From the NCBI GenBank assembly GCA_937948985.1, contig CALFAK010000029.1, forward strand, positions 1-49,780: DNA of 49,780 nucleotides, in the 5' to 3' direction. A program made the translations under genes and the position numbers. This document shows, one piece after another, positions 1 to 49,780 of this stretch (within the stretch, counting starts at the first letter, position 1; each line of letters opens with the position of its first letter). This DNA is from an uncultured Neomegalonema sp. (GTDB taxonomy: Bacteria > Pseudomonadota > Alphaproteobacteria > Rhodobacterales > Rhodobacteraceae). The notes beneath the pieces are model-generated. The model worked only from the letters and a program-made list of their open reading frames with translations, did not search any database and was not told the DNA's origin.

Positions 1-173
1 CATCGAAACGTTCGAATCCACGATCAACGCGACGACAAGCCAGGTTACCTGCGGCAGATTGATTCACCAGCGCTGCGTGAACGTCGGAGCGCCGCAAATC
101 AGGCGCCTTGACATCCCGTTTTGTACAAAGTCGAGCTCAGAAACGGGGATTAAATATCACCAATCCTGACGCG

Positions 174-794
174 TTACATCGTTGCGGCAATTTCAATGCG
201 CTCATCACCTGCGCTCGCGTATAATGTCGCTTTGAGGTTGCTGGCGAGCTGATGTGTCAGCAACAGATTTGCCTCACGCGACTCAAGATCGCTCAATTCG
301 GATCCTTCACGCAGAATCATGATCGAGCGCTCCGACAACCGTGCTTTTGGGCCTTCGGCTGAGATCATCAGGTTCGTCGCACCTTCGCGCCGTGCGCCAA
401 CACGCAAAATCCCGCCTCTCGGCAAGGCCTCAAACCCGACCAAAATCATATTCAACAGCAATTTCAGCACAGCTTTATCGAGGCTTTGCGTGCCAACCTG
501 CCAATCAAGTTTGGTCGGCCCATCACCCACCAGCCCGGCTGTCAGGCTCTTCGCCTCATCCAGCGAAACCATTTCCGAAACATTTCCGGCAACACCAAAA
601 GCCAACCGCATAAACTGCAATTTTGCCGATGCACTGGCCGCGCTGTTCCTGATTAACAGCATTGCCTGTTCAGACATTTCAGCGTCTGATTCGTCTTCAA
701 GGATTTCCAAACCATTATTAACAGCACCAACGGGACTGATTAAATCGTGACATATCCGTGAGCTAAGGAGAGAAGCGAATGTAAGATCAGTCAT
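174..794 (-). CDS. chpT: ChpT-type histidine phosphotransferase
   Basis: A 206-residue protein matching the alphaproteobacterial ChpT family, the phosphotransfer hub that passes phosphate from the CckA hybrid kinase to CtrA and CpdR in cell-cycle or motility control. The N-terminal helix carries the acceptor motif around His16-Asp17 (RICHDLISPVGA), and the C-terminal half is the degenerate ATPase-like dimer domain that cannot bind ATP in this family. Length is usual for ChpT (about 200-225 residues). The gene is divergent from the small DUF3553 gene, with about 70 bases between the starts, an arrangement I recall from Rhodobacterales. No partner kinase or CtrA is in the window. Confidence 0.9.
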   Translation of the reverse strand: MTDLTFASLLSSRICHDLISPVGAVNNGLEILEDESDAEMSEQAMLLIRNSAASASAKLQFMRLAFGVAGNVSEMVSLDEAKSLTAGLVGDGPTKLDWQVGTQSLDKAVLKLLLNMILVGFEALPRGGILRVGARREGATNLMISAEGPKARLSERSIMILREGSELSDLESREANLLLTHQLASNLKATLYASAGDERIEIAATM

Positions 795-863
795 TAAAGC
801 TACCGGAATAAGGACGATTATTAGACGTGTGCAGATTGATATGTAGCAAGAAATGAAAGAATT

Positions 864-1034
864 ATGAACGAATTGTTAACGGTAGGGTCTTTGGTCACAA
901 ACCCCTCATTTCCCGATTGGGGTGTGGGCCAGGTGCAATCGGTTATCGGTGACCGCATCACGGTTAATTTTGAAAATGTCGGCAAGCAGGTGATCGACGG
1001 TAACGTGATCACACTGGAGCTTAAGGAGTTTTGA
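864..1034 (+). CDS. DUF3553 small protein
   Basis: A 56-residue reading frame starting MNELLTVG, too short for most gene callers. It has the DUF3553 pattern: a short beta-rich protein with the core NPSFPDWGVGQVQS followed by ITVNFENVGKQVI, reminiscent of the small RNA-polymerase-binding (CarD/Tudor-like) fold, though that link is inference. Function is unknown. It lies divergently beside chpT, and its last 14 bases overlap the 3' end of the convergent mnmD gene. The antisense frame in the same place has no recognisable features and is rejected. Confidence 0.82.
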   Translation: MNELLTVGSLVTNPSFPDWGVGQVQSVIGDRITVNFENVGKQVIDGNVITLELKEF

Positions 1035-1701
1035 GCGCGGTTATCATTTCGCGCTTTCTGCCGTAGCCTTTAACGCGGCTCACATCGAAGCCCGCCGCCG
1101 CCAGCCCGCGCCGGACATGCCCCGCCGCGCTATAGGTGGAGAGGGTTGCGCCGTTGTTGGAGTGCGCTCCGATGGCATCCAACACCGATCCCTCCCACAT
1201 CTCCGGATTCCGCGATGGCGCGAACCCGTCCAAAAACCATGCATCGGCCCGCCCCTGCCACGCCGGCAAAGTCTCCCGGATGTCCCCTTGTACCAGCGTC
1301 AGGCGTGCGGAACCAAAGTCCATCACCCCGCCTGCGGCCCATTTCTCAACTAATTCCGTACTCTCAACCGCAAGCTCAGGCCAAACCGACAGCGCGCGTT
1401 CAATCTCCAACGCGGTCAGCGGGTACAGTTCAAACGAGACAAATTTCAAACACCCGTCCCCATGTCCGGCCTCACGCCACAACCTTAGCGTGGCACAAAA
1501 GTTCAAGCCCGTACCGAATCCCAATTCGCCGATACAGAACGGCGTGCGTTTCAGCCACCGCTCCGGCAACCCGCACCCGCCATGAAACACATGCCGCGTC
1601 TCGGCCAGCCCGTCATCACGCGAATAGTAGGGATCATCAAATCGGGTTGAGACAGGAACGCCATCTTCCCAACGCAGGTCTTGCGCATCGTTCTCAGGCA
1701 T
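1021..1701 (-). CDS. mnmD: tRNA (5-methylaminomethyl-2-thiouridine)(34)-methyltransferase MnmD
   Basis: A 226-residue SAM-dependent methyltransferase matching the MnmC methyltransferase domain (Methyltransf_30) as a stand-alone protein. It would carry out the last step of mnm5s2U34 formation in tRNA anticodons. The SAM-binding loop is at residues 58-68 (GELGFGTGLNF), and the family signature with the catalytic-loop Asp is at 158-169 (DGFAPSRNPEMW). The C-terminal GYGRKREM is also typical. The start lies only 14 bases from that of the divergent FAD oxidoreductase, which resembles the other half of MnmC. The two genes probably act on the same tRNA base. Confidence 0.9.
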   Translation of the reverse strand: MPENDAQDLRWEDGVPVSTRFDDPYYSRDDGLAETRHVFHGGCGLPERWLKRTPFCIGELGFGTGLNFCATLRLWREAGHGDGCLKFVSFELYPLTALEIERALSVWPELAVESTELVEKWAAGGVMDFGSARLTLVQGDIRETLPAWQGRADAWFLDGFAPSRNPEMWEGSVLDAIGAHSNNGATLSTYSAAGHVRRGLAAAGFDVSRVKGYGRKREMITALKTP

Positions 1702-1706
1702 GATCG

Positions 1707-1714
1707 AAGGCCTT
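1707..1714. promoter_or_regulatory. palindromic Shine-Dalgarno shared by two divergent genes
   Basis: AAGGCCTT is a perfect 8-base palindrome in the 14-base gap between the mnmD start (1701, leftward) and the FAD-oxidoreductase start (1716, rightward). It supplies AAGG on both strands, 5 bases before the rightward ATG and 9 bases before the leftward ATG. With so little room, each gene's promoter must lie inside the other gene's coding region, or the mRNAs must overlap. Confidence 0.6.
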
Positions 1715-1715
1715 T

Positions 1716-2735
1716 ATGGAAGATGTGATTATCATAGGCGCGGGTATATTCGGTCTGTCGATTGCGCGAAAGCTGCAAAAGACCGGACGCGATGTGCAGG
1801 TTTTCGAGGCGTCCCATGTCGGTGCGGGGGCGAGCGCCACCCCGCTAGGCGTCCTCTCCCCCCATGCGCCCGATAACTGGAACGAGAAGAAAGAGGCGCA
1901 GTTTCAGGCGCTGCGCTCGTTGCCCGCTCATCTGGATGCGCTGGAGCAGGAAACGGGCCTCTCCGCAGGTTATCGCCGCTGTGGCCGCCTGCTGCCGCTG
2001 ACCACTGAGAACCAACGCGCTATCTGGACACGCCGCATCAAAGACGCCCGCGAGAATTGGCAGGGCGAAGCGTCGCTTGAAATTGTTGAACCACCCGCAG
2101 ACTGGCTGTCCCCTGACATGGCCCGATTCGGAGCCGTCCGGTGCGGCCTGAGCGCCCGCATAAATGCCCGCGCATACCTGAATGCCTTGGCCGCCTCCGT
2201 GGGCGGGGAGCGTATCCACACCGGAAAAACGCTGGAGAGGCTTGAGCCACAAACCGCCATCTTCACCGACGGCTCTAAAGTCACGGCGAAAGACATCATC
2301 GTCGCCTCCGGCACAGACGCCTTCCGTCATTTACCCGATGGCGCGAACGGCGAACCCGCAGGACGCGGCGAGAAAGGCCAGGCGGCTCTATTCCGGCTTG
2401 CCCAAAGTGATTCCGAAAACCGCCCCATCGTCTTTTTCGACGGCACATATGTCGTCCCGCGCGGCGACAATATCGTTGCCCTCGGCGCGACGTCAGAGCG
2501 TCACTTTGAGGATGCGCATACCACCGACGCATTGCTGGATGCGAAAATCGACAAAGCCCGCGCGCTCTGCCCCGCGCTGGAGGGAGCTGAGGAAATCGAA
2601 CGCTGGGCCGCGCTGCGCCCCCGTGCGGCGGACAGGCGCTTATTGGTGACCCCGCACCCGACCCTTGAGGGCATCACCATCGCCACGGGCGGCTTCAAAA
2701 CGGGACTGGCAATGGCGCATATGCTTGAGGTTTAA
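1716..2735 (+). CDS. FAD-dependent oxidoreductase, MnmC-oxidase-like (DAO family)
   Basis: A 339-residue DAO-superfamily flavoprotein. The N-terminal Rossmann motif GAGIFG is at residues 8-13, followed by the acidic end of the second strand, and a C-terminal ATGGFKTGLAMA helps close the FAD site. It is shorter than most amino-acid oxidases, and its closest functional guess is the oxidase domain of MnmC, which removes the carboxymethyl group of cmnm5U to give nm5U. The divergent neighbour mnmD would then methylate the product. The neighbourhood supports this, but sequence alone cannot exclude another DadA-like amine oxidase. Confidence 0.72.
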   Translation: MEDVIIIGAGIFGLSIARKLQKTGRDVQVFEASHVGAGASATPLGVLSPHAPDNWNEKKEAQFQALRSLPAHLDALEQETGLSAGYRRCGRLLPLTTENQRAIWTRRIKDARENWQGEASLEIVEPPADWLSPDMARFGAVRCGLSARINARAYLNALAASVGGERIHTGKTLERLEPQTAIFTDGSKVTAKDIIVASGTDAFRHLPDGANGEPAGRGEKGQAALFRLAQSDSENRPIVFFDGTYVVPRGDNIVALGATSERHFEDAHTTDALLDAKIDKARALCPALEGAEEIERWAALRPRAADRRLLVTPHPTLEGITIATGGFKTGLAMAHMLEV

Positions 2736-2766
2736 AGTCATCCGCGATCAGGGTGAGCCATAGAGT

Positions 2767-2802
2767 GTCAGAATTCGGGCACGTCTTGGCGGGAATTCTG
2801 AC
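2767..2802. terminator. inverted repeat between convergent genes
   Basis: GTCAGAATTC (2767-2776) and GAATTCTGAC (2793-2802) form a perfect 10-base-pair stem with a 16-base loop. It lies in the 83-base gap between two convergent genes, where a bidirectional terminator is expected. No U-tract follows on either strand, so it is not a classical intrinsic terminator. Confidence 0.4.
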
Positions 2803-2818
2803 CCGTGTGTGGATGCTT

Positions 2819-3691
2819 CTAACCCGCCACAATCGCCCCGCGATGCTGCACCACATGCGCCGCACAAGCATGGCCCGCCGCCAGTGCTTCCACTTGCGCA
2901 CGGCCCGCCAGTTTCGCCGCCAGATAGGCGCCGTTAAAACTGTCCCCGGCCGCTGTCGTATCCACGACCTGCTTTGCCGCAGGATACTGCCGCACACCGA
3001 CAGCCTCACCCAGCGAAAGCGGCCCGGCATCCCCGCGCTTCAACGCGCCGATACCATTGTACCCGCCAAATCGCGCCACCACCTGCGCCTCCGTCTCGCC
3101 GAACAATGCCATCTCATCATCCAGCGAGGGCAGGGCGATATCCGCCCGCGCCCAATACGCCGCCATAACCTCCCGCGCCGCAGTCTCGCTTTCCCACAGA
3201 CGGGGGCGATAATTGCTGTCGAAAGCCACAATCTGCTTTGATCCGCGTAAATATTCCAACAAAGCCATCCGCACAGCATAGGGCAAAATCGCCAGTGAAA
3301 TCCCCGACAGATATAGGCCGTCATAACGCTCAAGCACCGAGAAATCGGTGCCGCCGCCGCGCTGAAACATCTCCCGCGCCGCCGCTTGCCCCCGCCAATA
3401 GGTGAACGACCGTTCGCCATCACCCGATGTCGTAATCGCGTACAGTCCCGGAATCCGGTCCTCCGATGTCTCAATTCCGGCGGTCCCGACGCCTTGCGCA
3501 TCGATGAAATCTCTGATCTGCGCCGAGAACGGATCGCTCCCCAGCCGCGTGATATAATCAACCTCGAAATCCGGCGCATTTCGCTTGAGGTAAACCGCCG
3601 TATTCAGCGTATCCCCCGCAACCCCGACAAGCGGATGCGCGCCGCCTGTCGACAGTTCGATCATCGCTTCACCGATACACGCGAACTTCAT
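2819..3691 (-). CDS. kdgK: PfkB-family sugar kinase, probable 2-keto-3-deoxygluconate kinase
   Basis: A 290-residue ribokinase/PfkB-fold kinase. Motif 1 is near residues 25-32 (AGDTLNTA), a KDG-kinase-like FDSNYRPRLW is at 157-166, and the anion-hole/catalytic motif DTTAAGDSFNG at 244-254 has the catalytic Asp at 250. The FDxNxRPxLW motif favours 2-keto-3-deoxygluconate (or a stereoisomer) as substrate, which would be phosphorylated to KDPG for an Entner-Doudoroff-type aldolase. It is the last gene of the leftward sugar-acid arm and overlaps the EamA transporter gene by 23 bases. No KDPG aldolase is in the window, so that step must be encoded elsewhere. Confidence 0.82.
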   Translation of the reverse strand: MKFACIGEAMIELSTGGAHPLVGVAGDTLNTAVYLKRNAPDFEVDYITRLGSDPFSAQIRDFIDAQGVGTAGIETSEDRIPGLYAITTSGDGERSFTYWRGQAAAREMFQRGGGTDFSVLERYDGLYLSGISLAILPYAVRMALLEYLRGSKQIVAFDSNYRPRLWESETAAREVMAAYWARADIALPSLDDEMALFGETEAQVVARFGGYNGIGALKRGDAGPLSLGEAVGVRQYPAAKQVVDTTAAGDSFNGAYLAAKLAGRAQVEALAAGHACAAHVVQHRGAIVAG

Positions 3692-4583
3692 GCGGAATCT
3701 CCCTGATTTGCGAACGTTTCCAGATAATCAGCCCTGAAACCACGATGATGGCCGCCCCCACCAAAGTCCATTGATCGGGCAGGGTGTTAAACACCAGATA
3801 GCTGGAAATCGTGAGGTAGATGATGAAGCTGTACGTGTACGGCATCAGCGCGCTGGCAGGCGCGAATCCGTGCGCGCGGGTCATCAGCTCATGCCCCGCC
3901 CATCCCCAAATGCCCAGCGCCGCCAGCAACAGCAAATCCGTAACGTTGGCAGGATTCTGCCACTCCCACATTGCGAATGGCAAAAACACCAGCGTCCCGA
4001 CCATACCTGCGTACAGCTGCAAAGTCTGCGTTGCTACAATACCGGACAGTTTACGCGTCAGGATCGAATAAAGCGCCAGTGCCAGCGTGTTGATGACGCT
4101 CAAGATCGCCGCCCAGTGAAACGTCTCCCCGAACGGACGGATCACGATCAACACGCCCAAGAAACCCAACAAAATCGCAAACGCCCGCCAAGGACCAACC
4201 TTCTCGCCCAGCAACGGCCACGACAACAGACAGACCAAAACCGGTGCAGAAAACATAATCGCCGATGTCACCGTCAACGGCAGATAGCGCAGAGCCATAA
4301 AGTTCAGCCCCGTCGATGCCGCCAGTAACAGCGAGCGTAACAGGACCAACCCGAACCGCTCCGTTGCAAAGCGGTCAAGACTAAACCCGCCACGCGAGAC
4401 GCTGCCAAAGCTGATAATAAAATGCCCCGCATAGCGGACGAACGCGATTTGCAACGCCGGCAATCCGGCAATCGCCAGCCACTTCACCGTCGTATCCAAC
4501 ATCGCGAAAAACAGATACGCGATCAACATCATCACAATGCCAAGTGTCGGCTGATCCGAATTCGCCCGCGCCGCGATGGACAT
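3669..4583 (-). CDS. EamA/DMT-family transporter
   Basis: A 304-residue integral membrane protein with about ten hydrophobic helices in two EamA repeats (roughly residues 14-140 and 155-292). The first repeat has the typical RxxxxxxSTGLNFMALRYLPL stretch and the second ends in GLIIWKR. Family members are drug/metabolite exporters or amino-acid and nucleotide-sugar transporters, and the substrate here is unknown. The gene is inside the sugar-acid arm. It starts directly after the stop of the beta-hydroxyacid dehydrogenase gene with no gap, and its end overlaps the kinase gene. Export of a pathway intermediate is one possibility. Confidence 0.85.
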   Translation of the reverse strand: MSIAARANSDQPTLGIVMMLIAYLFFAMLDTTVKWLAIAGLPALQIAFVRYAGHFIISFGSVSRGGFSLDRFATERFGLVLLRSLLLAASTGLNFMALRYLPLTVTSAIMFSAPVLVCLLSWPLLGEKVGPWRAFAILLGFLGVLIVIRPFGETFHWAAILSVINTLALALYSILTRKLSGIVATQTLQLYAGMVGTLVFLPFAMWEWQNPANVTDLLLLAALGIWGWAGHELMTRAHGFAPASALMPYTYSFIIYLTISSYLVFNTLPDQWTLVGAAIIVVSGLIIWKRSQIREIPHEVRVYR

Positions 4584-5471
4584 TTACGCTTTGAGTTTCG
4601 CTGCGTAGAAATCGACCATTTGGCTTACCATCTCGTCCCCATGCCCGGCATCTGTCGCCGCCCGCAACGCACCCAGCGCACCCTGCGCCATGACGCTGTT
4701 CGCACCCGCATCCCTGGCCATCTGATCGTAATACCCCACATCTTTTGCGGCATTCTTGATCGCAAAGGCCAGCATCGAAGGATCTTTATCAACGCCATAC
4801 GCTTTGACGAAATCCATCATTCCAGAATGCAGCGGCCCGGCGGACATCACGTTATACAGCTTCTCACGATCAATCCCCGCCACATCGGCCATCGCAAACG
4901 CTTCAGCCATCGCATTTGCTACGGTCATGCCGAAGAAGTTGTTCATCAGCTTGATCGTATGCCCCGATCCCAGCGCACCGAGGTGGAAGACGTTTTCACC
5001 AAGGTCTTTGAGCACAGGCTCCACCTTCGCAAATGCCGACTCATCACCCGCCGCCATAATGTTGAGCAATCCGTCCTTGGCGTGCGCGGGCGTCCGGCCC
5101 AGTGGCGCATCAAGATATGTGCCCCCCGCTGCGGCAACTTCCTCGCCCAACGCACGGGTGCTGCCCGGCAGGGACGTACCGAAATCAACTACGGTCGCGC
5201 CGTTGCGCAGCCCTGCAATCACCCCGTCATCGCCCCGCATCCGGCCTTCAACACTTGCGCTGGTGTCCATGCACAGCATCACGATATCGCTCGCGGCGGC
5301 AACTTCGCGTGCGGTTCCAACCTCCGTAGCACCCCGGGCCACAGCGGCATCGATATTCGGGCGTGAGCGGTTGGCGGTAACCGTAATGCTATACCCCAAA
5401 TCCTGCATCCGTCCGACCATCGCCGCACCCATCAGGCCAAGGCCGATAAAGCCGATTGCTGGTTTCGTCAT
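4584..5471 (-). CDS. beta-hydroxyacid dehydrogenase family (GarR/HIBADH-like)
   Basis: A 295-residue NAD(P)-dependent oxidoreductase. The Rossmann motif GFIGLGLMG is at residues 7-15, the substrate-binding segment TYLDAPLGRTPAHAKDG at about 118-134, and the catalytic Lys174 is in GSGHTIKLMNN. Family members include tartronate semialdehyde reductase, 3-hydroxyisobutyrate dehydrogenase and sulfolactaldehyde reductase. In a sugar-acid locus, reduction of a semialdehyde such as tartronate semialdehyde is plausible. The usual DAPVSGG substrate motif is altered to DAPLGRT, so the exact substrate should not be assumed. Confidence 0.85.
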   Translation of the reverse strand: MTKPAIGFIGLGLMGAAMVGRMQDLGYSITVTANRSRPNIDAAVARGATEVGTAREVAAASDIVMLCMDTSASVEGRMRGDDGVIAGLRNGATVVDFGTSLPGSTRALGEEVAAAGGTYLDAPLGRTPAHAKDGLLNIMAAGDESAFAKVEPVLKDLGENVFHLGALGSGHTIKLMNNFFGMTVANAMAEAFAMADVAGIDREKLYNVMSAGPLHSGMMDFVKAYGVDKDPSMLAFAIKNAAKDVGYYDQMARDAGANSVMAQGALGALRAATDAGHGDEMVSQMVDFYAAKLKA

Positions 5472-5491
5472 GTCCGTCTTCCTCTGTCCGC

Positions 5492-6379
5492 TTACATTGC
5501 CACATCAAAGGCACGTTTCTTCATGCCTTTTTGAATTTCATAAATCGAGATCGCGACATTCGGTTGCGGCTGTGGAATGCGCACCGGGATGTCCTTCAGG
5601 CGTGGATTGATTGTCGATGTACCGCATAGCATCCGTGTGTCGTAATCTTCAATCCCGTCCCACCTGGTCATCGACCCCATAATCGGAAAAGCATCCGCCG
5701 CCATCATCTCGTAAAACAGTATCCGCCGCGCCCTGTCGGACGTGTTGAGCGCCGACCCGTGAACGATGCGTCCGTGGTGAATACTCACGGATCCCGCCGG
5801 ACCCGTCAGCTTGACAGCATCGGCAGGGTTCAGCCCATTTTCCTCCGGCAACATCGCACCCGCGAACACACCATCAACATGATGGTCATAGACCGGGCCT
5901 TTGTGACTGCCCGGATAGACCATCAGCGGGCCGTTTTCTTCGGCCATATCGTCAATGATAACCCCGATGGCGAGGATATCGTCATTGGTGTGCGGATAAA
6001 ACGCATAGTCCTGATGCCACTCCACGGCGGCGCCATAGCCTGCGGATTTCATGTTGAGTTTGGTTGTGTGCAGCCGCAAATCCGGCCCCGCCAAATCCCG
6101 CGCGGGGGCAAGAATGTGGTCGGAATACATCAGCTCCTTGACCACATCGCTGGTCGTATGGGGCAGCTTGATCCGGCGCAGACGCGGATTTTCGGGTGTA
6201 TGCGTGTCTTCAAGGTCAAGGCGGTCGTTCGACTCGGTCATCGATGCGGCTTCCGCTTCAAACCGTGTAATTTCCGCACGGATTTTTGCAATCCACTCGT
6301 CCGGTATCTGATTTTCCAGAACCAGGTAGCCGTTCTCCTTGTAAAAGGCGATTTGGTCGGCACTCAGTTGTTCAGTCAT
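5492..6379 (-). CDS. phytanoyl-CoA dioxygenase (PhyH) family protein
   Basis: A 295-residue Fe(II)/2-oxoglutarate oxygenase of the PhyH family. The metal triad is visible as His122 and Asp124 in WHQDYAFYPH, and His207 in HHGRIVHGSA. An Arg-rich segment near 216-219 would bind 2-oxoglutarate. Bacterial PhyH proteins hydroxylate very different substrates, including small polar metabolites such as ectoine, so the fatty-acid name says little. It lies in the middle of the TRAP/sugar-acid operon between the quinate/shikimate dehydrogenase-like gene and the hydroxyacid dehydrogenase. It may hydroxylate or demethylate the imported compound. Confidence 0.85.
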   Translation of the reverse strand: MTEQLSADQIAFYKENGYLVLENQIPDEWIAKIRAEITRFEAEAASMTESNDRLDLEDTHTPENPRLRRIKLPHTTSDVVKELMYSDHILAPARDLAGPDLRLHTTKLNMKSAGYGAAVEWHQDYAFYPHTNDDILAIGVIIDDMAEENGPLMVYPGSHKGPVYDHHVDGVFAGAMLPEENGLNPADAVKLTGPAGSVSIHHGRIVHGSALNTSDRARRILFYEMMAADAFPIMGSMTRWDGIEDYDTRMLCGTSTINPRLKDIPVRIPQPQPNVAISIYEIQKGMKKRAFDVAM

Positions 6380-6391
6380 CGCAATCTCCCC

Positions 6392-7231
6392 TCAATCCGG
6401 TTTCAGGCGATCAAGTTTCGGTAGGACGGTATTCCGATCAACTTCCAATCCAGTATAGGCTTCAAAACTGCGTATTGCCATTGCGCGGAACAGGTCAAAT
6501 CCAGTGATGCATTGCAACCCGGCATGTCGTGCCGCGATCAGGAATGGCGTGTGAATGGGCGTGTAGACCGCATCGAATGCCCAGCCTTGACCGCTCAGCA
6601 AGGCAAGGTCGAACGCTGAACCCGGATACTCCGCCATCCCCAGTGGCGTCGCATTCACCAATCCATGTGCTTTGGTGGTTCTTTTGGCAAATGTATCAAA
6701 CCCGATTGCCTTGGCTTTGGGTCCGGTCGTTTTCGCAAGATCGGCGGCACGCGCCGCATTCGTATCATGGATCAGGATTTCAGCGTCTTCCTTTTCCATA
6801 AGCGTCGCCAGAGCCGGAGCAATCGCTTTCGCGACACCGCCCGCGCCCGCAATGACCACCGTTCCGATACGCGGGAGGTCTGCGTCTCTCATTGCTGCGA
6901 GAAATCCGGTATAATCGGTATTGTATCCCGCAATATTGTTCCCAAAAACGAGCGTATTGCTGGCCCCCAGATGCGCGACAGCCGCATTCATCCCATCGCC
7001 CGCGTACGCACGTGCGTTCGTCTTGTACGGATGCGTAACGGTGACGCCCGTCCATCCGTTCGCATGGGCTTCTTTGACGGTGCGAATGAAATCAAAATCA
7101 TTGATCTGCTTGGTATCGATCAGCGTGAAATCGAGCGTCCATCCCGCCTCGGCACACATAATCTCCAATGCGGCGGGCAAGCGGGTGCGCGAGATGTTTT
7201 CGCCGATCAACCCGGCCCGTAGGATACTCAT
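6392..7231 (-). CDS. quinate/shikimate dehydrogenase-like protein (AroE family)
   Basis: A 279-residue AroE-fold NAD(P) dehydrogenase. Visible motifs are Ser14-Arg15-Thr16 (shikimate-binding loop), Lys70 in VTVTHPYK (catalytic Lys), NTDYTG at 104-109 and the dinucleotide motif GAGGVAKA at 129-136. The SRT loop resembles the quinate/shikimate dehydrogenases of catabolism (QsuD type) rather than the HSLSP loop of biosynthetic AroE. The following residues (RLPA instead of PAMHE) are unusual. It overlaps the upstream Gfo/Idh gene by an ATGA. Its place in a catabolic operon suggests oxidation of a cyclic polyol or related hydroxy acid rather than aromatic biosynthesis. Confidence 0.8.
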   Translation of the reverse strand: MSILRAGLIGENISRTRLPAALEIMCAEAGWTLDFTLIDTKQINDFDFIRTVKEAHANGWTGVTVTHPYKTNARAYAGDGMNAAVAHLGASNTLVFGNNIAGYNTDYTGFLAAMRDADLPRIGTVVIAGAGGVAKAIAPALATLMEKEDAEILIHDTNAARAADLAKTTGPKAKAIGFDTFAKRTTKAHGLVNATPLGMAEYPGSAFDLALLSGQGWAFDAVYTPIHTPFLIAARHAGLQCITGFDLFRAMAIRSFEAYTGLEVDRNTVLPKLDRLKPD

Positions 7232-8205
7232 GCCAGTGCCGCCTCCACTTTCAGCGCTGTGTCCAACGTTTTGCGCGCATCGGCCACATCAATCATCGGC
7301 GCGGCATTGCCCTCCATCACATCGACGAAGTGATCCAGTTGCGCGTCCAACGGCACGACTTCCGGCACCGGAATCCGCTCCGCCACGGGCGCTTGCGACC
7401 AATCCGCAGCGCCAGACCAGTGCGTGAGCGAAGGAAAAGAAACCCCGCCGCCCGTACCCGTAATCCACCACATATCCTGCCTCGTGGACGCAATGTTAGG
7501 ATTCTCCGCCGTCCCCGCCTCAAAACCCCAAGGGCTGGGCGCGGTATCGGCAAAGCTGATCGCCGCCGTTACACCGGACGCGAACGACAGCGCCACGGCC
7601 CCGCTCTCAATCCGTCCCGCCTGCCGCACAGGCTGCGCACCGATACCCGCAACCGCCGTGACATCGCCCAGCACGAACCGCAGCAGATCAATATCATGCA
7701 CGAGGTTTATCATCACCGGACTGCCGCCTTGCGTGCGCCAATTTCCTTCAAAATAATCATCCGGCTTTCGGACCGCCCATATCATCGTCGAGGTCACAGG
7801 CCGCCCGATGGCACCGCCCGCGATCATCGCCCTCAGCTTTTGAACACTGGCATGATAGCGGCGGTGATGTCCTACCAGACTGCCCACTCCCGTTTGTGCG
7901 ATCACATCGGCCAACGCATCCGCATCGGCCAGCATTCCCGCTACAGGTTTTTCAATCAGCACGCTCCATCCGCGTTTTGCGGCGTATATTCCGTGCGCCG
8001 AATGCAATCCCGTGGGTGTTGCGATGATCGCCCCGTCAACCGCTTCGTCAACGTCAGCCATATCGCTGTAATATGCGTAAGACTCCGTTTGCCGTGCGGG
8101 ATCAGGATCGACCACGCCGACAAGCACGCAATGCGGATGTGCTGCGACCGCGCGCGCGTGGCGCACGCCGATCAGGCCACCCCCGACAACGAGGATACGC
8201 TTCAC
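7228..8205 (-). CDS. Gfo/Idh/MocA-family oxidoreductase
   Basis: A 325-residue NAD(P)-dependent sugar or cyclitol dehydrogenase. The N-terminal Rossmann motif is GGGLIG (residues 8-13), the family EKP motif with the catalytic Lys is at 85-87, and the HDID segment with the second catalytic His is near 170-173. I chose the GTG start at 8205, which overlaps the stop of the upstream UxaA-type gene as GTGA and places the Rossmann strand at residues 3-8. An ATG at 8226 would add seven residues of no obvious value. Its product probably feeds the dehydratases and dehydrogenases of the same operon. Confidence 0.83.
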   Translation of the reverse strand: MKRILVVGGGLIGVRHARAVAAHPHCVLVGVVDPDPARQTESYAYYSDMADVDEAVDGAIIATPTGLHSAHGIYAAKRGWSVLIEKPVAGMLADADALADVIAQTGVGSLVGHHRRYHASVQKLRAMIAGGAIGRPVTSTMIWAVRKPDDYFEGNWRTQGGSPVMINLVHDIDLLRFVLGDVTAVAGIGAQPVRQAGRIESGAVALSFASGVTAAISFADTAPSPWGFEAGTAENPNIASTRQDMWWITGTGGGVSFPSLTHWSGAADWSQAPVAERIPVPEVVPLDAQLDHFVDVMEGNAAPMIDVADARKTLDTALKVEAALA

Positions 8206-9719
8206 ATCACCGCCCCGATTTGCCACGGCACAAACTCGTAATCGCCCAACCCCTGCGCCTCTGACTTCGATGCCTCACCGCTGGCAACGCGCAGGAACAG
8301 CTCATAGATTTCGCGGCCCTTCTCCTCAAGGCTAACACCTTCGGTCAGCATCGTCCCCGCATCAACATCCATATCCTCGACCATCCGCGCGGCCATCGTC
8401 GAGTTGGTCGCAACTTTGATGGTCGGCGCGGGTTTTGAACCGAACGCCGATCCGCGCCCCGTGGTAAAGCACACCAGATTGCACCCGCCCGCGATCTGTC
8501 CCGTCACGCTGGCGGGGTCATAGCCGGGGCTGTCCATAAAGGTGAAACCCTTCGCCCGCACGGGTTCGGCGTATTTATATACCCCCGTCAGCGGCGTGGT
8601 TCCGCCTTTCGCCGCCGCGCCCAGCGATTTCTCAAGGATCGTTGTCAAGCCGCCCTTTTTGTTGCCGGGGCTGGGATTGTTATCCATGCTGCCGTTGTTG
8701 CGCGCGGTGTAATCCTCCCACCAGCGGATTAACCCGATAAGCCTGTCCCCCGTCGACCGATCCGCCGCGCGGCGGGTCAGCAAGTGCTCGGCCCCGTAAA
8801 TCTCCGGCGTTTCGGCCAACACCCCCGTGCCACCTTGTGCGACCAACAGGTCACAGGCATAGCCGAGCGCCGGATTAGCGGTAATTCCGCTCCACGCATC
8901 CGACCCCCCACATTGCAGCGCCACGGTCAGGGCGGAAGCGGAGCAGGGGGTGCGCACAGCCTGATTGGCCAGCGGCAACATTGCGGCGACCTTTTCAATC
9001 CCCAATTCGACTGTCCGCCGCAAACCCGCGACCGACTGGATATTCATCGTTTGAAACATCGGCCCTTGCTTGAGGCCGTAGGCTTCCAGCAGCCAATCGA
9101 TCTGGTTCATCTCGCACCCCAGACCCACCATCAGCACGCCCGCATGGTTCGGGTGCTTGGCATAACCCCACATCACCCGTTGCAGCGCCTCGAACCCGTC
9201 ACCGTCCCCTGCCATGCCACAGCCTGTGCCGTGCACAAAAGCGGCAACACCGTCCACATTCGGATATTGGGCCAGCATCTCAGGCGTGAAATGCGCCGCA
9301 ATCATCCGCGCCGCCGTGGCCGAGCAATTCACCGACGTGACGATTGCTATATAATTGCGTGTCCCTACGCCGCCGTTCTCACGCTGATACCCCATGAAAG
9401 TGTCGCGCTGACCTTCCGGCACAGGTGTGACCGGGCGCAGGTCAGTGCCGAATTCGTACTCCGCTTCGGTGTTGCGGAACTCCACGTTATGCGTGTGAAC
9501 ATGCTCACCCGGCGCAATATCCGTCGCCGCATAACCGATCAGATTCGCGTATTTGCGCACCTCACCCCCCGCCGGAATCGCCGCCGTTGCGATCTTATGC
9601 CCTGAAGGGATCAGCGCGACGGTCGCCGCCCCTTCAATCGCCACCCCGGCCTCCAGGGCACGGGCGGCGGTGACGACATTGTCGGCGGCGTCCAAGCGTA
9701 TAAAATCCATCACACTCAC
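8202..9719 (-). CDS. UxaA-family altronate/galactarate-type dehydratase
   Basis: A 505-residue hydrolyase of the UxaA/GarD family. An N-terminal SAF domain (about residues 1-95) is followed by the large catalytic region, which begins ENGGVGTRNY and includes CSATAARM, HGTGCGM and LGCEMNQ. These enzymes remove water from sugar acids such as altronate or galactarate to give 2-keto-3-deoxy acids, using Fe(II). Fused SAF plus catalytic domain is the normal UxaA layout. It overlaps the TRAP dctM gene by 4 bases and the next gene by a GTGA. The exact sugar acid cannot be read from sequence. Confidence 0.87.
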   Translation of the reverse strand: MSVMDFIRLDAADNVVTAARALEAGVAIEGAATVALIPSGHKIATAAIPAGGEVRKYANLIGYAATDIAPGEHVHTHNVEFRNTEAEYEFGTDLRPVTPVPEGQRDTFMGYQRENGGVGTRNYIAIVTSVNCSATAARMIAAHFTPEMLAQYPNVDGVAAFVHGTGCGMAGDGDGFEALQRVMWGYAKHPNHAGVLMVGLGCEMNQIDWLLEAYGLKQGPMFQTMNIQSVAGLRRTVELGIEKVAAMLPLANQAVRTPCSASALTVALQCGGSDAWSGITANPALGYACDLLVAQGGTGVLAETPEIYGAEHLLTRRAADRSTGDRLIGLIRWWEDYTARNNGSMDNNPSPGNKKGGLTTILEKSLGAAAKGGTTPLTGVYKYAEPVRAKGFTFMDSPGYDPASVTGQIAGGCNLVCFTTGRGSAFGSKPAPTIKVATNSTMAARMVEDMDVDAGTMLTEGVSLEEKGREIYELFLRVASGEASKSEAQGLGDYEFVPWQIGAVM

Positions 9720-11344
9720 TTGAAGAACATTGTCAGCTCAGGGAAGAACAGGATCATCATCAACACGCAAATCTGGATGCCGATAAAGGGCAGGAAGCCC
9801 CGGAAGATATCCGGCAAAGTGATATGCGCGGGCGCGACCGACTTGAGATAGAACGCCGCCGGACCGAATGGCGGTGAAAGAAAACTGACCTGCATATTCA
9901 CGCAGAACAACACCCCGAACCAAATCGACAGATGGCTTGGCGTCAGCGAGCCGAGCAGCCCGATTTCCTCAATCGGCAAACGCTGCACAATCGGCAGGAA
10001 CACGGGGATAATCAGCAAGACGATCCCGACCCAGTCCATAAATGCGCCCATGAACAGCAGGATCAGCATCATCGTCAGCAGGATCAACGTCGTTGACATC
10101 TCTGCCCCGACGATCAAATCCGCCACAAAACGTGGTCCCCCCGCCAGCGTATAAGCGCCTGACAACGTCGCCGCGCCAATCGTCACCCAGATGATCGTCC
10201 CCGTCGAACGCAGGGTGCGCATCAGGCTGTTCCAAATCAAATCCCACGAGGCTTCGCCGCGCAGCAATGCGATCACGAACACCGTAACCGCGCCCATACC
10301 TGCGGCCTCTGTAATCCCCGTGATGCCGCCATAGATCGAGCCAAGCACGACCCCGATTACTAAGATCGGCGGCACAAGTCCCTTACCCATGCTCCACCCC
10401 GTCGCCGTGCGCTTCCACCCGAACGCAAACAGCATCAGCAGCAAGGTAAAGCCGACGATACCGCCGAACCACGGCACGTAATCGGCACTGCCGAACAGGA
10501 TCGGGTCCACCCCGTCGCCCTTATCGATATTCTGTCCCGACCATGTGAAGAACAGTGCGCGGAAAAACAGCATCGCACACAGGCCGCCAATGACGACGTT
10601 CAGAAACGCCAGAAACAGGCCGAGCTTTTCTTTACCGACAGGCTCACCGGGGACAGGATCGGGCAGGGGCGCATCATCGGGATGCATCCGCGTGCGGATC
10701 ACGATATAAAGGATAATAAGGCTGGCCAGCAGAAAGCCCGGCACAAACGCCGCCGTGAACAGCGCCTTGATCGATGTTTCGGTGATCAGACCGTAGATAA
10801 TCAGCACAATAGACGGCGGGATCATCGTCCCAAGTGAGCCGGATGCGCAGATCGTGCCGATGGCGAGATTTTGGTTATAGCCCAGCCGCAGCATTTCGGG
10901 CAGTGCGATCAGGCCCAAAAGAACCACCTCACCACCGATAATCCCGGACATTGCCGCCATGATAACGGCCATGATCGAGGTGACAATCGCAATCCCCCCG
11001 CGCGTCCGGTTCAGCCAGACATTCAGCGAGGAATACATATCCCGTGCAATCCCCGACCGCTCCAACAATGCGGCCATGAAGATGAAAAGCGGAATCGAAA
11101 TCAGAACGTAGTCCGTCAGCAACCCGTATATCTTTTGGGTCAGCAGATAGAGCGGCCCTGTCCCCGGTCGTCCGGATAGGACGCCCTCCCCGAACGTCCA
11201 AGGGGCGGTCAGCAGGGCGGGTTCAAACTTCATAACCATAACCAGAACGGCGAGGATGGCCGACGCCATGCCCAGTGGCATTCCGATGGCGAGCAGGACG
11301 ATCAATCCCACCATTAAGACCAATGAAATGGTTGCGATATCCAT
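9716..11344 (-). CDS. dctM: TRAP transporter large permease DctM
   Basis: A 542-residue polytopic membrane protein of the TRAP large-subunit family. The N-terminal half has LVGLIVLLAIGMPLGMA and the conserved PSIVLIIYGLITE, and the end has PPFGPAAFYLKSV. It is about 110 residues longer than a standard DctM (about 425-430). The extra sequence is in the middle (about residues 220-330), with two or more additional hydrophobic helices and a polar loop around GDGVDPILFGSADY. It forms the sodium-driven translocation channel together with DctQ, whose gene overlaps it by one base. Confidence 0.92.
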   Translation of the reverse strand: MDIATISLVLMVGLIVLLAIGMPLGMASAILAVLVMVMKFEPALLTAPWTFGEGVLSGRPGTGPLYLLTQKIYGLLTDYVLISIPLFIFMAALLERSGIARDMYSSLNVWLNRTRGGIAIVTSIMAVIMAAMSGIIGGEVVLLGLIALPEMLRLGYNQNLAIGTICASGSLGTMIPPSIVLIIYGLITETSIKALFTAAFVPGFLLASLIILYIVIRTRMHPDDAPLPDPVPGEPVGKEKLGLFLAFLNVVIGGLCAMLFFRALFFTWSGQNIDKGDGVDPILFGSADYVPWFGGIVGFTLLLMLFAFGWKRTATGWSMGKGLVPPILVIGVVLGSIYGGITGITEAAGMGAVTVFVIALLRGEASWDLIWNSLMRTLRSTGTIIWVTIGAATLSGAYTLAGGPRFVADLIVGAEMSTTLILLTMMLILLFMGAFMDWVGIVLLIIPVFLPIVQRLPIEEIGLLGSLTPSHLSIWFGVLFCVNMQVSFLSPPFGPAAFYLKSVAPAHITLPDIFRGFLPFIGIQICVLMMILFFPELTMFFK

Positions 11345-12258
11345 CAGTTTTTCCTCGCCGTATCAGATTGAATAGCGCTACGGGTGACATCCATTTCACC
11401 AACACCGTCAGCACCGACCGCCGCGCGCAGCCTCGCCAGCTCATCTTCGTCAATATCGTCGGCGGCCGTATGAATTTTCGGCTCCGCATTCCAGTCACAA
11501 ACCAGATTCACGACCGCCTGTGCCGCTACCAGAGTGACCGCGATCAGGACCATCGGCTGAATTGTGGCGGGCAGGGGCGGATCAAACGCCGTGCCGAACG
11601 TCTCCCACTTATACAGCTTGTTCACAAAAACCTGCTTGTAGCTGCCATAAACAAGAAAGAACGCGAACAGCGCGATGAAAAAGGTCGAAAGGCAATCAAA
11701 CAGGCGCTGCACCCAACGCGGCATCACATCATAAAGCAGGAAAATGCGGATGTGGCACCGCTGCTGCATCGCGTAGATCCCGGCGGTCAGAAACACAAAG
11801 CCCGCGATCCACAAGGTCAACTCGTTCGCCCACAGCGTCGGACGCTCGAACACGTAGCGCAGCAGCACCTCATACATCATCACCAATGTCATCAGCGCGA
11901 TCAGCATCATGGTCAGCCGCCCGATGAACATCGAGATTTTGTCGATCCCGCGCCCTTCAGTGAACTCCATCGGTGCAAACCGTACCGAACGGACGCCGAA
12001 ATATCCAAGGATCGGCAATGCGATCAACGCGGTCCAGTCAAAAATATCCGCATACCCGCCGAACAAACCCGCAAGGTCGGGCGTAACATCATTCACGTTA
12101 TGCAGCGCCGCGATCTGATCAAACTTCGATTGCTGTGCGTAGGGTATAAAATCGAGCATATAGGCGGGAAAATGCCAAATGGCCCATCCCGCCGCGACGA
12201 TAAACGCCAACGGAATAACCCATTCGAGAAAACCACCCGATTTGGCGGTGTCATCCAT
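11344..12258 (-). CDS. dctQ: TRAP transporter small permease DctQ (extended)
   Basis: A 304-residue TRAP small subunit. The canonical four-helix DctQ domain is at about residues 110-260, with the signature TLWANELTLWIAGFVFLTAG. It is preceded by an extension with two further helices (about 13-33 and 72-90) joined by a loop, and followed by a charged, acidic tail. Standard DctQ is about 160-200 residues. Both membrane subunits are long, so they probably co-evolved as a long-form TRAP pair. The gene starts 38 bases downstream of the enolase-family gene. Confidence 0.88.
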   Translation of the reverse strand: MDDTAKSGGFLEWVIPLAFIVAAGWAIWHFPAYMLDFIPYAQQSKFDQIAALHNVNDVTPDLAGLFGGYADIFDWTALIALPILGYFGVRSVRFAPMEFTEGRGIDKISMFIGRLTMMLIALMTLVMMYEVLLRYVFERPTLWANELTLWIAGFVFLTAGIYAMQQRCHIRIFLLYDVMPRWVQRLFDCLSTFFIALFAFFLVYGSYKQVFVNKLYKWETFGTAFDPPLPATIQPMVLIAVTLVAAQAVVNLVCDWNAEPKIHTAADDIDEDELARLRAAVGADGVGEMDVTRSAIQSDTARKN

Positions 12259-12296
12259 AATGCTTCCTCCCCCTTGCGTGCCGTTATTTTGTTTTT

Positions 12297-13463
12297 TCAG
12301 TCGGCACGATAATGGTCGATAAAGTCCAAGTCCGGTTCAACACCGATACCCGGCGCGGTCGGGATGGCAACAGTGCCACCATTCTCCGCGACTTGTTTTT
12401 GTATATTCAACGGCTCTTTGAGCAGATTGTCACGGAACTTGTTGTCCGTCGTGTCAAACTCCAGCAATGGCTCGCGCGGATGCAAGCCACCGGGTAAAGG
12501 TGGCATCGCGGCCAGCAATTGCAGGTTGGTCGCCACCGCAATCGCCGATCCCCATACATGGTTCACCACAGGCGTGAAATGCGCATGACACAGCGCCAGC
12601 ACCCGCAGATATTCCGAAATCCCACCCAGCGCGCATACTTCCGGCTGCGCAATATCCAGCCCGCGATTTTCCAGTATCGCCCGCCATCCCCAACGGTTGA
12701 ACTCCGCCTCACCGCCTGAGATATTGGTTTTCAGGCCCGCACGCAGCTCACGATAGCCGTCATGATCTTCCGGCGCGACCGGTTCCTCGAACCAATACGC
12801 GTCAAGTTCATCCAACGCGCGTCCGACATAGAAAGCATCGCCCGTCGTATAGCAATGGTTTGCATCCGCCATAAACGGGAAGTCATCGCCAACGCCCCTT
12901 CGCACGGCCTGCGCCAGCTTTACATCGTCTTTCGGACCAAGCCCGATCTTCATCTTCGTTGCAGCAAAGCCCATGCCCTTGATTGCGGCGGCCTCATCCA
13001 CAAAACGCGCGGCCAGCGACGCCGCATCCTCACGGCGCAGCATCATACCGTAGCCGTAGACGGAAACCCGCTGCCGATGCGCCCCGCCAATCAGCTTATG
13101 CAGCGGCATTCCCGCCACCTTGCCCGCAATATCCCACAGTGCAATGTCTACGCCCGACAACGACTGCAACGGCATACCTTTTTGCCCGTGATCGCGAAGC
13201 AGATTGTAAACTTTGTGCCAGATCACATCACGGTCCAACGGATCATGCCCCAGCACCATCGGCTGGATCACCTGTTCAACGATTGTTTTATTGGCGCGGG
13301 CGACATTGCCGGGGCCGAAACACTCGCCCCATCCGGTCATACCCTCATCGGTCCGCACTTCGACCAGATGGGCCGTGCGCAAGCCGTAGTATTGCTGCGA
13401 ATACCCCAATTCTTCGGGCATATCGTATTGCAGCACGTGGCTGATGATTTCGGTAATTTTCAT
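12297..13463 (-). CDS. mandelate racemase/muconate lactonizing family (enolase superfamily) enzyme 1
   Basis: A 388-residue enolase-superfamily enzyme of the mandelate-racemase subgroup. Visible residues are the KxK base pair Lys170 and Lys172 (TKMKIG), metal ligands Asp200 (with Asn202 in DANH), Glu226 (FEEP) and Glu252 (GGEAEF), and His302 in NHVWGSA, a likely His base. This set fits an acid-sugar dehydratase that removes water after abstracting the alpha proton. It sits between dctP and dctQ, an unusual place that ties it closely to the imported substrate. The specific sugar acid is not determinable by eye. Confidence 0.87.
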   Translation of the reverse strand: MKITEIISHVLQYDMPEELGYSQQYYGLRTAHLVEVRTDEGMTGWGECFGPGNVARANKTIVEQVIQPMVLGHDPLDRDVIWHKVYNLLRDHGQKGMPLQSLSGVDIALWDIAGKVAGMPLHKLIGGAHRQRVSVYGYGMMLRREDAASLAARFVDEAAAIKGMGFAATKMKIGLGPKDDVKLAQAVRRGVGDDFPFMADANHCYTTGDAFYVGRALDELDAYWFEEPVAPEDHDGYRELRAGLKTNISGGEAEFNRWGWRAILENRGLDIAQPEVCALGGISEYLRVLALCHAHFTPVVNHVWGSAIAVATNLQLLAAMPPLPGGLHPREPLLEFDTTDNKFRDNLLKEPLNIQKQVAENGGTVAIPTAPGIGVEPDLDFIDHYRAD

Positions 13464-13486
13464 AAACGAATAAAACTCAAGTCGAA

Positions 13487-13508
13487 GAAGGGGGCCGTGG
13501 CCCCCTTC
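13487..13508. terminator. GC-rich hairpin after dctP
   Basis: GAAGGGGGCC and GGCCCCCTTC are a perfect 10-base inverted repeat separated by 2 bases, in the 54-base gap just after the dctP stop on the leftward transcript. Only a weak U-rich stretch follows, so it is more likely a 3'-end stabilising or attenuating hairpin than a full terminator. It could raise dctP mRNA relative to the rest of the operon, as is common for binding-protein genes. Confidence 0.65.
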
Positions 13509-13517
13509 CCGTTGAAG

Positions 13518-14633
13518 TTATTTTGACATTGCAGCTTTGAATTCTTCCACTGAAACTGAGCCGTCGCCGTCTTTGTCCATTGCCGCGAATTCTTCGGCCA
13601 AGTCCGGTTTCGCCTTAACCAGACCCAGTTGGGTAAGGTATTCGATATGGCTGGCAACCAGCGCCTTGGCTTCCGGCGTTGTCGCAAATTCAGGCCATGT
13701 TTCCTGAGCCGCCGTGCGGAAGGTTTGCAGGTCTTCAGGTGACCATTGGGAAATCGTTATGCCTTTTTCTGTCAGGCTTGCCACGGCTTCAGCGTTCTTC
13801 TTCTCGAATGCCAGCGCGCTTTTCAGGGCGATGTCACCGATGGCGACTTCCATGATCTTACGGTGTTGCGCAGGCATTGCGTCCCACACTTCTTTGTTAC
13901 ACGCGATGTGGTCCGAAGGCATCGAGTGGAAGCCCGGATAGTTCGCATAATCAGCAATGTCATAAAGGCCGAGGCCGACATTGTTCGCGATACCCGATGC
14001 ATCCGCGCCGTCGATGATCCCGGTTTCAAGCGCCGTGAAGATCTCGGTGAAATCCATCACAATCGGCTTTGCGCCCAACTTCTCGAAAATCTTCGTTTCC
14101 ATGCCGGGAGGGGAACGGAATTTCCAGTCTTTCAGATCGCTGATGCCGGCAATCGGTTTGGTCGAAGCGAACGATTCCTGACCGTAAACGATCCAGCCGA
14201 CCAGCTGCATATCGTATTTGTTATAAAGCTCATTCGCCGCCTCACGGCCACCACCGTAATACAGCCACGAAAGCTGCTGCACGGGGGTCGCATAGCCGCC
14301 CATGATGTCGCCGACGAATTGGAATGCGGGGTTTTTACCCGTCTGATAAGCACCGCCCGTCGCATCGCAATCAAGAATACCCGTCGCGGCGGCATCGAAT
14401 GTCTCAACTGATTTCACGACCGATGACGAGTAGAACATTTCCACTTCGATTTCGCCGTTCGACATCTCTTGAATGTTTTCTACATACTCGGTCAAAAGCT
14501 CGCCGGATGCCGTTTCAGGTGCGTAGTGTGTCTGGATGCGCAGCTTCGTGGTTTCGGCGGATGCGGCGAACGCAACGCTCATCGCGCATGTTGCCATCAG
14601 CGCAACGGATGCCGCTTTCTTTAGAACTTTCAT
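13518..14633 (-). CDS. dctP: TRAP substrate-binding protein DctP with C-terminal EF-hand
   Basis: A 371-residue periplasmic binding protein. A signal peptide (about residues 1-26, ending AASA) is followed by a DctP/SBP_bac_7 domain with the family's central segment WKFRSPPGMETKIFEKLGA and FTEIFTALETGIIDGAD. The last 20 residues hold a canonical 12-residue EF-hand loop at 353-364 (DKDGDGSVSVEE), with acidic or polar residues at positions 1, 3, 5, 9 and 12, and flanking helices. The fusion adds a calcium-binding element to a TRAP receptor. A good Shine-Dalgarno (GGGAGGA) precedes the ATG. The gene is divergent from gntR and first in the leftward operon. Confidence 0.92.
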   Translation of the reverse strand: MKVLKKAASVALMATCAMSVAFAASAETTKLRIQTHYAPETASGELLTEYVENIQEMSNGEIEVEMFYSSSVVKSVETFDAAATGILDCDATGGAYQTGKNPAFQFVGDIMGGYATPVQQLSWLYYGGGREAANELYNKYDMQLVGWIVYGQESFASTKPIAGISDLKDWKFRSPPGMETKIFEKLGAKPIVMDFTEIFTALETGIIDGADASGIANNVGLGLYDIADYANYPGFHSMPSDHIACNKEVWDAMPAQHRKIMEVAIGDIALKSALAFEKKNAEAVASLTEKGITISQWSPEDLQTFRTAAQETWPEFATTPEAKALVASHIEYLTQLGLVKAKPDLAEEFAAMDKDGDGSVSVEEFKAAMSK

Positions 14634-14748
14634 GGATTCCTCCCAAAGTGTTAATTTTGTTTCGGGGCTTGACTACCCTCTTATTTGAAGATGCGGGGAA
14701 GGTTAGACGGCGAAAATTCATACGGCAACAGATTAGTGCGTATTTTTA

Positions 14749-14783
14749 GAAATTTTGAAGTATTTGCAAAATCTCAAAATTTC
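14749..14783. promoter_or_regulatory. candidate GntR operator (inverted repeat)
   Basis: GAAATTTTGA (14749-14758) and TCAAAATTTC (14774-14783) are a perfect 10-base inverted repeat separated by 15 bases. It lies in the 182-base AT-rich region between the divergent dctP and gntR genes, about 33 bases before the gntR ATG. The position suits a regulator that controls itself and the divergent operon. Confidence 0.5.
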
Positions 14784-14815
14784 AGGAATGCTTGAGTCGA
14801 ATAACAGGCTTAGCA

Positions 14816-15517
14816 ATGTCCACAGAAACCACCATTTATCTCAACCTGAGGCAACGGTTAACATCGGGCGGCTTTCCGCACGGTGAGAAACTGCGCCCTG
14901 AGATTCTGCGTAAAGAATTCAATTGCTCAGCCAATACCATCCGTGAAGCATTGTTGCGCCTATCCACTGTAGGGTTGGTCGAATTTCAGGAGCAGCGCGG
15001 TTTTCGCGTGCCTGAACTCTCTGATAGTTTGCAGCACGAACTGACCCATATGCGTATTCTGCTCGAATGCGAAGGGGCGTGTCTGTCGATCCGCCAGGGC
15101 GGTGTTGCGTGGGAAGCGCGGCTGTCGGCGGCGCATCACAAACTCTCGCATATCGAATCCCGTGTCCGGCTCAGCGGGGGCGAGGTTGGTCCGCTCATAA
15201 CGCTGTGGAGTACAGCGGAGCAGGAGTTCCATGAAACGTTGATCGATGGCTGTGGCTTGGATGTGCTCAGGCAAACCCATTTGGTCGTTTATCACCGTTT
15301 TCGCCAGCAACTCATCACTTCGGATCGTGAGTTCATCTACATCCCCGAAAACATCGAACAGCATAAGATGATCCTTGATGCCGCCCTAGACAGGGATGAG
15401 GATGCGGTTCGGGAGCGGATTCAGGACCACCTGTCCCGCAATCTTATGCACCCCTTACCGATTGCTACGGCATCGAAAAAACCGCTTGCAAAATCCATTG
15501 CCAATCTGGCCACTTGA
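14816..15517 (+). CDS. GntR-family (FadR/FCD-type) transcriptional regulator
   Basis: A 233-residue regulator. The N-terminal winged helix-turn-helix (about residues 5-70) includes IYLNLRQRLTSGGFPHGEKLRPEILRKEF split over its first helices and NTIREALLRLSTVGLV as recognition region. The C-terminal FCD ligand domain has the metal-site-like TAEQEFHETLIDGCG and EHKMILDAAL motifs. The ATG at 14816 is preferred over a TTG at 14792, because domain homology begins right after it. It is divergent from dctP and starts the rightward operon, so it very likely controls both arms in response to a sugar-acid intermediate. Confidence 0.88.
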   Translation: MSTETTIYLNLRQRLTSGGFPHGEKLRPEILRKEFNCSANTIREALLRLSTVGLVEFQEQRGFRVPELSDSLQHELTHMRILLECEGACLSIRQGGVAWEARLSAAHHKLSHIESRVRLSGGEVGPLITLWSTAEQEFHETLIDGCGLDVLRQTHLVVYHRFRQQLITSDREFIYIPENIEQHKMILDAALDRDEDAVRERIQDHLSRNLMHPLPIATASKKPLAKSIANLAT

Positions 15518-15553
15518 TGCGGAAATCCGCATTCATCAGGAGAACCGACCACT

Positions 15554-16297
15554 ATGGCTGATCGTTTGAAAGGAAAGCGTGTCCTTGTTACCGCCGCAGG
15601 GCAGGGCATAGGCCGCGCCAGCGCACTTGCGATGGCCGATGAGGGCGCGCATGTTTTTGCGACAGATGTGAACGGGGATGCGCTGTCCGCAATCAACGAA
15701 CTGGGACGCGAGAATGTTGAAACCTTTGCGCTCAACGCCCGTGATGCGGGCAGTATCGCGTCGGGTGTGGAGCGTGCGCAGCCTGATGTGCTGTTCAACT
15801 GCGCGGGTTTTGTACATGCGGGAACGATCCTTGAGGCCAGTGAGGACGATTGGGATATGGCGTTCGACTTGAATGTCCGGTCCATGTTCCGCACGATCCG
15901 CGCCACGCTGCCGGGCATGTTGGAGCGGGGCGGCGGTTCGATTATCAACATGTCCTCGGCCTGCTCATCGATTATCGGCGCACCGAACCGCTCGATCTAT
16001 GGCACAACCAAAGCCGCTGTCCTGGGCCTGACCAAAAGCGTCGCGATCGATTACATCACGCAAGGCATCCGCTGTAACGCCATTTGTCCCGGTACCGTTG
16101 AAAGCCCCAGCCTGCATGAGCGTCTGCGCGCCACGGGTGACTACGAGGCGGCTATGAAAGCCTTTGTCGCCCGCCAGCCGATGGGCCGTATCGCCAGCGC
16201 TGAAGAAATCGCCGCCCTCGTCGTTTATCTGGCCAGCGATGAGAGCGCCTTCACGACGGGGCAGGGTCATATCATTGACGGGGGGTGGTCAGGCTAA
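15554..16297 (+). CDS. SDR oxidoreductase, fucose-dehydrogenase/BDH2-like
   Basis: A 247-residue classical short-chain dehydrogenase. The cofactor loop TAAGQGIG is at residues 13-20, Asp38 suggests NAD preference, NCAGF is near 82-86, and the catalytic Ser134/135, Tyr149 and Lys153 are present. It ends in the typical DGGWS. The pattern closely resembles human BDH2/DHRS6 and bacterial 2-keto-3-deoxy-L-fuconate dehydrogenases, which oxidise a hydroxyl of a deoxy keto-acid. That suits the dehydratase gene that follows, overlapped as TAATG. It starts 36 bases after gntR and is probably co-transcribed with it. Confidence 0.85.
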
Positions 16298-18093
16298 TGG
16301 TAAAGCGCATCACAATCGACGACCTGCGTTCGCGCAAGTGGTTCATGAACCCGGATAATCCTGAAATGACAGCGCTCTATCTGGAGCGCTATCTCAACTA
16401 TGGCCTCACCCGTGCGGAACTGCAATCGGGCAAACCGATCATCGCCATCGCCCAGACGGGCAGTGACCTTTCCCCCTGCAACCGCCACCATATCGAGTTG
16501 AGCAAGCGGGTACGGGACGGGATTATCGCGTCGGGCGGAACCTGCATCGAAGTACCTGTGCATCCAATTCAAGAAACGGGTAAGCGTCCCACGGCCATGC
16601 TCGACCGTAATCTCGCGTATCTGTCTCTCGTCGAGACGCTGTTCGGCTATCCCCTCGACGGTGTCGTTCTGAACATCGGCTGTGATAAAACCACCCCGGC
16701 CCTGCTTATGGCCGCCGCAACCGTCAACATTCCCGCCATAGCCCTTTCCGTCGGCCCGATGCTGAACGGCTGGTTCCAGGGCGAGCGGACGGGGTCCGGC
16801 ACGGTTGTCTGGAAGGCCCGCGAGATGCTGGCCGCCGGAGAGATAAATGACGAGGAATTCATGGACCTCGTCGCAAGCTCCGCCCCGTCTGTCGGCTATT
16901 GCAACACAATGGGCACGGCGACGACGATGAACTCGCTGGCTGAGGCGCTTGGTATGCAACTGCCCGGTTCTGCCGCTATCCCCGCACCATACCGTGAGCG
17001 CGGACAGATGGCCTATGAAACCGGACGTCGGATTGTCGAAATGGTCTGGGAAGACCTGCGCCCTTCTGACGTGATGACCCGCGCGGCGTTCGAGAACGCC
17101 ATTGTCATAAACTCGGCAATCGGCGGCTCTACAAACGCCCCGATTCACCTCAACGCCATTGCCCGCCATCTGGGTGTGCCGTTGGATAATGATGATTGGC
17201 AAAAGCTGGGCCATAACATCCCGCTATTGGTCAATCTTCAGCCCGCAGGTGAGTATCTCGGCGAAGACTACCAACGCGCGGGCGGCGTCCCAGCGGTGGT
17301 CGGCGAGTTGATCGCTGAAGGGCTGCTGCCAAACCCTGATGCGATAACGGTCAACGGGCGCGGCATGGGTGAGAATTGCGCGGGCCGCCGATCCGAAAAC
17401 ATGGACGTTATCAAGGCGGTAAACGCCCCACTTAAAGCTCAGGCTGGCTTTATCAATCTCAAAGGTAACCTCTTCGACAGCGCGCTGATGAAAACCAGCG
17501 TTATCAGCCCCGTCTTCCGCGAAACCTACCTCTCCAACCCCGCCGACCCCGAAGCCTTCGAGGGCCGCGCTATCGTGTTTGACGGGCCGGAGGACTTTCA
17601 CCATCGCATTGACGACCCGGCAGAAGCCATTGACGAGAATTGTATTCTCTTCATGCGCGGTGCGGGTCCGGTCGGTTATCCCGGCGGCGCGGAGGTCGTC
17701 AACATGCGCCCCCCCGCCTATCTTCTAAAGCAGGGCGTCGAGGCATTGCCCTGCGTCGGCGACGGGCGGCAATCGGGCACGTCTGGCAGCCCCTCAATCC
17801 TCAACGCTTCGCCGGAAGCGGCCACGGGCGGCGGTCTCGCCCTGCTCAAGAACGGCGACACCGTCCGAATCGATTTGGGCAAATGCACCGCTGATATGCT
17901 TGTGCCTGAAGATGAGCTGCGCAAACGGGCGGCGGCGCTGGAGGAGCATGGGTATCCACATCCGCCGAGCCAATCCCCGTGGCAGCAATATTTCCGCGAG
18001 AAAGTAGGACGTTTTGACGAGGGCATGATCCTCAAGGACGCCGACAATTACAAAGACATCGCCCGCACATCCATGCCCCGCGACAATCACTAG
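16297..18093 (+). CDS. IlvD/Edd-family sugar-acid dehydratase
   Basis: A 598-residue dehydratase of the IlvD/Edd family, in the branch of L-arabonate and D-xylonate dehydratases. Iron-sulfur cluster cysteines are visible at about residues 61 (DLSPCNRHH), 129 ([10 protein letters not shown]) and 202 ([15 protein letters not shown]), and Lys131 corresponds to the carbamylated Mg-binding Lys. The product would be a 2-keto-3-deoxy sugar acid. The ATG at 16297 overlaps the preceding stop as TAATG and has a G-rich Shine-Dalgarno, so it is preferred over a GTG 12 bases upstream. The next gene starts 9 bases after the stop. Confidence 0.88.
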
Positions 18094-18102
18094 GAGCCGC
18101 CA

Positions 18103-19053
18103 ATGACAGACCTTCTTCTCATCGGCGGGGCCACCCCCGTCATGCTCGACCGTTTGGGCGAAAAGTTCACCATCCATAAGACGACTGACATGGATGATCC
18201 GGCTGCATGGCTGGCTGACAATGGCAGTAAGATCAGCTACGTGGCGACGAATGGTCATGATGGTGTGAAGCCCGCTTATGTCGATGCGATGCCCAACCTC
18301 AAAGCGATCAGCTGTTACGGCGTCGGCTATGATGCGATTGACACGACACAGGCCGTATCGCGCGGGATTGTTGTTACGCACACGCCGAATGTTTTGAATG
18401 CGGAGGTCGCGACGACAACTGTGTTGCTTATGCTGGCTTGCTACCGCGAGATCCTGCGCGATGATGCCTATGTCCGCGCAGGACGGTGGGAGGCAGAGGG
18501 TAATGCGCCGCTGACCCGCTCAGCGGACGGGCAAACCGTCGGCATCTTGGGCCTTGGCCGGATCGGGCAGGCCATTGCGGATAAAATGGCGGCGTTTGAT
18601 GCGACCATCGTTTACCACTCGCGCAATCAGAAAGATGTACCTTATAAATATTATAGTGATCTCAAGGAGATGGCGCGCGACGTTGATGTCCTCGTCTGCA
18701 TCACGCCCGGCGGCGCGGCGACAAACAAGATTGTCAATGCGGAGGTTATGGAAGCGCTCGGCCCGCAAGGCACACTGATCAATGTCAGTCGCGGCTCCGT
18801 TGTGGATGAGGCCGCGCTGATTGAGGCGCTGCAAAGCGGCAAACTCGGTTGGGCCGGACTGGATGTGTTCGAGGCCGAACCCAAAGTCCCCGAAGCGCTG
18901 CGCAAGCTCGATAACGTCGTCTTATTGCCCCATGTCGGCAGTGCCACCAATGAGACACGCGCGGCGATGGGGGCGCTCACGGTGGATAATCTGCTGCAAC
19001 ATCTTGAAGATGGCACGGTTATCTCAGCCGTTCCCGAATGCGCCGGAATGTAG
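18103..19053 (+). CDS. D-isomer-specific 2-hydroxyacid dehydrogenase
   Basis: A 316-residue NAD(P)-dependent reductase of the D-2-hydroxyacid dehydrogenase family. The Rossmann motif GLGRIG is at residues 150-155, and the catalytic set is Arg230 ([10 protein letters not shown]), Glu259 (FEAEP) and His277 (LLPHVGSAT). [10 protein letters not shown] near 71-80 is a substrate-loop signature seen in glyoxylate/hydroxypyruvate reductases. In this operon it probably reduces a 2-keto acid such as hydroxypyruvate or glyoxylate made during sugar-acid breakdown. It is directly followed, two bases after the stop, by the second enolase-family gene. Confidence 0.87.
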
Positions 19054-19055
19054 CG

Positions 19056-20150
19056 ATGGCTGCGATTGCTGACGTTACCGCCCGCCTGTTCGCGGTGCCA
19101 TTGGATGAAGTGCTGGTCGATGCCAAACACGGCGCGCACAGTCATTTCCACCTGATCACCGCGACCGTCACGCTAGATGGCGGTCGGCAGGGGACGGGGT
19201 ACACTTACAATGGCGGTCGCGGTGGCCATGCGACGGCTGCGATGATCCGCCATGACCTCGCGCCGTTTCTGGCGGGGCGTGAGGCTGCAGATGTTGAAGC
19301 GCTGAACGCGGCGATGTTGGAGCATATGCACTATGTCGGGCGCGGTGGCATCCTCAGCTTTGCTGTTTCCGCTGTTGATATTGCGCTGTGGGATTTGCGC
19401 TGTCGGGCGGCACAAAAACCGCTGTGGCAGATGGCGGGTGGCGCAGGTAAGACTTGCAAAGCCTATGGCGGCGGCATTGATTTGGCGTTCCCTCTACCCA
19501 AACTTATCAACCATGTGCGCGGCTATCTTGATGCGGGGCTTAACGGAGTGAAGATCAAGGTCGGCCAGCCGGATATGGCCGATGATATCACCCGTATCCG
19601 CGCTGTGCGTGAGGCTATCGGCCCCGACACCGCCTTCATGATCGATGCTAATTATTCGTTGAGTGTTGAACAGGCGATCACGCTGGCGAATGCCGTGAAA
19701 GATCAGAATATCCTGTGGTTTGAGGAGCCGATTATCCCCGATAACTACCCCGGATATGCCAAAATCACTGATGCGACGAGAATGGCCGTGGCGCAGGGCG
19801 AGAACCTGCACACGATTCACGAGTTCGAGATGGCCGTCGCCCAAAGCAAACTCGGCTTTATCCAACCGGATGCCTCTAACTGTAACGGCATCACCGGATG
19901 GCTGGAGGTGGCCACACTGTCAAAAGCGGCGGGTATCCCGGTGTGCAGCCACGGGATGCAAGAATTGCAAGTCAGTCTCGTCTCTGCGCAGGAACATAGC
20001 GGCTGGTTGGAGGTTCACAGCTTTCCGATAGACCGCTACACAACGCGCCCGTTGGTTGTTGAAAACGCCCTTGCTGTTGCGCCGGATACTGCGGGGATCG
20101 GTGTTGAATTCCGTTGGGATATGCTGACGCCATTTGAGATTGCGCTCTGA
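19056..20150 (+). CDS. mandelate racemase/muconate lactonizing family (enolase superfamily) enzyme 2
   Basis: A 364-residue enolase-superfamily enzyme. Key residues are Lys166 and Lys168 (VKIKVG), Asp197 (MIDANY), Glu223/224 (FEEP), Glu249 (GENLH) and His299 (SHGMQE), which fit a mandelate-racemase-type dehydratase or epimerase. It differs clearly from the first enolase-family protein of the window in loop sequences and C-terminus (364 versus 388 residues), so the two probably handle different stereoisomers or substrates. The ATG at 19056 is chosen because the frame before it runs back through the preceding stop region, and homology starts just after it. Confidence 0.87.
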
Positions 20151-20160
20151 AGCCGCTATT

Positions 20161-21684
20161 TCACGTCAAGATTTTGAACCGCTCCCTGATAGCACGATCC
20201 TGCGCGATGCTGAGATAATCGGGGCGGTGCGTGTCCAGTATCTCCCGCGCCTTCACATTTGCCCGCGTCCAAGCATCCTGCGCCCCGTTTTGCGCCCATG
20301 TTCTCGGTTCCTCGCGGTCGGCGAGTTGGGGATAGAAGTAGTCCCGCTCCATTGCCGCGTAGGTATGCTGTCCGCCGAGGAAATGGCCATCCCCCAGCAC
20401 CGCGTCGCAAATGGCATCAAAGCCCAGATTTTCCTCCGTCACCTCGACCCCGCGCAACGCCCGATAGGTCATCGCGTGCATCTCATCATCCAAGATAAAC
20501 GCCTCGAAACTCGCGCCGAGCAGGGCGGCGGTCATGCCGGAACTTTCGTAGATCAGGTTCCCCCCGGCCAGCGCCGCCGCAAGGCTGGTCATGCCTTTTT
20601 CGACACCATATTGCGCGTCAATCGCTTTGGCATCGGTCATCGAACACGCGACACCCGACGGCAGGCCGAGCCAGTTCGACAGCTGTGCAGACGCCGCGTT
20701 CAGCAGCGCCGTCTCGCCCCCGCCACCCGCGAACGCGCCACTGCGCAGGTCTATCACCAGCGGCCAGTTTGAGAAAATCATCGGGAAACCGGGCGAGATC
20801 ACATTGACCATCACCAAACTGCCCAGCGTCTCCGCCAGTGACTGCGCCAGAAATCCCGCCATCGTCGCCGGAGCGGTCGCCCCCGCTTGCGCCGCTGTGA
20901 TGCAGGACATGGGTATTTTATGCTCGATGCATTTATAGACGACATCAACCGCGTCTTCACCGAAACGCATGGGCGATATCACAGGGCTGATATGGGTTTT
21001 CATGAAGGGACGCTTGGCAAACGCACCCTCTCCCCCCGCCACAATATCCAGCATCCCGATAATCGGATCGACATGCTCGGCCACGGTAAAGGCGGTCGCG
21101 GTGTGTTTACTGGTGTTTTTCACGAGCGCATAGGCCGTGTTCACGTCCAGCTCGAAAATATCAGGCACATCGGTGGCGATGCAGCAGCGGGTGAACCACG
21201 CCACATTGTCGAGCGTGTCTTGCAGCCGCGTGAAATCGTGCAGGTCGGTCAGGGTTGAAGAGCGGTAAACCCCTGTCTCCATATCCAGCGTATTCACCGC
21301 CGCGCCTCCGGTCCCGAAATAGACGCGGTCGCCGCCGACTTCGATGGAGCGGTCGGGGTCGCGGCCATGCAGGACAAAACGCTTGGCCGAACCCGCAATG
21401 ATGTCCTCCACCAGCGCGGGGGGCATGTGGACCCGCCCGTTCGCGGAGCAGCAACCCGCCGCGACCAAATCCCGCTCCAACCGTTCAGGCACTTCGCCCA
21501 TGCCCAATTCATCCAGCAGGCGCAGGGCGGTTTGGTAGATGTTGGTGAGGTCCGCTTCGTTCAACGGCCTGTATTGGCCGCCTATCTGTCCGGGTGGGGC
21601 GGGGTTGATCTTAGGCGGCGCCGCACGCAGGGCCAATCGCTCGCTTCGCCCGCCTGCCCGTTTTGCTTTGCGTCCTGTTGTCAT
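20161..21684 (-). CDS. MttB-family (non-pyrrolysine) trimethylamine-methyltransferase-like protein
   Basis: A 507-residue member of the MttB superfamily, TIM-barrel enzymes that move a methyl group from a quaternary amine to a corrinoid protein. The frame has no in-frame amber codon, so it is the non-pyrrolysine type, known to include glycine betaine, proline betaine and carnitine methyltransferases. Family segments include VYFGTGGAAVNTLD, the central AAQAGATAPATMAGF and IYESSGMTAALLGAS. The start at 21684 is favoured because sequence before it is unlike the family. It is divergent from a LysR gene and close to a dimethylglycine-dehydrogenase-like gene. No corrinoid protein gene is in the window. 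Confidence 0.88.
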   Translation of the reverse strand: MTTGRKAKRAGGRSERLALRAAPPKINPAPPGQIGGQYRPLNEADLTNIYQTALRLLDELGMGEVPERLERDLVAAGCCSANGRVHMPPALVEDIIAGSAKRFVLHGRDPDRSIEVGGDRVYFGTGGAAVNTLDMETGVYRSSTLTDLHDFTRLQDTLDNVAWFTRCCIATDVPDIFELDVNTAYALVKNTSKHTATAFTVAEHVDPIIGMLDIVAGGEGAFAKRPFMKTHISPVISPMRFGEDAVDVVYKCIEHKIPMSCITAAQAGATAPATMAGFLAQSLAETLGSLVMVNVISPGFPMIFSNWPLVIDLRSGAFAGGGGETALLNAASAQLSNWLGLPSGVACSMTDAKAIDAQYGVEKGMTSLAAALAGGNLIYESSGMTAALLGASFEAFILDDEMHAMTYRALRGVEVTEENLGFDAICDAVLGDGHFLGGQHTYAAMERDYFYPQLADREEPRTWAQNGAQDAWTRANVKAREILDTHRPDYLSIAQDRAIRERFKILT

Positions 21685-21763
21685 GCCTGAACCCTTTCCC
21701 ACGGGACATTCCCGTGCAAGGGCGTTACACAAGATCAGGCAAAGTCGAATAATAGATTCCGAA

Positions 21764-22726
21764 ATGCATAATAACGAACCCGCCTTCACCTTTCGCGCCG
21801 TTCAGGTGTTCGTTGCGACCGTGGATGCGGGGTCGGTAACGCGCGCGGCGCATCAATTGGCGATCAGCCCGTCTTCCGTCTCACAACAATTGTCGAATCT
21901 GGAGGCGGCGCTGGGAGCGCGGCTGGTGGTGCGTTCGGCGCGGACATTCCGGTTGACCGAGGCGGGTACACTGTTCCTTGACCGCGCGAAAGGGTTGCTC
22001 GATGGGGTTGGCGCGGCGAAGGCGGAACTGGCGCTGGCCGATCAAGCCCCGCCGATGACCCTGCGTCTGGCCACGATTGAGGAGTTGGACGCAACCGTGA
22101 CCGCGCCGATGTTGAAGCGGTTGACACGGATGTATCCGAATATCGCGTTCTCGTTTTCCAGCGGAGCGAGCCATGAGAACCATGATGCATTGGCCAGCCG
22201 CGCGGTAGATCTGATGCTTGCGGTCGATACGGTCGGGGATGCGGATTGGGTGGAAATGCATCCTGTTTTACGCGATCCGTTCATCCTGGTGCGCGCGGCG
22301 GGTTTGCCGCCTTTCGAGACACAAGCCGATATGAGCGCCCATCCCCTCATCCGATATACAAGCGCGTTGCAGATCGGACGGCATATCGAGGCACAGCTTC
22401 GGCGCACAGGACTGCGCCCGCCTAAACGCTTCGAGTTTTCCAGCAACAGGGCGCTGTTGGAGACCGTCGGCGCGCTGGACGGCTGGGCGGTCACGACGGC
22501 GTTCGCGTATCTGAGCACGTATCCCGCACCCGGTTTGGTGGAGGCGCAAGCCCTGCCGTTGCCGGGATTTTCGCGCCGTCTGGCTTTGCACGCCCGCGCC
22601 GGGGCGCTGGGTGATTTGCCGGAGCGTATTGCGGTTGAAATGCGCGATTGTCTGGCGGCGCATGTGCTGCCTGAGGCAGAACAACGCTTGCCGTTTCTGG
22701 GGCGGGCATTCGAGGTATTGACTTAG
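21764..22726 (+). CDS. LysR-family transcriptional regulator
   Basis: A 320-residue LysR-type regulator. The N-terminal winged helix (about residues 8-67) has the signature DAGSVTRAAHQLAISPSSVS and QQLSNLEAALGARLVVR. A periplasmic-binding-like effector domain follows, with MTLRLATIEEL at its start. The reading frame runs 75 codons further upstream through mttB, but the ATG at 21764 fits the family start. It is divergent from the mttB-like gene (79 bases apart) and upstream of the flavoprotein gene, so it probably controls both. Confidence 0.9.
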   Translation: MHNNEPAFTFRAVQVFVATVDAGSVTRAAHQLAISPSSVSQQLSNLEAALGARLVVRSARTFRLTEAGTLFLDRAKGLLDGVGAAKAELALADQAPPMTLRLATIEELDATVTAPMLKRLTRMYPNIAFSFSSGASHENHDALASRAVDLMLAVDTVGDADWVEMHPVLRDPFILVRAAGLPPFETQADMSAHPLIRYTSALQIGRHIEAQLRRTGLRPPKRFEFSSNRALLETVGALDGWAVTTAFAYLSTYPAPGLVEAQALPLPGFSRRLALHARAGALGDLPERIAVEMRDCLAAHVLPEAEQRLPFLGRAFEVLT

Positions 22727-22729
22727 ATT

Positions 22730-22768
22730 ATGCGGATTATCCAAATCATTATTTCGATAAATCCGCAT
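22730..22768. promoter_or_regulatory. inverted repeat upstream of flavoprotein gene
   Basis: ATGCGGATT (22730-22738) and AATCCGCAT (22760-22768) form a perfect 9-base dyad with a 21-base spacer, in the 121-base gap after the lysR stop and before the flavoprotein start. No U-tract follows. It may be an operator for the LysR protein or another regulator. Confidence 0.4.
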
Positions 22769-22847
22769 CGTAGTGCAATCGATTGTCAGCCATCGTATGC
22801 CTAAGGCATCCTCCGCCGGAATGAATTTGTGGAATGGAGCACATCCG

Positions 22848-25280
22848 ATGAAATCGCAAACACGTGTTGTTGTAATAGGTGGCGGTATCGCCGGATGTTC
22901 AACGCTTTACCACCTGACCCAAGAGGGTTGGACCGATGTTGTCCTCGTCGAACGTAACGAGCTGACCTCCGGCACGACCTGGCACTCGGCGGCGCAGGTG
23001 ACGAATTTCGGCATGAACCAGACGATGGTGGGCCTGAAAACCCATTCGATCAATCTGTATAAAGAGCTGCGCGACGATCCTGATTACCCCGTCAACTACC
23101 ACCACGGCGACGGTGGCATCCGGCTGGCCAATACGGAGGCGCAGATGGAGGGCTATCGGCATTTCTCCTCGATGGCGCGCGGAATGGATGTTGAGTTTGA
23201 GGTGATTGACGCCCAAGAATGCGCGCGCCGTCACCCGCTGATCTCGACTGATAACTTGGTCGGCGGGTTGTGGGATGGCAATGACGGCGACATTGATCCC
23301 GCACAGCTGTGCCAAGCGCTCGCGCGGCGGGCGCGTAAAGCCGGTGCGGAGGTTTATCGCAACACGCCCGTAACGGGCCTGACCCAACACAAAGACCACT
23401 CTTGGACCGTCCACACCGACAAGGGCGATATCGCCTGTGAGATCGTCGTCAACGCTTGCGGGTATCGTGTGAACGAGGTCGGCGCGATGATGGGCGTCCA
23501 ACACCCCGTCACCTCGATGGAGCACCAGTATTTCGTCACCGAGGAAATCCCCGCAATTGTCGAGGCTGGTCACCGGATGCCGCTGCTGCGTTGTCCGATC
23601 AGCGACTATTACAGCCGTCAGGAGAAGAACGGCCTGTTGGTCGGGTTCTACGAGCAAGACTGCAAGACATGGGGCATGGACGGGATTGATCCGCATTTCG
23701 TCAACGCCCTGTGTCCGGATGATCTCGACCGTATCACCGACGTTCTGGAGGGCGCGTTCGCCCGAATGCCCGCGCTGACTGAAGTTGGCATCACCACCGT
23801 CATCAACGGCCCGATCACCTACACCATCGACGGCGCGCCCCTCGTCGGACCCATCCCCGGCAAGCGCAATGCGTACTGCATCATCGGGTTGCGCGCGGGG
23901 CTGGGCGAGGGTGGCGGCCACGGCTGGCTGCTTGCGCAACAGATCGTGCATGGCGAGGCGTGCTACGACACATGGTGCATCGACCCCCGCCGCTTTACCG
24001 GTCACGCCAATGTCGAGTTGACCGCGCTCAAAGCCATTGAAGACTACCAAAACGAATTCCGCTTCCACTTCCCCAATGAACACCGCCCTGTCGGACGCAA
24101 CGCCAAGACAACCCCGCTGACTCCGATTATGGCCGCAGAGGGGGCAGAGTTCACTGTGGTGAACGGCTGGGAGCGCGTCGAGTTCTTCAAACCAACCCCT
24201 GATTTTCACGTCACCCACGGTTTCAAATTCGATGAGAGTTTCGACATCGTTGCCGCCGAGGTCGCCGCCGTACAAAACGCCGTCGGCCTGTGCGAGGTCA
24301 ACGGCTTCAACCGCTTCGAGATTACCAGCGCGGATGCCCAATCCTTCCTCGACCGCATGGTCTGTGGCCGTCTGCCCCGCAAGGAGGGGCGCGTGGGCCT
24401 CACGTACCTGCTCAACCACCACGGAATGTTGAAAGCCGAAGCGACCATCGCCAATATCCCCGCTTCAGATCGCGGCCCTGCGCGCATTTGGTACGGCTCT
24501 GCGGCGGCGGCGGAGTTCCATGATATGGACTGGTTGACGCAGAATATCGGCGCGGATGAAGATGTCTCGATCCGCTCTCTGACGAATGACCAAACCATTC
24601 TGGTGCTGGCCGGACCTAAGGCCCGCGCTGTCCTCAGCGCAGTAAGTCGCGATGATTGGTCAAAAGCCGCCTTCCCGTGGCTCTCAGTGCGCGAATGTTT
24701 CATCGGCTATGCGCCCGCAACGGTGATGGGCGTCAGCTTCTCAGGCGAGTTGGCGTATGAAATCCATATCCCCAACGCCTCCCTCTACGCTGCATATATG
24801 GCCTTGCGCGAGGCGGGCAAGGCTCACGGCTTGCGCCTTTTCGGTGCCCATGCGGTTGAATCGATGCGGATGGAGAAGGGGTACCTGCATTGGAAAGCCG
24901 ATATTCTCACCGAATTCGACCCGTTCGAGACGGGCCTCGACCGCTTTGTGAAGATGGACAAGCCGGACTTCATCGGCAAGGCCGCGCTTGCGGAGAGGCA
25001 GGGCAAGGGGCTGACCAAGCGTTTCGTTTCACTGGTCCTCGATAGTAAAACGGCTGCTGCACATGGCGGTGCATCGGTGATGATCGGCGATAAGGTTGTC
25101 GGCACAGTCACTTCAGGCGACTGGGGTCACCGCGTCGCGCAAAACCTCGCCTATGCCTTTGTCGACCCGTCGCTCGCAGAAGGCGCAACCCTTACCATCG
25201 ACGTGTTGGGTGAACATGTCCCCGCAAAAATCATCCCCGCCGGACCCTACGATCCGGCAATGGAGCTGGTGCGGAGTTAA
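22848..25280 (+). CDS. dimethylglycine/sarcosine-dehydrogenase-like FAD oxidoreductase with GcvT domains
   Basis: An 810-residue flavoprotein. The DAO domain has the FAD motif GGGIAG (residues 11-16) and TTWHSAAQ with His46, the position of covalent FAD attachment in dimethylglycine and sarcosine dehydrogenases. A middle FAO domain and a C-terminal GcvT pair (about 420-800) follow, which would transfer the one-carbon unit to tetrahydrofolate. The reaction is probably oxidative demethylation of dimethylglycine, sarcosine or a similar N-methyl amino acid. The ATG at 22848 has GGAG 8 bases upstream and is preferred over a start at 22773. Its tail overlaps the convergent HAD gene by 4 bases. Confidence 0.87.
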   Translation: MKSQTRVVVIGGGIAGCSTLYHLTQEGWTDVVLVERNELTSGTTWHSAAQVTNFGMNQTMVGLKTHSINLYKELRDDPDYPVNYHHGDGGIRLANTEAQMEGYRHFSSMARGMDVEFEVIDAQECARRHPLISTDNLVGGLWDGNDGDIDPAQLCQALARRARKAGAEVYRNTPVTGLTQHKDHSWTVHTDKGDIACEIVVNACGYRVNEVGAMMGVQHPVTSMEHQYFVTEEIPAIVEAGHRMPLLRCPISDYYSRQEKNGLLVGFYEQDCKTWGMDGIDPHFVNALCPDDLDRITDVLEGAFARMPALTEVGITTVINGPITYTIDGAPLVGPIPGKRNAYCIIGLRAGLGEGGGHGWLLAQQIVHGEACYDTWCIDPRRFTGHANVELTALKAIEDYQNEFRFHFPNEHRPVGRNAKTTPLTPIMAAEGAEFTVVNGWERVEFFKPTPDFHVTHGFKFDESFDIVAAEVAAVQNAVGLCEVNGFNRFEITSADAQSFLDRMVCGRLPRKEGRVGLTYLLNHHGMLKAEATIANIPASDRGPARIWYGSAAAAEFHDMDWLTQNIGADEDVSIRSLTNDQTILVLAGPKARAVLSAVSRDDWSKAAFPWLSVRECFIGYAPATVMGVSFSGELAYEIHIPNASLYAAYMALREAGKAHGLRLFGAHAVESMRMEKGYLHWKADILTEFDPFETGLDRFVKMDKPDFIGKAALAERQGKGLTKRFVSLVLDSKTAAAHGGASVMIGDKVVGTVTSGDWGHRVAQNLAYAFVDPSLAEGATLTIDVLGEHVPAKIIPAGPYDPAMELVRS

Positions 25281-26173
25281 TGCCCCCGCACAACTGAACC
25301 CGGCACAATGCCCGATCGCGCGATGTATGTCTGCACATCGCGCCCGGCGAACAGACCATAATTCTCCAACAGGATCGTTTTGATGCCATAGGCCGCACCG
25401 CCCAGTACGTCTGTGTGCAGCGTATCCCCAACCAGCACGCTGCGCGATGGCATAATCGGACCAAGGTGATGTGCGACGATGTCAAAGATGTTTCCGAACG
25501 GCTTTCCATAGAATGCCAGCGCACACCCCGTCCGCCGCGTCAGATCATGCGCGTAATAGCCAGGTTCCAAGCTCAGCCCGGTTTCACGCGGGGCGACGAT
25601 ATCGGGATTGCCGACAAGCACGGGGCGGGGGCGTTGGCTGAGGGCGCGGGACAACAGATCTTGCCGCGCATCCGTCCATTCCCCGCTGCCGAGCAGCACA
25701 AAACCCCGCGCCGCATCGTACGACGCAGCATCGTCACGTAATGCAAAGCAATCGATACCAAGCTCTTCAATCTGCGATTGCGCCGTCGCCATCACACCCC
25801 AGCGCATAGGGGGATGTCCCTCTAATCCGATTTTCAGCGCGTCACGACTCGTCACGATCTCCCCGGCTGTGAAATCAAAGCCGAGCCGATGGAATTTTTG
25901 CAAACTCACCGCCGTGGGAACGCTTGCGCTGTTGCTGACGATTACGACGCGCTTGCCCCGCGCACGCAATGAGGCGATCAGGTCAACTGCACCCGGAATC
26001 GCAGTCTCGCCGACATTCAGCACGCCGAACGCATCGAGCATCACCAGATCATACGGTTCCAGCGCAGCGCTAAGGTGGTCAAATCTTTCCGGTTCGCCTT
26101 CATGGCGCGCACGGGGCAGGGCATCGCGAACAGCTTCGTATTGATCGAAAGCCCAATCAACATCATTGGCCAT
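25277..26173 (-). CDS. HAD-superfamily class IIA phosphatase-like protein
   Basis: A 298-residue HAD hydrolase of the NagD-like class IIA group. Motif I is DAFGVLN with nucleophile Asp47. Position +2 is Phe instead of the usual Asp, a change seen in the subgroup with DxWGV-type motifs. Motif II is VSNSAS (Ser80) and motif IV is VGDTLHTDVLGGAAYGI. It probably hydrolyses a phosphate ester, but the altered motif I leaves activity open. The gene is the last of the PhnCDE-type transporter operon, one base after the second permease gene. It is not a phosphonatase of the PhnX type. Confidence 0.83.
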   Translation of the reverse strand: MANDVDWAFDQYEAVRDALPRARHEGEPERFDHLSAALEPYDLVMLDAFGVLNVGETAIPGAVDLIASLRARGKRVVIVSNSASVPTAVSLQKFHRLGFDFTAGEIVTSRDALKIGLEGHPPMRWGVMATAQSQIEELGIDCFALRDDAASYDAARGFVLLGSGEWTDARQDLLSRALSQRPRPVLVGNPDIVAPRETGLSLEPGYYAHDLTRRTGCALAFYGKPFGNIFDIVAHHLGPIMPSRSVLVGDTLHTDVLGGAAYGIKTILLENYGLFAGRDVQTYIARSGIVPGSVVRGH

Positions 26174-26174
26174 G

Positions 26175-26993
26175 TCAGATGATGGCCCCGCGCACTTTGG
26201 CGGAAATCCATTCGCTGATAATCACCGTTCCGAAGATGACGATCAGGATCAGTGTGACTTGCGGCCATGCCAACGTGTCCAATGACCCCTTCAACTGCAA
26301 ACCGATACCGCCAGCGCCGACCAGACCCAGCACGGTGGATTCGCGGATGTTGATGTCCCAGCGGAACACGGCAATTCCGGCGAAAGCGGGCATAATCTGA
26401 GGCACGATCCCGTATGCCATCACCTGCCACCGGCTTGCTCCGGTTGCGGTGATCGCTTCGACTTGTTTTGTGTCGATTTCTTCAATCGCCTCGTATAGCA
26501 GCTTTGCGCAGAAACCTATGGAGCGGATCGCGATGGCAATCATACCTGCGAAAACGCCCGGCCCTAAAATCGCCACCAGCAACAGCGCCCAGATAAGCGA
26601 GTTGATCGACCGGGTCGAAACGATGATCAGCAGTGCGATGGGGCGGATTAACAGCGCGCTTGGTGTGGTGTTGCGCGCGGCCAGAAATGCCACCGGAACC
26701 GCCATCAGTAACGCGAAAAATGTACCCAACGTGGCGATGTTCAGCGTATCCCAAAGCGGCTCCCACAGCTTTTCCATATAGGACCAGCGCGGCGGAATCG
26801 CTCTGCCGCCAATGTCCGCCGCAATGCGCGGGGCGTCCCAGACGAAAAACCACGTCGTCGCATCCGAGATTTGCTTCCAGCACCACAGAAAGATGATCGT
26901 GCCGATCATCCAGGCACCCCAGCGGGTGAACTGACTCTTACGGTCGCGCAGCATCCAGGTTTTTGTGCCGTCTCCTGTCAAAATCTGAGGCAT
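26175..26993 (-). CDS. phnE: PhnE-type ABC transporter permease (second)
   Basis: A 272-residue inner-membrane permease of the phosphonate-type ABC family, with about six helices and the cytoplasmic EAA-like loop EAITATGASRWQVMAYGIVPQIMP split around its ATP-binding-protein contact site. The ending with [13 protein letters not shown] followed by LILIVIFGTVIISEWIS is typical of PhnE. It is paired with the adjacent permease, whose stop touches its start with no gap. Heterodimeric PhnE pairs are common in this importer family. The substrate is not known from context. Confidence 0.88.
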   Translation of the reverse strand: MPQILTGDGTKTWMLRDRKSQFTRWGAWMIGTIIFLWCWKQISDATTWFFVWDAPRIAADIGGRAIPPRWSYMEKLWEPLWDTLNIATLGTFFALLMAVPVAFLAARNTTPSALLIRPIALLIIVSTRSINSLIWALLLVAILGPGVFAGMIAIAIRSIGFCAKLLYEAIEEIDTKQVEAITATGASRWQVMAYGIVPQIMPAFAGIAVFRWDINIRESTVLGLVGAGGIGLQLKGSLDTLAWPQVTLILIVIFGTVIISEWISAKVRGAII

Positions 26994-27806
26994 CTATTGA
27001 ACCCTCGCGCGGATGATACCTGACAAGTATTCCAGCACCATGACCACAGCGATGATGATGAGCAGGATTGCCGCCGCAGTATCGAATTCGTATCGGTCAA
27101 AGGCCGTGTTCAATGTCGCACCGATCCCGCCCGCACCTACCAAGCCGAGGATGGCGGATTCGCGGAAATTGATGTCGAGACGATACATCGACAAGCCGAT
27201 CAGGCGGGGCATGACTTGCGGCTGTATTCCATAGTTGATCCACTGGCTCCAAGACGCGCCGGTTGCCTTTACAGCCTCCGCCTGACTACGATCCAGGTCT
27301 TCGATATCCTCGGCGAGCAGTTTGGCGAGGAAGCCGATGGAGGCGAAGCTGAGGGTCAGAAATCCGGCAAGGGGGCCGAAACCGAAGATCGCGACCAGCA
27401 AAATCGCAACGATGATCTCGTTTAGCGCACGGCTGAGCGCGACAATCCCGCGACAGATCAGGTAGATCGGCAGAGGGGCAATGTTGCGCGCGGCACCGAG
27501 GGCCACGGGCACGGACAGGACGATTCCGACCACCGTTGCGGCAATAGACATAATCGCGCTTTCGATCATGCCTTCCTTGATATCAGCGGCACGTGAACTG
27601 AAGTCCGGGCTGGAAAACGCGACGACGAATTTCCAGCCGCGTTCCAGCCCCTCGTAAACCCGTGACCAGTTCACATCGAGCGACGACAGAGCCGCGATAA
27701 AGTAAACCACTGCGCCGATAAGCAGCGCCCAACGTAACCACGCGCGTTTGATAAACGGCGGTTTGCGCCATTCGCGTCCGACACGTTCTGACAGCGCGAC
27801 GCTCAC
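26994..27806 (-). CDS. phnE: PhnE-type ABC transporter permease (first)
   Basis: A 270-residue inner-membrane permease of the same family as the following gene. The EAA-like loop is [20 protein letters not shown], and [15 protein letters not shown] lies before the last helices. I chose the GTG start at 27806, which overlaps the stop of phnC as GTGA. The longer frame from 27854 would add 16 mostly charged residues from inside phnC. This overlap points to translational coupling with the ATP-binding subunit. Confidence 0.88.
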
Positions 27807-28591
27807 GTTTCTGCCTCGTCTTCCTCTTCGATCTTCTCGATGGTCTCTTTCCAATCTTCCTCGCCATAGATGCGGGTCAGGACTTCTTCGGTCAGACCTT
27901 CGGGTGGCCCGTCAAACTGGACAACGCCCTTGGTGAGACCGATCACCCGCTGAACGAACATCTGCGCGAGTTTCACGTCGTGAATGTTGATGATCGCCGC
28001 CAAATCGCGCTCGCGACATAATTCGCAAATCAGACGCATGATCTGACGGGAGGTTTTCGGGTCCAGTGACGCGGTTGGTTCGTCCACCAGCAAAAGGGCG
28101 GGGTCTTGGATCAGTGCCCGCGCGATGCCCACACGCTGACGCTGTCCGCCAGAAAGCTCATCCGCGCGCTTATCGGCCATTTCGAGCAAGCCGACACGGT
28201 CGAGCAGGCGATAAGCCTCGTCCACATCGGTTTGCGGATATTTGCGAAAATAACTGCGCCAGAAACCGACATAGCCAAGGCGACCGGAGAGGACATTTTC
28301 CATCACGGTCAGGCGTTCGACCAGCGCGTATTCCTGAAAGATCATTCCCATACGGCGACGCATCTTACGCAGGCCGTGGGCGCCGAGTTTGGTGATGTTC
28401 TGCCCGTCGAGAATAACGTTGCCCGATGTCGGCTCCACCAAGCGGTTGATGCAGCGGATGAGGGTGGATTTACCCGCACCGGACGGTCCGATGAGTGCGA
28501 GAACCTGCCCGCCGGGCACTTCAAGCGTTACATCGTTGAGGGCTTTGTCGCCCGTTTTATAGGTTTTGGAGAGTTGTTGAAGATGCAGCAT
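27803..28591 (-). CDS. phnC: PhnC-type ABC transporter ATP-binding protein
   Basis: A 262-residue ABC ATPase. Walker A is GPSGAGKS at residues 35-42, the Q-loop is in [14 protein letters not shown] near 84, the signature LSGGQ is at 146-150, and Walker B LLLVDEP at 167-172 with the following D-loop. The Q-loop region and length match PhnC of phosphonate-type importers. The C-terminus has an acidic tail (EEEDEAET). It powers uptake with the two PhnE permeases and the binding protein encoded just upstream. Confidence 0.92.
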
Positions 28592-28613
28592 GACTCACTT
28601 TCAAGATAAGGGA

Positions 28614-28631
28614 GGCGGGTCATTGCCCGCC
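28614..28631. terminator. GC-rich hairpin after phnD
   Basis: GGCGGG and CCCGCC form a 6-base-pair stem with a 6-base loop in the 51-base gap between the phnD stop and phnC start, on the leftward transcript. No U-tract follows. As with the hairpin after dctP, it may protect the abundant binding-protein mRNA or partly stop transcription before the membrane subunits. Confidence 0.5.
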
Positions 28632-28642
28632 CCCGCAGTGGG

Positions 28643-29614
28643 TCATTTACAGGCGTATGATACGCCGTTTGCCGTGTCGATTTTACGGATTACGTCCCAG
28701 AACTGCTGATAGTTCATGTTCAGGAACTGGCCTTCATTCGATTTCTCAAACTCTTCCTGGAGTTTAGTGCCTTCCCATTCAAAGCTGAAGAAGGCGTGCT
28801 TGATTTGCGCGGCAAGGCGCGGGTCAAGGTTGTAGACAGTGCCGAAGCCTGTCGTCGGGAAGGTTTGCGATTTGTAGATCGTTTTCACCTGATCCGCCGT
28901 GATCACATCACGCGACAGCATCCGGCGCAGGACCGAGTTTGCGATCGAGGCGGCAGGGTAATCTTTGTTCGCCACACCCAAAATCGAGTTGTCGTGCTTG
29001 CCGGAATAAACCGCTTCAAAGTCACGCTCAGGGATCATCTCATAATCGGCTTTCAGAATCGCCGATGGTGCTTTGAAGCCTGAGTTGGATGTTGGTGAAG
29101 TGAATGCGAGCTTGCCGCCCTTGATGTCTTCGACCTTTTCGATGCCGCTGCCCGGATAGGTGATGATTTCCATCTCATATCCGAAGTTGCCGTCTTTCGA
29201 CGCCATGATGGTAAAAGGATTAAAGCCCGCGCAGTTAACGGCCAACGGGTTCGATCCGGTGTTGAAGCCCGAAATGTGCAAACGGCCCGAACGCATCGCT
29301 TCGATCTGTGCGGCGTTGGATTGGACCGGGAAGAACACGACTTTTTTGCCCGTCACCTCGGACAAGTGATCCAGAAATTCAGACCAAACCGTCTTATAAA
29401 CCGCCGGATCCTCAACAGGTGTATAGGCGAAAACCAGCGTATCCGGGTCGAGCCATTCATCGGGATTCGCCGGGGCATCGGCGACAAGATCACCATTCCA
29501 ATCGCAATAGCGCTCGTCCAGATCACCGCGCGGGCAGTCTTTTGCCGATGCGGGCGCGGTGCCGAATGCCAGCGCGACAGCGGCCGCGCTCAGAAGTTTC
29601 GTGTAATGTCTCAT
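28643..29614 (-). CDS. phnD: PhnD-type periplasmic substrate-binding protein
   Basis: A 323-residue phosphate/phosphite/phosphonate-type binding protein. A signal peptide (about residues 1-24, ending ASA) is followed by a short segment with two Cys and an acidic DWNGDLVAD stretch before the SBP domain opens with LVFAYTPVEDPAVY. Other family features are LHISGFNTGSNPLAVNCAG and KLAFTSPTSNSGFKAPSA. The ligand is uncertain: the window holds no C-P lyase, phosphonatase or phosphite dehydrogenase gene. A strong Shine-Dalgarno (GGGAGG) precedes the ATG. The gene is divergent from an SDR gene. Confidence 0.87.
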   Translation of the reverse strand: MRHYTKLLSAAAVALAFGTAPASAKDCPRGDLDERYCDWNGDLVADAPANPDEWLDPDTLVFAYTPVEDPAVYKTVWSEFLDHLSEVTGKKVVFFPVQSNAAQIEAMRSGRLHISGFNTGSNPLAVNCAGFNPFTIMASKDGNFGYEMEIITYPGSGIEKVEDIKGGKLAFTSPTSNSGFKAPSAILKADYEMIPERDFEAVYSGKHDNSILGVANKDYPAASIANSVLRRMLSRDVITADQVKTIYKSQTFPTTGFGTVYNLDPRLAAQIKHAFFSFEWEGTKLQEEFEKSNEGQFLNMNYQQFWDVIRKIDTANGVSYACK

Positions 29615-29719
29615 TTGATATCCTCCCGTTCTTTTGCCCCAATTGACTTTGGATAGATCAAAGAGTCACGCAAAATCGACGTTGTACTGTCACGCGATGT
29701 TGCCTTTGCGGGTGTGGTC

Positions 29720-29759
29720 TTGGTGGGCAATGGTCTGCGTGCTAGGATTAGCACGACCA
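29720..29759 (+). promoter_or_regulatory. candidate promoter with embedded operator dyad
   Basis: A sigma70-like promoter, TTGGTG (29720-29725) and TAGGAT (29743-29748) with 17-base spacing, reads toward the SDR gene. The -10 lies within the dyad GTGCTA-GGAT-TAGCAC (29739-29754), and outer arms TGGTC (29731-29735) and GACCA (29755-29759) extend the symmetry with a 3-base bulge. This looks like a repressor site over the promoter. Confidence 0.5.
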
Positions 29760-29789
29760 AAAACGCAATTCATAAAAAGGGGGGCAATC

Positions 29790-30536
29790 ATGCGTTTGGC
29801 GGGAAAACGGGCCATTGTGACGGGCGGCGCATCCGGTTTCGGCGCTGGTATTGTGCGCAAGTTTCTCACCGAAGGCGCGCGGGTGATGATTGCCGACGTG
29901 AATGTCGACCTCGCCATCGCCCTTGCGGATGAATTGGCGGGCGAAGTTCATGTTTGTAAGGCGGATATGAGCCTTGATGCGGATGTTCGGACGCTGACCG
30001 ATGTTGCGGGGCAAGCGCTCGGCGGTATTGATATTCTTGTCAATAACGCGGGTATCACCCACCTGCCGATGGCAATGGAGGATGTGACTGAGGAGGAGTT
30101 TGATCGGGTTTTGGCGGTGAATGCGAAATCGGTGTTCCTGACCGCCCGTCACATTATTCCCGTTATGAAAGCGGCGGGCGGTGGCAATGTCCTGAATGTT
30201 GCCTCGACAGCCGGCGTCAGCCCGCGTCCGCGCCTGAGCTGGTACAATGCCACCAAGGGCTGGATGATAACCGCAACCCGTTCGATGGCCGTTGAGCTTG
30301 CCCCGCTGGGGATACGGGTCAATGCCATCAATCCCGTTGCGGGAGAGACGCCGTTGCTGAAATCATTCATGGGTGAGGACACGCCGGAGATGCGGGCAAA
30401 GTTCTTGTCCACGATCCCGCTGGGGCGTTTTTCGACACCCGAAGATATGGGCAACGCTGCGTGTTTTCTATGTTCCGATGAGGCGGCGATGATTACGGGT
30501 ATTTGTATGGAGGTCGATGGCGGGCGGTGCATTTGA
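29790..30536 (+). CDS. SDR-family oxidoreductase
   Basis: A 248-residue classical short-chain dehydrogenase. The cofactor loop TGGASGFG is at residues 11-18, Asp37 is at the end of the second strand, NNAG is at 85-88, and the catalytic residues are Ser139, Tyr152 and Lys156. It ends EVDGGRCI. The reaction is oxidation of a hydroxyl or reduction of a ketone, substrate unknown. The ATG at 29790 has an excellent Shine-Dalgarno (AGGGGGG). The longer frame back to 29634 runs through the promoter region and is rejected. It is divergent from phnD, so it may act on the imported compound. Confidence 0.87.
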   Translation: MRLAGKRAIVTGGASGFGAGIVRKFLTEGARVMIADVNVDLAIALADELAGEVHVCKADMSLDADVRTLTDVAGQALGGIDILVNNAGITHLPMAMEDVTEEEFDRVLAVNAKSVFLTARHIIPVMKAAGGGNVLNVASTAGVSPRPRLSWYNATKGWMITATRSMAVELAPLGIRVNAINPVAGETPLLKSFMGEDTPEMRAKFLSTIPLGRFSTPEDMGNAACFLCSDEAAMITGICMEVDGGRCI

Positions 30537-30587
30537 GAATTACTCCGCACGAATTATCACAGGCGCGAAGGTGAGACTTTTAGGGGC

Positions 30588-30658
30588 ATTGCCGGTCTTG
30601 TTCCGGCAATCCGCTACAGCTTTCCCATTTGAACCGGACCTTCGGAACAAGTCCGAAG
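30588..30658. repeat. paired palindromes between convergent genes (REP-like)
   Basis: Two stem-loops lie in the 181-base gap between convergent genes. The first is ATTGCCGG and CCGGCAAT around TCTTGTT (30588-30610). The second is CTTCGGA and TCCGAAG around ACAAG (30640-30658). The core CGGAACAAGTCCG of the second is nearly the reverse complement of the first, so the pair looks like two opposed copies of one palindromic element. It may also act as a bidirectional terminator. The rest of the gap has no coding signal. Confidence 0.5.
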
Positions 30659-30717
30659 TTGATTGTAACCATTGTTAATCCCTGATCTACCGCATCGAGT
30701 GCGTATCCGGGGAATTT

Positions 30718-31752
30718 TTATGCAAAAGCCGGGATGACCTTCTCGCAGAACAGCTCCAGCGACCGTTTTTGCTCCTTCAGGCCAAGGCCCATGCTGGCGT
30801 AGTAGATGAATTCATCCACGCCCAGTGCCTCATAACGTTTGAGTTTTTCGATCACCTGATCGGGTGTGCCGAACATCAGGTTTTCGGTCAGCATGTCCGC
30901 ATCAAATTCGTCACGGTTTTCCAAATCTTCCAACGCGATTTGTTTCGGGAAGCCGTTCTCCACATCGCCGAGGTTTTTGAACAGGTTTTCAAATTGTCCC
31001 AAGGCACGACGGATTGCTTGAACAGGGACCATCTTGTCATCGGGGCTGTCATAAAGCGCGGTGTGGCGCATCATTGCGAAGATGGGACGCTTTGCTCCGG
31101 GATTTTTCGCCATCGCATCATCAAGGCGCTGTTTATACGCTTCGGCCTCCGCAAACGGACGGGTGAAGGGCCATGACATGATGTTGCAGCCATGTTCAAC
31201 CGCGAAATCAAAGGATACGGGTGCGCGGGCCGCGACCCAGACGGGGATTTCCTTTTGTACGGGTTTGGGCACGGATGTTGAGGTCGGGAAGTTCCAGTAT
31301 TCGCCCTCATGCTCGTAATCGCCTGCCCATAGCGCGCGCACTGCGGGCAGGCTTTCCTGCATGTATTTCCAACCGTCAGACTGCTTCACACCGGGGGCCA
31401 TGCGGTCAAATTCGCGCTGGTATGCACCGGAGCCGATGCCGAACTCAAGGCGGCCATTGGTGATAAGGTCGGTGAATGCCGCCTCACCCGCCAAGCGGAT
31501 CGGATGCCAGTAGGGTGCGGCGACCACTGCCGGACCAAGGCGGACATTCTCGGTATGCGCGGCCCACCATGTCAGGATTTGAAACGGGTTCGGTGCGATT
31601 GTCATTTCCAGCGCGTGGTGCTCGGCGGCCCAAACGATGTTGAACCCGCCCTTATCGGCCATTTTGACCATATCGAGCGTGTGGTTTGCGACTTCATCCA
31701 TCGACAGTGTATCGTCGACCCGTTCCAGGTTGACTGCGAGTTGGAACTTCAT
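30718..31752 (-). CDS. LLM-class flavin-dependent monooxygenase (RutA-like in context)
   Basis: A 344-residue bacterial-luciferase-like monooxygenase. The TIM-barrel core shows WAAEHHALEM near 41-50, RLGPAVVAAPYWHPIRLA and GRLEFGIGSGAYQREFD, typical of the family's FMNH2-binding barrel. It would use reduced FMN supplied by the flavin reductase encoded two genes upstream to oxygenate, and perhaps open, a small ring or cleave a bond. The gene is the last of a five-gene leftward operon, 93 bases after the AA_synth gene. Family membership is clear, the substrate is not. Confidence 0.87.
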   Translation of the reverse strand: MKFQLAVNLERVDDTLSMDEVANHTLDMVKMADKGGFNIVWAAEHHALEMTIAPNPFQILTWWAAHTENVRLGPAVVAAPYWHPIRLAGEAAFTDLITNGRLEFGIGSGAYQREFDRMAPGVKQSDGWKYMQESLPAVRALWAGDYEHEGEYWNFPTSTSVPKPVQKEIPVWVAARAPVSFDFAVEHGCNIMSWPFTRPFAEAEAYKQRLDDAMAKNPGAKRPIFAMMRHTALYDSPDDKMVPVQAIRRALGQFENLFKNLGDVENGFPKQIALEDLENRDEFDADMLTENLMFGTPDQVIEKLKRYEALGVDEFIYYASMGLGLKEQKRSLELFCEKVIPAFA

Positions 31753-31845
31753 GGTTGATTCCTTCAGATTGGCGTTTTTATTTGCCGCCGATCCCTCTAC
31801 CTTGGGCCGACGTGGTTGGTCGTTTTGTTCGTGTCGGAAAGCCTG

Positions 31846-32448
31846 TCACACGGCGGCGGGGTTCTCAACATCATGGCCCAGCATTTTCAAATCCGCATAG
31901 CGATCGCCGATCCGGTGATGCGGGCGCCCGCCCGTGGCGCCGCCCAGTGCGAGGACAATTTCATCCGCTGCCGGGGCGTCGTAGATTGAGAATTGCACCG
32001 TCAGATAGTGCGACCGCCGCCCCGCGTCGTGCTTGTCCATCAGCGGAATTTGCACCTGCGTATTCGCCGGACCGCGCGTGTTGGTGAAGCCCAGATAGCT
32101 TTTTGCCCCAACCGCCTCGCGATAGAAATTCCCGAAGCGCAGCGTGTGGATCAAGGCGGAGGCGTGTTCGATTTCCGCATCACCACCGCAAATCGCCGCC
32201 TTGCCATAAGCCTCAATCGCGTCGCCCGACCCGGCCAGCGTGATCATACGGGCGGTGAGCAGTTCGCCCAGTACCGGACCCATCGCCTGAATCTCCGGCA
32301 TCAGATCCTCCACAAAACCGCGTCCGTGCCACGGGTTTTTGATGACGGCGGCGACGGCGATCATACGCAGGGGCGGGCTGGCAGAACGGCCCCCCTCAAT
32401 CAGGATGTCTTCGTCGAATGTGACGAGTTTGCGGATTTGCGGTTTCAT
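31846..32448 (-). CDS. amino acid synthesis family protein (PF06684, DUF1185)
   Basis: A 200-residue protein matching the AA_synth family (formerly DUF1185). Visible segments include MIAVAAVIKNPWHGRGFVEDL, broken by variable residues, then IEAYGKAAICGGDAEIEHASALIHTL and GGATGGRPHHRIGDRYADL in the C-terminal part. As I recall, the solved structure of this family is a variant of the Bacillus chorismate mutase fold, and its biochemical role is not established. Its position between a flavin reductase and a flavin monooxygenase gene suggests a catabolic step. It starts 3 bases after the flavin reductase stop. Confidence 0.83.
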   Translation of the reverse strand: MKPQIRKLVTFDEDILIEGGRSASPPLRMIAVAAVIKNPWHGRGFVEDLMPEIQAMGPVLGELLTARMITLAGSGDAIEAYGKAAICGGDAEIEHASALIHTLRFGNFYREAVGAKSYLGFTNTRGPANTQVQIPLMDKHDAGRRSHYLTVQFSIYDAPAADEIVLALGGATGGRPHHRIGDRYADLKMLGHDVENPAAV

Positions 32449-32451
32449 ATC

Positions 32452-33387
32452 TTATCCCTGATTCCCGATCTTGCGAACGCGGCCCGTATCCTCGTCGCCC
32501 TCATAAATGCCAAAGCTGCCATGCGCGTATTCGCCGCTGTAGCGCTGTAACATGCTGCGCTGAGCCGCATCGGTCACGCGCTCCCACGGCATGTTGTTGA
32601 TGTCGAAAAACGCCCGTCCCGCTGGCGCATCACCACTGACAATGCCGTGGTAATAGATGCCATTCGCCCCAGATGCGCGGTTGCGGTAAACAGAATAAAG
32701 AAAGTCAATCTCAGCCCTCATACCGCACGCGGCGAGGGCGGCGATCAGGGTGTCGAGGCCTTCGCCTTTCTCGCCGAATTGAGCATTCGGAACTGTAAGC
32801 GCCGCTGTTTGAGGATCGATATCGAGTAAGATTTCTGTGCCGCGCGCAAGGATTGCCCCGATCACGGATTTTGTATCGCGCGCCACCGCTTCGACGAGAG
32901 GCTGGTCGAGGCCGAGGGAGAAGTAATTTCCCCTGAAATAGCCGAGAGGATTGCCTGCGCGGGTATCGAAATCTGTGACATGGCCGATCAGGATGACATG
33001 GTCTCCCGCATCAACACATTGCTCGCGTGTACAGGAAAACCACGCGAGGGACGCATCAATCAGCGGTACGGCATCGGGGCCGGGCTTCCATGCCGCATGC
33101 TCGAATTTGTCGGGTTGGCGCGAAGCGAAAAGGCCGGAGATGGCTTTTTGATCCTCGCTGAGGATATTCACCGCGAAATGCGGGGCGTTCTCGAAAATTT
33201 TAAGGCTGGCGGCCGATTTGGCGATGCAGACCAGCAACAAAGGCGGGTTCAGCGATACGGATGTGAAAGAATTGGCCGTGAATCCGCGCGGGGTGCCGTT
33301 TTCTTCGCGTGTGGTGACAACAGTTACGCCCGTGGCGAAAGCGCCAAAGGCATTGCGCAGTGCTTGTGTGTCAAAGGCGCCCGCCAC
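32452..33387 (-). CDS. flavin reductase with C-terminal extension
   Basis: A 311-residue protein. Residues 1-165 are a flavin-reductase-like domain (RutF/HpaC type), with FATGVTVVTTRE, GFTANSFTSVSLNPPLLLVC and the ending GNPLGYFRGNYFSLG. It would reduce FMN for the LLM monooxygenase of the operon. Residues about 170-311 are an extra domain that HpaC and RutF lack. Its strand pattern and a weak GxxxxxLxxxIxxxxxG stretch recall a degenerate Nudix fold without the Nudix box, a guess only. The start is GTG. The upstream alpha/beta hydrolase gene ends 16 bases before it. Confidence 0.85.
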   Translation of the reverse strand: MAGAFDTQALRNAFGAFATGVTVVTTREENGTPRGFTANSFTSVSLNPPLLLVCIAKSAASLKIFENAPHFAVNILSEDQKAISGLFASRQPDKFEHAAWKPGPDAVPLIDASLAWFSCTREQCVDAGDHVILIGHVTDFDTRAGNPLGYFRGNYFSLGLDQPLVEAVARDTKSVIGAILARGTEILLDIDPQTAALTVPNAQFGEKGEGLDTLIAALAACGMRAEIDFLYSVYRNRASGANGIYYHGIVSGDAPAGRAFFDINNMPWERVTDAAQRSMLQRYSGEYAHGSFGIYEGDEDTGRVRKIGNQG

Positions 33388-33403
33388 ACGCCGTCTCCCT
33401 CGA

Positions 33404-34219
33404 TTAAGTTTGTTTCCCTACCTCTCTAAGAGGTTGGGGAGAGAGATGTTTAGACAGAAACGGCAATAGAACGTTATTTACCGCCGCCGGGTCTTCAATC
33501 ATAGTCATATGACGCAGTCCCGGCAAGATAGCGACTTCTGATCTTGGAATCTCACTCGCAATTGCGTGCGCCATTTCCGGATTGTTTCCGAAATCATCCT
33601 CGCCCGTAATAATGAGGCTGGGGCAGGCGATAGGTGGGGATGGTGCGATAATCTCGTCCATATTACCCGCAAGAACGCGGTAATTACCGGTGTAAAGCGC
33701 CGGATCATTGTTCAGAATGCATGTTCTGAAGCGGGCCATTGCATCGGGTGATTTTTTACGGAATTCCGGGGTAAACCATCTTTCCAGAGCGTCTTCGATC
33801 GTCGCCTCAGGGCCGTTTTCAGATGCCTGTTGCACCCGCAAGTCGATTCTCGCTTGCGCCTCCGGCGAGCGTTTGTGCGGTGAATTGAGGATGGCAAGGG
33901 CGGTTACGCGATTTGGGTAGTCTTGCGCAAAGCGTCTCGCGATCATGCCGCCCATCGAAAAACCCACAACTGCAGATTCCAGCACGTCTGCATTTTCCAA
34001 GACCGCCGCCAATTGTTGGGCGAACACGCTCAGGCTGGGCGGGGTGGGTGAGGGACCGCTTTTGCCGTGGCCGTAAAGATCGTAGGTCAGCACGCGGTAA
34101 CGCGCGCTCAATTCGCCAATCTGGCTCAGCCACACATCTCTCGTCAGACCCAAACCGTGGATTAATGCAATGACAGGTGCCGTACACGGCCCGTACCATT
34201 GAAAAGACGTATTACTCAC
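33404..34219 (-). CDS. alpha/beta hydrolase (RutD-like in context)
   Basis: A 271-residue alpha/beta hydrolase. The oxyanion segment is HGLGL (residues 21-25), the nucleophile elbow GFSMGG has Ser88, the acid is probably Asp209 in TGEDDFG, and His237 is in GLRHMT. Size and motifs match small carboxylester, enol-lactone or carbamate hydrolases. The start is GTG and overlaps the RidA stop by one base (TAGTG). In the Rut operon a similar hydrolase (RutD) speeds aminoacrylate breakdown. The same role here is an inference. Confidence 0.87.
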   Translation of the reverse strand: MSNTSFQWYGPCTAPVIALIHGLGLTRDVWLSQIGELSARYRVLTYDLYGHGKSGPSPTPPSLSVFAQQLAAVLENADVLESAVVGFSMGGMIARRFAQDYPNRVTALAILNSPHKRSPEAQARIDLRVQQASENGPEATIEDALERWFTPEFRKKSPDAMARFRTCILNNDPALYTGNYRVLAGNMDEIIAPSPPIACPSLIITGEDDFGNNPEMAHAIASEIPRSEVAILPGLRHMTMIEDPAAVNNVLLPFLSKHLSPQPLREVGKQT

Positions 34220-34617
34220 TAAGCGCTCACTTCTGGTTTATAGGCGATGACTTCGATTTCAATTCTCACGTCTACAAGTAATTCGTTGACAATCGCTGAC
34301 CGTGCGGGTGGTTCATTTGGAAAATACTCACCATAAACCGCGTTGAATCCCGGAAAATCGTTGCGATCACGCAACCATATCATTGATTTCACCACATCGG
34401 ATAACTCACATCCAGCGAGTGCCAATGTGTTATGAATATCGCCGAGTACCGCATGTGTTTGATCTTCAATGTTACCGTCGGTCATGACCGCCCCGTCTTT
34501 CATGGGGATTTGTCCAGTTAAATATACAAAATCTCCTGCTCGTACCGCGCGAGAAAGCGACAGAGTTCTACCGTTTATAACAATCGGACCTCCAATAACT
34601 TGTTTCTTATCGTACAT
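34219..34617 (-). CDS. RidA-family deaminase (RutC-like in context)
   Basis: A 132-residue YjgF/YER057c/UK114 protein. It has the usual trimer-forming fold features, with VYLTGQIPM near 31-39 and the conserved Arg106 in ARSAIV, needed for imine/enamine deamination, plus Glu122 near the end. RidA proteins hydrolyse reactive enamines such as 2-aminoacrylate, and RutC acts on 3-aminoacrylate. It is the first gene of the five-gene leftward operon, preceded by an AT-rich promoter region. It implies that the pathway makes an enamine or imine. Confidence 0.88.
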   Translation of the reverse strand: MYDKKQVIGGPIVINGRTLSLSRAVRAGDFVYLTGQIPMKDGAVMTDGNIEDQTHAVLGDIHNTLALAGCELSDVVKSMIWLRDRNDFPGFNAVYGEYFPNEPPARSAIVNELLVDVRIEIEVIAYKPEVSA

Positions 34618-34725
34618 CTAAGCCTCTGGTTAATATTACGTATACGACTTTTTGCCGATAAGCGAATAACTATAGCGTTAGTTAAGGTTTTTATATTCCC
34701 CGTAACGTTGATTCAAAGCAACTTA

Positions 34726-34741
34726 TTGATAATATTGTCAA
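34726..34741. promoter_or_regulatory. near-palindrome upstream of ridA operon
   Basis: TTGATAATATTGTCAA matches its own reverse complement at 14 of 16 positions and lies about 110 bases before the ridA start. On the leftward strand it holds TTGACA. Further toward the gene, TTGAAT and TATAAA could form a -35/-10 pair with a short 15-base spacer. The 141-base gap is much more AT-rich than its surroundings. Confidence 0.35.
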
Positions 34742-34758
34742 GATTGCGGTCACAAAGC

Positions 34759-35601
34759 TCAAAAACCTATCAGCGCGATGGTGACCCTGTCTTCGTATTG
34801 ACCCGCATAGGCCGGCGGGAGTTCGCCGATGGTGAATGACACGCGGGCGCTGTCGATACCATTGTTTCCGGTTGGGGTGCCGAGCGATACCGTACCGCTG
34901 CCATCCAATGCGACGGCACGCCCTGCGACACTTGCGCGATAAGGGATGGGGGAGAGGGCGGGGTTGTCGGTGTGGGTCAGGTTTCCGCCGTTGTCGGAGC
35001 GTACGGTGAGTGAAAGCGGTGCGTTGGATTGGTAGAGAAAATCACTGGACACGGTTTTACCTGTGACCGCCTCGTTGAAATCCAAACTGATCACGCGCGC
35101 CTGATCCGTGGCGAGGCGGGTTGCGAAGCGGACTTGCGCGACGATTTCGGCATCATCAGAAACCGTACCATCAGTTTTCAGCCTGAACTGCGCACGATAG
35201 GGGCCGGGGGGAACAAAGCGTTCGGGCGGTAGTTCTCCCAGTGAGACCGATAGTTGTGATTGTTCGACCAGCAACATGCGGGCTTGGTTGGTGAGATGGA
35301 AGATATCACCGACATTTTGAACCAAGGGGTTGTTGATGCCTTCTATCGGCAGCGCGTCGCCAATGCCTTGCAGTGACGCGTTTCCGGTCAGCGGTTCGAT
35401 TGATATTGTGGCGCCGCCGCAGGTTGTTGCATCACCGCGTGCTGTTAAGTGCAGGTTTACCGCTTCGCGTGCGAGTGAATCGGGTGCGTAGGTGATGGTG
35501 CCGGTTGCGCGCATTACCAGGTCGCAGGAAAGTGCTTGCGTGGCCGATATCAGCAGCGCAACAGCGGCCCCGGCGATTTTTATGCGTGTGGCCATTTTCA
35601 T
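34759..35601 (-). CDS. Csu-like pilus tip subunit (spore coat U domain)
   Basis: A 280-residue secreted protein with a signal peptide (about residues 1-25). It consists of two similar halves: each ends in a GELPP motif followed by a Gly-Tyr segment (GELPPERFVPPGPYRAQF and GELPPAYAGQYEDRVTIAL). The second half shares SDNGG and the C-terminal YAGxYxDxVTIA strand with the pilin of the operon. The two-domain layout and last position in the operon fit a tip adhesin like CsuE: an N-terminal binding domain and a C-terminal pilin domain. It overlaps the usher gene as ATGA. Receptor unknown. Confidence 0.82.
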   Translation of the reverse strand: MKMATRIKIAGAAVALLISATQALSCDLVMRATGTITYAPDSLAREAVNLHLTARGDATTCGGATISIEPLTGNASLQGIGDALPIEGINNPLVQNVGDIFHLTNQARMLLVEQSQLSVSLGELPPERFVPPGPYRAQFRLKTDGTVSDDAEIVAQVRFATRLATDQARVISLDFNEAVTGKTVSSDFLYQSNAPLSLTVRSDNGGNLTHTDNPALSPIPYRASVAGRAVALDGSGTVSLGTPTGNNGIDSARVSFTIGELPPAYAGQYEDRVTIALIGF

Positions 35602-38066
35602 TCCAATACCAGAACGCCAAGATCGGCGAAGGCTTCGTTATCGTCTTGCACCACAAACTTTGCACGCAGCTTATCCAACTGCAAAACATACGCGCCCGGT
35701 GCCAGCCCCGTCGCGGCAAAGCGGCCCGTGCGGTTGGTGAAGATGTCTGTTGGTTCTTGTCCGCCATCGGAGCGGATCAGTGTTCCGGTTTTAAGGGCAA
35801 TCGGCTCCGCGTTTTGATCCTGTGCAATGCCGCGTACCGAGCGGTATGCGTCGCTGCCCACGGTTACGGCAAAGCCCGATAATGCGCCGCTACGTACGGC
35901 ATAGCTGCCCGGTCCGATATCGTAGCCGAGTGGCGCATCTTCGATTGTGACCGCATATTCACCGATGCCATAACGGCGCCCGACGGGCACGAGAGCCGGA
36001 CCAAAAATGTCGCTGCGCGCTTGCGGTGTTTGTTGTCGTGTCGCACTGACCTTCAAGGTCGATTCTGACAGGGTTTCGTGCGGTGATACCATAACAAAGC
36101 CGCCGGAGACTCTTCGCCCGATCCCGAAATGTCCATCGGCGAAAGCGATGCCAGAGCCGAAGCGTAAGGTGCCGACGGTGGCGCGTGCATCGTCATTGGT
36201 ACCATGACTCACCGTACCGGAGACCAAAAACCGATTGCCGGTATATCCGGCGTCACCGGATAAAATCACACCGCCCTCGTCATGCTCTGCGCGCAGGCGG
36301 TATTGATAGTCATCAATGGGCTTGTCGCCTCGTCTTTCGACCTCGACAACGCTGCGCCTGTCGGTCGTACTGTGAGACGCGCGGAAACGGTGATTATTCC
36401 AGAACGGGAAGGAGAGGGATGCGAATAGGGCGGTTTCATCGCTTTCGGTCTCGTGAAAATTTTGTTGAAACAGCAGTGAGCCTACGAATTGCTGAAAACG
36501 GTGAGAGAGGCCGATGCTGAGACGGGCTTCGCGTTCAACCTCTTTCACATACCCCCCCGCCAGTGTGAGGGTGGTCCGCTCATTCAACGGAAGTCGATAA
36601 GTGGCATTGGCGCTGATACGGTCCTCGCGCACCGCGCTGTCAGGTTGCTCAAGGGTGCGGAAATCCTCGCCTGTGAAAGCGAGGCGGAAGTCGAATTGAT
36701 GCCCCGGCGCAATCAGAGAATCGAGATCCGCCGTGTAGAACGCTTGCATCGCAAAGCTGGTCTCGCGTGTTTCTGTGTCGCCGGAAAACGCCGCCGCGCC
36801 ATCAATTTGCAGCACGCCAAACGGTACGGCAGCCACAAGATTCGCACCGAAGCTCGCGTAACGGTCGCGGCCAGACGCAAATCCGCCCAGCGTGAGGCCC
36901 GCTGTGATGCCCCGCCGGTAGTAACCAACTCCTGCCGGATCTTGCGTTTGCCATTCGATACCATCGGCAACATCAGGCTGAATGTATCCGGCAGACAGGC
37001 CGAATTCTGACAGTCCGGGTGCCAGCAGGTCTTCATGCGATGAGAAATTGAAGGTGTCGATTTCGCGTCGCCCCAAGGCGTCTTCCACTGTGATAACAAC
37101 CTGATTTCCGGTGCCGACAAATGGAATATCGCTGAGGTCCACCCGGCCCGGTCCGGCGGTGAAGCGTTTGACGACGATATCGTTCACCGTGATTTCTACC
37201 AGACCCGCGCGATCAAGTATTAAGCTGCGGTCGCTTAGCGCGCGTGTTGTGCGGTCCGGGTTGATTTCGTCATACCGACGCTCCACTGATAAGCCAAGCA
37301 GGGTCGGGTTGCCCGATAATGGTGGCTGGTCGAGAAAAACATCGACCGACGAATAACGCACGGCGTTGGTGATGTCGTCTTTGAACAGGGTAAGGCGGTC
37401 ACGCTGCAGGGACGGTTGATCCGCATCCGCCAGTAAATCAAGCGATCCTGATGCGTTGAGATAGACACCGTTATAGCCGCCGATATTGGCGAAACTGTTG
37501 AAAAAAACGGATGCGGCATCAGAGTTCGTATCTTCCAAGGCGCTGCCCAGAACCAAGTCGGCGTCCAGGCCGATGGCCAGGTTTGCAGGCTGCGTCAGCT
37601 CGTACCCGTTATAGCGGGTGCCGGAAGCCAGATTCAGGGTTTGTGTGGCGCGTGCGGTGTCGGCTATTTCGACTTTGATGGCGAGGGCCTGGCGGTCGAA
37701 TGAGACGGTCAGGCCGGAGCCTTCAACCCCCTCCAAAGGCACGATCCCCGTATCGAGGTCACGTAATGCTGTGAGCAGGTTATCGTCGATTTCCGTCGCC
37801 AAAACGTCGGCCAATCTGTGCGCATCTATGCCGAGAAGCGCGTCTGTAGTGCTGCGCACCGGAACCGGGCCGATAACCCGATCATCGAGCCGAACGGGCA
37901 GAACGATCTCAAAAACCTTTGGTTTTTCAGGGCGTTTTTCGACGGTTTTAGCGGTGGCGGGTTCGCTCCTGACAGGGGACGGGGTGCCACTGATTTGGCC
38001 GCTGACAGGATGAGGTGAATACAGCATCGCCCCCAACACGCAAATGAGGAGGCGATTGTATCTCAC
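35598..38066 (-). CDS. archaic chaperone-usher pilus outer-membrane usher
   Basis: An 822-residue outer-membrane usher that threads subunits through the outer membrane. A signal peptide (about 1-24) and a Pro/Lys-rich linker precede the N-terminal domain. The FimD/CsuD-like barrel follows, with SSVDVFLDQPPLSGNPTLLGLSVERR broken over its early strands, the plug-region GLVEITVNDIVVKRFTAGPG and FSSHEDLLAPGLSEFGLSAGY. The C-terminal domain has GRFAATGLAPGAYVLQL. Overlaps of 4 bases on both sides couple it to the chaperone and tip genes. Confidence 0.87.
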   Translation of the reverse strand: MRYNRLLICVLGAMLYSPHPVSGQISGTPSPVRSEPATAKTVEKRPEKPKVFEIVLPVRLDDRVIGPVPVRSTTDALLGIDAHRLADVLATEIDDNLLTALRDLDTGIVPLEGVEGSGLTVSFDRQALAIKVEIADTARATQTLNLASGTRYNGYELTQPANLAIGLDADLVLGSALEDTNSDAASVFFNSFANIGGYNGVYLNASGSLDLLADADQPSLQRDRLTLFKDDITNAVRYSSVDVFLDQPPLSGNPTLLGLSVERRYDEINPDRTTRALSDRSLILDRAGLVEITVNDIVVKRFTAGPGRVDLSDIPFVGTGNQVVITVEDALGRREIDTFNFSSHEDLLAPGLSEFGLSAGYIQPDVADGIEWQTQDPAGVGYYRRGITAGLTLGGFASGRDRYASFGANLVAAVPFGVLQIDGAAAFSGDTETRETSFAMQAFYTADLDSLIAPGHQFDFRLAFTGEDFRTLEQPDSAVREDRISANATYRLPLNERTTLTLAGGYVKEVEREARLSIGLSHRFQQFVGSLLFQQNFHETESDETALFASLSFPFWNNHRFRASHSTTDRRSVVEVERRGDKPIDDYQYRLRAEHDEGGVILSGDAGYTGNRFLVSGTVSHGTNDDARATVGTLRFGSGIAFADGHFGIGRRVSGGFVMVSPHETLSESTLKVSATRQQTPQARSDIFGPALVPVGRRYGIGEYAVTIEDAPLGYDIGPGSYAVRSGALSGFAVTVGSDAYRSVRGIAQDQNAEPIALKTGTLIRSDGGQEPTDIFTNRTGRFAATGLAPGAYVLQLDKLRAKFVVQDDNEAFADLGVLVLE

Positions 38067-38755
38067 TGACCCGGTGTGGCAGGCGTGACGATGAAGCGGC
38101 GTGTTGATAGCGGCGGAATGATCGGGTTCTCAACCGTACGCAGCGATGATGGTGTCACAGTCGTGAGTTTGGCGGACACGCCGGGGATATCAGCCAGACC
38201 TTGCGGGCCGAGAACGGCGTGGCGTGTGCCTGAGTTCTCGACGATCAATTCATAACCGCCCGCGCGTTGACTGACGCTAAGCACTGAAAGCCCCGGCGTG
38301 GTGTCAGGGGGGGCGATGTAGACAGCGACGCCGAATTCGTAGACCACTTGCAGACCGACGCCGGATTTGACCTCCAACGGCACCTCCGCCACGCGCATTA
38401 CATATGCGCGGCTTTTATCGGTGAAAGGTTCGCCGAGATATTGGAACTGGAATGTTTGAGCGGAACCGACCGGGATGATTGTTTGGGGCGGGAAGAACAC
38501 GAAATCATCATCGGCGGGTTCATAGCGGTTCTGACCGTTTTCATCGACAAAGCGGCGCTCGAAACGGATTTCTATCGGGACGGAAGTTTGCTCGGTATTG
38601 CGCACGGTCACGCGCCCTGCCGCACCGACGCCGGGAGCCTCCAAAACCATACGCATCGGAGAGACTTCAAACGCCGTTGCGGTGGATAGCGGCCATGAAA
38701 TCGCAAGCGCGGTTAAAAAACCGCGCAAGAAACCGGAAACCGTCATGAAGGTCAC
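38063..38755 (-). CDS. periplasmic pilus chaperone (PapD-like, archaic type)
   Basis: A 230-residue periplasmic chaperone with a signal peptide (about residues 1-28). Two immunoglobulin-like domains are visible: FEVSPMRMVLEAPG and TVRNTEQTSVPIEIRF in the first, with FVFFPPQTIIPVGSAQTFQF as the G1-strand region, and GGYELIVENSGTRHAVL in the second. It would hold pilus subunits by donor-strand complementation until the usher takes them. The FFPPQ motif is typical of archaic-system chaperones. The gene lies 27 bases after the pilin gene and overlaps the usher gene. Confidence 0.87.
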   Translation of the reverse strand: MTFMTVSGFLRGFLTALAISWPLSTATAFEVSPMRMVLEAPGVGAAGRVTVRNTEQTSVPIEIRFERRFVDENGQNRYEPADDDFVFFPPQTIIPVGSAQTFQFQYLGEPFTDKSRAYVMRVAEVPLEVKSGVGLQVVYEFGVAVYIAPPDTTPGLSVLSVSQRAGGYELIVENSGTRHAVLGPQGLADIPGVSAKLTTVTPSSLRTVENPIIPPLSTRRFIVTPATPGQ

Positions 38756-38782
38756 CTGATAAATAAATCGGGAAAAACGGGG

Positions 38783-39403
38783 TCAGTTCGCCGTAATGGC
38801 GATGGTGACCTTATCCGCGTAATCGCCTGCATATGCTGTTGTGTGAGGCACCGTGCCGCCCGTTGAGAAACTTTCAACGCCGGCGAGATTCAACACGCCG
38901 TTTGCCCGGAAGCTGACCGAGCCAACCTCACCATCGAGAAAAGCGACATTCACGTGGTCCGTCACGACGGGTGACACCAATTGCTGATACGCGAAGCTGA
39001 GACCGTTATCGCCACTATGTGCCATTTGATAAGCGATCTTGTCGCCCGTCCCGCCCGTTGTCCCTTCACGGAACAGGTAGCCACCATTGTCCGAGGTCAC
39101 CGTGCGTGAAAAGCCGCCGACGAGATTGCAGGTATAGGAAAGGGGGACATCTGTGCCGACGCCGGGCGCCTCCGCCTCAACAAATGTGGTTGTCGGGACG
39201 ACGCCGAGATCGCCGAAATCCACGTCAAATGACGTGGTCGTGCTGGCGTTTGTCACGCTGTAAACGCCGCAAATTCCGGTCACTTCAGCGGTAAGGTTGA
39301 AATCCATTTGAGCGCCGGGTATTGCCGGAACAACAGGCGTAACTCCTTCGGCGAGCGCTGAAGTCGTGAATGCGATACCAAGCAGGATAGGCGTTAATCT
39401 CAT
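38783..39403 (-). CDS. Csu-like pilin, spore coat U domain protein
   Basis: A 206-residue secreted protein with a signal peptide (about residues 1-18, ending ALA). Cys45 and Cys92 probably form a disulfide. The SDNGGYLFREG stretch and the C-terminal YAGDYADKVTIAI strand are hallmarks of the spore coat U domain used by archaic pilins. It is the first gene of the four-gene operon and presumably the main shaft subunit. Unlike the Acinetobacter csu operon there is a single small subunit gene. The 179-base AT-rich region upstream (39404-39582) should hold the promoter. Confidence 0.85.
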   Translation of the reverse strand: MRLTPILLGIAFTTSALAEGVTPVVPAIPGAQMDFNLTAEVTGICGVYSVTNASTTTSFDVDFGDLGVVPTTTFVEAEAPGVGTDVPLSYTCNLVGGFSRTVTSDNGGYLFREGTTGGTGDKIAYQMAHSGDNGLSFAYQQLVSPVVTDHVNVAFLDGEVGSVSFRANGVLNLAGVESFSTGGTVPHTTAYAGDYADKVTIAITAN

Positions 39404-39582
39404 TGGGACAACTCTCGATGGTTATAGGATTATTTGTAACAACTTAGAACATATGTACACTGCACACTTAATATTCTTTATCGTTGAAAGGGGCGCTTCT
39501 CAACAAGATTTTTCAAGTTATGTGATGAATTCTGGAGACTGTATTGCCGATGCTAAAGTCAGGCATTGTGTGGGTTTGGAGT

Positions 39583-40158
39583 CTAAGCAGTGGTAGCGGG
39601 GAGGAGAATAACTCTATCCGCGATACGCTGCGCCTCCGCAGGTTCGTGTGTCACCAGGATCAAGCGTATGGGTCTTGCTTCCAGCAAAGCCGATAGCAAA
39701 TCCTGCATCCGTGCGGAGACTTCATGGTCGAGGGAGGTGAAGGGTTCGTCGAGGAGGAGCGTGTCAGGTTGTGCGGCGAAGGCGCGGGCGAGGCTGATGC
39801 GGCGGGCTTGGCCGAGCGATAATGTGCCGGGGAAGCGATCTGCGGTATGGGGCAGCTCGACGGCGCTGAGAAGGGTGTCGGCCTCCGGGGCGGTGCATCC
39901 GGTGGCGATGGTGAGGTTATCGCGGACGCTGCGCCAGGGCAGGAGGGTTGGTTCCTGGAACGCGACGGCGATGCGGCCCGCGCCTGTGACTTGGCCCTCA
40001 AAATCGGCATCAAGGCCAGCGATGATGCGGAGCAGGGTGGATTTGCCGATACCGGATGGTCCGGTCAGGGCGACGCGTTCGCGGTCGGCGACCTCCAGCG
40101 TGAAATCGCGCAGGATGGTGGTGTCACCATAGGCTTTGCGGGTGACGTTAACGCGCAT
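39583..40158 (-). CDS. ABC transporter ATP-binding protein, NitT/TauT type
   Basis: A 191-residue ABC ATPase. Walker A GPSGIGKS is near residues 34-41, and the Q-loop is in VAFQEPTLLPWRSVRDNL, typical of nitrate/sulfonate-type importers. The signature is LSLGQ (Leu in place of Gly at the third position), and Walker B LLLDEPF follows. It is shorter than usual (about 230-260) for lack of a C-terminal extension. The ATG at 40158 starts 11 bases inside the permease gene and gives a normal N-terminus. A longer frame from 40269 is low-complexity and rejected. Last gene of the pqq-linked operon. Confidence 0.85.
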   Translation of the reverse strand: MRVNVTRKAYGDTTILRDFTLEVADRERVALTGPSGIGKSTLLRIIAGLDADFEGQVTGAGRIAVAFQEPTLLPWRSVRDNLTIATGCTAPEADTLLSAVELPHTADRFPGTLSLGQARRISLARAFAAQPDTLLLDEPFTSLDHEVSARMQDLLSALLEARPIRLILVTHEPAEAQRIADRVILLPATTA

Positions 40159-40951
40159 CGGGTCGCCTCCACATTGTGGCCCGGCGCTCCCACGGTTGCA
40201 GGATGAGCGTCTCGACCAGCAGCATGACGATGATGAAGCTGATGGCGTAGACGAGGACGCGGCCCACATCGAACAGTTGGAAATACTGGTGGATTTGGAA
40301 GCCGACGCCGTTGGAGCGACCCAGAAACTCGACCACCAGCACGATTTTCCAGATCAGCGACAGGCCCGTGCGTCCTGATGCGGCGAAATACGGGGCGAGT
40401 TGGGGGATTACGACGTGGCGGAGTTTCTTGATTCCCGTGAGACCGAAAACATGGGCCATATCGTTGAGGCTGCGATCCAATGCCCGCGCGCCCTCCCGCA
40501 TCTGAGTGGCGACCAGCGGGATTTTGTTGATGGCCACGGCAGCGATTGCGGCGACTTCGGTCAGGCCGATCCAGATGTAGCACAGTGCGATGGTGACAAG
40601 GGCAGGGAGGTTGAGCAGGCCGATCAGCCAAGGGTCAGCCCACGCATTGACGCGCCGCCGCGTTCCCATCACGAGGCCGATGGCCGCGCCGATGGTCATG
40701 GCGATGATGAAGGCGGCAATCGTGCGCAACAGGGTCGCGCCAAGGTGGTGGAGCAACTCGCCGGAGATCAGTTCGGCGATGGTCAGACGGGCGACGGTTA
40801 GCGGAGTTGGCAGGGTCTGCGGCGACTGTGCTACGAAGGCGATCAGCGCCCAGAGCAGCAGAAAAACCCCGATGGACAGCAAGCTGACCTGCCAGCCGGG
40901 CCGATCACTCTTCTGCGGCATAGAATACGCCATCGGGGAGTTTTTTTGCAT
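40148..40951 (-). CDS. ABC transporter permease, NitT/TauT type
   Basis: A 267-residue inner-membrane permease with six predicted helices. The motif LGATLLRTIAAFIIAMTIGAAIGLVMG is conserved in SsuC/TauC-like proteins and is spread over residues 68-92. The cytoplasmic loop ARALDRSLNDMAHVFGLTG and the downstream VIPQLAPYFAASGRTGLSL form the ATPase contact. The start is uncertain: ATG codons at 40951, 40933 and 40921 are in frame, all inside the 3' end of the binding-protein gene. I give the longest, but 40921 (short overlap) is as likely. Confidence 0.83.
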   Translation of the reverse strand: MQKNSPMAYSMPQKSDRPGWQVSLLSIGVFLLLWALIAFVAQSPQTLPTPLTVARLTIAELISGELLHHLGATLLRTIAAFIIAMTIGAAIGLVMGTRRRVNAWADPWLIGLLNLPALVTIALCYIWIGLTEVAAIAAVAINKIPLVATQMREGARALDRSLNDMAHVFGLTGIKKLRHVVIPQLAPYFAASGRTGLSLIWKIVLVVEFLGRSNGVGFQIHQYFQLFDVGRVLVYAISFIIVMLLVETLILQPWERRATMWRRPDAR

Positions 40952-41906
40952 CGCCGACCAGCTTTGTGCCGCCGAGTTCGGCCATTATGTCGAAGAGCGT
41001 GGCGGCGGAGGCGGGGTCGAGGGGAGCCTCAGTGGGGATGCCGTTGCGAAATCCGGTTTTGAGAGCGGCGAACTCGGCATCATCTGCGGCATTCATGCGG
41101 GGGCGCAGGCGGTCCCATGCGGTAGCGTCCTCTGCCAACAGGGATTTTGCGGAGCGGGATGCGCGGATTAATCCCTCAACAGCAGCGGGATTTTTGCGGG
41201 CGAATTCACCGCGCAGGACGTAGCCGAGGAGGGGGATTTCAGTGGTGAGGCCCAGCTGTGTGGCGGCGTCCTCAACGCCCATCACGGGGGTGAATCCTTT
41301 GGTTCGCAATTTGGCTTCATAGTGCCAATAGGTGATGATCGCATCGACGCCGCCGCTGAGAGCTTGTTGTGAGATCAGGGGCGGTGCGCCGTAGACTTGT
41401 TCGGTGTCGGCTTTGAGGTCAAAGCCCTGGCTGGCCGCATAGGCTTGGAGGATCAGCCAGTTTTTATCGAGCGGGCCGCCCGCGATGCCGATTTTCTTGC
41501 CGCGCAGGTCTTGGATATTCTCAAAACCGCGATCAGAGGCGGCGATAAGGGAGCCGACGGTGCGCGAATAAGGGATGAAGACATAGTCTTTGCCCGCCGC
41601 CCGTTGACGCGCTACCCAAATCCAATCGGCGACCAAGGCATCCGCCGAACCGCCCTCAAACGCGATTTTAGCGGCGGATGATCCGGCCAGGCCCAGCACG
41701 TCGATATTGATGCCGTTATCGCTGTCGAAGCTGTTATGACGGATGGTGTCGAGTTCCCAATTCACCGTGCCGAATTTGAGGGTGGCGATGCGAATTGTGG
41801 TGGCGTCGGTGGACCAGACCGGGGTCGCGAAGGCGGCGGGGCACATCCACAGGACCGTGCGGCGGGAGGGACGCAGGCGCGCGCGGGTGAACCACTTGCC
41901 GCTCAT
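40905..41906 (-). CDS. NitT/TauT-type ABC substrate-binding protein with Tat-like signal
   Basis: A 333-residue SsuA/THI5-like binding protein. The N-terminus has SRRTVL at residues 14-19, a twin-arginine-type motif, before a hydrophobic stretch. Conserved parts include ATLKFGTVNWELDTI, VADWIWVARQR and DLRGKKIGIAGGPLDKNW. It follows pqqE with an ATGA overlap, so the importer is made together with the PQQ pathway. The ligand is unknown: a substrate of a PQQ-dependent dehydrogenase (alcohol, amine or sulfonate) is a reasonable guess. Confidence 0.85.
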   Translation of the reverse strand: MSGKWFTRARLRPSRRTVLWMCPAAFATPVWSTDATTIRIATLKFGTVNWELDTIRHNSFDSDNGINIDVLGLAGSSAAKIAFEGGSADALVADWIWVARQRAAGKDYVFIPYSRTVGSLIAASDRGFENIQDLRGKKIGIAGGPLDKNWLILQAYAASQGFDLKADTEQVYGAPPLISQQALSGGVDAIITYWHYEAKLRTKGFTPVMGVEDAATQLGLTTEIPLLGYVLRGEFARKNPAAVEGLIRASRSAKSLLAEDATAWDRLRPRMNAADDAEFAALKTGFRNGIPTEAPLDPASAATLFDIMAELGGTKLVGDAKKLPDGVFYAAEE

Positions 41907-43021
41907 GCGGGCATCTTGCGGTAGGTCAGCGGGCCGTCGGCATGGGCGTCCGCCTCGGCTTGCGCTTGGAGTTGCGCATGGAGGGGGGATTTGATGCAGA
42001 CGGGATCAGTCGCGGCGGCATCCCCGGCAATCGCCATCGCCTGACAACGGCAACCGCCGAAATCGCGGGTCTTGCGGTCGCAGGATTTGCACGGCTCCGG
42101 CATCCAATCAAAACCGCGATAGGCGTTGAAGGCGCTGGAATGGTTCCAGATGTCGGCCAGTGGCGTATCGCGTACATTCTCGAACACCAAATGCGGAATC
42201 GTGTGGGCGGCGTGGCAAGGCATGACACGGCCATCGGGAACGATGTTGAGGCCCGTGGACCCCCAGCCACCCATGCAGGGCTTTGGATAATCTGCGTGGT
42301 GGTCGGCGGGAACGTAGTCGATGACGAGGACGCCTTTCAATCGCGCGCGTGCCTCGGCCACGCGCTGTCCGCATCGCTTTGCCTGTTCGCGCGTCGGCAT
42401 AAGGGCGGCACGGTGTTTGTCGGCCCAGCCGTGGAATTGCACCGTGGCAACCTCCAGCCGCCGCGCGCCCATCGAGACGGCCATGTCGATGGTTTCGGGC
42501 AGGCGGTCGATGTTTTTCTCGTGGACGACCGCGTTGAGGGTCAGCGGCAAATCGAGGGCCGTGGTCCATTTCGCGACATCCATCTTGCGATTGTAGCCGC
42601 CTTTGTAGCCGCCGATCATATCGGCCATCGCCGCATCGACGCCTTGCAGGGAGAGCTGGACATGGTCAAGGCCGCGCTCCTTGAGACCCGCGAGGCGCTT
42701 TTCGGTCAGGCCGATGCCCGACGTGATGAGGTTGGAATAGAGATCGTGGTCGCGGCAGGCGGTGATCAGGTCTTCAAGATCGCGGCGTGACGCCGGCTCG
42801 CCGCCCGACAGGTGGAGTTGGAGAACGCCGAGTTCGGCGGCTTGACGGAAGGTGTCGATCCAGATTTCGGTCGGCAGCTCGGCTTCGCGTTGGGTGAGTT
42901 CGAGCGGATTCGAGCAATAGGGGCAGGAGAGCGGGCAGCGGTGGGTCAGCTCCGCCAACATGGCGATGGGGGGACCGTAGGTGATTTCGGCGGTTGGTTG
43001 GGGCTGCGGCGCGTCCATCAA
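41903..43021 (-). CDS. pqqE: PqqE radical-SAM enzyme of PQQ biosynthesis
   Basis: A 372-residue radical SAM/SPASM enzyme that makes the Glu-Tyr carbon-carbon bond in PqqA. The SAM cluster motif CxxxCxxC is at Cys29, Cys33 and Cys36 (RCPLSCPYCSNP). The C-terminal SPASM region has CHAAHTIPHL and the cysteine set CKSCDRKTRDFGGCRC for auxiliary clusters. Length is usual (about 370-390). It overlaps pqqD by an ATGA, matching the need for a PqqD-PqqE-PqqA complex. The downstream neighbour is an ABC importer. Confidence 0.95.
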   Translation of the reverse strand: MMDAPQPQPTAEITYGPPIAMLAELTHRCPLSCPYCSNPLELTQREAELPTEIWIDTFRQAAELGVLQLHLSGGEPASRRDLEDLITACRDHDLYSNLITSGIGLTEKRLAGLKERGLDHVQLSLQGVDAAMADMIGGYKGGYNRKMDVAKWTTALDLPLTLNAVVHEKNIDRLPETIDMAVSMGARRLEVATVQFHGWADKHRAALMPTREQAKRCGQRVAEARARLKGVLVIDYVPADHHADYPKPCMGGWGSTGLNIVPDGRVMPCHAAHTIPHLVFENVRDTPLADIWNHSSAFNAYRGFDWMPEPCKSCDRKTRDFGGCRCQAMAIAGDAAATDPVCIKSPLHAQLQAQAEADAHADGPLTYRKMPA

Positions 43022-43296
43022 TTGACCTCCATCATGCGGCGGTCGATCAGCGAGGTGAGGAATTTTTGCACATCGCCGGAGATTTGCTCGCGGGGGGCGT
43101 TATACTTGGTGCTCAGGGCATCAAGGATGTCACCAAACGTGCGCGATCCTGTCGTCTCCTCAAGGATGGCGACGCCGATTTGGTCAAGTTTAACGGCGCG
43201 TTCGGGGGCGAGTAGCACCCAATTGCCGCGTACTTTGTCATGTTTCGTGCGCACACCGCTGAGAAGACGGGGCGTGGCGGTTTCGGGGATGCTCAT
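43018..43296 (-). CDS. pqqD: PqqD peptide chaperone of PQQ biosynthesis
   Basis: A 92-residue PqqD protein, the chaperone that binds PqqA and presents it to PqqE. The family core RLLSGVRTKHDKVRGNWVLLAPERAVKLD is spread over residues 8-37, followed by LDQIGVAILEET and the winged-helix-like C-terminal part. The ATG at 43296 is preferred over one at 43338, which would add an unrelated 14-residue segment. It overlaps pqqE. A 246-base gap separates it from pqqC, with a small stem-loop (CTGCGT/ACGCAG, 43306-43327) just before the start. Confidence 0.92.
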   Translation of the reverse strand: MSIPETATPRLLSGVRTKHDKVRGNWVLLAPERAVKLDQIGVAILEETTGSRTFGDILDALSTKYNAPREQISGDVQKFLTSLIDRRMMEVN

Positions 43297-43542
43297 TTCA
43301 AAAGCCTGCGTGCGAAATTTTACGCAGCCCGAAATCAAATCCTATCGCATTCATATTTCCGATTATTACGCACACAGAAAAAGTCGTCGTTCCGCGCGCA
43401 GGGGTGGAGCCCATCATTCCACTGGCCTTTGCGTTATGATCGAAGCGGCAGCTGCTGCCAGATAATGCTGGAGAATAGATACCCCGTCTTAGCTGTGGAT
43501 GGCAATATCTTGGCTTGTTTAGATTTTTCACGATTGTTCGCA
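43297..43542. other. 246-base gap between pqqC and pqqD
   Basis: No convincing gene is present; frames across it are short or lack family features. It holds several small dyads: CTGCGT/ACGCAG (43306-43327), GGCAGC/GCTGCC (43447-43459), and a GC-rich stretch near 43389-43425 that reads like a decayed dispersed repeat (CGTTCCGCGCGCAGG). pqqC, pqqD and pqqE usually abut, so this may be the trace of an insertion or of a lost gene. Confidence 0.45.
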
Positions 43543-44328
43543 TTAGAGCAAACCTTCGTCCGGCTGCCACGCACCGGGCGGGATACGGCCCGGATCAACA
43601 TAGGCCGAGTGCAGCGCGTCAAGCTGGGACCAAAGCACATCCGTCTTGAAGGTCAGCGCGGCGGCGGCGGCGTCTTGTTTTTCGAGCGTATCCGCGTGAT
43701 CCAGCACGTAGGCGAGGCCGAAGGCGACATCTTTAGGCGCTTGGGTCAGGCGGGTGCTGAAATAGGCGAGGCTCGATTCGTTGGCGAAATCGTAGTGTTT
43801 CAGCAGCCCCTCGATCCGTTGCGAGTGGATCTTGGGCGCGAAAAGCTCGGTGAGCGAGGAGGCAACGGCGTCGAGCAGCGGCATCTCACGGACGAAGCGC
43901 ACATAAGCGTCGACGGCAAATTTCGTTCCGGCCATAATCCCGCGCTCTGAGGCGACGTAGTCGGGATCAAGCCCGACCGCTTCGGCAAGACGCAGCCAGC
44001 GTGCGATGCCGCCATCGTGTTCGTTGGTGCCGTCATGGTCCTCGATTCGCGAACGCCATGCACGCCGCAGAGCCGGATCGCTGATGCGGGACATAAATGC
44101 GGCGTCCTTCATCGGGATGCGGCTTTGATAATAGTAGCGGTTGATGACCCATGCACGCACTTGGTCAGCGGAACATTGGCCGGAGTGGAGCAAATGGTGG
44201 AAAGGGTGCTTATCATGATAGCGATTGGCACCGATCTGGCGCAATCTTGCCTCGAAACCCTCTCGCGTTTGTGGGGGTTGTGGCATCATTTGTGACAGAT
44301 TCTGCGCGCTCATCGCTCCGGTAGACAT
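43543..44328 (-). CDS. pqqC: PqqC, final oxidase of PQQ biosynthesis
   Basis: A 261-residue PqqC (pyrroloquinoline-quinone synthase), a cofactorless oxidase of the TenA-like fold that catalyses the last eight-electron oxidation and ring closure. The family core is visible as YHDKHPFHHLLHSGQ, then VRAWVINRYYYQSRIPMKDAAFMS spread over residues 60-85, and EDHDGTNEHDGGIARWL. The ATG at 44328 has a strong Shine-Dalgarno (GGGGAAG) 7 bases upstream. The frame continues upstream to 44391 but runs through the pqqA terminator. Confidence 0.95.
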   Translation of the reverse strand: MSTGAMSAQNLSQMMPQPPQTREGFEARLRQIGANRYHDKHPFHHLLHSGQCSADQVRAWVINRYYYQSRIPMKDAAFMSRISDPALRRAWRSRIEDHDGTNEHDGGIARWLRLAEAVGLDPDYVASERGIMAGTKFAVDAYVRFVREMPLLDAVASSLTELFAPKIHSQRIEGLLKHYDFANESSLAYFSTRLTQAPKDVAFGLAYVLDHADTLEKQDAAAAALTFKTDVLWSQLDALHSAYVDPGRIPPGAWQPDEGLL

Positions 44329-44361
44329 GTTCACGCTTCCCCGCAAGCCCGTTGGTTGCAT

Positions 44362-44395
44362 AAAAAAAGCGTGCTCCTGATGCAGAAGCACGCTT
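44362..44395 (-). terminator. intrinsic terminator/attenuator between pqqA and pqqC
   Basis: On the leftward strand AAGCGTGCT and AGCACGCTT form a perfect 9-base-pair stem with an 11-base loop, followed at once by seven T residues. It sits 24 bases after the pqqA stop and 34 bases before the pqqC start. It probably ends most transcripts after pqqA and lets a fraction read on, giving excess precursor peptide over enzymes. Confidence 0.8.
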
Positions 44396-44418
44396 GAAAA
44401 CTGTTTCCCTACAGGGAC

Positions 44419-44511
44419 TTAGAACAGTGTTTCTTCGCCCTCAGCCGGGAAGTACATGTTGATTTCCATGCCGCAGGTCACTTCTTCGATTTTCGGTGCA
44501 GTCCAAGCCAT
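44419..44511 (-). CDS. pqqA: PqqA precursor peptide of PQQ
   Basis: A 30-residue peptide, too short for most gene callers. The sequence MAWTAPKIEEVTCGMEINMY begins it, and it ends FPAEGEETLF. Glu16 and Tyr20, three residues apart, are the positions joined by PqqE to become PQQ. A strong Shine-Dalgarno (GGGAGG) lies just upstream, and a good sigma70-like promoter is 40-65 bases before the start. It is the first gene of the leftward operon and is followed by an intrinsic terminator. Confidence 0.96.
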   Translation of the reverse strand: MAWTAPKIEEVTCGMEINMYFPAEGEETLF

Positions 44512-44547
44512 GATGGCCTCCCTAAAATTTCTTATTCGACAAGTACA

Positions 44548-44576
44548 ACGCTATGACCCAGCGTCGCTTCTGTCAA
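44548..44576 (-). promoter_or_regulatory. candidate sigma70 promoter of pqqA
   Basis: On the leftward strand TTGACA (44576-44571) and TAGCGT (44553-44548) are separated by 17 bases. The predicted start of transcription lies about 30 bases before the pqqA ATG. The -35 is a perfect consensus match, the -10 is weak. Confidence 0.55.
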
Positions 44577-44641
44577 TTTTGATTTGCTAAGAGCTTTTTA
44601 TGATCCATTTGAAGATGAATTCGGATGGGAGGTCTTACGCG

Positions 44642-45190
44642 ATGGTAATGCGGATTTTTGCCGTGGTATTTGTATTTACTTTGTTCCAGAATGTCGCTGC
44701 GAAGGCGGCTAATGAGCCATTTAAAGGATACGATATTGAATGCGGTTATCCGATTGTTGTGGAACGCACAAACCGATTATCTCAGGCCCATCAGGATCAG
44801 AACGGTAATTTCGTCATTATACTTGACCCTTCCTTGTCAGAGCCGCGACAGGCCTTTCATCGCCGCTTTTTAATCGCTCACGAATGCGCCCATCATCGCA
44901 TGAAACACACCACACGACATGGCTTGGTGAAACGGTTTACGGCACAACATGGTGTGCGGGACCAGGAAATGAGTGCGGATTGTTGGGCGGCGGAGATGCT
45001 GACACAAGCGGGAATGTTGCCTCAGGTTATTGATATTGCAGATCAATTTTGGCGACGCGGATTTGTCTCGCCTGGGGGCGGCTATCCTTCGGGCATTCAA
45101 CGCTCGAACATGATCCGCCATTGTGCGCGGTTGGCGGTGGCAAAAATGCGGTTGAAAATGGCGCGTTTGGGGCATCCGGCGGAACGGTGA
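44642..45190 (+). CDS. secreted HExxH zinc-metallopeptidase-like protein
   Basis: A 182-residue protein of no family I can name. A signal peptide (about residues 1-22, ending AAKA) is followed by a mature domain with HECAHH (His80, Glu81, His84), an HExxH zinc motif, and a second motif EMSADCWAAEML about 25 residues later, whose Glu109 or Asp113 could be the third ligand as in gluzincins and M48-like enzymes. The ATG at 44642 has GGGAGG 9 bases upstream; an earlier frame start at 44600 lacks a ribosome site. It is divergent from pqqA and followed by tspO. Substrate unknown. Confidence 0.75.
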   Translation: MVMRIFAVVFVFTLFQNVAAKAANEPFKGYDIECGYPIVVERTNRLSQAHQDQNGNFVIILDPSLSEPRQAFHRRFLIAHECAHHRMKHTTRHGLVKRFTAQHGVRDQEMSADCWAAEMLTQAGMLPQVIDIADQFWRRGFVSPGGGYPSGIQRSNMIRHCARLAVAKMRLKMARLGHPAER

Positions 45191-45251
45191 TCCGTGTACG
45201 GTGAGCATTCTGCGATTGACGAAAACGGATTATCGCCCCAAATCGAGCCTT

Positions 45252-45725
45252 ATGACAGATTATATCTCACTTTTGCCATTCATCGGGGCGATCTTTTTGA
45301 CCGCGCTTTCAGGGGCGAAATATTCGCCGGGTCCGTGGTATGAAAAGCTTAACAAGCCAAGCTGGCAGCCGCCCAATTGGCTGTTCCCGATCGCATGGTC
45401 GATCCTGTATGTTATGATTGCGATTTCGGGATGGCTGATCTGGAAAGAATTAGGGGCGGTGACATTGCCGTTGATCGTTTACGGCATTCAACTTGTATTG
45501 AATTTCATGTGGTCATGGCTGTTTTTCGGCAAGAAACGCATGGATTTAGCGTTGTTTGAGGTCGGGTTATTGTGGCTGTCCATCGTTGCCTTGGTTGTTT
45601 TATTCTATCCGATCAATGCGACGGCGGCGTGCTTGCTCTTACCTTATCTCGCGTGGGTGAGTTTTGCGGCATTTCTTAATTTCACAATGTTGCGCCTGAA
45701 CCCGATGTGGGGGCGCAATGTTTGA
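45252..45725 (+). CDS. tspO: TspO/MBR-family protein
   Basis: A 157-residue five-helix membrane protein of the tryptophan-rich sensory protein family, which binds porphyrins and related ligands. The family signature GPWYEKLNKPSWQPPNWLF is near residues 27-46, the next helices have WSILYVMIAISGWLIW, and LNFMWSWLFFGKKR is typical of helix 3-4. The ATG at 45252 gives the usual family length. A GTG 51 bases upstream would add a polar N-terminus with no family support. In Rhodobacter TspO influences photosynthesis-gene regulation. No photosynthesis gene is in this window. Confidence 0.92.
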   Translation: MTDYISLLPFIGAIFLTALSGAKYSPGPWYEKLNKPSWQPPNWLFPIAWSILYVMIAISGWLIWKELGAVTLPLIVYGIQLVLNFMWSWLFFGKKRMDLALFEVGLLWLSIVALVVLFYPINATAACLLLPYLAWVSFAAFLNFTMLRLNPMWGRNV

Positions 45726-46131
45726 AGATACGCGGCATACCGCGCTGGGGCTTGGGTATGCGGGGTTGGTCCCTTTTATAGGATTGGCAATTCTGAGCAT
45801 TCTTGTAAGCGCGGACGAAGCCTATCGCGTGGAGTTTTTCTTGCTGACTTATGCGGCCATTATCCTCTCCTTTCTCGGTGGTGTCGTTTGGGGCAGGGTT
45901 ATGCGTAAGCCGAACGCGGGGATTGCGCTTGTTATTTCCAATGCGGCAGCGCTGGTTGGGTGGATCGCAGTACTGGTTGGGGAGGCGACAGGATTGGTTT
46001 TGTCCGCGTTCGGTTTCGCATTGATATTGCTTTACGATTTGCGTAGTGACCTGCCGGATTGGTTCAGGCGGTTACGGGTGCATCTGAGCATAGGTGCGAT
46101 CGGCTCGACCTTATTTGCGGCATTACTGTAA
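45718..46131 (+). CDS. DUF3429 membrane protein
   Basis: A 137-residue protein with four hydrophobic helices. The motif TYAAIILSFLGGVVWGRVM (about residues 44-62) is the DUF3429 signature. Function is unknown. It overlaps the tspO end by 8 bases and is probably co-transcribed with it. The 6S RNA gene follows about 33 bases after its stop. Confidence 0.85.
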   Translation: MFEDTRHTALGLGYAGLVPFIGLAILSILVSADEAYRVEFFLLTYAAIILSFLGGVVWGRVMRKPNAGIALVISNAAALVGWIAVLVGEATGLVLSAFGFALILLYDLRSDLPDWFRRLRVHLSIGAIGSTLFAALL

Positions 46132-46164
46132 TGTGCTGGCAATCGGGCAGGGCAGGGCTTATAT

Positions 46165-46319
46165 CAGACGGCGGCGGGGCTGTGCAGTTTGTCAGGAGCA
46201 AGAACCCACCAGCCATAAATCTCTCTGCGGGAACTGTCTCTGCTCTGGACCGTGGTCCTAAGTATATGGTGCCCACCTGGTTATCCAGGCTAGCGGGGAT
46301 CTTATCCCTCCAACGGCTG
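46165..46319 (+). ncRNA. ssrS: 6S RNA
   Basis: About 155 bases upstream of the 5-formyltetrahydrofolate cyclo-ligase gene, the conserved place of 6S RNA in proteobacteria. The ends pair (46165-46178 with 46306-46319, ten of fourteen positions). Inside, CCATA and TATGG frame the upper stem, and the 3' side of the bubble has the small hairpin ACCTGG-TTAT-CCAGG seen in alphaproteobacterial 6S RNAs. A TTATAT at 46159-46164 could be the -10 element. 6S RNA imitates an open promoter and holds sigma70 RNA polymerase in stationary phase. Ends are approximate. Confidence 0.85.
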
Positions 46320-46336
46320 TAATGGTTCCGCCACTG

Positions 46337-46909
46337 ATGACTGACCTGATTGAGATTAAAAAGACCGCCCGTTCAGAGGCAAAAGCGCGGCGGAAAGTGG
46401 CCAAAGCCGCACACCCCGATGCTGCGGACTCCGCGATGCGGCATTTTCTGGAGAATGTCGAAATCACGCCCGGTGCCGTTGTGTCCGCTTATCGCCCGAT
46501 TTTCAGCGAGTTGGATGTCTCACCGCTGATGCTCGCGCTACATGAACGGGGCGTCAAGCTGTGCGTTCCGGTGATTGATGGTGCGGATATGCCGTTGAGT
46601 TTTCGGGTCTGGACGCCCGAAAGTACGATGATCGTTGGGGCGTTCGGGGCTGAGATACCGGAGGAAGCGGCTGAGACAGTTCCGAATTTGTTGATCGCGC
46701 CGATGCTGTCATTTGATCGGCGGATTTATCGCCTCGGCTATGGCGGCGGCTTCTATGACCGAACACTCGAAAAGCTGCGTGCGGCGGGCGGGGCGACGGC
46801 GATTGGCTACGCGTATGCGGCGCAGGAAGTCGCGGAAGTGCCGATTGAGCCAACCGATCAACGACTGGACGGTGTGGTGACGGAGGCGGGGATTATTCGC
46901 GTTTCGTAA
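46337..46909 (+). CDS. fau: 5-formyltetrahydrofolate cyclo-ligase
   Basis: A 190-residue enzyme that converts 5-formyltetrahydrofolate to 5,10-methenyltetrahydrofolate with ATP. The ATP-binding motif is LIAPMLSFDRRIYRLGYGGG followed by FYDR, and Arg/Lys-rich helices at the N-terminus are typical. It follows the 6S RNA closely, as in E. coli (ssrS-ygfA), where both come from one transcript. I chose the ATG at 46337. Another at 46322 is 2 bases after the predicted end of 6S RNA. Neither has a clear Shine-Dalgarno. Confidence 0.92.
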   Translation: MTDLIEIKKTARSEAKARRKVAKAAHPDAADSAMRHFLENVEITPGAVVSAYRPIFSELDVSPLMLALHERGVKLCVPVIDGADMPLSFRVWTPESTMIVGAFGAEIPEEAAETVPNLLIAPMLSFDRRIYRLGYGGGFYDRTLEKLRAAGGATAIGYAYAAQEVAEVPIEPTDQRLDGVVTEAGIIRVS

Positions 46910-46966
46910 TGAACGTTACAGTTATGTCGAGCAATTTCGTCATCCCCGCGAAGGAGCGCAATACCC

Positions 46967-47533
46967 CTAAATCACTGTGTTAAAGGCTGTTGGATTATTT
47001 GCCGCTGCAGCGTTCAGCTTCTCAATAAATTGCGCAATGTTCGCTTTGGCTGACCCCTCATTTGCCAAACGCAAACGCTCAGCCCCCAGCAAAGCATCAC
47101 CAAATGCTGCTGTGTAAGGCGTGGTTATCGTTTCACTAAAAACCGTCTGGCCCGCCGTATTGGTCACTTTGTAGGCGACAGTTGTCGTCACCGTCATACT
47201 CACACCCAGCAAAGGCTGATCCACCGCCTGCATGATTGCATCCACAGCCAAAGGCGCATTATCGCCACCAAGCATCGTGTTCAATTTAAGCGACTGCTCC
47301 AGCGCGCTCCGAAAGGCTTCTGTGGAAATCTGCGAGGTAAGCAAAGCACTCGTCTCGGTCCCGCCTGAGACCGAAGCTACCCGCACAGTTTCCGACAACG
47401 GGCTGCCGGGCTGCACAAGGCGTGCGGTATCGAGCGGGGCGACCATTGCCGAGGTTCGCGCTCCCTGAGCACAACCTGACAGAAATCCCACTGCGATGAG
47501 AACGCTGAAACCGCGAAGAATATTTTGCAACAT
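46967..47533 (-). CDS. putative lipoprotein
   Basis: A 188-residue protein with a lipoprotein signal peptide: the lipobox LSGC ends at Cys21. The mature part is rich in Ala, Thr and Val, with QSLKLNTMLGGDNAPLAVDAI and alternating strands (MTVTTTVAYKVTN), like a small beta-sandwich envelope lipoprotein. I do not recognise the family. The ATG at 47533 has GAGG 7 bases upstream, which fits better than one at 47563. It is divergent from another small lipoprotein gene. Confidence 0.7.
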   Translation of the reverse strand: MLQNILRGFSVLIAVGFLSGCAQGARTSAMVAPLDTARLVQPGSPLSETVRVASVSGGTETSALLTSQISTEAFRSALEQSLKLNTMLGGDNAPLAVDAIMQAVDQPLLGVSMTVTTTVAYKVTNTAGQTVFSETITTPYTAAFGDALLGAERLRLANEGSAKANIAQFIEKLNAAAANNPTAFNTVI

Positions 47534-47545
47534 GTGTAGCCTCGT

Positions 47546-47575
47546 TTGATTGTAATTCAGCACACGGTATACAAT
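47546..47575 (+). promoter_or_regulatory. candidate promoter of small lipoprotein gene
   Basis: TTGATT (47546-47551) and TACAAT (47570-47575) with an 18-base spacer read toward the lipoprotein gene at 47616. ATTGTA and TACAAT also form a small dyad, so a divergent promoter could share the site. Confidence 0.35.
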
Positions 47576-47615
47576 ACAAACGAAAGTTCAAATATTTAAC
47601 GGAGCTTGCCTGCCA

Positions 47616-47942
47616 ATGCGTGTGTTTCCTGTGGTTTTATTCATCTCGTTAATTTCCGGATGCGGCGGGCGTGTCGCCGATCCCGTCCCGGTGACAAAAT
47701 CTAATGACGACAAGCTGACTTGCGCGCATATCAAGGCCGAGAAAGAAGTGAATCAGGCGCGTGTTCTGGACTTGGCTCAAGAGTCAGAATTCAGTGAGAC
47801 AAATAACATCGGCCTGCTGCTTGTCTCGCCACTTTTCCTTGATCTGTCAGACGGTATCCAATCCGAGATACGCGCCCTCAGCGACCGCAATATCCAGCTT
47901 GAAGTATTGGCCAATGGTAAGGGGTGCCCTCAATCAGGCTGA
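47616..47942 (+). CDS. small putative lipoprotein
   Basis: A 108-residue protein with a lipoprotein signal: lipobox LISGC with Cys16. The mature region is polar, with one likely helix (KAEKEVNQARVLDLAQESEF) and two further Cys (TCAHIK and GKGCPQ) that might pair. Not assigned to any family. The stop is 5 bases from the end of the convergent argG gene. Confidence 0.65.
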   Translation: MRVFPVVLFISLISGCGGRVADPVPVTKSNDDKLTCAHIKAEKEVNQARVLDLAQESEFSETNNIGLLLVSPLFLDLSDGIQSEIRALSDRNIQLEVLANGKGCPQSG

Positions 47943-47947
47943 GGCCT

Positions 47948-49228
47948 TCAATCAAACCGCGTCAGGTTCCCGTCCGGCACTTCCTCGCGCCCCTTGCCAA
48001 TCCGGCGATCCCGCATGGCCAGCAAACGCAGGCGCAGCGCGTTGATTTTGATAAAGCCCGCCGCATCCTTCTGATCATACGCGCCCTGATCGTCCTCAAA
48101 CGTCACGTGCTGTTCAGAGTACAGACTGTCATCGGACCAGCGACCCACCACGTCGGCGCTGCCTTTATACAGCTTCAGCCGCACAGTGCCGTTGACCCGC
48201 TCCTGAGACTTATCGATGGCCGCTTGCAGCATCTCGCGCTCAGGGCTGTACCAATAGCCGTTATAGATCAACTCAGCGTATTGAGGCATCAGCTGGTCTT
48301 TCAAGTGCGCCGCACCCCTGTCGAGCGTCAACTGCTCAATCCCCCGATGCGCCGCCAGGAGGGCTGTGCCGCCCGGCGTCTCATAAATCCCGCGCGACTT
48401 CATCCCGACATAGCGCCCCTCGACCAGATCGAGCCGCCCGATGCCATGCTTGCCGCCGTATTCGTTCAGCTTGGTCAGTATCGTCGCCGGCGACATCGCT
48501 TCGCCATTGATCGCAACCGCATCGCCCTTATCAAAGCTGACTTCAATATATTCCGGCGTATCGGGCGCGTCTTCGGGGGCCACGGTGCGCTGATAAACAT
48601 AATCAGGCGCTTCATCCGCCGGATCTTCAAGCACCTTGCCTTCGGAGGAGGTGTGGAGCAGATTCGCATCGACAGAGAACGGCGCTTCGCCGCGCTTGTC
48701 TTTCGGCACGGGCACTTGATGCTGCTCCGCCCATTCGATCAGCTTTGTGCGCGAGGTCAAATCCCAATCCCGCCACGGTGCAATCACCTTGATATCCGGG
48801 TTCAGCGCATAGGCAGCCAGCTCAAAGCGCACCTGATCATTACCCTTGCCCGTCGCCCCGTGCGCAATCGCATCCGCGCCCGTCTCCGCAGCAATCTCTA
48901 CCAACCGCTTAGAGATCAAAGGCCGCGCAATCGACGTCCCCAGCAGGTACAACCCCTCGTACACCGCATTCGCCCGGAACATCGGAAAGACGAAATCGCG
49001 CACGAATTCCTCACGGATATCCTCGATAAAAATATTCTCATCCGCCAGCCCCATCAGCTTGGCCTTGTCCCGTGCGGGGGTCAGCTCTTCACCCTGACCC
49101 AGATCAGCGGTAAAGGTCACGACTTCACAGCTGTATTCTTTTTGCAGCCATTTCAGTATGATCGACGTATCAAGACCGCCGGAATAGGCGAGGACAACTT
49201 TTTTTGGTGTGGATTTGGGCGTGGACAT
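47948..49228 (-). CDS. argG: argininosuccinate synthase
   Basis: A 426-residue enzyme joining citrulline and aspartate with ATP in arginine synthesis. The ATP pyrophosphatase loop AYSGGLDTS is at residues 14-22. Other conserved parts are [34 protein letters not shown] and [17 protein letters not shown]. The protein is slightly longer than E. coli-type family members of the short form (about 400-410) owing to its C-terminus. It stands alone, with a Shine-Dalgarno GGAG near the ATG. Confidence 0.95.
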
Positions 49229-49385
49229 CGGGCGCTCCGCTTTGACGGGGGATAGTTAATGCGCGATAAGCCAAGTATGCCGTCCTCCGTCAACCGATTT
49301 TCGCATAACCCGCACTGTGACCCCTTGCACAGCGACCGCAGACGCGCGATAAGACGCGCAATGAGATCCACAGCATTGGTGTGCC

Positions 49386-49691
49386 ATGACCGCGCGTATC
49401 TTTCAGCCCTCAAAAAGCTCCATGACATCCGGCATGGCAAAAGCCAGCGGCTGGAAGCTGGAACTCAGCGCCGACGCACCGCGTCCGGTTGATCCGCTGA
49501 TGGGTTGGGTCGGCTCGAATGACACATCGTCTCAGGTTTCGCTGACTTTCCCGACCAAAGAGGCTGCGCTGGACTATGCCACCAAGCATGGCTATGCGGT
49601 GCAAGTGGAAGAGCCGCGAAAACGCAAGCACCGCCCGCGCGGCTACGGTGACAACTTCGCCTTCAACCGTCGCGTCCCCTGGTCTCACTAA
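49386..49691 (+). CDS. NDUFS4-like ETC complex I accessory subunit
   Basis: A 101-residue protein of the ETC_C1_NDUFS4 family, an accessory part of NADH:ubiquinone oxidoreductase (18-kDa subunit in mitochondria). The family core is GWKLELSADAPRPVDPLMGW, then TFPTKEAALDYATKHGYAV, and the basic end RKHRPRGYGDNFAFNRRVPW. It is encoded away from the nuo operon, as usual in alphaproteobacteria. Its stop is 11 bases before the tRNA-Arg gene. Confidence 0.92.
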   Translation: MTARIFQPSKSSMTSGMAKASGWKLELSADAPRPVDPLMGWVGSNDTSSQVSLTFPTKEAALDYATKHGYAVQVEEPRKRKHRPRGYGDNFAFNRRVPWSH

Positions 49692-49701
49692 CTCTCCCAA
49701 C

Positions 49702-49778
49702 GGTCCCGTAGCTCAACTGGATAGAGCAACTGACTTCTAATCAGTAGGTTCCAGGTTCGAATCCTGGCGGGATCGCCA
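49702..49778 (+). tRNA. tRNA-Arg (anticodon UCU)
   Basis: A full cloverleaf: acceptor GGTCCCG with CGGGATC (one G-U pair), D arm GCTC/GAGC, anticodon stem ACTGA/TCAGT with loop CTTCTAA giving anticodon TCT, T arm CCAGG/CCTGG with loop TTCGAAT, discriminator G and an encoded CCA. It reads the AGA and AGG codons, which are rare in GC-rich alphaproteobacteria. Confidence 0.97.
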
Positions 49779-49780
49779 AT

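Follow-up and report, generated by a model that had tools for sequence, protein, structure and literature searches.

A putative Tgn-type flavin oxygenase module with an added RidA protein in an uncultured Neomegalonema species

The locus considered here raises the question of which nitrogen compound is broken down by five consecutive leftward genes in the window, the whole analysed stretch of 49,780 nucleotides from an uncultured Neomegalonema sp. The initial annotation treated them as a Rut-like operon that lacks RutB and acts on something other than uracil. The frame of a Rut pathway without RutB was not borne out, the module being Tgn-like, and on sequence comparison the run is best read as an uncharacterised relative of the trigonelline (N-methylnicotinate) module and not as a cut-down uracil pathway.

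The five genes and their protein families

Pfam matches, well above curated cut-offs for all five proteins, confirm the leftward series first described at 34617-30718. It begins with a RidA-family protein (34219..34617, minus strand, 132 aa; PF01042 Ribonuc_L-PSP, 98 bits), followed on the same strand by an alpha/beta hydrolase (ABH; 33404..34219, 271 aa; PF00561 Abhydrolase_1, 93 bits), a flavin reductase with an extra C-terminal part (32452..33387, 311 aa; PF01613 Flavin_Reduct, 144 bits, residues 15-158), an AA_synth/DUF1185 protein of the TgnF family (31846..32448, 200 aa; PF06684, 234 bits) and a luciferase-like (LLM) monooxygenase (30718..31752, 344 aa; PF00296 Bac_luciferase, 190 bits). 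The tight spacing reported earlier also holds: the RidA and ABH genes share one base at 34219, and the subsequent gaps measure 16, 3 and 93 bases. No substrate transporter or regulator lies within the run, a promoter and terminator scan gave counts close to those in shuffles, and among the NCBIfam matches listed none exceeds its curated cut-off for any of the five proteins.

The RidA gene has a G+C fraction of 0.449 (0.574 for the window), and its product is 35.8% identical to E. coli RidA and 30.6% to RutC. Its Arg106 aligns with an arginine of E. coli RidA and is invariant in an alignment that includes RutC; we take this residue to be the catalytic arginine for imine/enamine hydrolysis. With the active-site arginine kept, the protein appears suited to clearing an enamine or imine, as had been suggested at the outset. 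The ABH is 31.9% identical to its S. meliloti tgn-like counterpart and 25.6% to RutD, and a GFSMGG nucleophile motif and a late histidine (LRHM) can be read from its sequence. By analogy it is proposed to be an N-acyl-enamine/amide hydrolase in a TgnD-like role, which we take to be hydrolysis of an N-acyl or formamide bond.

The flavin reductase, at 311 aa as against 164 aa for RutF, is 41.9% identical over 310 aa, its full length, to the S. meliloti tgn-like reductase, which differs little from the PDB 3rh7 chain; 3rh7 is also the best solved match of the window protein, covering residues 2-310. The protein is read as a TgnA-like partner of the LLM. The AA_synth protein shares 68.5% identity with its S. 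meliloti tgn-like counterpart, and its AlphaFold model matches 3byq (Foldseek E 6.4e-19) and 2qtp. A RidA-like fold was considered for it and dropped: only DUF1185 structures (3 of 486 Foldseek matches) were found at E <= 0.001, and RidA is absent among the best 50 of the 486. The LLM is 74% identical to an Aminobacter copy and 73% to a Parasedimentitalea copy.

Kinship with the trigonelline module and conservation of the gene set

All four members of the Tgn-type set (LLM, flavin reductase, ABH and AA_synth) lie within the run, and each matches tgn-like loci in Sinorhizobium, Acinetobacter and roseobacters. These loci were assigned by gene content only, from a presumed set of tgn pathway genes and roles. 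For the Acinetobacter baylyi Tgn pathway used in the comparison, we take the source to be Perchat 2018. The S. meliloti locus matches every run gene except RidA (4/5), together with an aldehyde dehydrogenase (ALDH) that is unlinked in the Neomegalonema genome. Among 11 plasmid-collection loci opened, all seven belonging to LLM clade I have the gene order AA_synth-ABH-reductase-LLM-ALDH together with a GntR gene, with SSADH alongside in four (R. etli, S. meliloti and both Acinetobacter); for the Acinetobacter locus, no trigonelline-specific model appears among the NCBIfam matches listed. Relative to the A. baylyi pathway, with which it shares the LLM oxygenase, flavin reductase, ABH, TgnF-family AA_synth and ALDH, the window run has an added RidA, an ALDH encoded elsewhere, no adjoining GntR regulator, transporter or SSADH, and an LLM of another clade.

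That separation is seen in a tree of 111 LLMs, which left out the characterised A. baylyi TgnB. Clades I, II and III group together (0.987), and clade I, comprising all 11 tgn-like proteins, is monophyletic with support 1.0, the window LLM lying outside it in clade III. Identity to the tgn-like clade is about 40% (40.6% to the S. meliloti protein), and 39 clade-specific columns differ. The clade II locus of Agrobacterium and Azospirillum (L060, L061) likewise has a reductase, ALDH, LLM (49-51%), ABH and AA_synth, but differs in having CMD and NIPSNAP proteins in its run, no RidA there, and a ProXWV transporter.

The initial annotation had left AA_synth as the unknown step. That view holds for the reaction but no longer for the pathway: PMC7913881 ties the DUF1185 homologue TgnF to trigonelline degradation. 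A stimulating effect of TgnF on the oxidation of succinic semialdehyde has been reported, and ring-opening by TgnA/TgnB is given as the first step of trigonelline degradation. The 7-hydroxycoumarin hcd locus of Pseudomonas mandelii also has a DUF1185 protein, HcdD, for which the same paper mentions unsuccessful attempts to find a stimulating effect (PMC7913881); the word 'luciferase' is absent from that paper's main text.

The ALDH of the Neomegalonema genome (94.67% complete) is encoded on another contig (C130). It is 56.1% identical to the ALDH of the S. meliloti tgn-like locus and 85-91% identical to the copies of genus mates, which adjoin their LLM genes. Furthermore, the window-type LLM and ALDH occur in exactly the same six of 14 genus genomes, a coincidence with a chance of 1/3003. 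Judging by the relatives' loci, the pathway member absent from the run would be ALDH, not RutB. Some 2 kb separate this ALDH from an SSADH 67% identical to that of S. meliloti. Elsewhere in the genus, a window-type AA_synth (79%) stands at the end of a contig in one genome (G004), which gives no LLM or ALDH match; another (G013, 91% complete) has neither LLM nor ALDH at the E limits used; and a third (G011) carries a clade I, tgn-like LLM. A second AA_synth in the Neomegalonema genome itself, 38.9% identical to the run copy, has no LLM, reductase or ABH within its contig stretch.

Conservation of the gene set, proposed earlier as a check, is supported by the loci of the 80 best LLM relatives. 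At least 6 kb is available on both sides of the LLM in 46, and 34 of these full loci hold four or five of RidA, ABH, reductase, AA_synth and ALDH, a count unchanged under stricter identity limits; the gene set is therefore more than chance. Eight of the 46 have none of the five partners. Across all 80, carnitine-like genes accompany the LLM in 13 loci that lack both RidA and the AA_synth+ABH pair, and nine have LLM and ABH without RidA, AA_synth or two carnitine-like genes; in the sister group of the window LLM, a reductase was found beside the LLM in only one of 13 loci. One genome scan yielded 533 LLM relatives. Rhodobacterales and single-cell Alphaproteobacteria account for many of the carriers, and cultured ones include Hwanghaeella grinnelliae, Shimia gijangensis, Pseudohalocynthiibacter aestuariivivens, Parasedimentitalea marina and Aminobacter sp. 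SR38. Record titles describe the sister group as uncultured Alphaproteobacteria; the label 'SAR116-type' was dropped for it, SAR116 being titled in L145 and L160 alone. A general tie between AA_synth and LLMs was also rejected: in 30 short AA_synth loci from family searches (flanks of about 1.5 kb), an LLM adjoins in two, and a reductase with ABH in one more.

Candidate substrates

Several observations, which favour the reading preferred below, point towards betaines. ProXWV/OpuAC transporters, a GbdR-like regulator and carnitine-like enzymes are encoded near relatives. Outside the run, the window encodes a DAO-GcvT protein of the dimethylglycine/sarcosine dehydrogenase type (22773..25280, plus strand; Pfam DAO + GCV_T), of which three Tgn-like LLM loci (L078, L131, L147) hold copies at 70-78% identity, and an MTTB-superfamily methyltransferase (20161..21789, minus strand; PF06253, 372 bits) that clusters with ORFs of L127, L131 and L147. 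The former is a possible functional neighbour of the run, the latter a possible neighbour for betaine demethylation. The possibility of a contig misplaced in its bin was also weighed, but it looks genuine by genus-wide matches, the DAO-GcvT protein having a match of at least 62% in 13 of 14 genus genomes, its own included (only 37% in G007), and a radical SAM gene one of at least 69% in 13 of 14, with G013 nearest for both (94% and 97%, respectively).

One alternative is an acyclic quaternary-ammonium substrate feeding gamma-butyrobetaine/carnitine breakdown, in which the LLM would oxygenate, ALDH would make gamma-butyrobetaine from its aldehyde, and a CoA module would lead to glycine betaine. 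At least three of enoyl-CoA hydratase, HADH, BKACE and acyl-CoA dehydrogenase occur in 33 of the 80 relatives' loci, and at least hydratase and HADH in 13/13 loci of the sister group; the 13 loci with an LLM and the CoA module but neither RidA nor the AA_synth+ABH pair speak in the same direction, as does the start of a BKACE in the Neomegalonema genome, with 66% identity across 74 residues; it lies where a contig ends, so that a module may follow beyond. The best NCBIfam matches of L057 are crotonobetainyl-CoA hydratase (308 bits), L-carnitine dehydrogenase (303) and GbdR (203), but these scores are under curated cut-offs. Moreover, the CoA module lies beside neither the window run nor the genus mates' loci (on contigs of limited length), the best HADH matches in the Neomegalonema genome reach at most 38%, and nine RidA-type loci have none of the four CoA-module genes. 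We consider this reading unlikely, though it survives better than the other alternatives.

A 2026 study of homarine (N-methylpicolinate) is said to name an operon, homABCDER, with Rhodobacterales, SAR11 and SAR116 as its carriers. The run could be that published operon or part of it, and so already known. A 2026 paper on a conserved homarine pathway is cited in PMC13390433, homarine is a marine metabolite, and many carriers of the locus belong to the two groups named above. Against it, Heal 2021 argues on steric grounds that homarine is an improbable substrate of the TgnAB machinery; a later correction lowers the homarine amounts of that study. On balance this identity seems improbable. Trigonelline itself is a still poorer candidate, and we regard it as very unlikely: the module is of the same type and the S. 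meliloti-like SSADH lies close to the ALDH, but the tgn-like LLMs form a separate, fully supported clade differing at the 39 columns, and that clade's version is carried by genus mate G011.

A Rut pyrimidine pathway without RutB, RutE and RutG is largely refuted and hardly credible: the LLM, reductase (32.5% identical to RutF), ABH and Rid families correspond to those of E. coli, but AA_synth and ALDH are the usual companions of these genes, RutA lies apart from the LLM in the tree that had been proposed (20.5% identity; E = 0.003 over 176 columns), RutC, RutD and RutF models score far under their cut-offs (58.1/169.1, 85.7/238.5 and 91.3/254.75 bits), and the genome gives no RutA match at E <= 0.001 and an unconvincing best RutB match (40.8 bits; cut-off 377.95). 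The earlier expectation that the genes serve oxidative catabolism of a compound that is probably not uracil is supported, and no convincing rutB was found elsewhere in the genome.

Proposed pathway and significance

The reading that we prefer, with confidence about evenly divided, is a Tgn-type two-component flavin oxygenase module with RidA, directed at a different N-heterocyclic or betaine-type substrate. It is supported by homology, by conservation of the gene set, by the separate clade of the LLM and by the matching distribution of the unlinked ALDH, and the module probably serves to break open a nutrient of the nitrogen-ring or betaine type and strip it down. The reductase would make FMNH2. 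The LLM would use this with O2 to cleave the ring of an N-heterocyclic substrate, probably an N-methylated, betaine-like one, at a position adjoining the nitrogen; by comparison with TgnB, the product would be an N-acyl enamine with an aldehyde. The ALDH from the other contig would oxidise the aldehyde to an acid, the ABH, in what we presume from TgnD, would hydrolyse the N-acyl (formamide) bond, RidA would hydrolyse the resulting enamine or imine, releasing an amine together with either a semialdehyde or a keto acid, and AA_synth may aid the last step, as reported for TgnF. Cleavage of an aromatic ring is extrapolated, since the LLM is so distant from the tgn-like clade. Weighing against this reading are also the relatives' loci that lack most or all of the partners, the scarcity of a reductase beside the sister-group LLMs, the AA_synth of G004 with neither LLM nor ALDH, and a run devoid of a substrate transporter or regulator.

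More tentatively, and with doubt outweighing confidence, a third Tgn-type oxygenase branch, found in Rhodobacterales, in single-cell Alphaproteobacteria of marine type and in other bacteria, may open a nitrogen compound of the betaine class for which this route of degradation is not known, with RidA finishing the process, the product entering a carnitine-like CoA pathway in many carriers, and the reductase fused separately to the hydrolase and to a CoA-transferase. A literature search, beyond whose reach the primary tgn and hom papers lay, returned no paper recognisable as describing the window operon.

If the preferred reading is true, a single enzyme module would have spread by diversification to several nutrients resembling betaines, and a kind of chemistry could be assigned to one subfamily of the unexplained AA_synth proteins; with the cultured carriers named, the substrate should be findable by simple growth tests.

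The five-gene run and the Rut pathway

All five minus-strand genes described in the initial annotation were recovered, with a clear Pfam match for each: RidA (34219-34617), an alpha/beta hydrolase (ABH; 33404-34219), a 311-aa flavin reductase (32452-33387), AA_synth (31846-32448) and a luciferase-like (LLM) monooxygenase (30718-31752). RidA and ABH have one base in common, followed by gaps of 16, 3 and 93 bases. RidA keeps Arg106 and is lower in G+C than the window (0.449 vs 0.574), while ABH keeps its GxSxG motif and late His. The short C-terminal tail of ABH (33404-33445), LSPQPLREVGKQT, lies over an apparent small inverted repeat and may be an inserted repeat element. The solved structure best matching the reductase (residues 2-310) is PDB 3rh7, listed there as a hypothetical oxidoreductase and nearly identical to the S. 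meliloti reductase. For the AA_synth AlphaFold model (mean pLDDT 86.2), PDB matches at E <= 0.001 belong to its own family only. Adjoining the run (34759-39403) is a chaperone-usher-like set, named by reading the sequence rather than by profile search, comprising an 822-aa usher-like, a periplasmic chaperone-like and two secreted pilin-like proteins.

The run had been framed as similar to the E. coli Rut pathway for uracil, a reading rejected on several grounds: the window proteins score below the NCBIfam cut-offs for RutF (91.3 vs 254.75 bits), RutD (85.7 vs 238.5) and RutC (58.1 vs 169.1); the LLM has 20.5% identity to RutA over aligned columns, with a BLASTP match of only E = 0.003 across 176 columns; and its own genome assembly (3.4 Mb, 94.67% complete) holds no RutA match at E <= 0.001. 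An LLM grouping with characterised RutA together with a rutB gene elsewhere, named at the outset as contrary evidence, was likewise not seen in this assembly, RutB giving a single partial match of 40.8 bits.

Likeness to probable tgn loci, and the LLM tree

Among 11 plasmid-collection loci opened, seven carry LLMs of the tgn-like clade I (R. etli, S. meliloti, Leisingera, Ruegeria, Pantoea, A. junii and A. baumannii), and all seven combine a GntR gene with a run of AA_synth, ABH, reductase, LLM and aldehyde dehydrogenase (ALDH), counting a 415-aa ORF at the ALDH place in Leisingera that is unannotated as such, and BLAST labels for the unannotated A. junii and A. baumannii stretches. Succinic semialdehyde dehydrogenase (SSADH) occurs in four of the seven, and some also hold NIPSNAP, transporters or a permease. 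Judging by gene content, these are probably tgn loci. Relative to the S. meliloti locus, identity is highest for AA_synth (68.5%), followed by the reductase (41.9% over 310 aa), LLM (40.6%) and ABH (31.9%).

TgnC and TgnD also have roles in the trigonelline pathway. The first step of this pathway is ring-opening by TgnA/TgnB, and homarine is reported to support R. pomeroyi growth less effectively than trigonelline (PMC8269262). TgnF of A. baylyi has a homologue among DUF1185 (AA_synth) proteins and is reported to stimulate the oxidation of succinic semialdehyde that depends on TgnE (PMC7913881).

In a FastTree phylogeny of 111 LLMs rooted on RutA, all Tgn-like LLMs form one group (support 0.987), within which clade I (11/11 sequences) and the Agrobacterium and Azospirillum LLMs of clade II each have support of 1.0. 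The window LLM, in clade III, groups with 13 LLMs of uncultured Alphaproteobacteria (AG-... titles, single cells or MAGs; 0.935), several deeper nodes of this clade being weak (0.45, 0.555, 0.76, 0.77). Leaving out five intermediate sequences (L079-L083), 39 conserved columns differ between clades I and III and 59 are common to all three clades. RidA, ABH, AA_synth and ALDH accompany the LLM in 11 of the 13 sister loci, the other two being short contigs; the reductase was found in one of the 13 only.

Gene-set conservation and the unlinked ALDH

Scanning genome contigs with 11 aligned LLMs gave 533 relatives among 560 stretches. Only the best 80 were kept, which biases the sample towards near relatives; single cells are numerous in it, and a few genomes are represented twice. 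In the 46 loci where the LLM is flanked by 6 kb or more in each direction, ABH and ALDH occur in 36 each, AA_synth in 35, RidA in 28 and the reductase in 25; five partners are present in 18, four in 16, two in 2, one in 2 and none in 8, counts that are the same under stricter identity limits. The gene-set conservation proposed as a check is thus seen in 34/46; across all 80 loci, short contigs included, four or five partners occur in 44 and none in 16. By content, the 80 comprise a RidA-core with (27) or without (9) carnitine-like genes; AA_synth and ABH with no RidA match (13, mostly in a reductase-ALDH-LLM-AA_synth-ABH arrangement, some being RidA-type loci whose RidA went undetected); LLM and carnitine-like genes without RidA or the AA_synth-ABH pair (13); LLM with ABH (9); and others (9). 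Two loci hold different fusions of the same reductase family (Pfam), to a class III CoA-transferase (L058, 8031-10151) and to ABH (L068, 8342-10096).

Against this background the window arrangement is unusual, because RidA and LLM are encoded on different strands in 35/36 relatives' loci with a counted RidA, ALDH lies at most 200 nt upstream of LLM for 51/54 counted ALDHs, and RidA and AA_synth without ALDH occur in 0/46 full loci. ALDH adjoins LLM in relatives, but the own-genome copy is on another contig; it is 79% identical to Aminobacter's, with an SSADH (67% identical to that of S. meliloti) about 2 kb away. LLM matches at E <= 1e-60 occur in 7 of 14 genus genomes, own included, and since one (G011) is of the clade I type (40%), six hold a window-type LLM; exactly these six carry the ALDH (E <= 1e-180), a coincidence with a chance of 1/3003 had the genus mates been independent, which they are not. 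ALDH stands beside LLM in 5/5 genus mates, with a larger gap (about 1.1 kb) in G005.

The own ALDH is 89-91% identical to four genus mates' copies and 85% to that of G007, whereas identities are lower for AA_synth (78%), RidA (70-73%), LLM (only 69-71%), and ABH and reductase (about 50-55%). This pattern suggests separate acquisition or replacement of the five-gene run, with ALDH retained. Against a simple scenario, G004 carries an AA_synth of the window type (79%), located at a contig end, and has neither LLM nor ALDH match at these limits, and the clade I locus of G011 holds a 77% AA_synth. The nearest relative, G013, also lacks both matches at the same limits. As for the host, one contig stretch of G034, a genome assigned to the same family, is identical to the Pseudorhodobacter MAG contig JACMNW010000182.1 (L073 and L154), which probably places the host in that family of Rhodobacterales.

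Betaine context and proposed function

In 33/80 relatives' loci, three or all four genes of a carnitine-like set (enoyl-CoA hydratase, HADH, BKACE and acyl-CoA dehydrogenase) are present. The best NCBIfam matches in the Aminobacter locus, all below cut-off, are crotonobetainyl-CoA hydratase, L-carnitine dehydrogenase and GbdR, and glycine-betaine-type transporter parts adjoin the carnitine-like module in several single-cell loci. Two Defluviimonas loci with the reductase-ALDH-LLM-AA_synth-ABH arrangement (L131, L147) contain DAO-GcvT and MTTB genes, whose window relatives lie about 5-9 kb from the five-gene run; DAO-GcvT searches gave up to seven matches per genus genome. By co-location, these genes and transporters may point to quaternary-ammonium substrates or products. 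One Pelagibius (L098/L103) and two Defluviimonas genomes (L104/L131, L128/L147) have two LLM loci each, one with carnitine-like genes and the other in the reductase-ALDH-LLM-AA_synth-ABH arrangement, which suggests different substrates for these close paralogues.

In the window, an MTTB-superfamily methyltransferase, a LysR regulator and a DAO-GcvT protein adjoin one another (20161-25280), likely a betaine/dimethylglycine demethylation locus. The MttB superfamily includes betaine demethylases, and marine roseobacters hold mtgB homologues (PMC12478193). Next come a PhnCDE-type ABC transporter, accompanied by a binding protein of the phosphonate family, and then a HAD-IIA hydrolase (25277-29614); in related LLM loci the binding protein has no match and the hydrolase one weak match. 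Further along (39583-44391), radical SAM/SPASM and TenA/PqqC-family proteins form a pair suggestive of PQQ synthesis, close to ABC transporter genes accompanied by an NMT1/THI5-like binding protein.

Most likely, judging by homology at every catalytic step, the five-gene run and ALDH would form a Tgn-type oxygenase module: the reductase would supply FMNH2, LLM would open the ring of an N-heterocyclic betaine, ALDH would oxidise the aldehyde, ABH would cleave the N-acyl bond, RidA would hydrolyse the enamine and AA_synth may assist the last step. If the homarine operon of 2026 consists of the same gene families, the module in the window would already be known.
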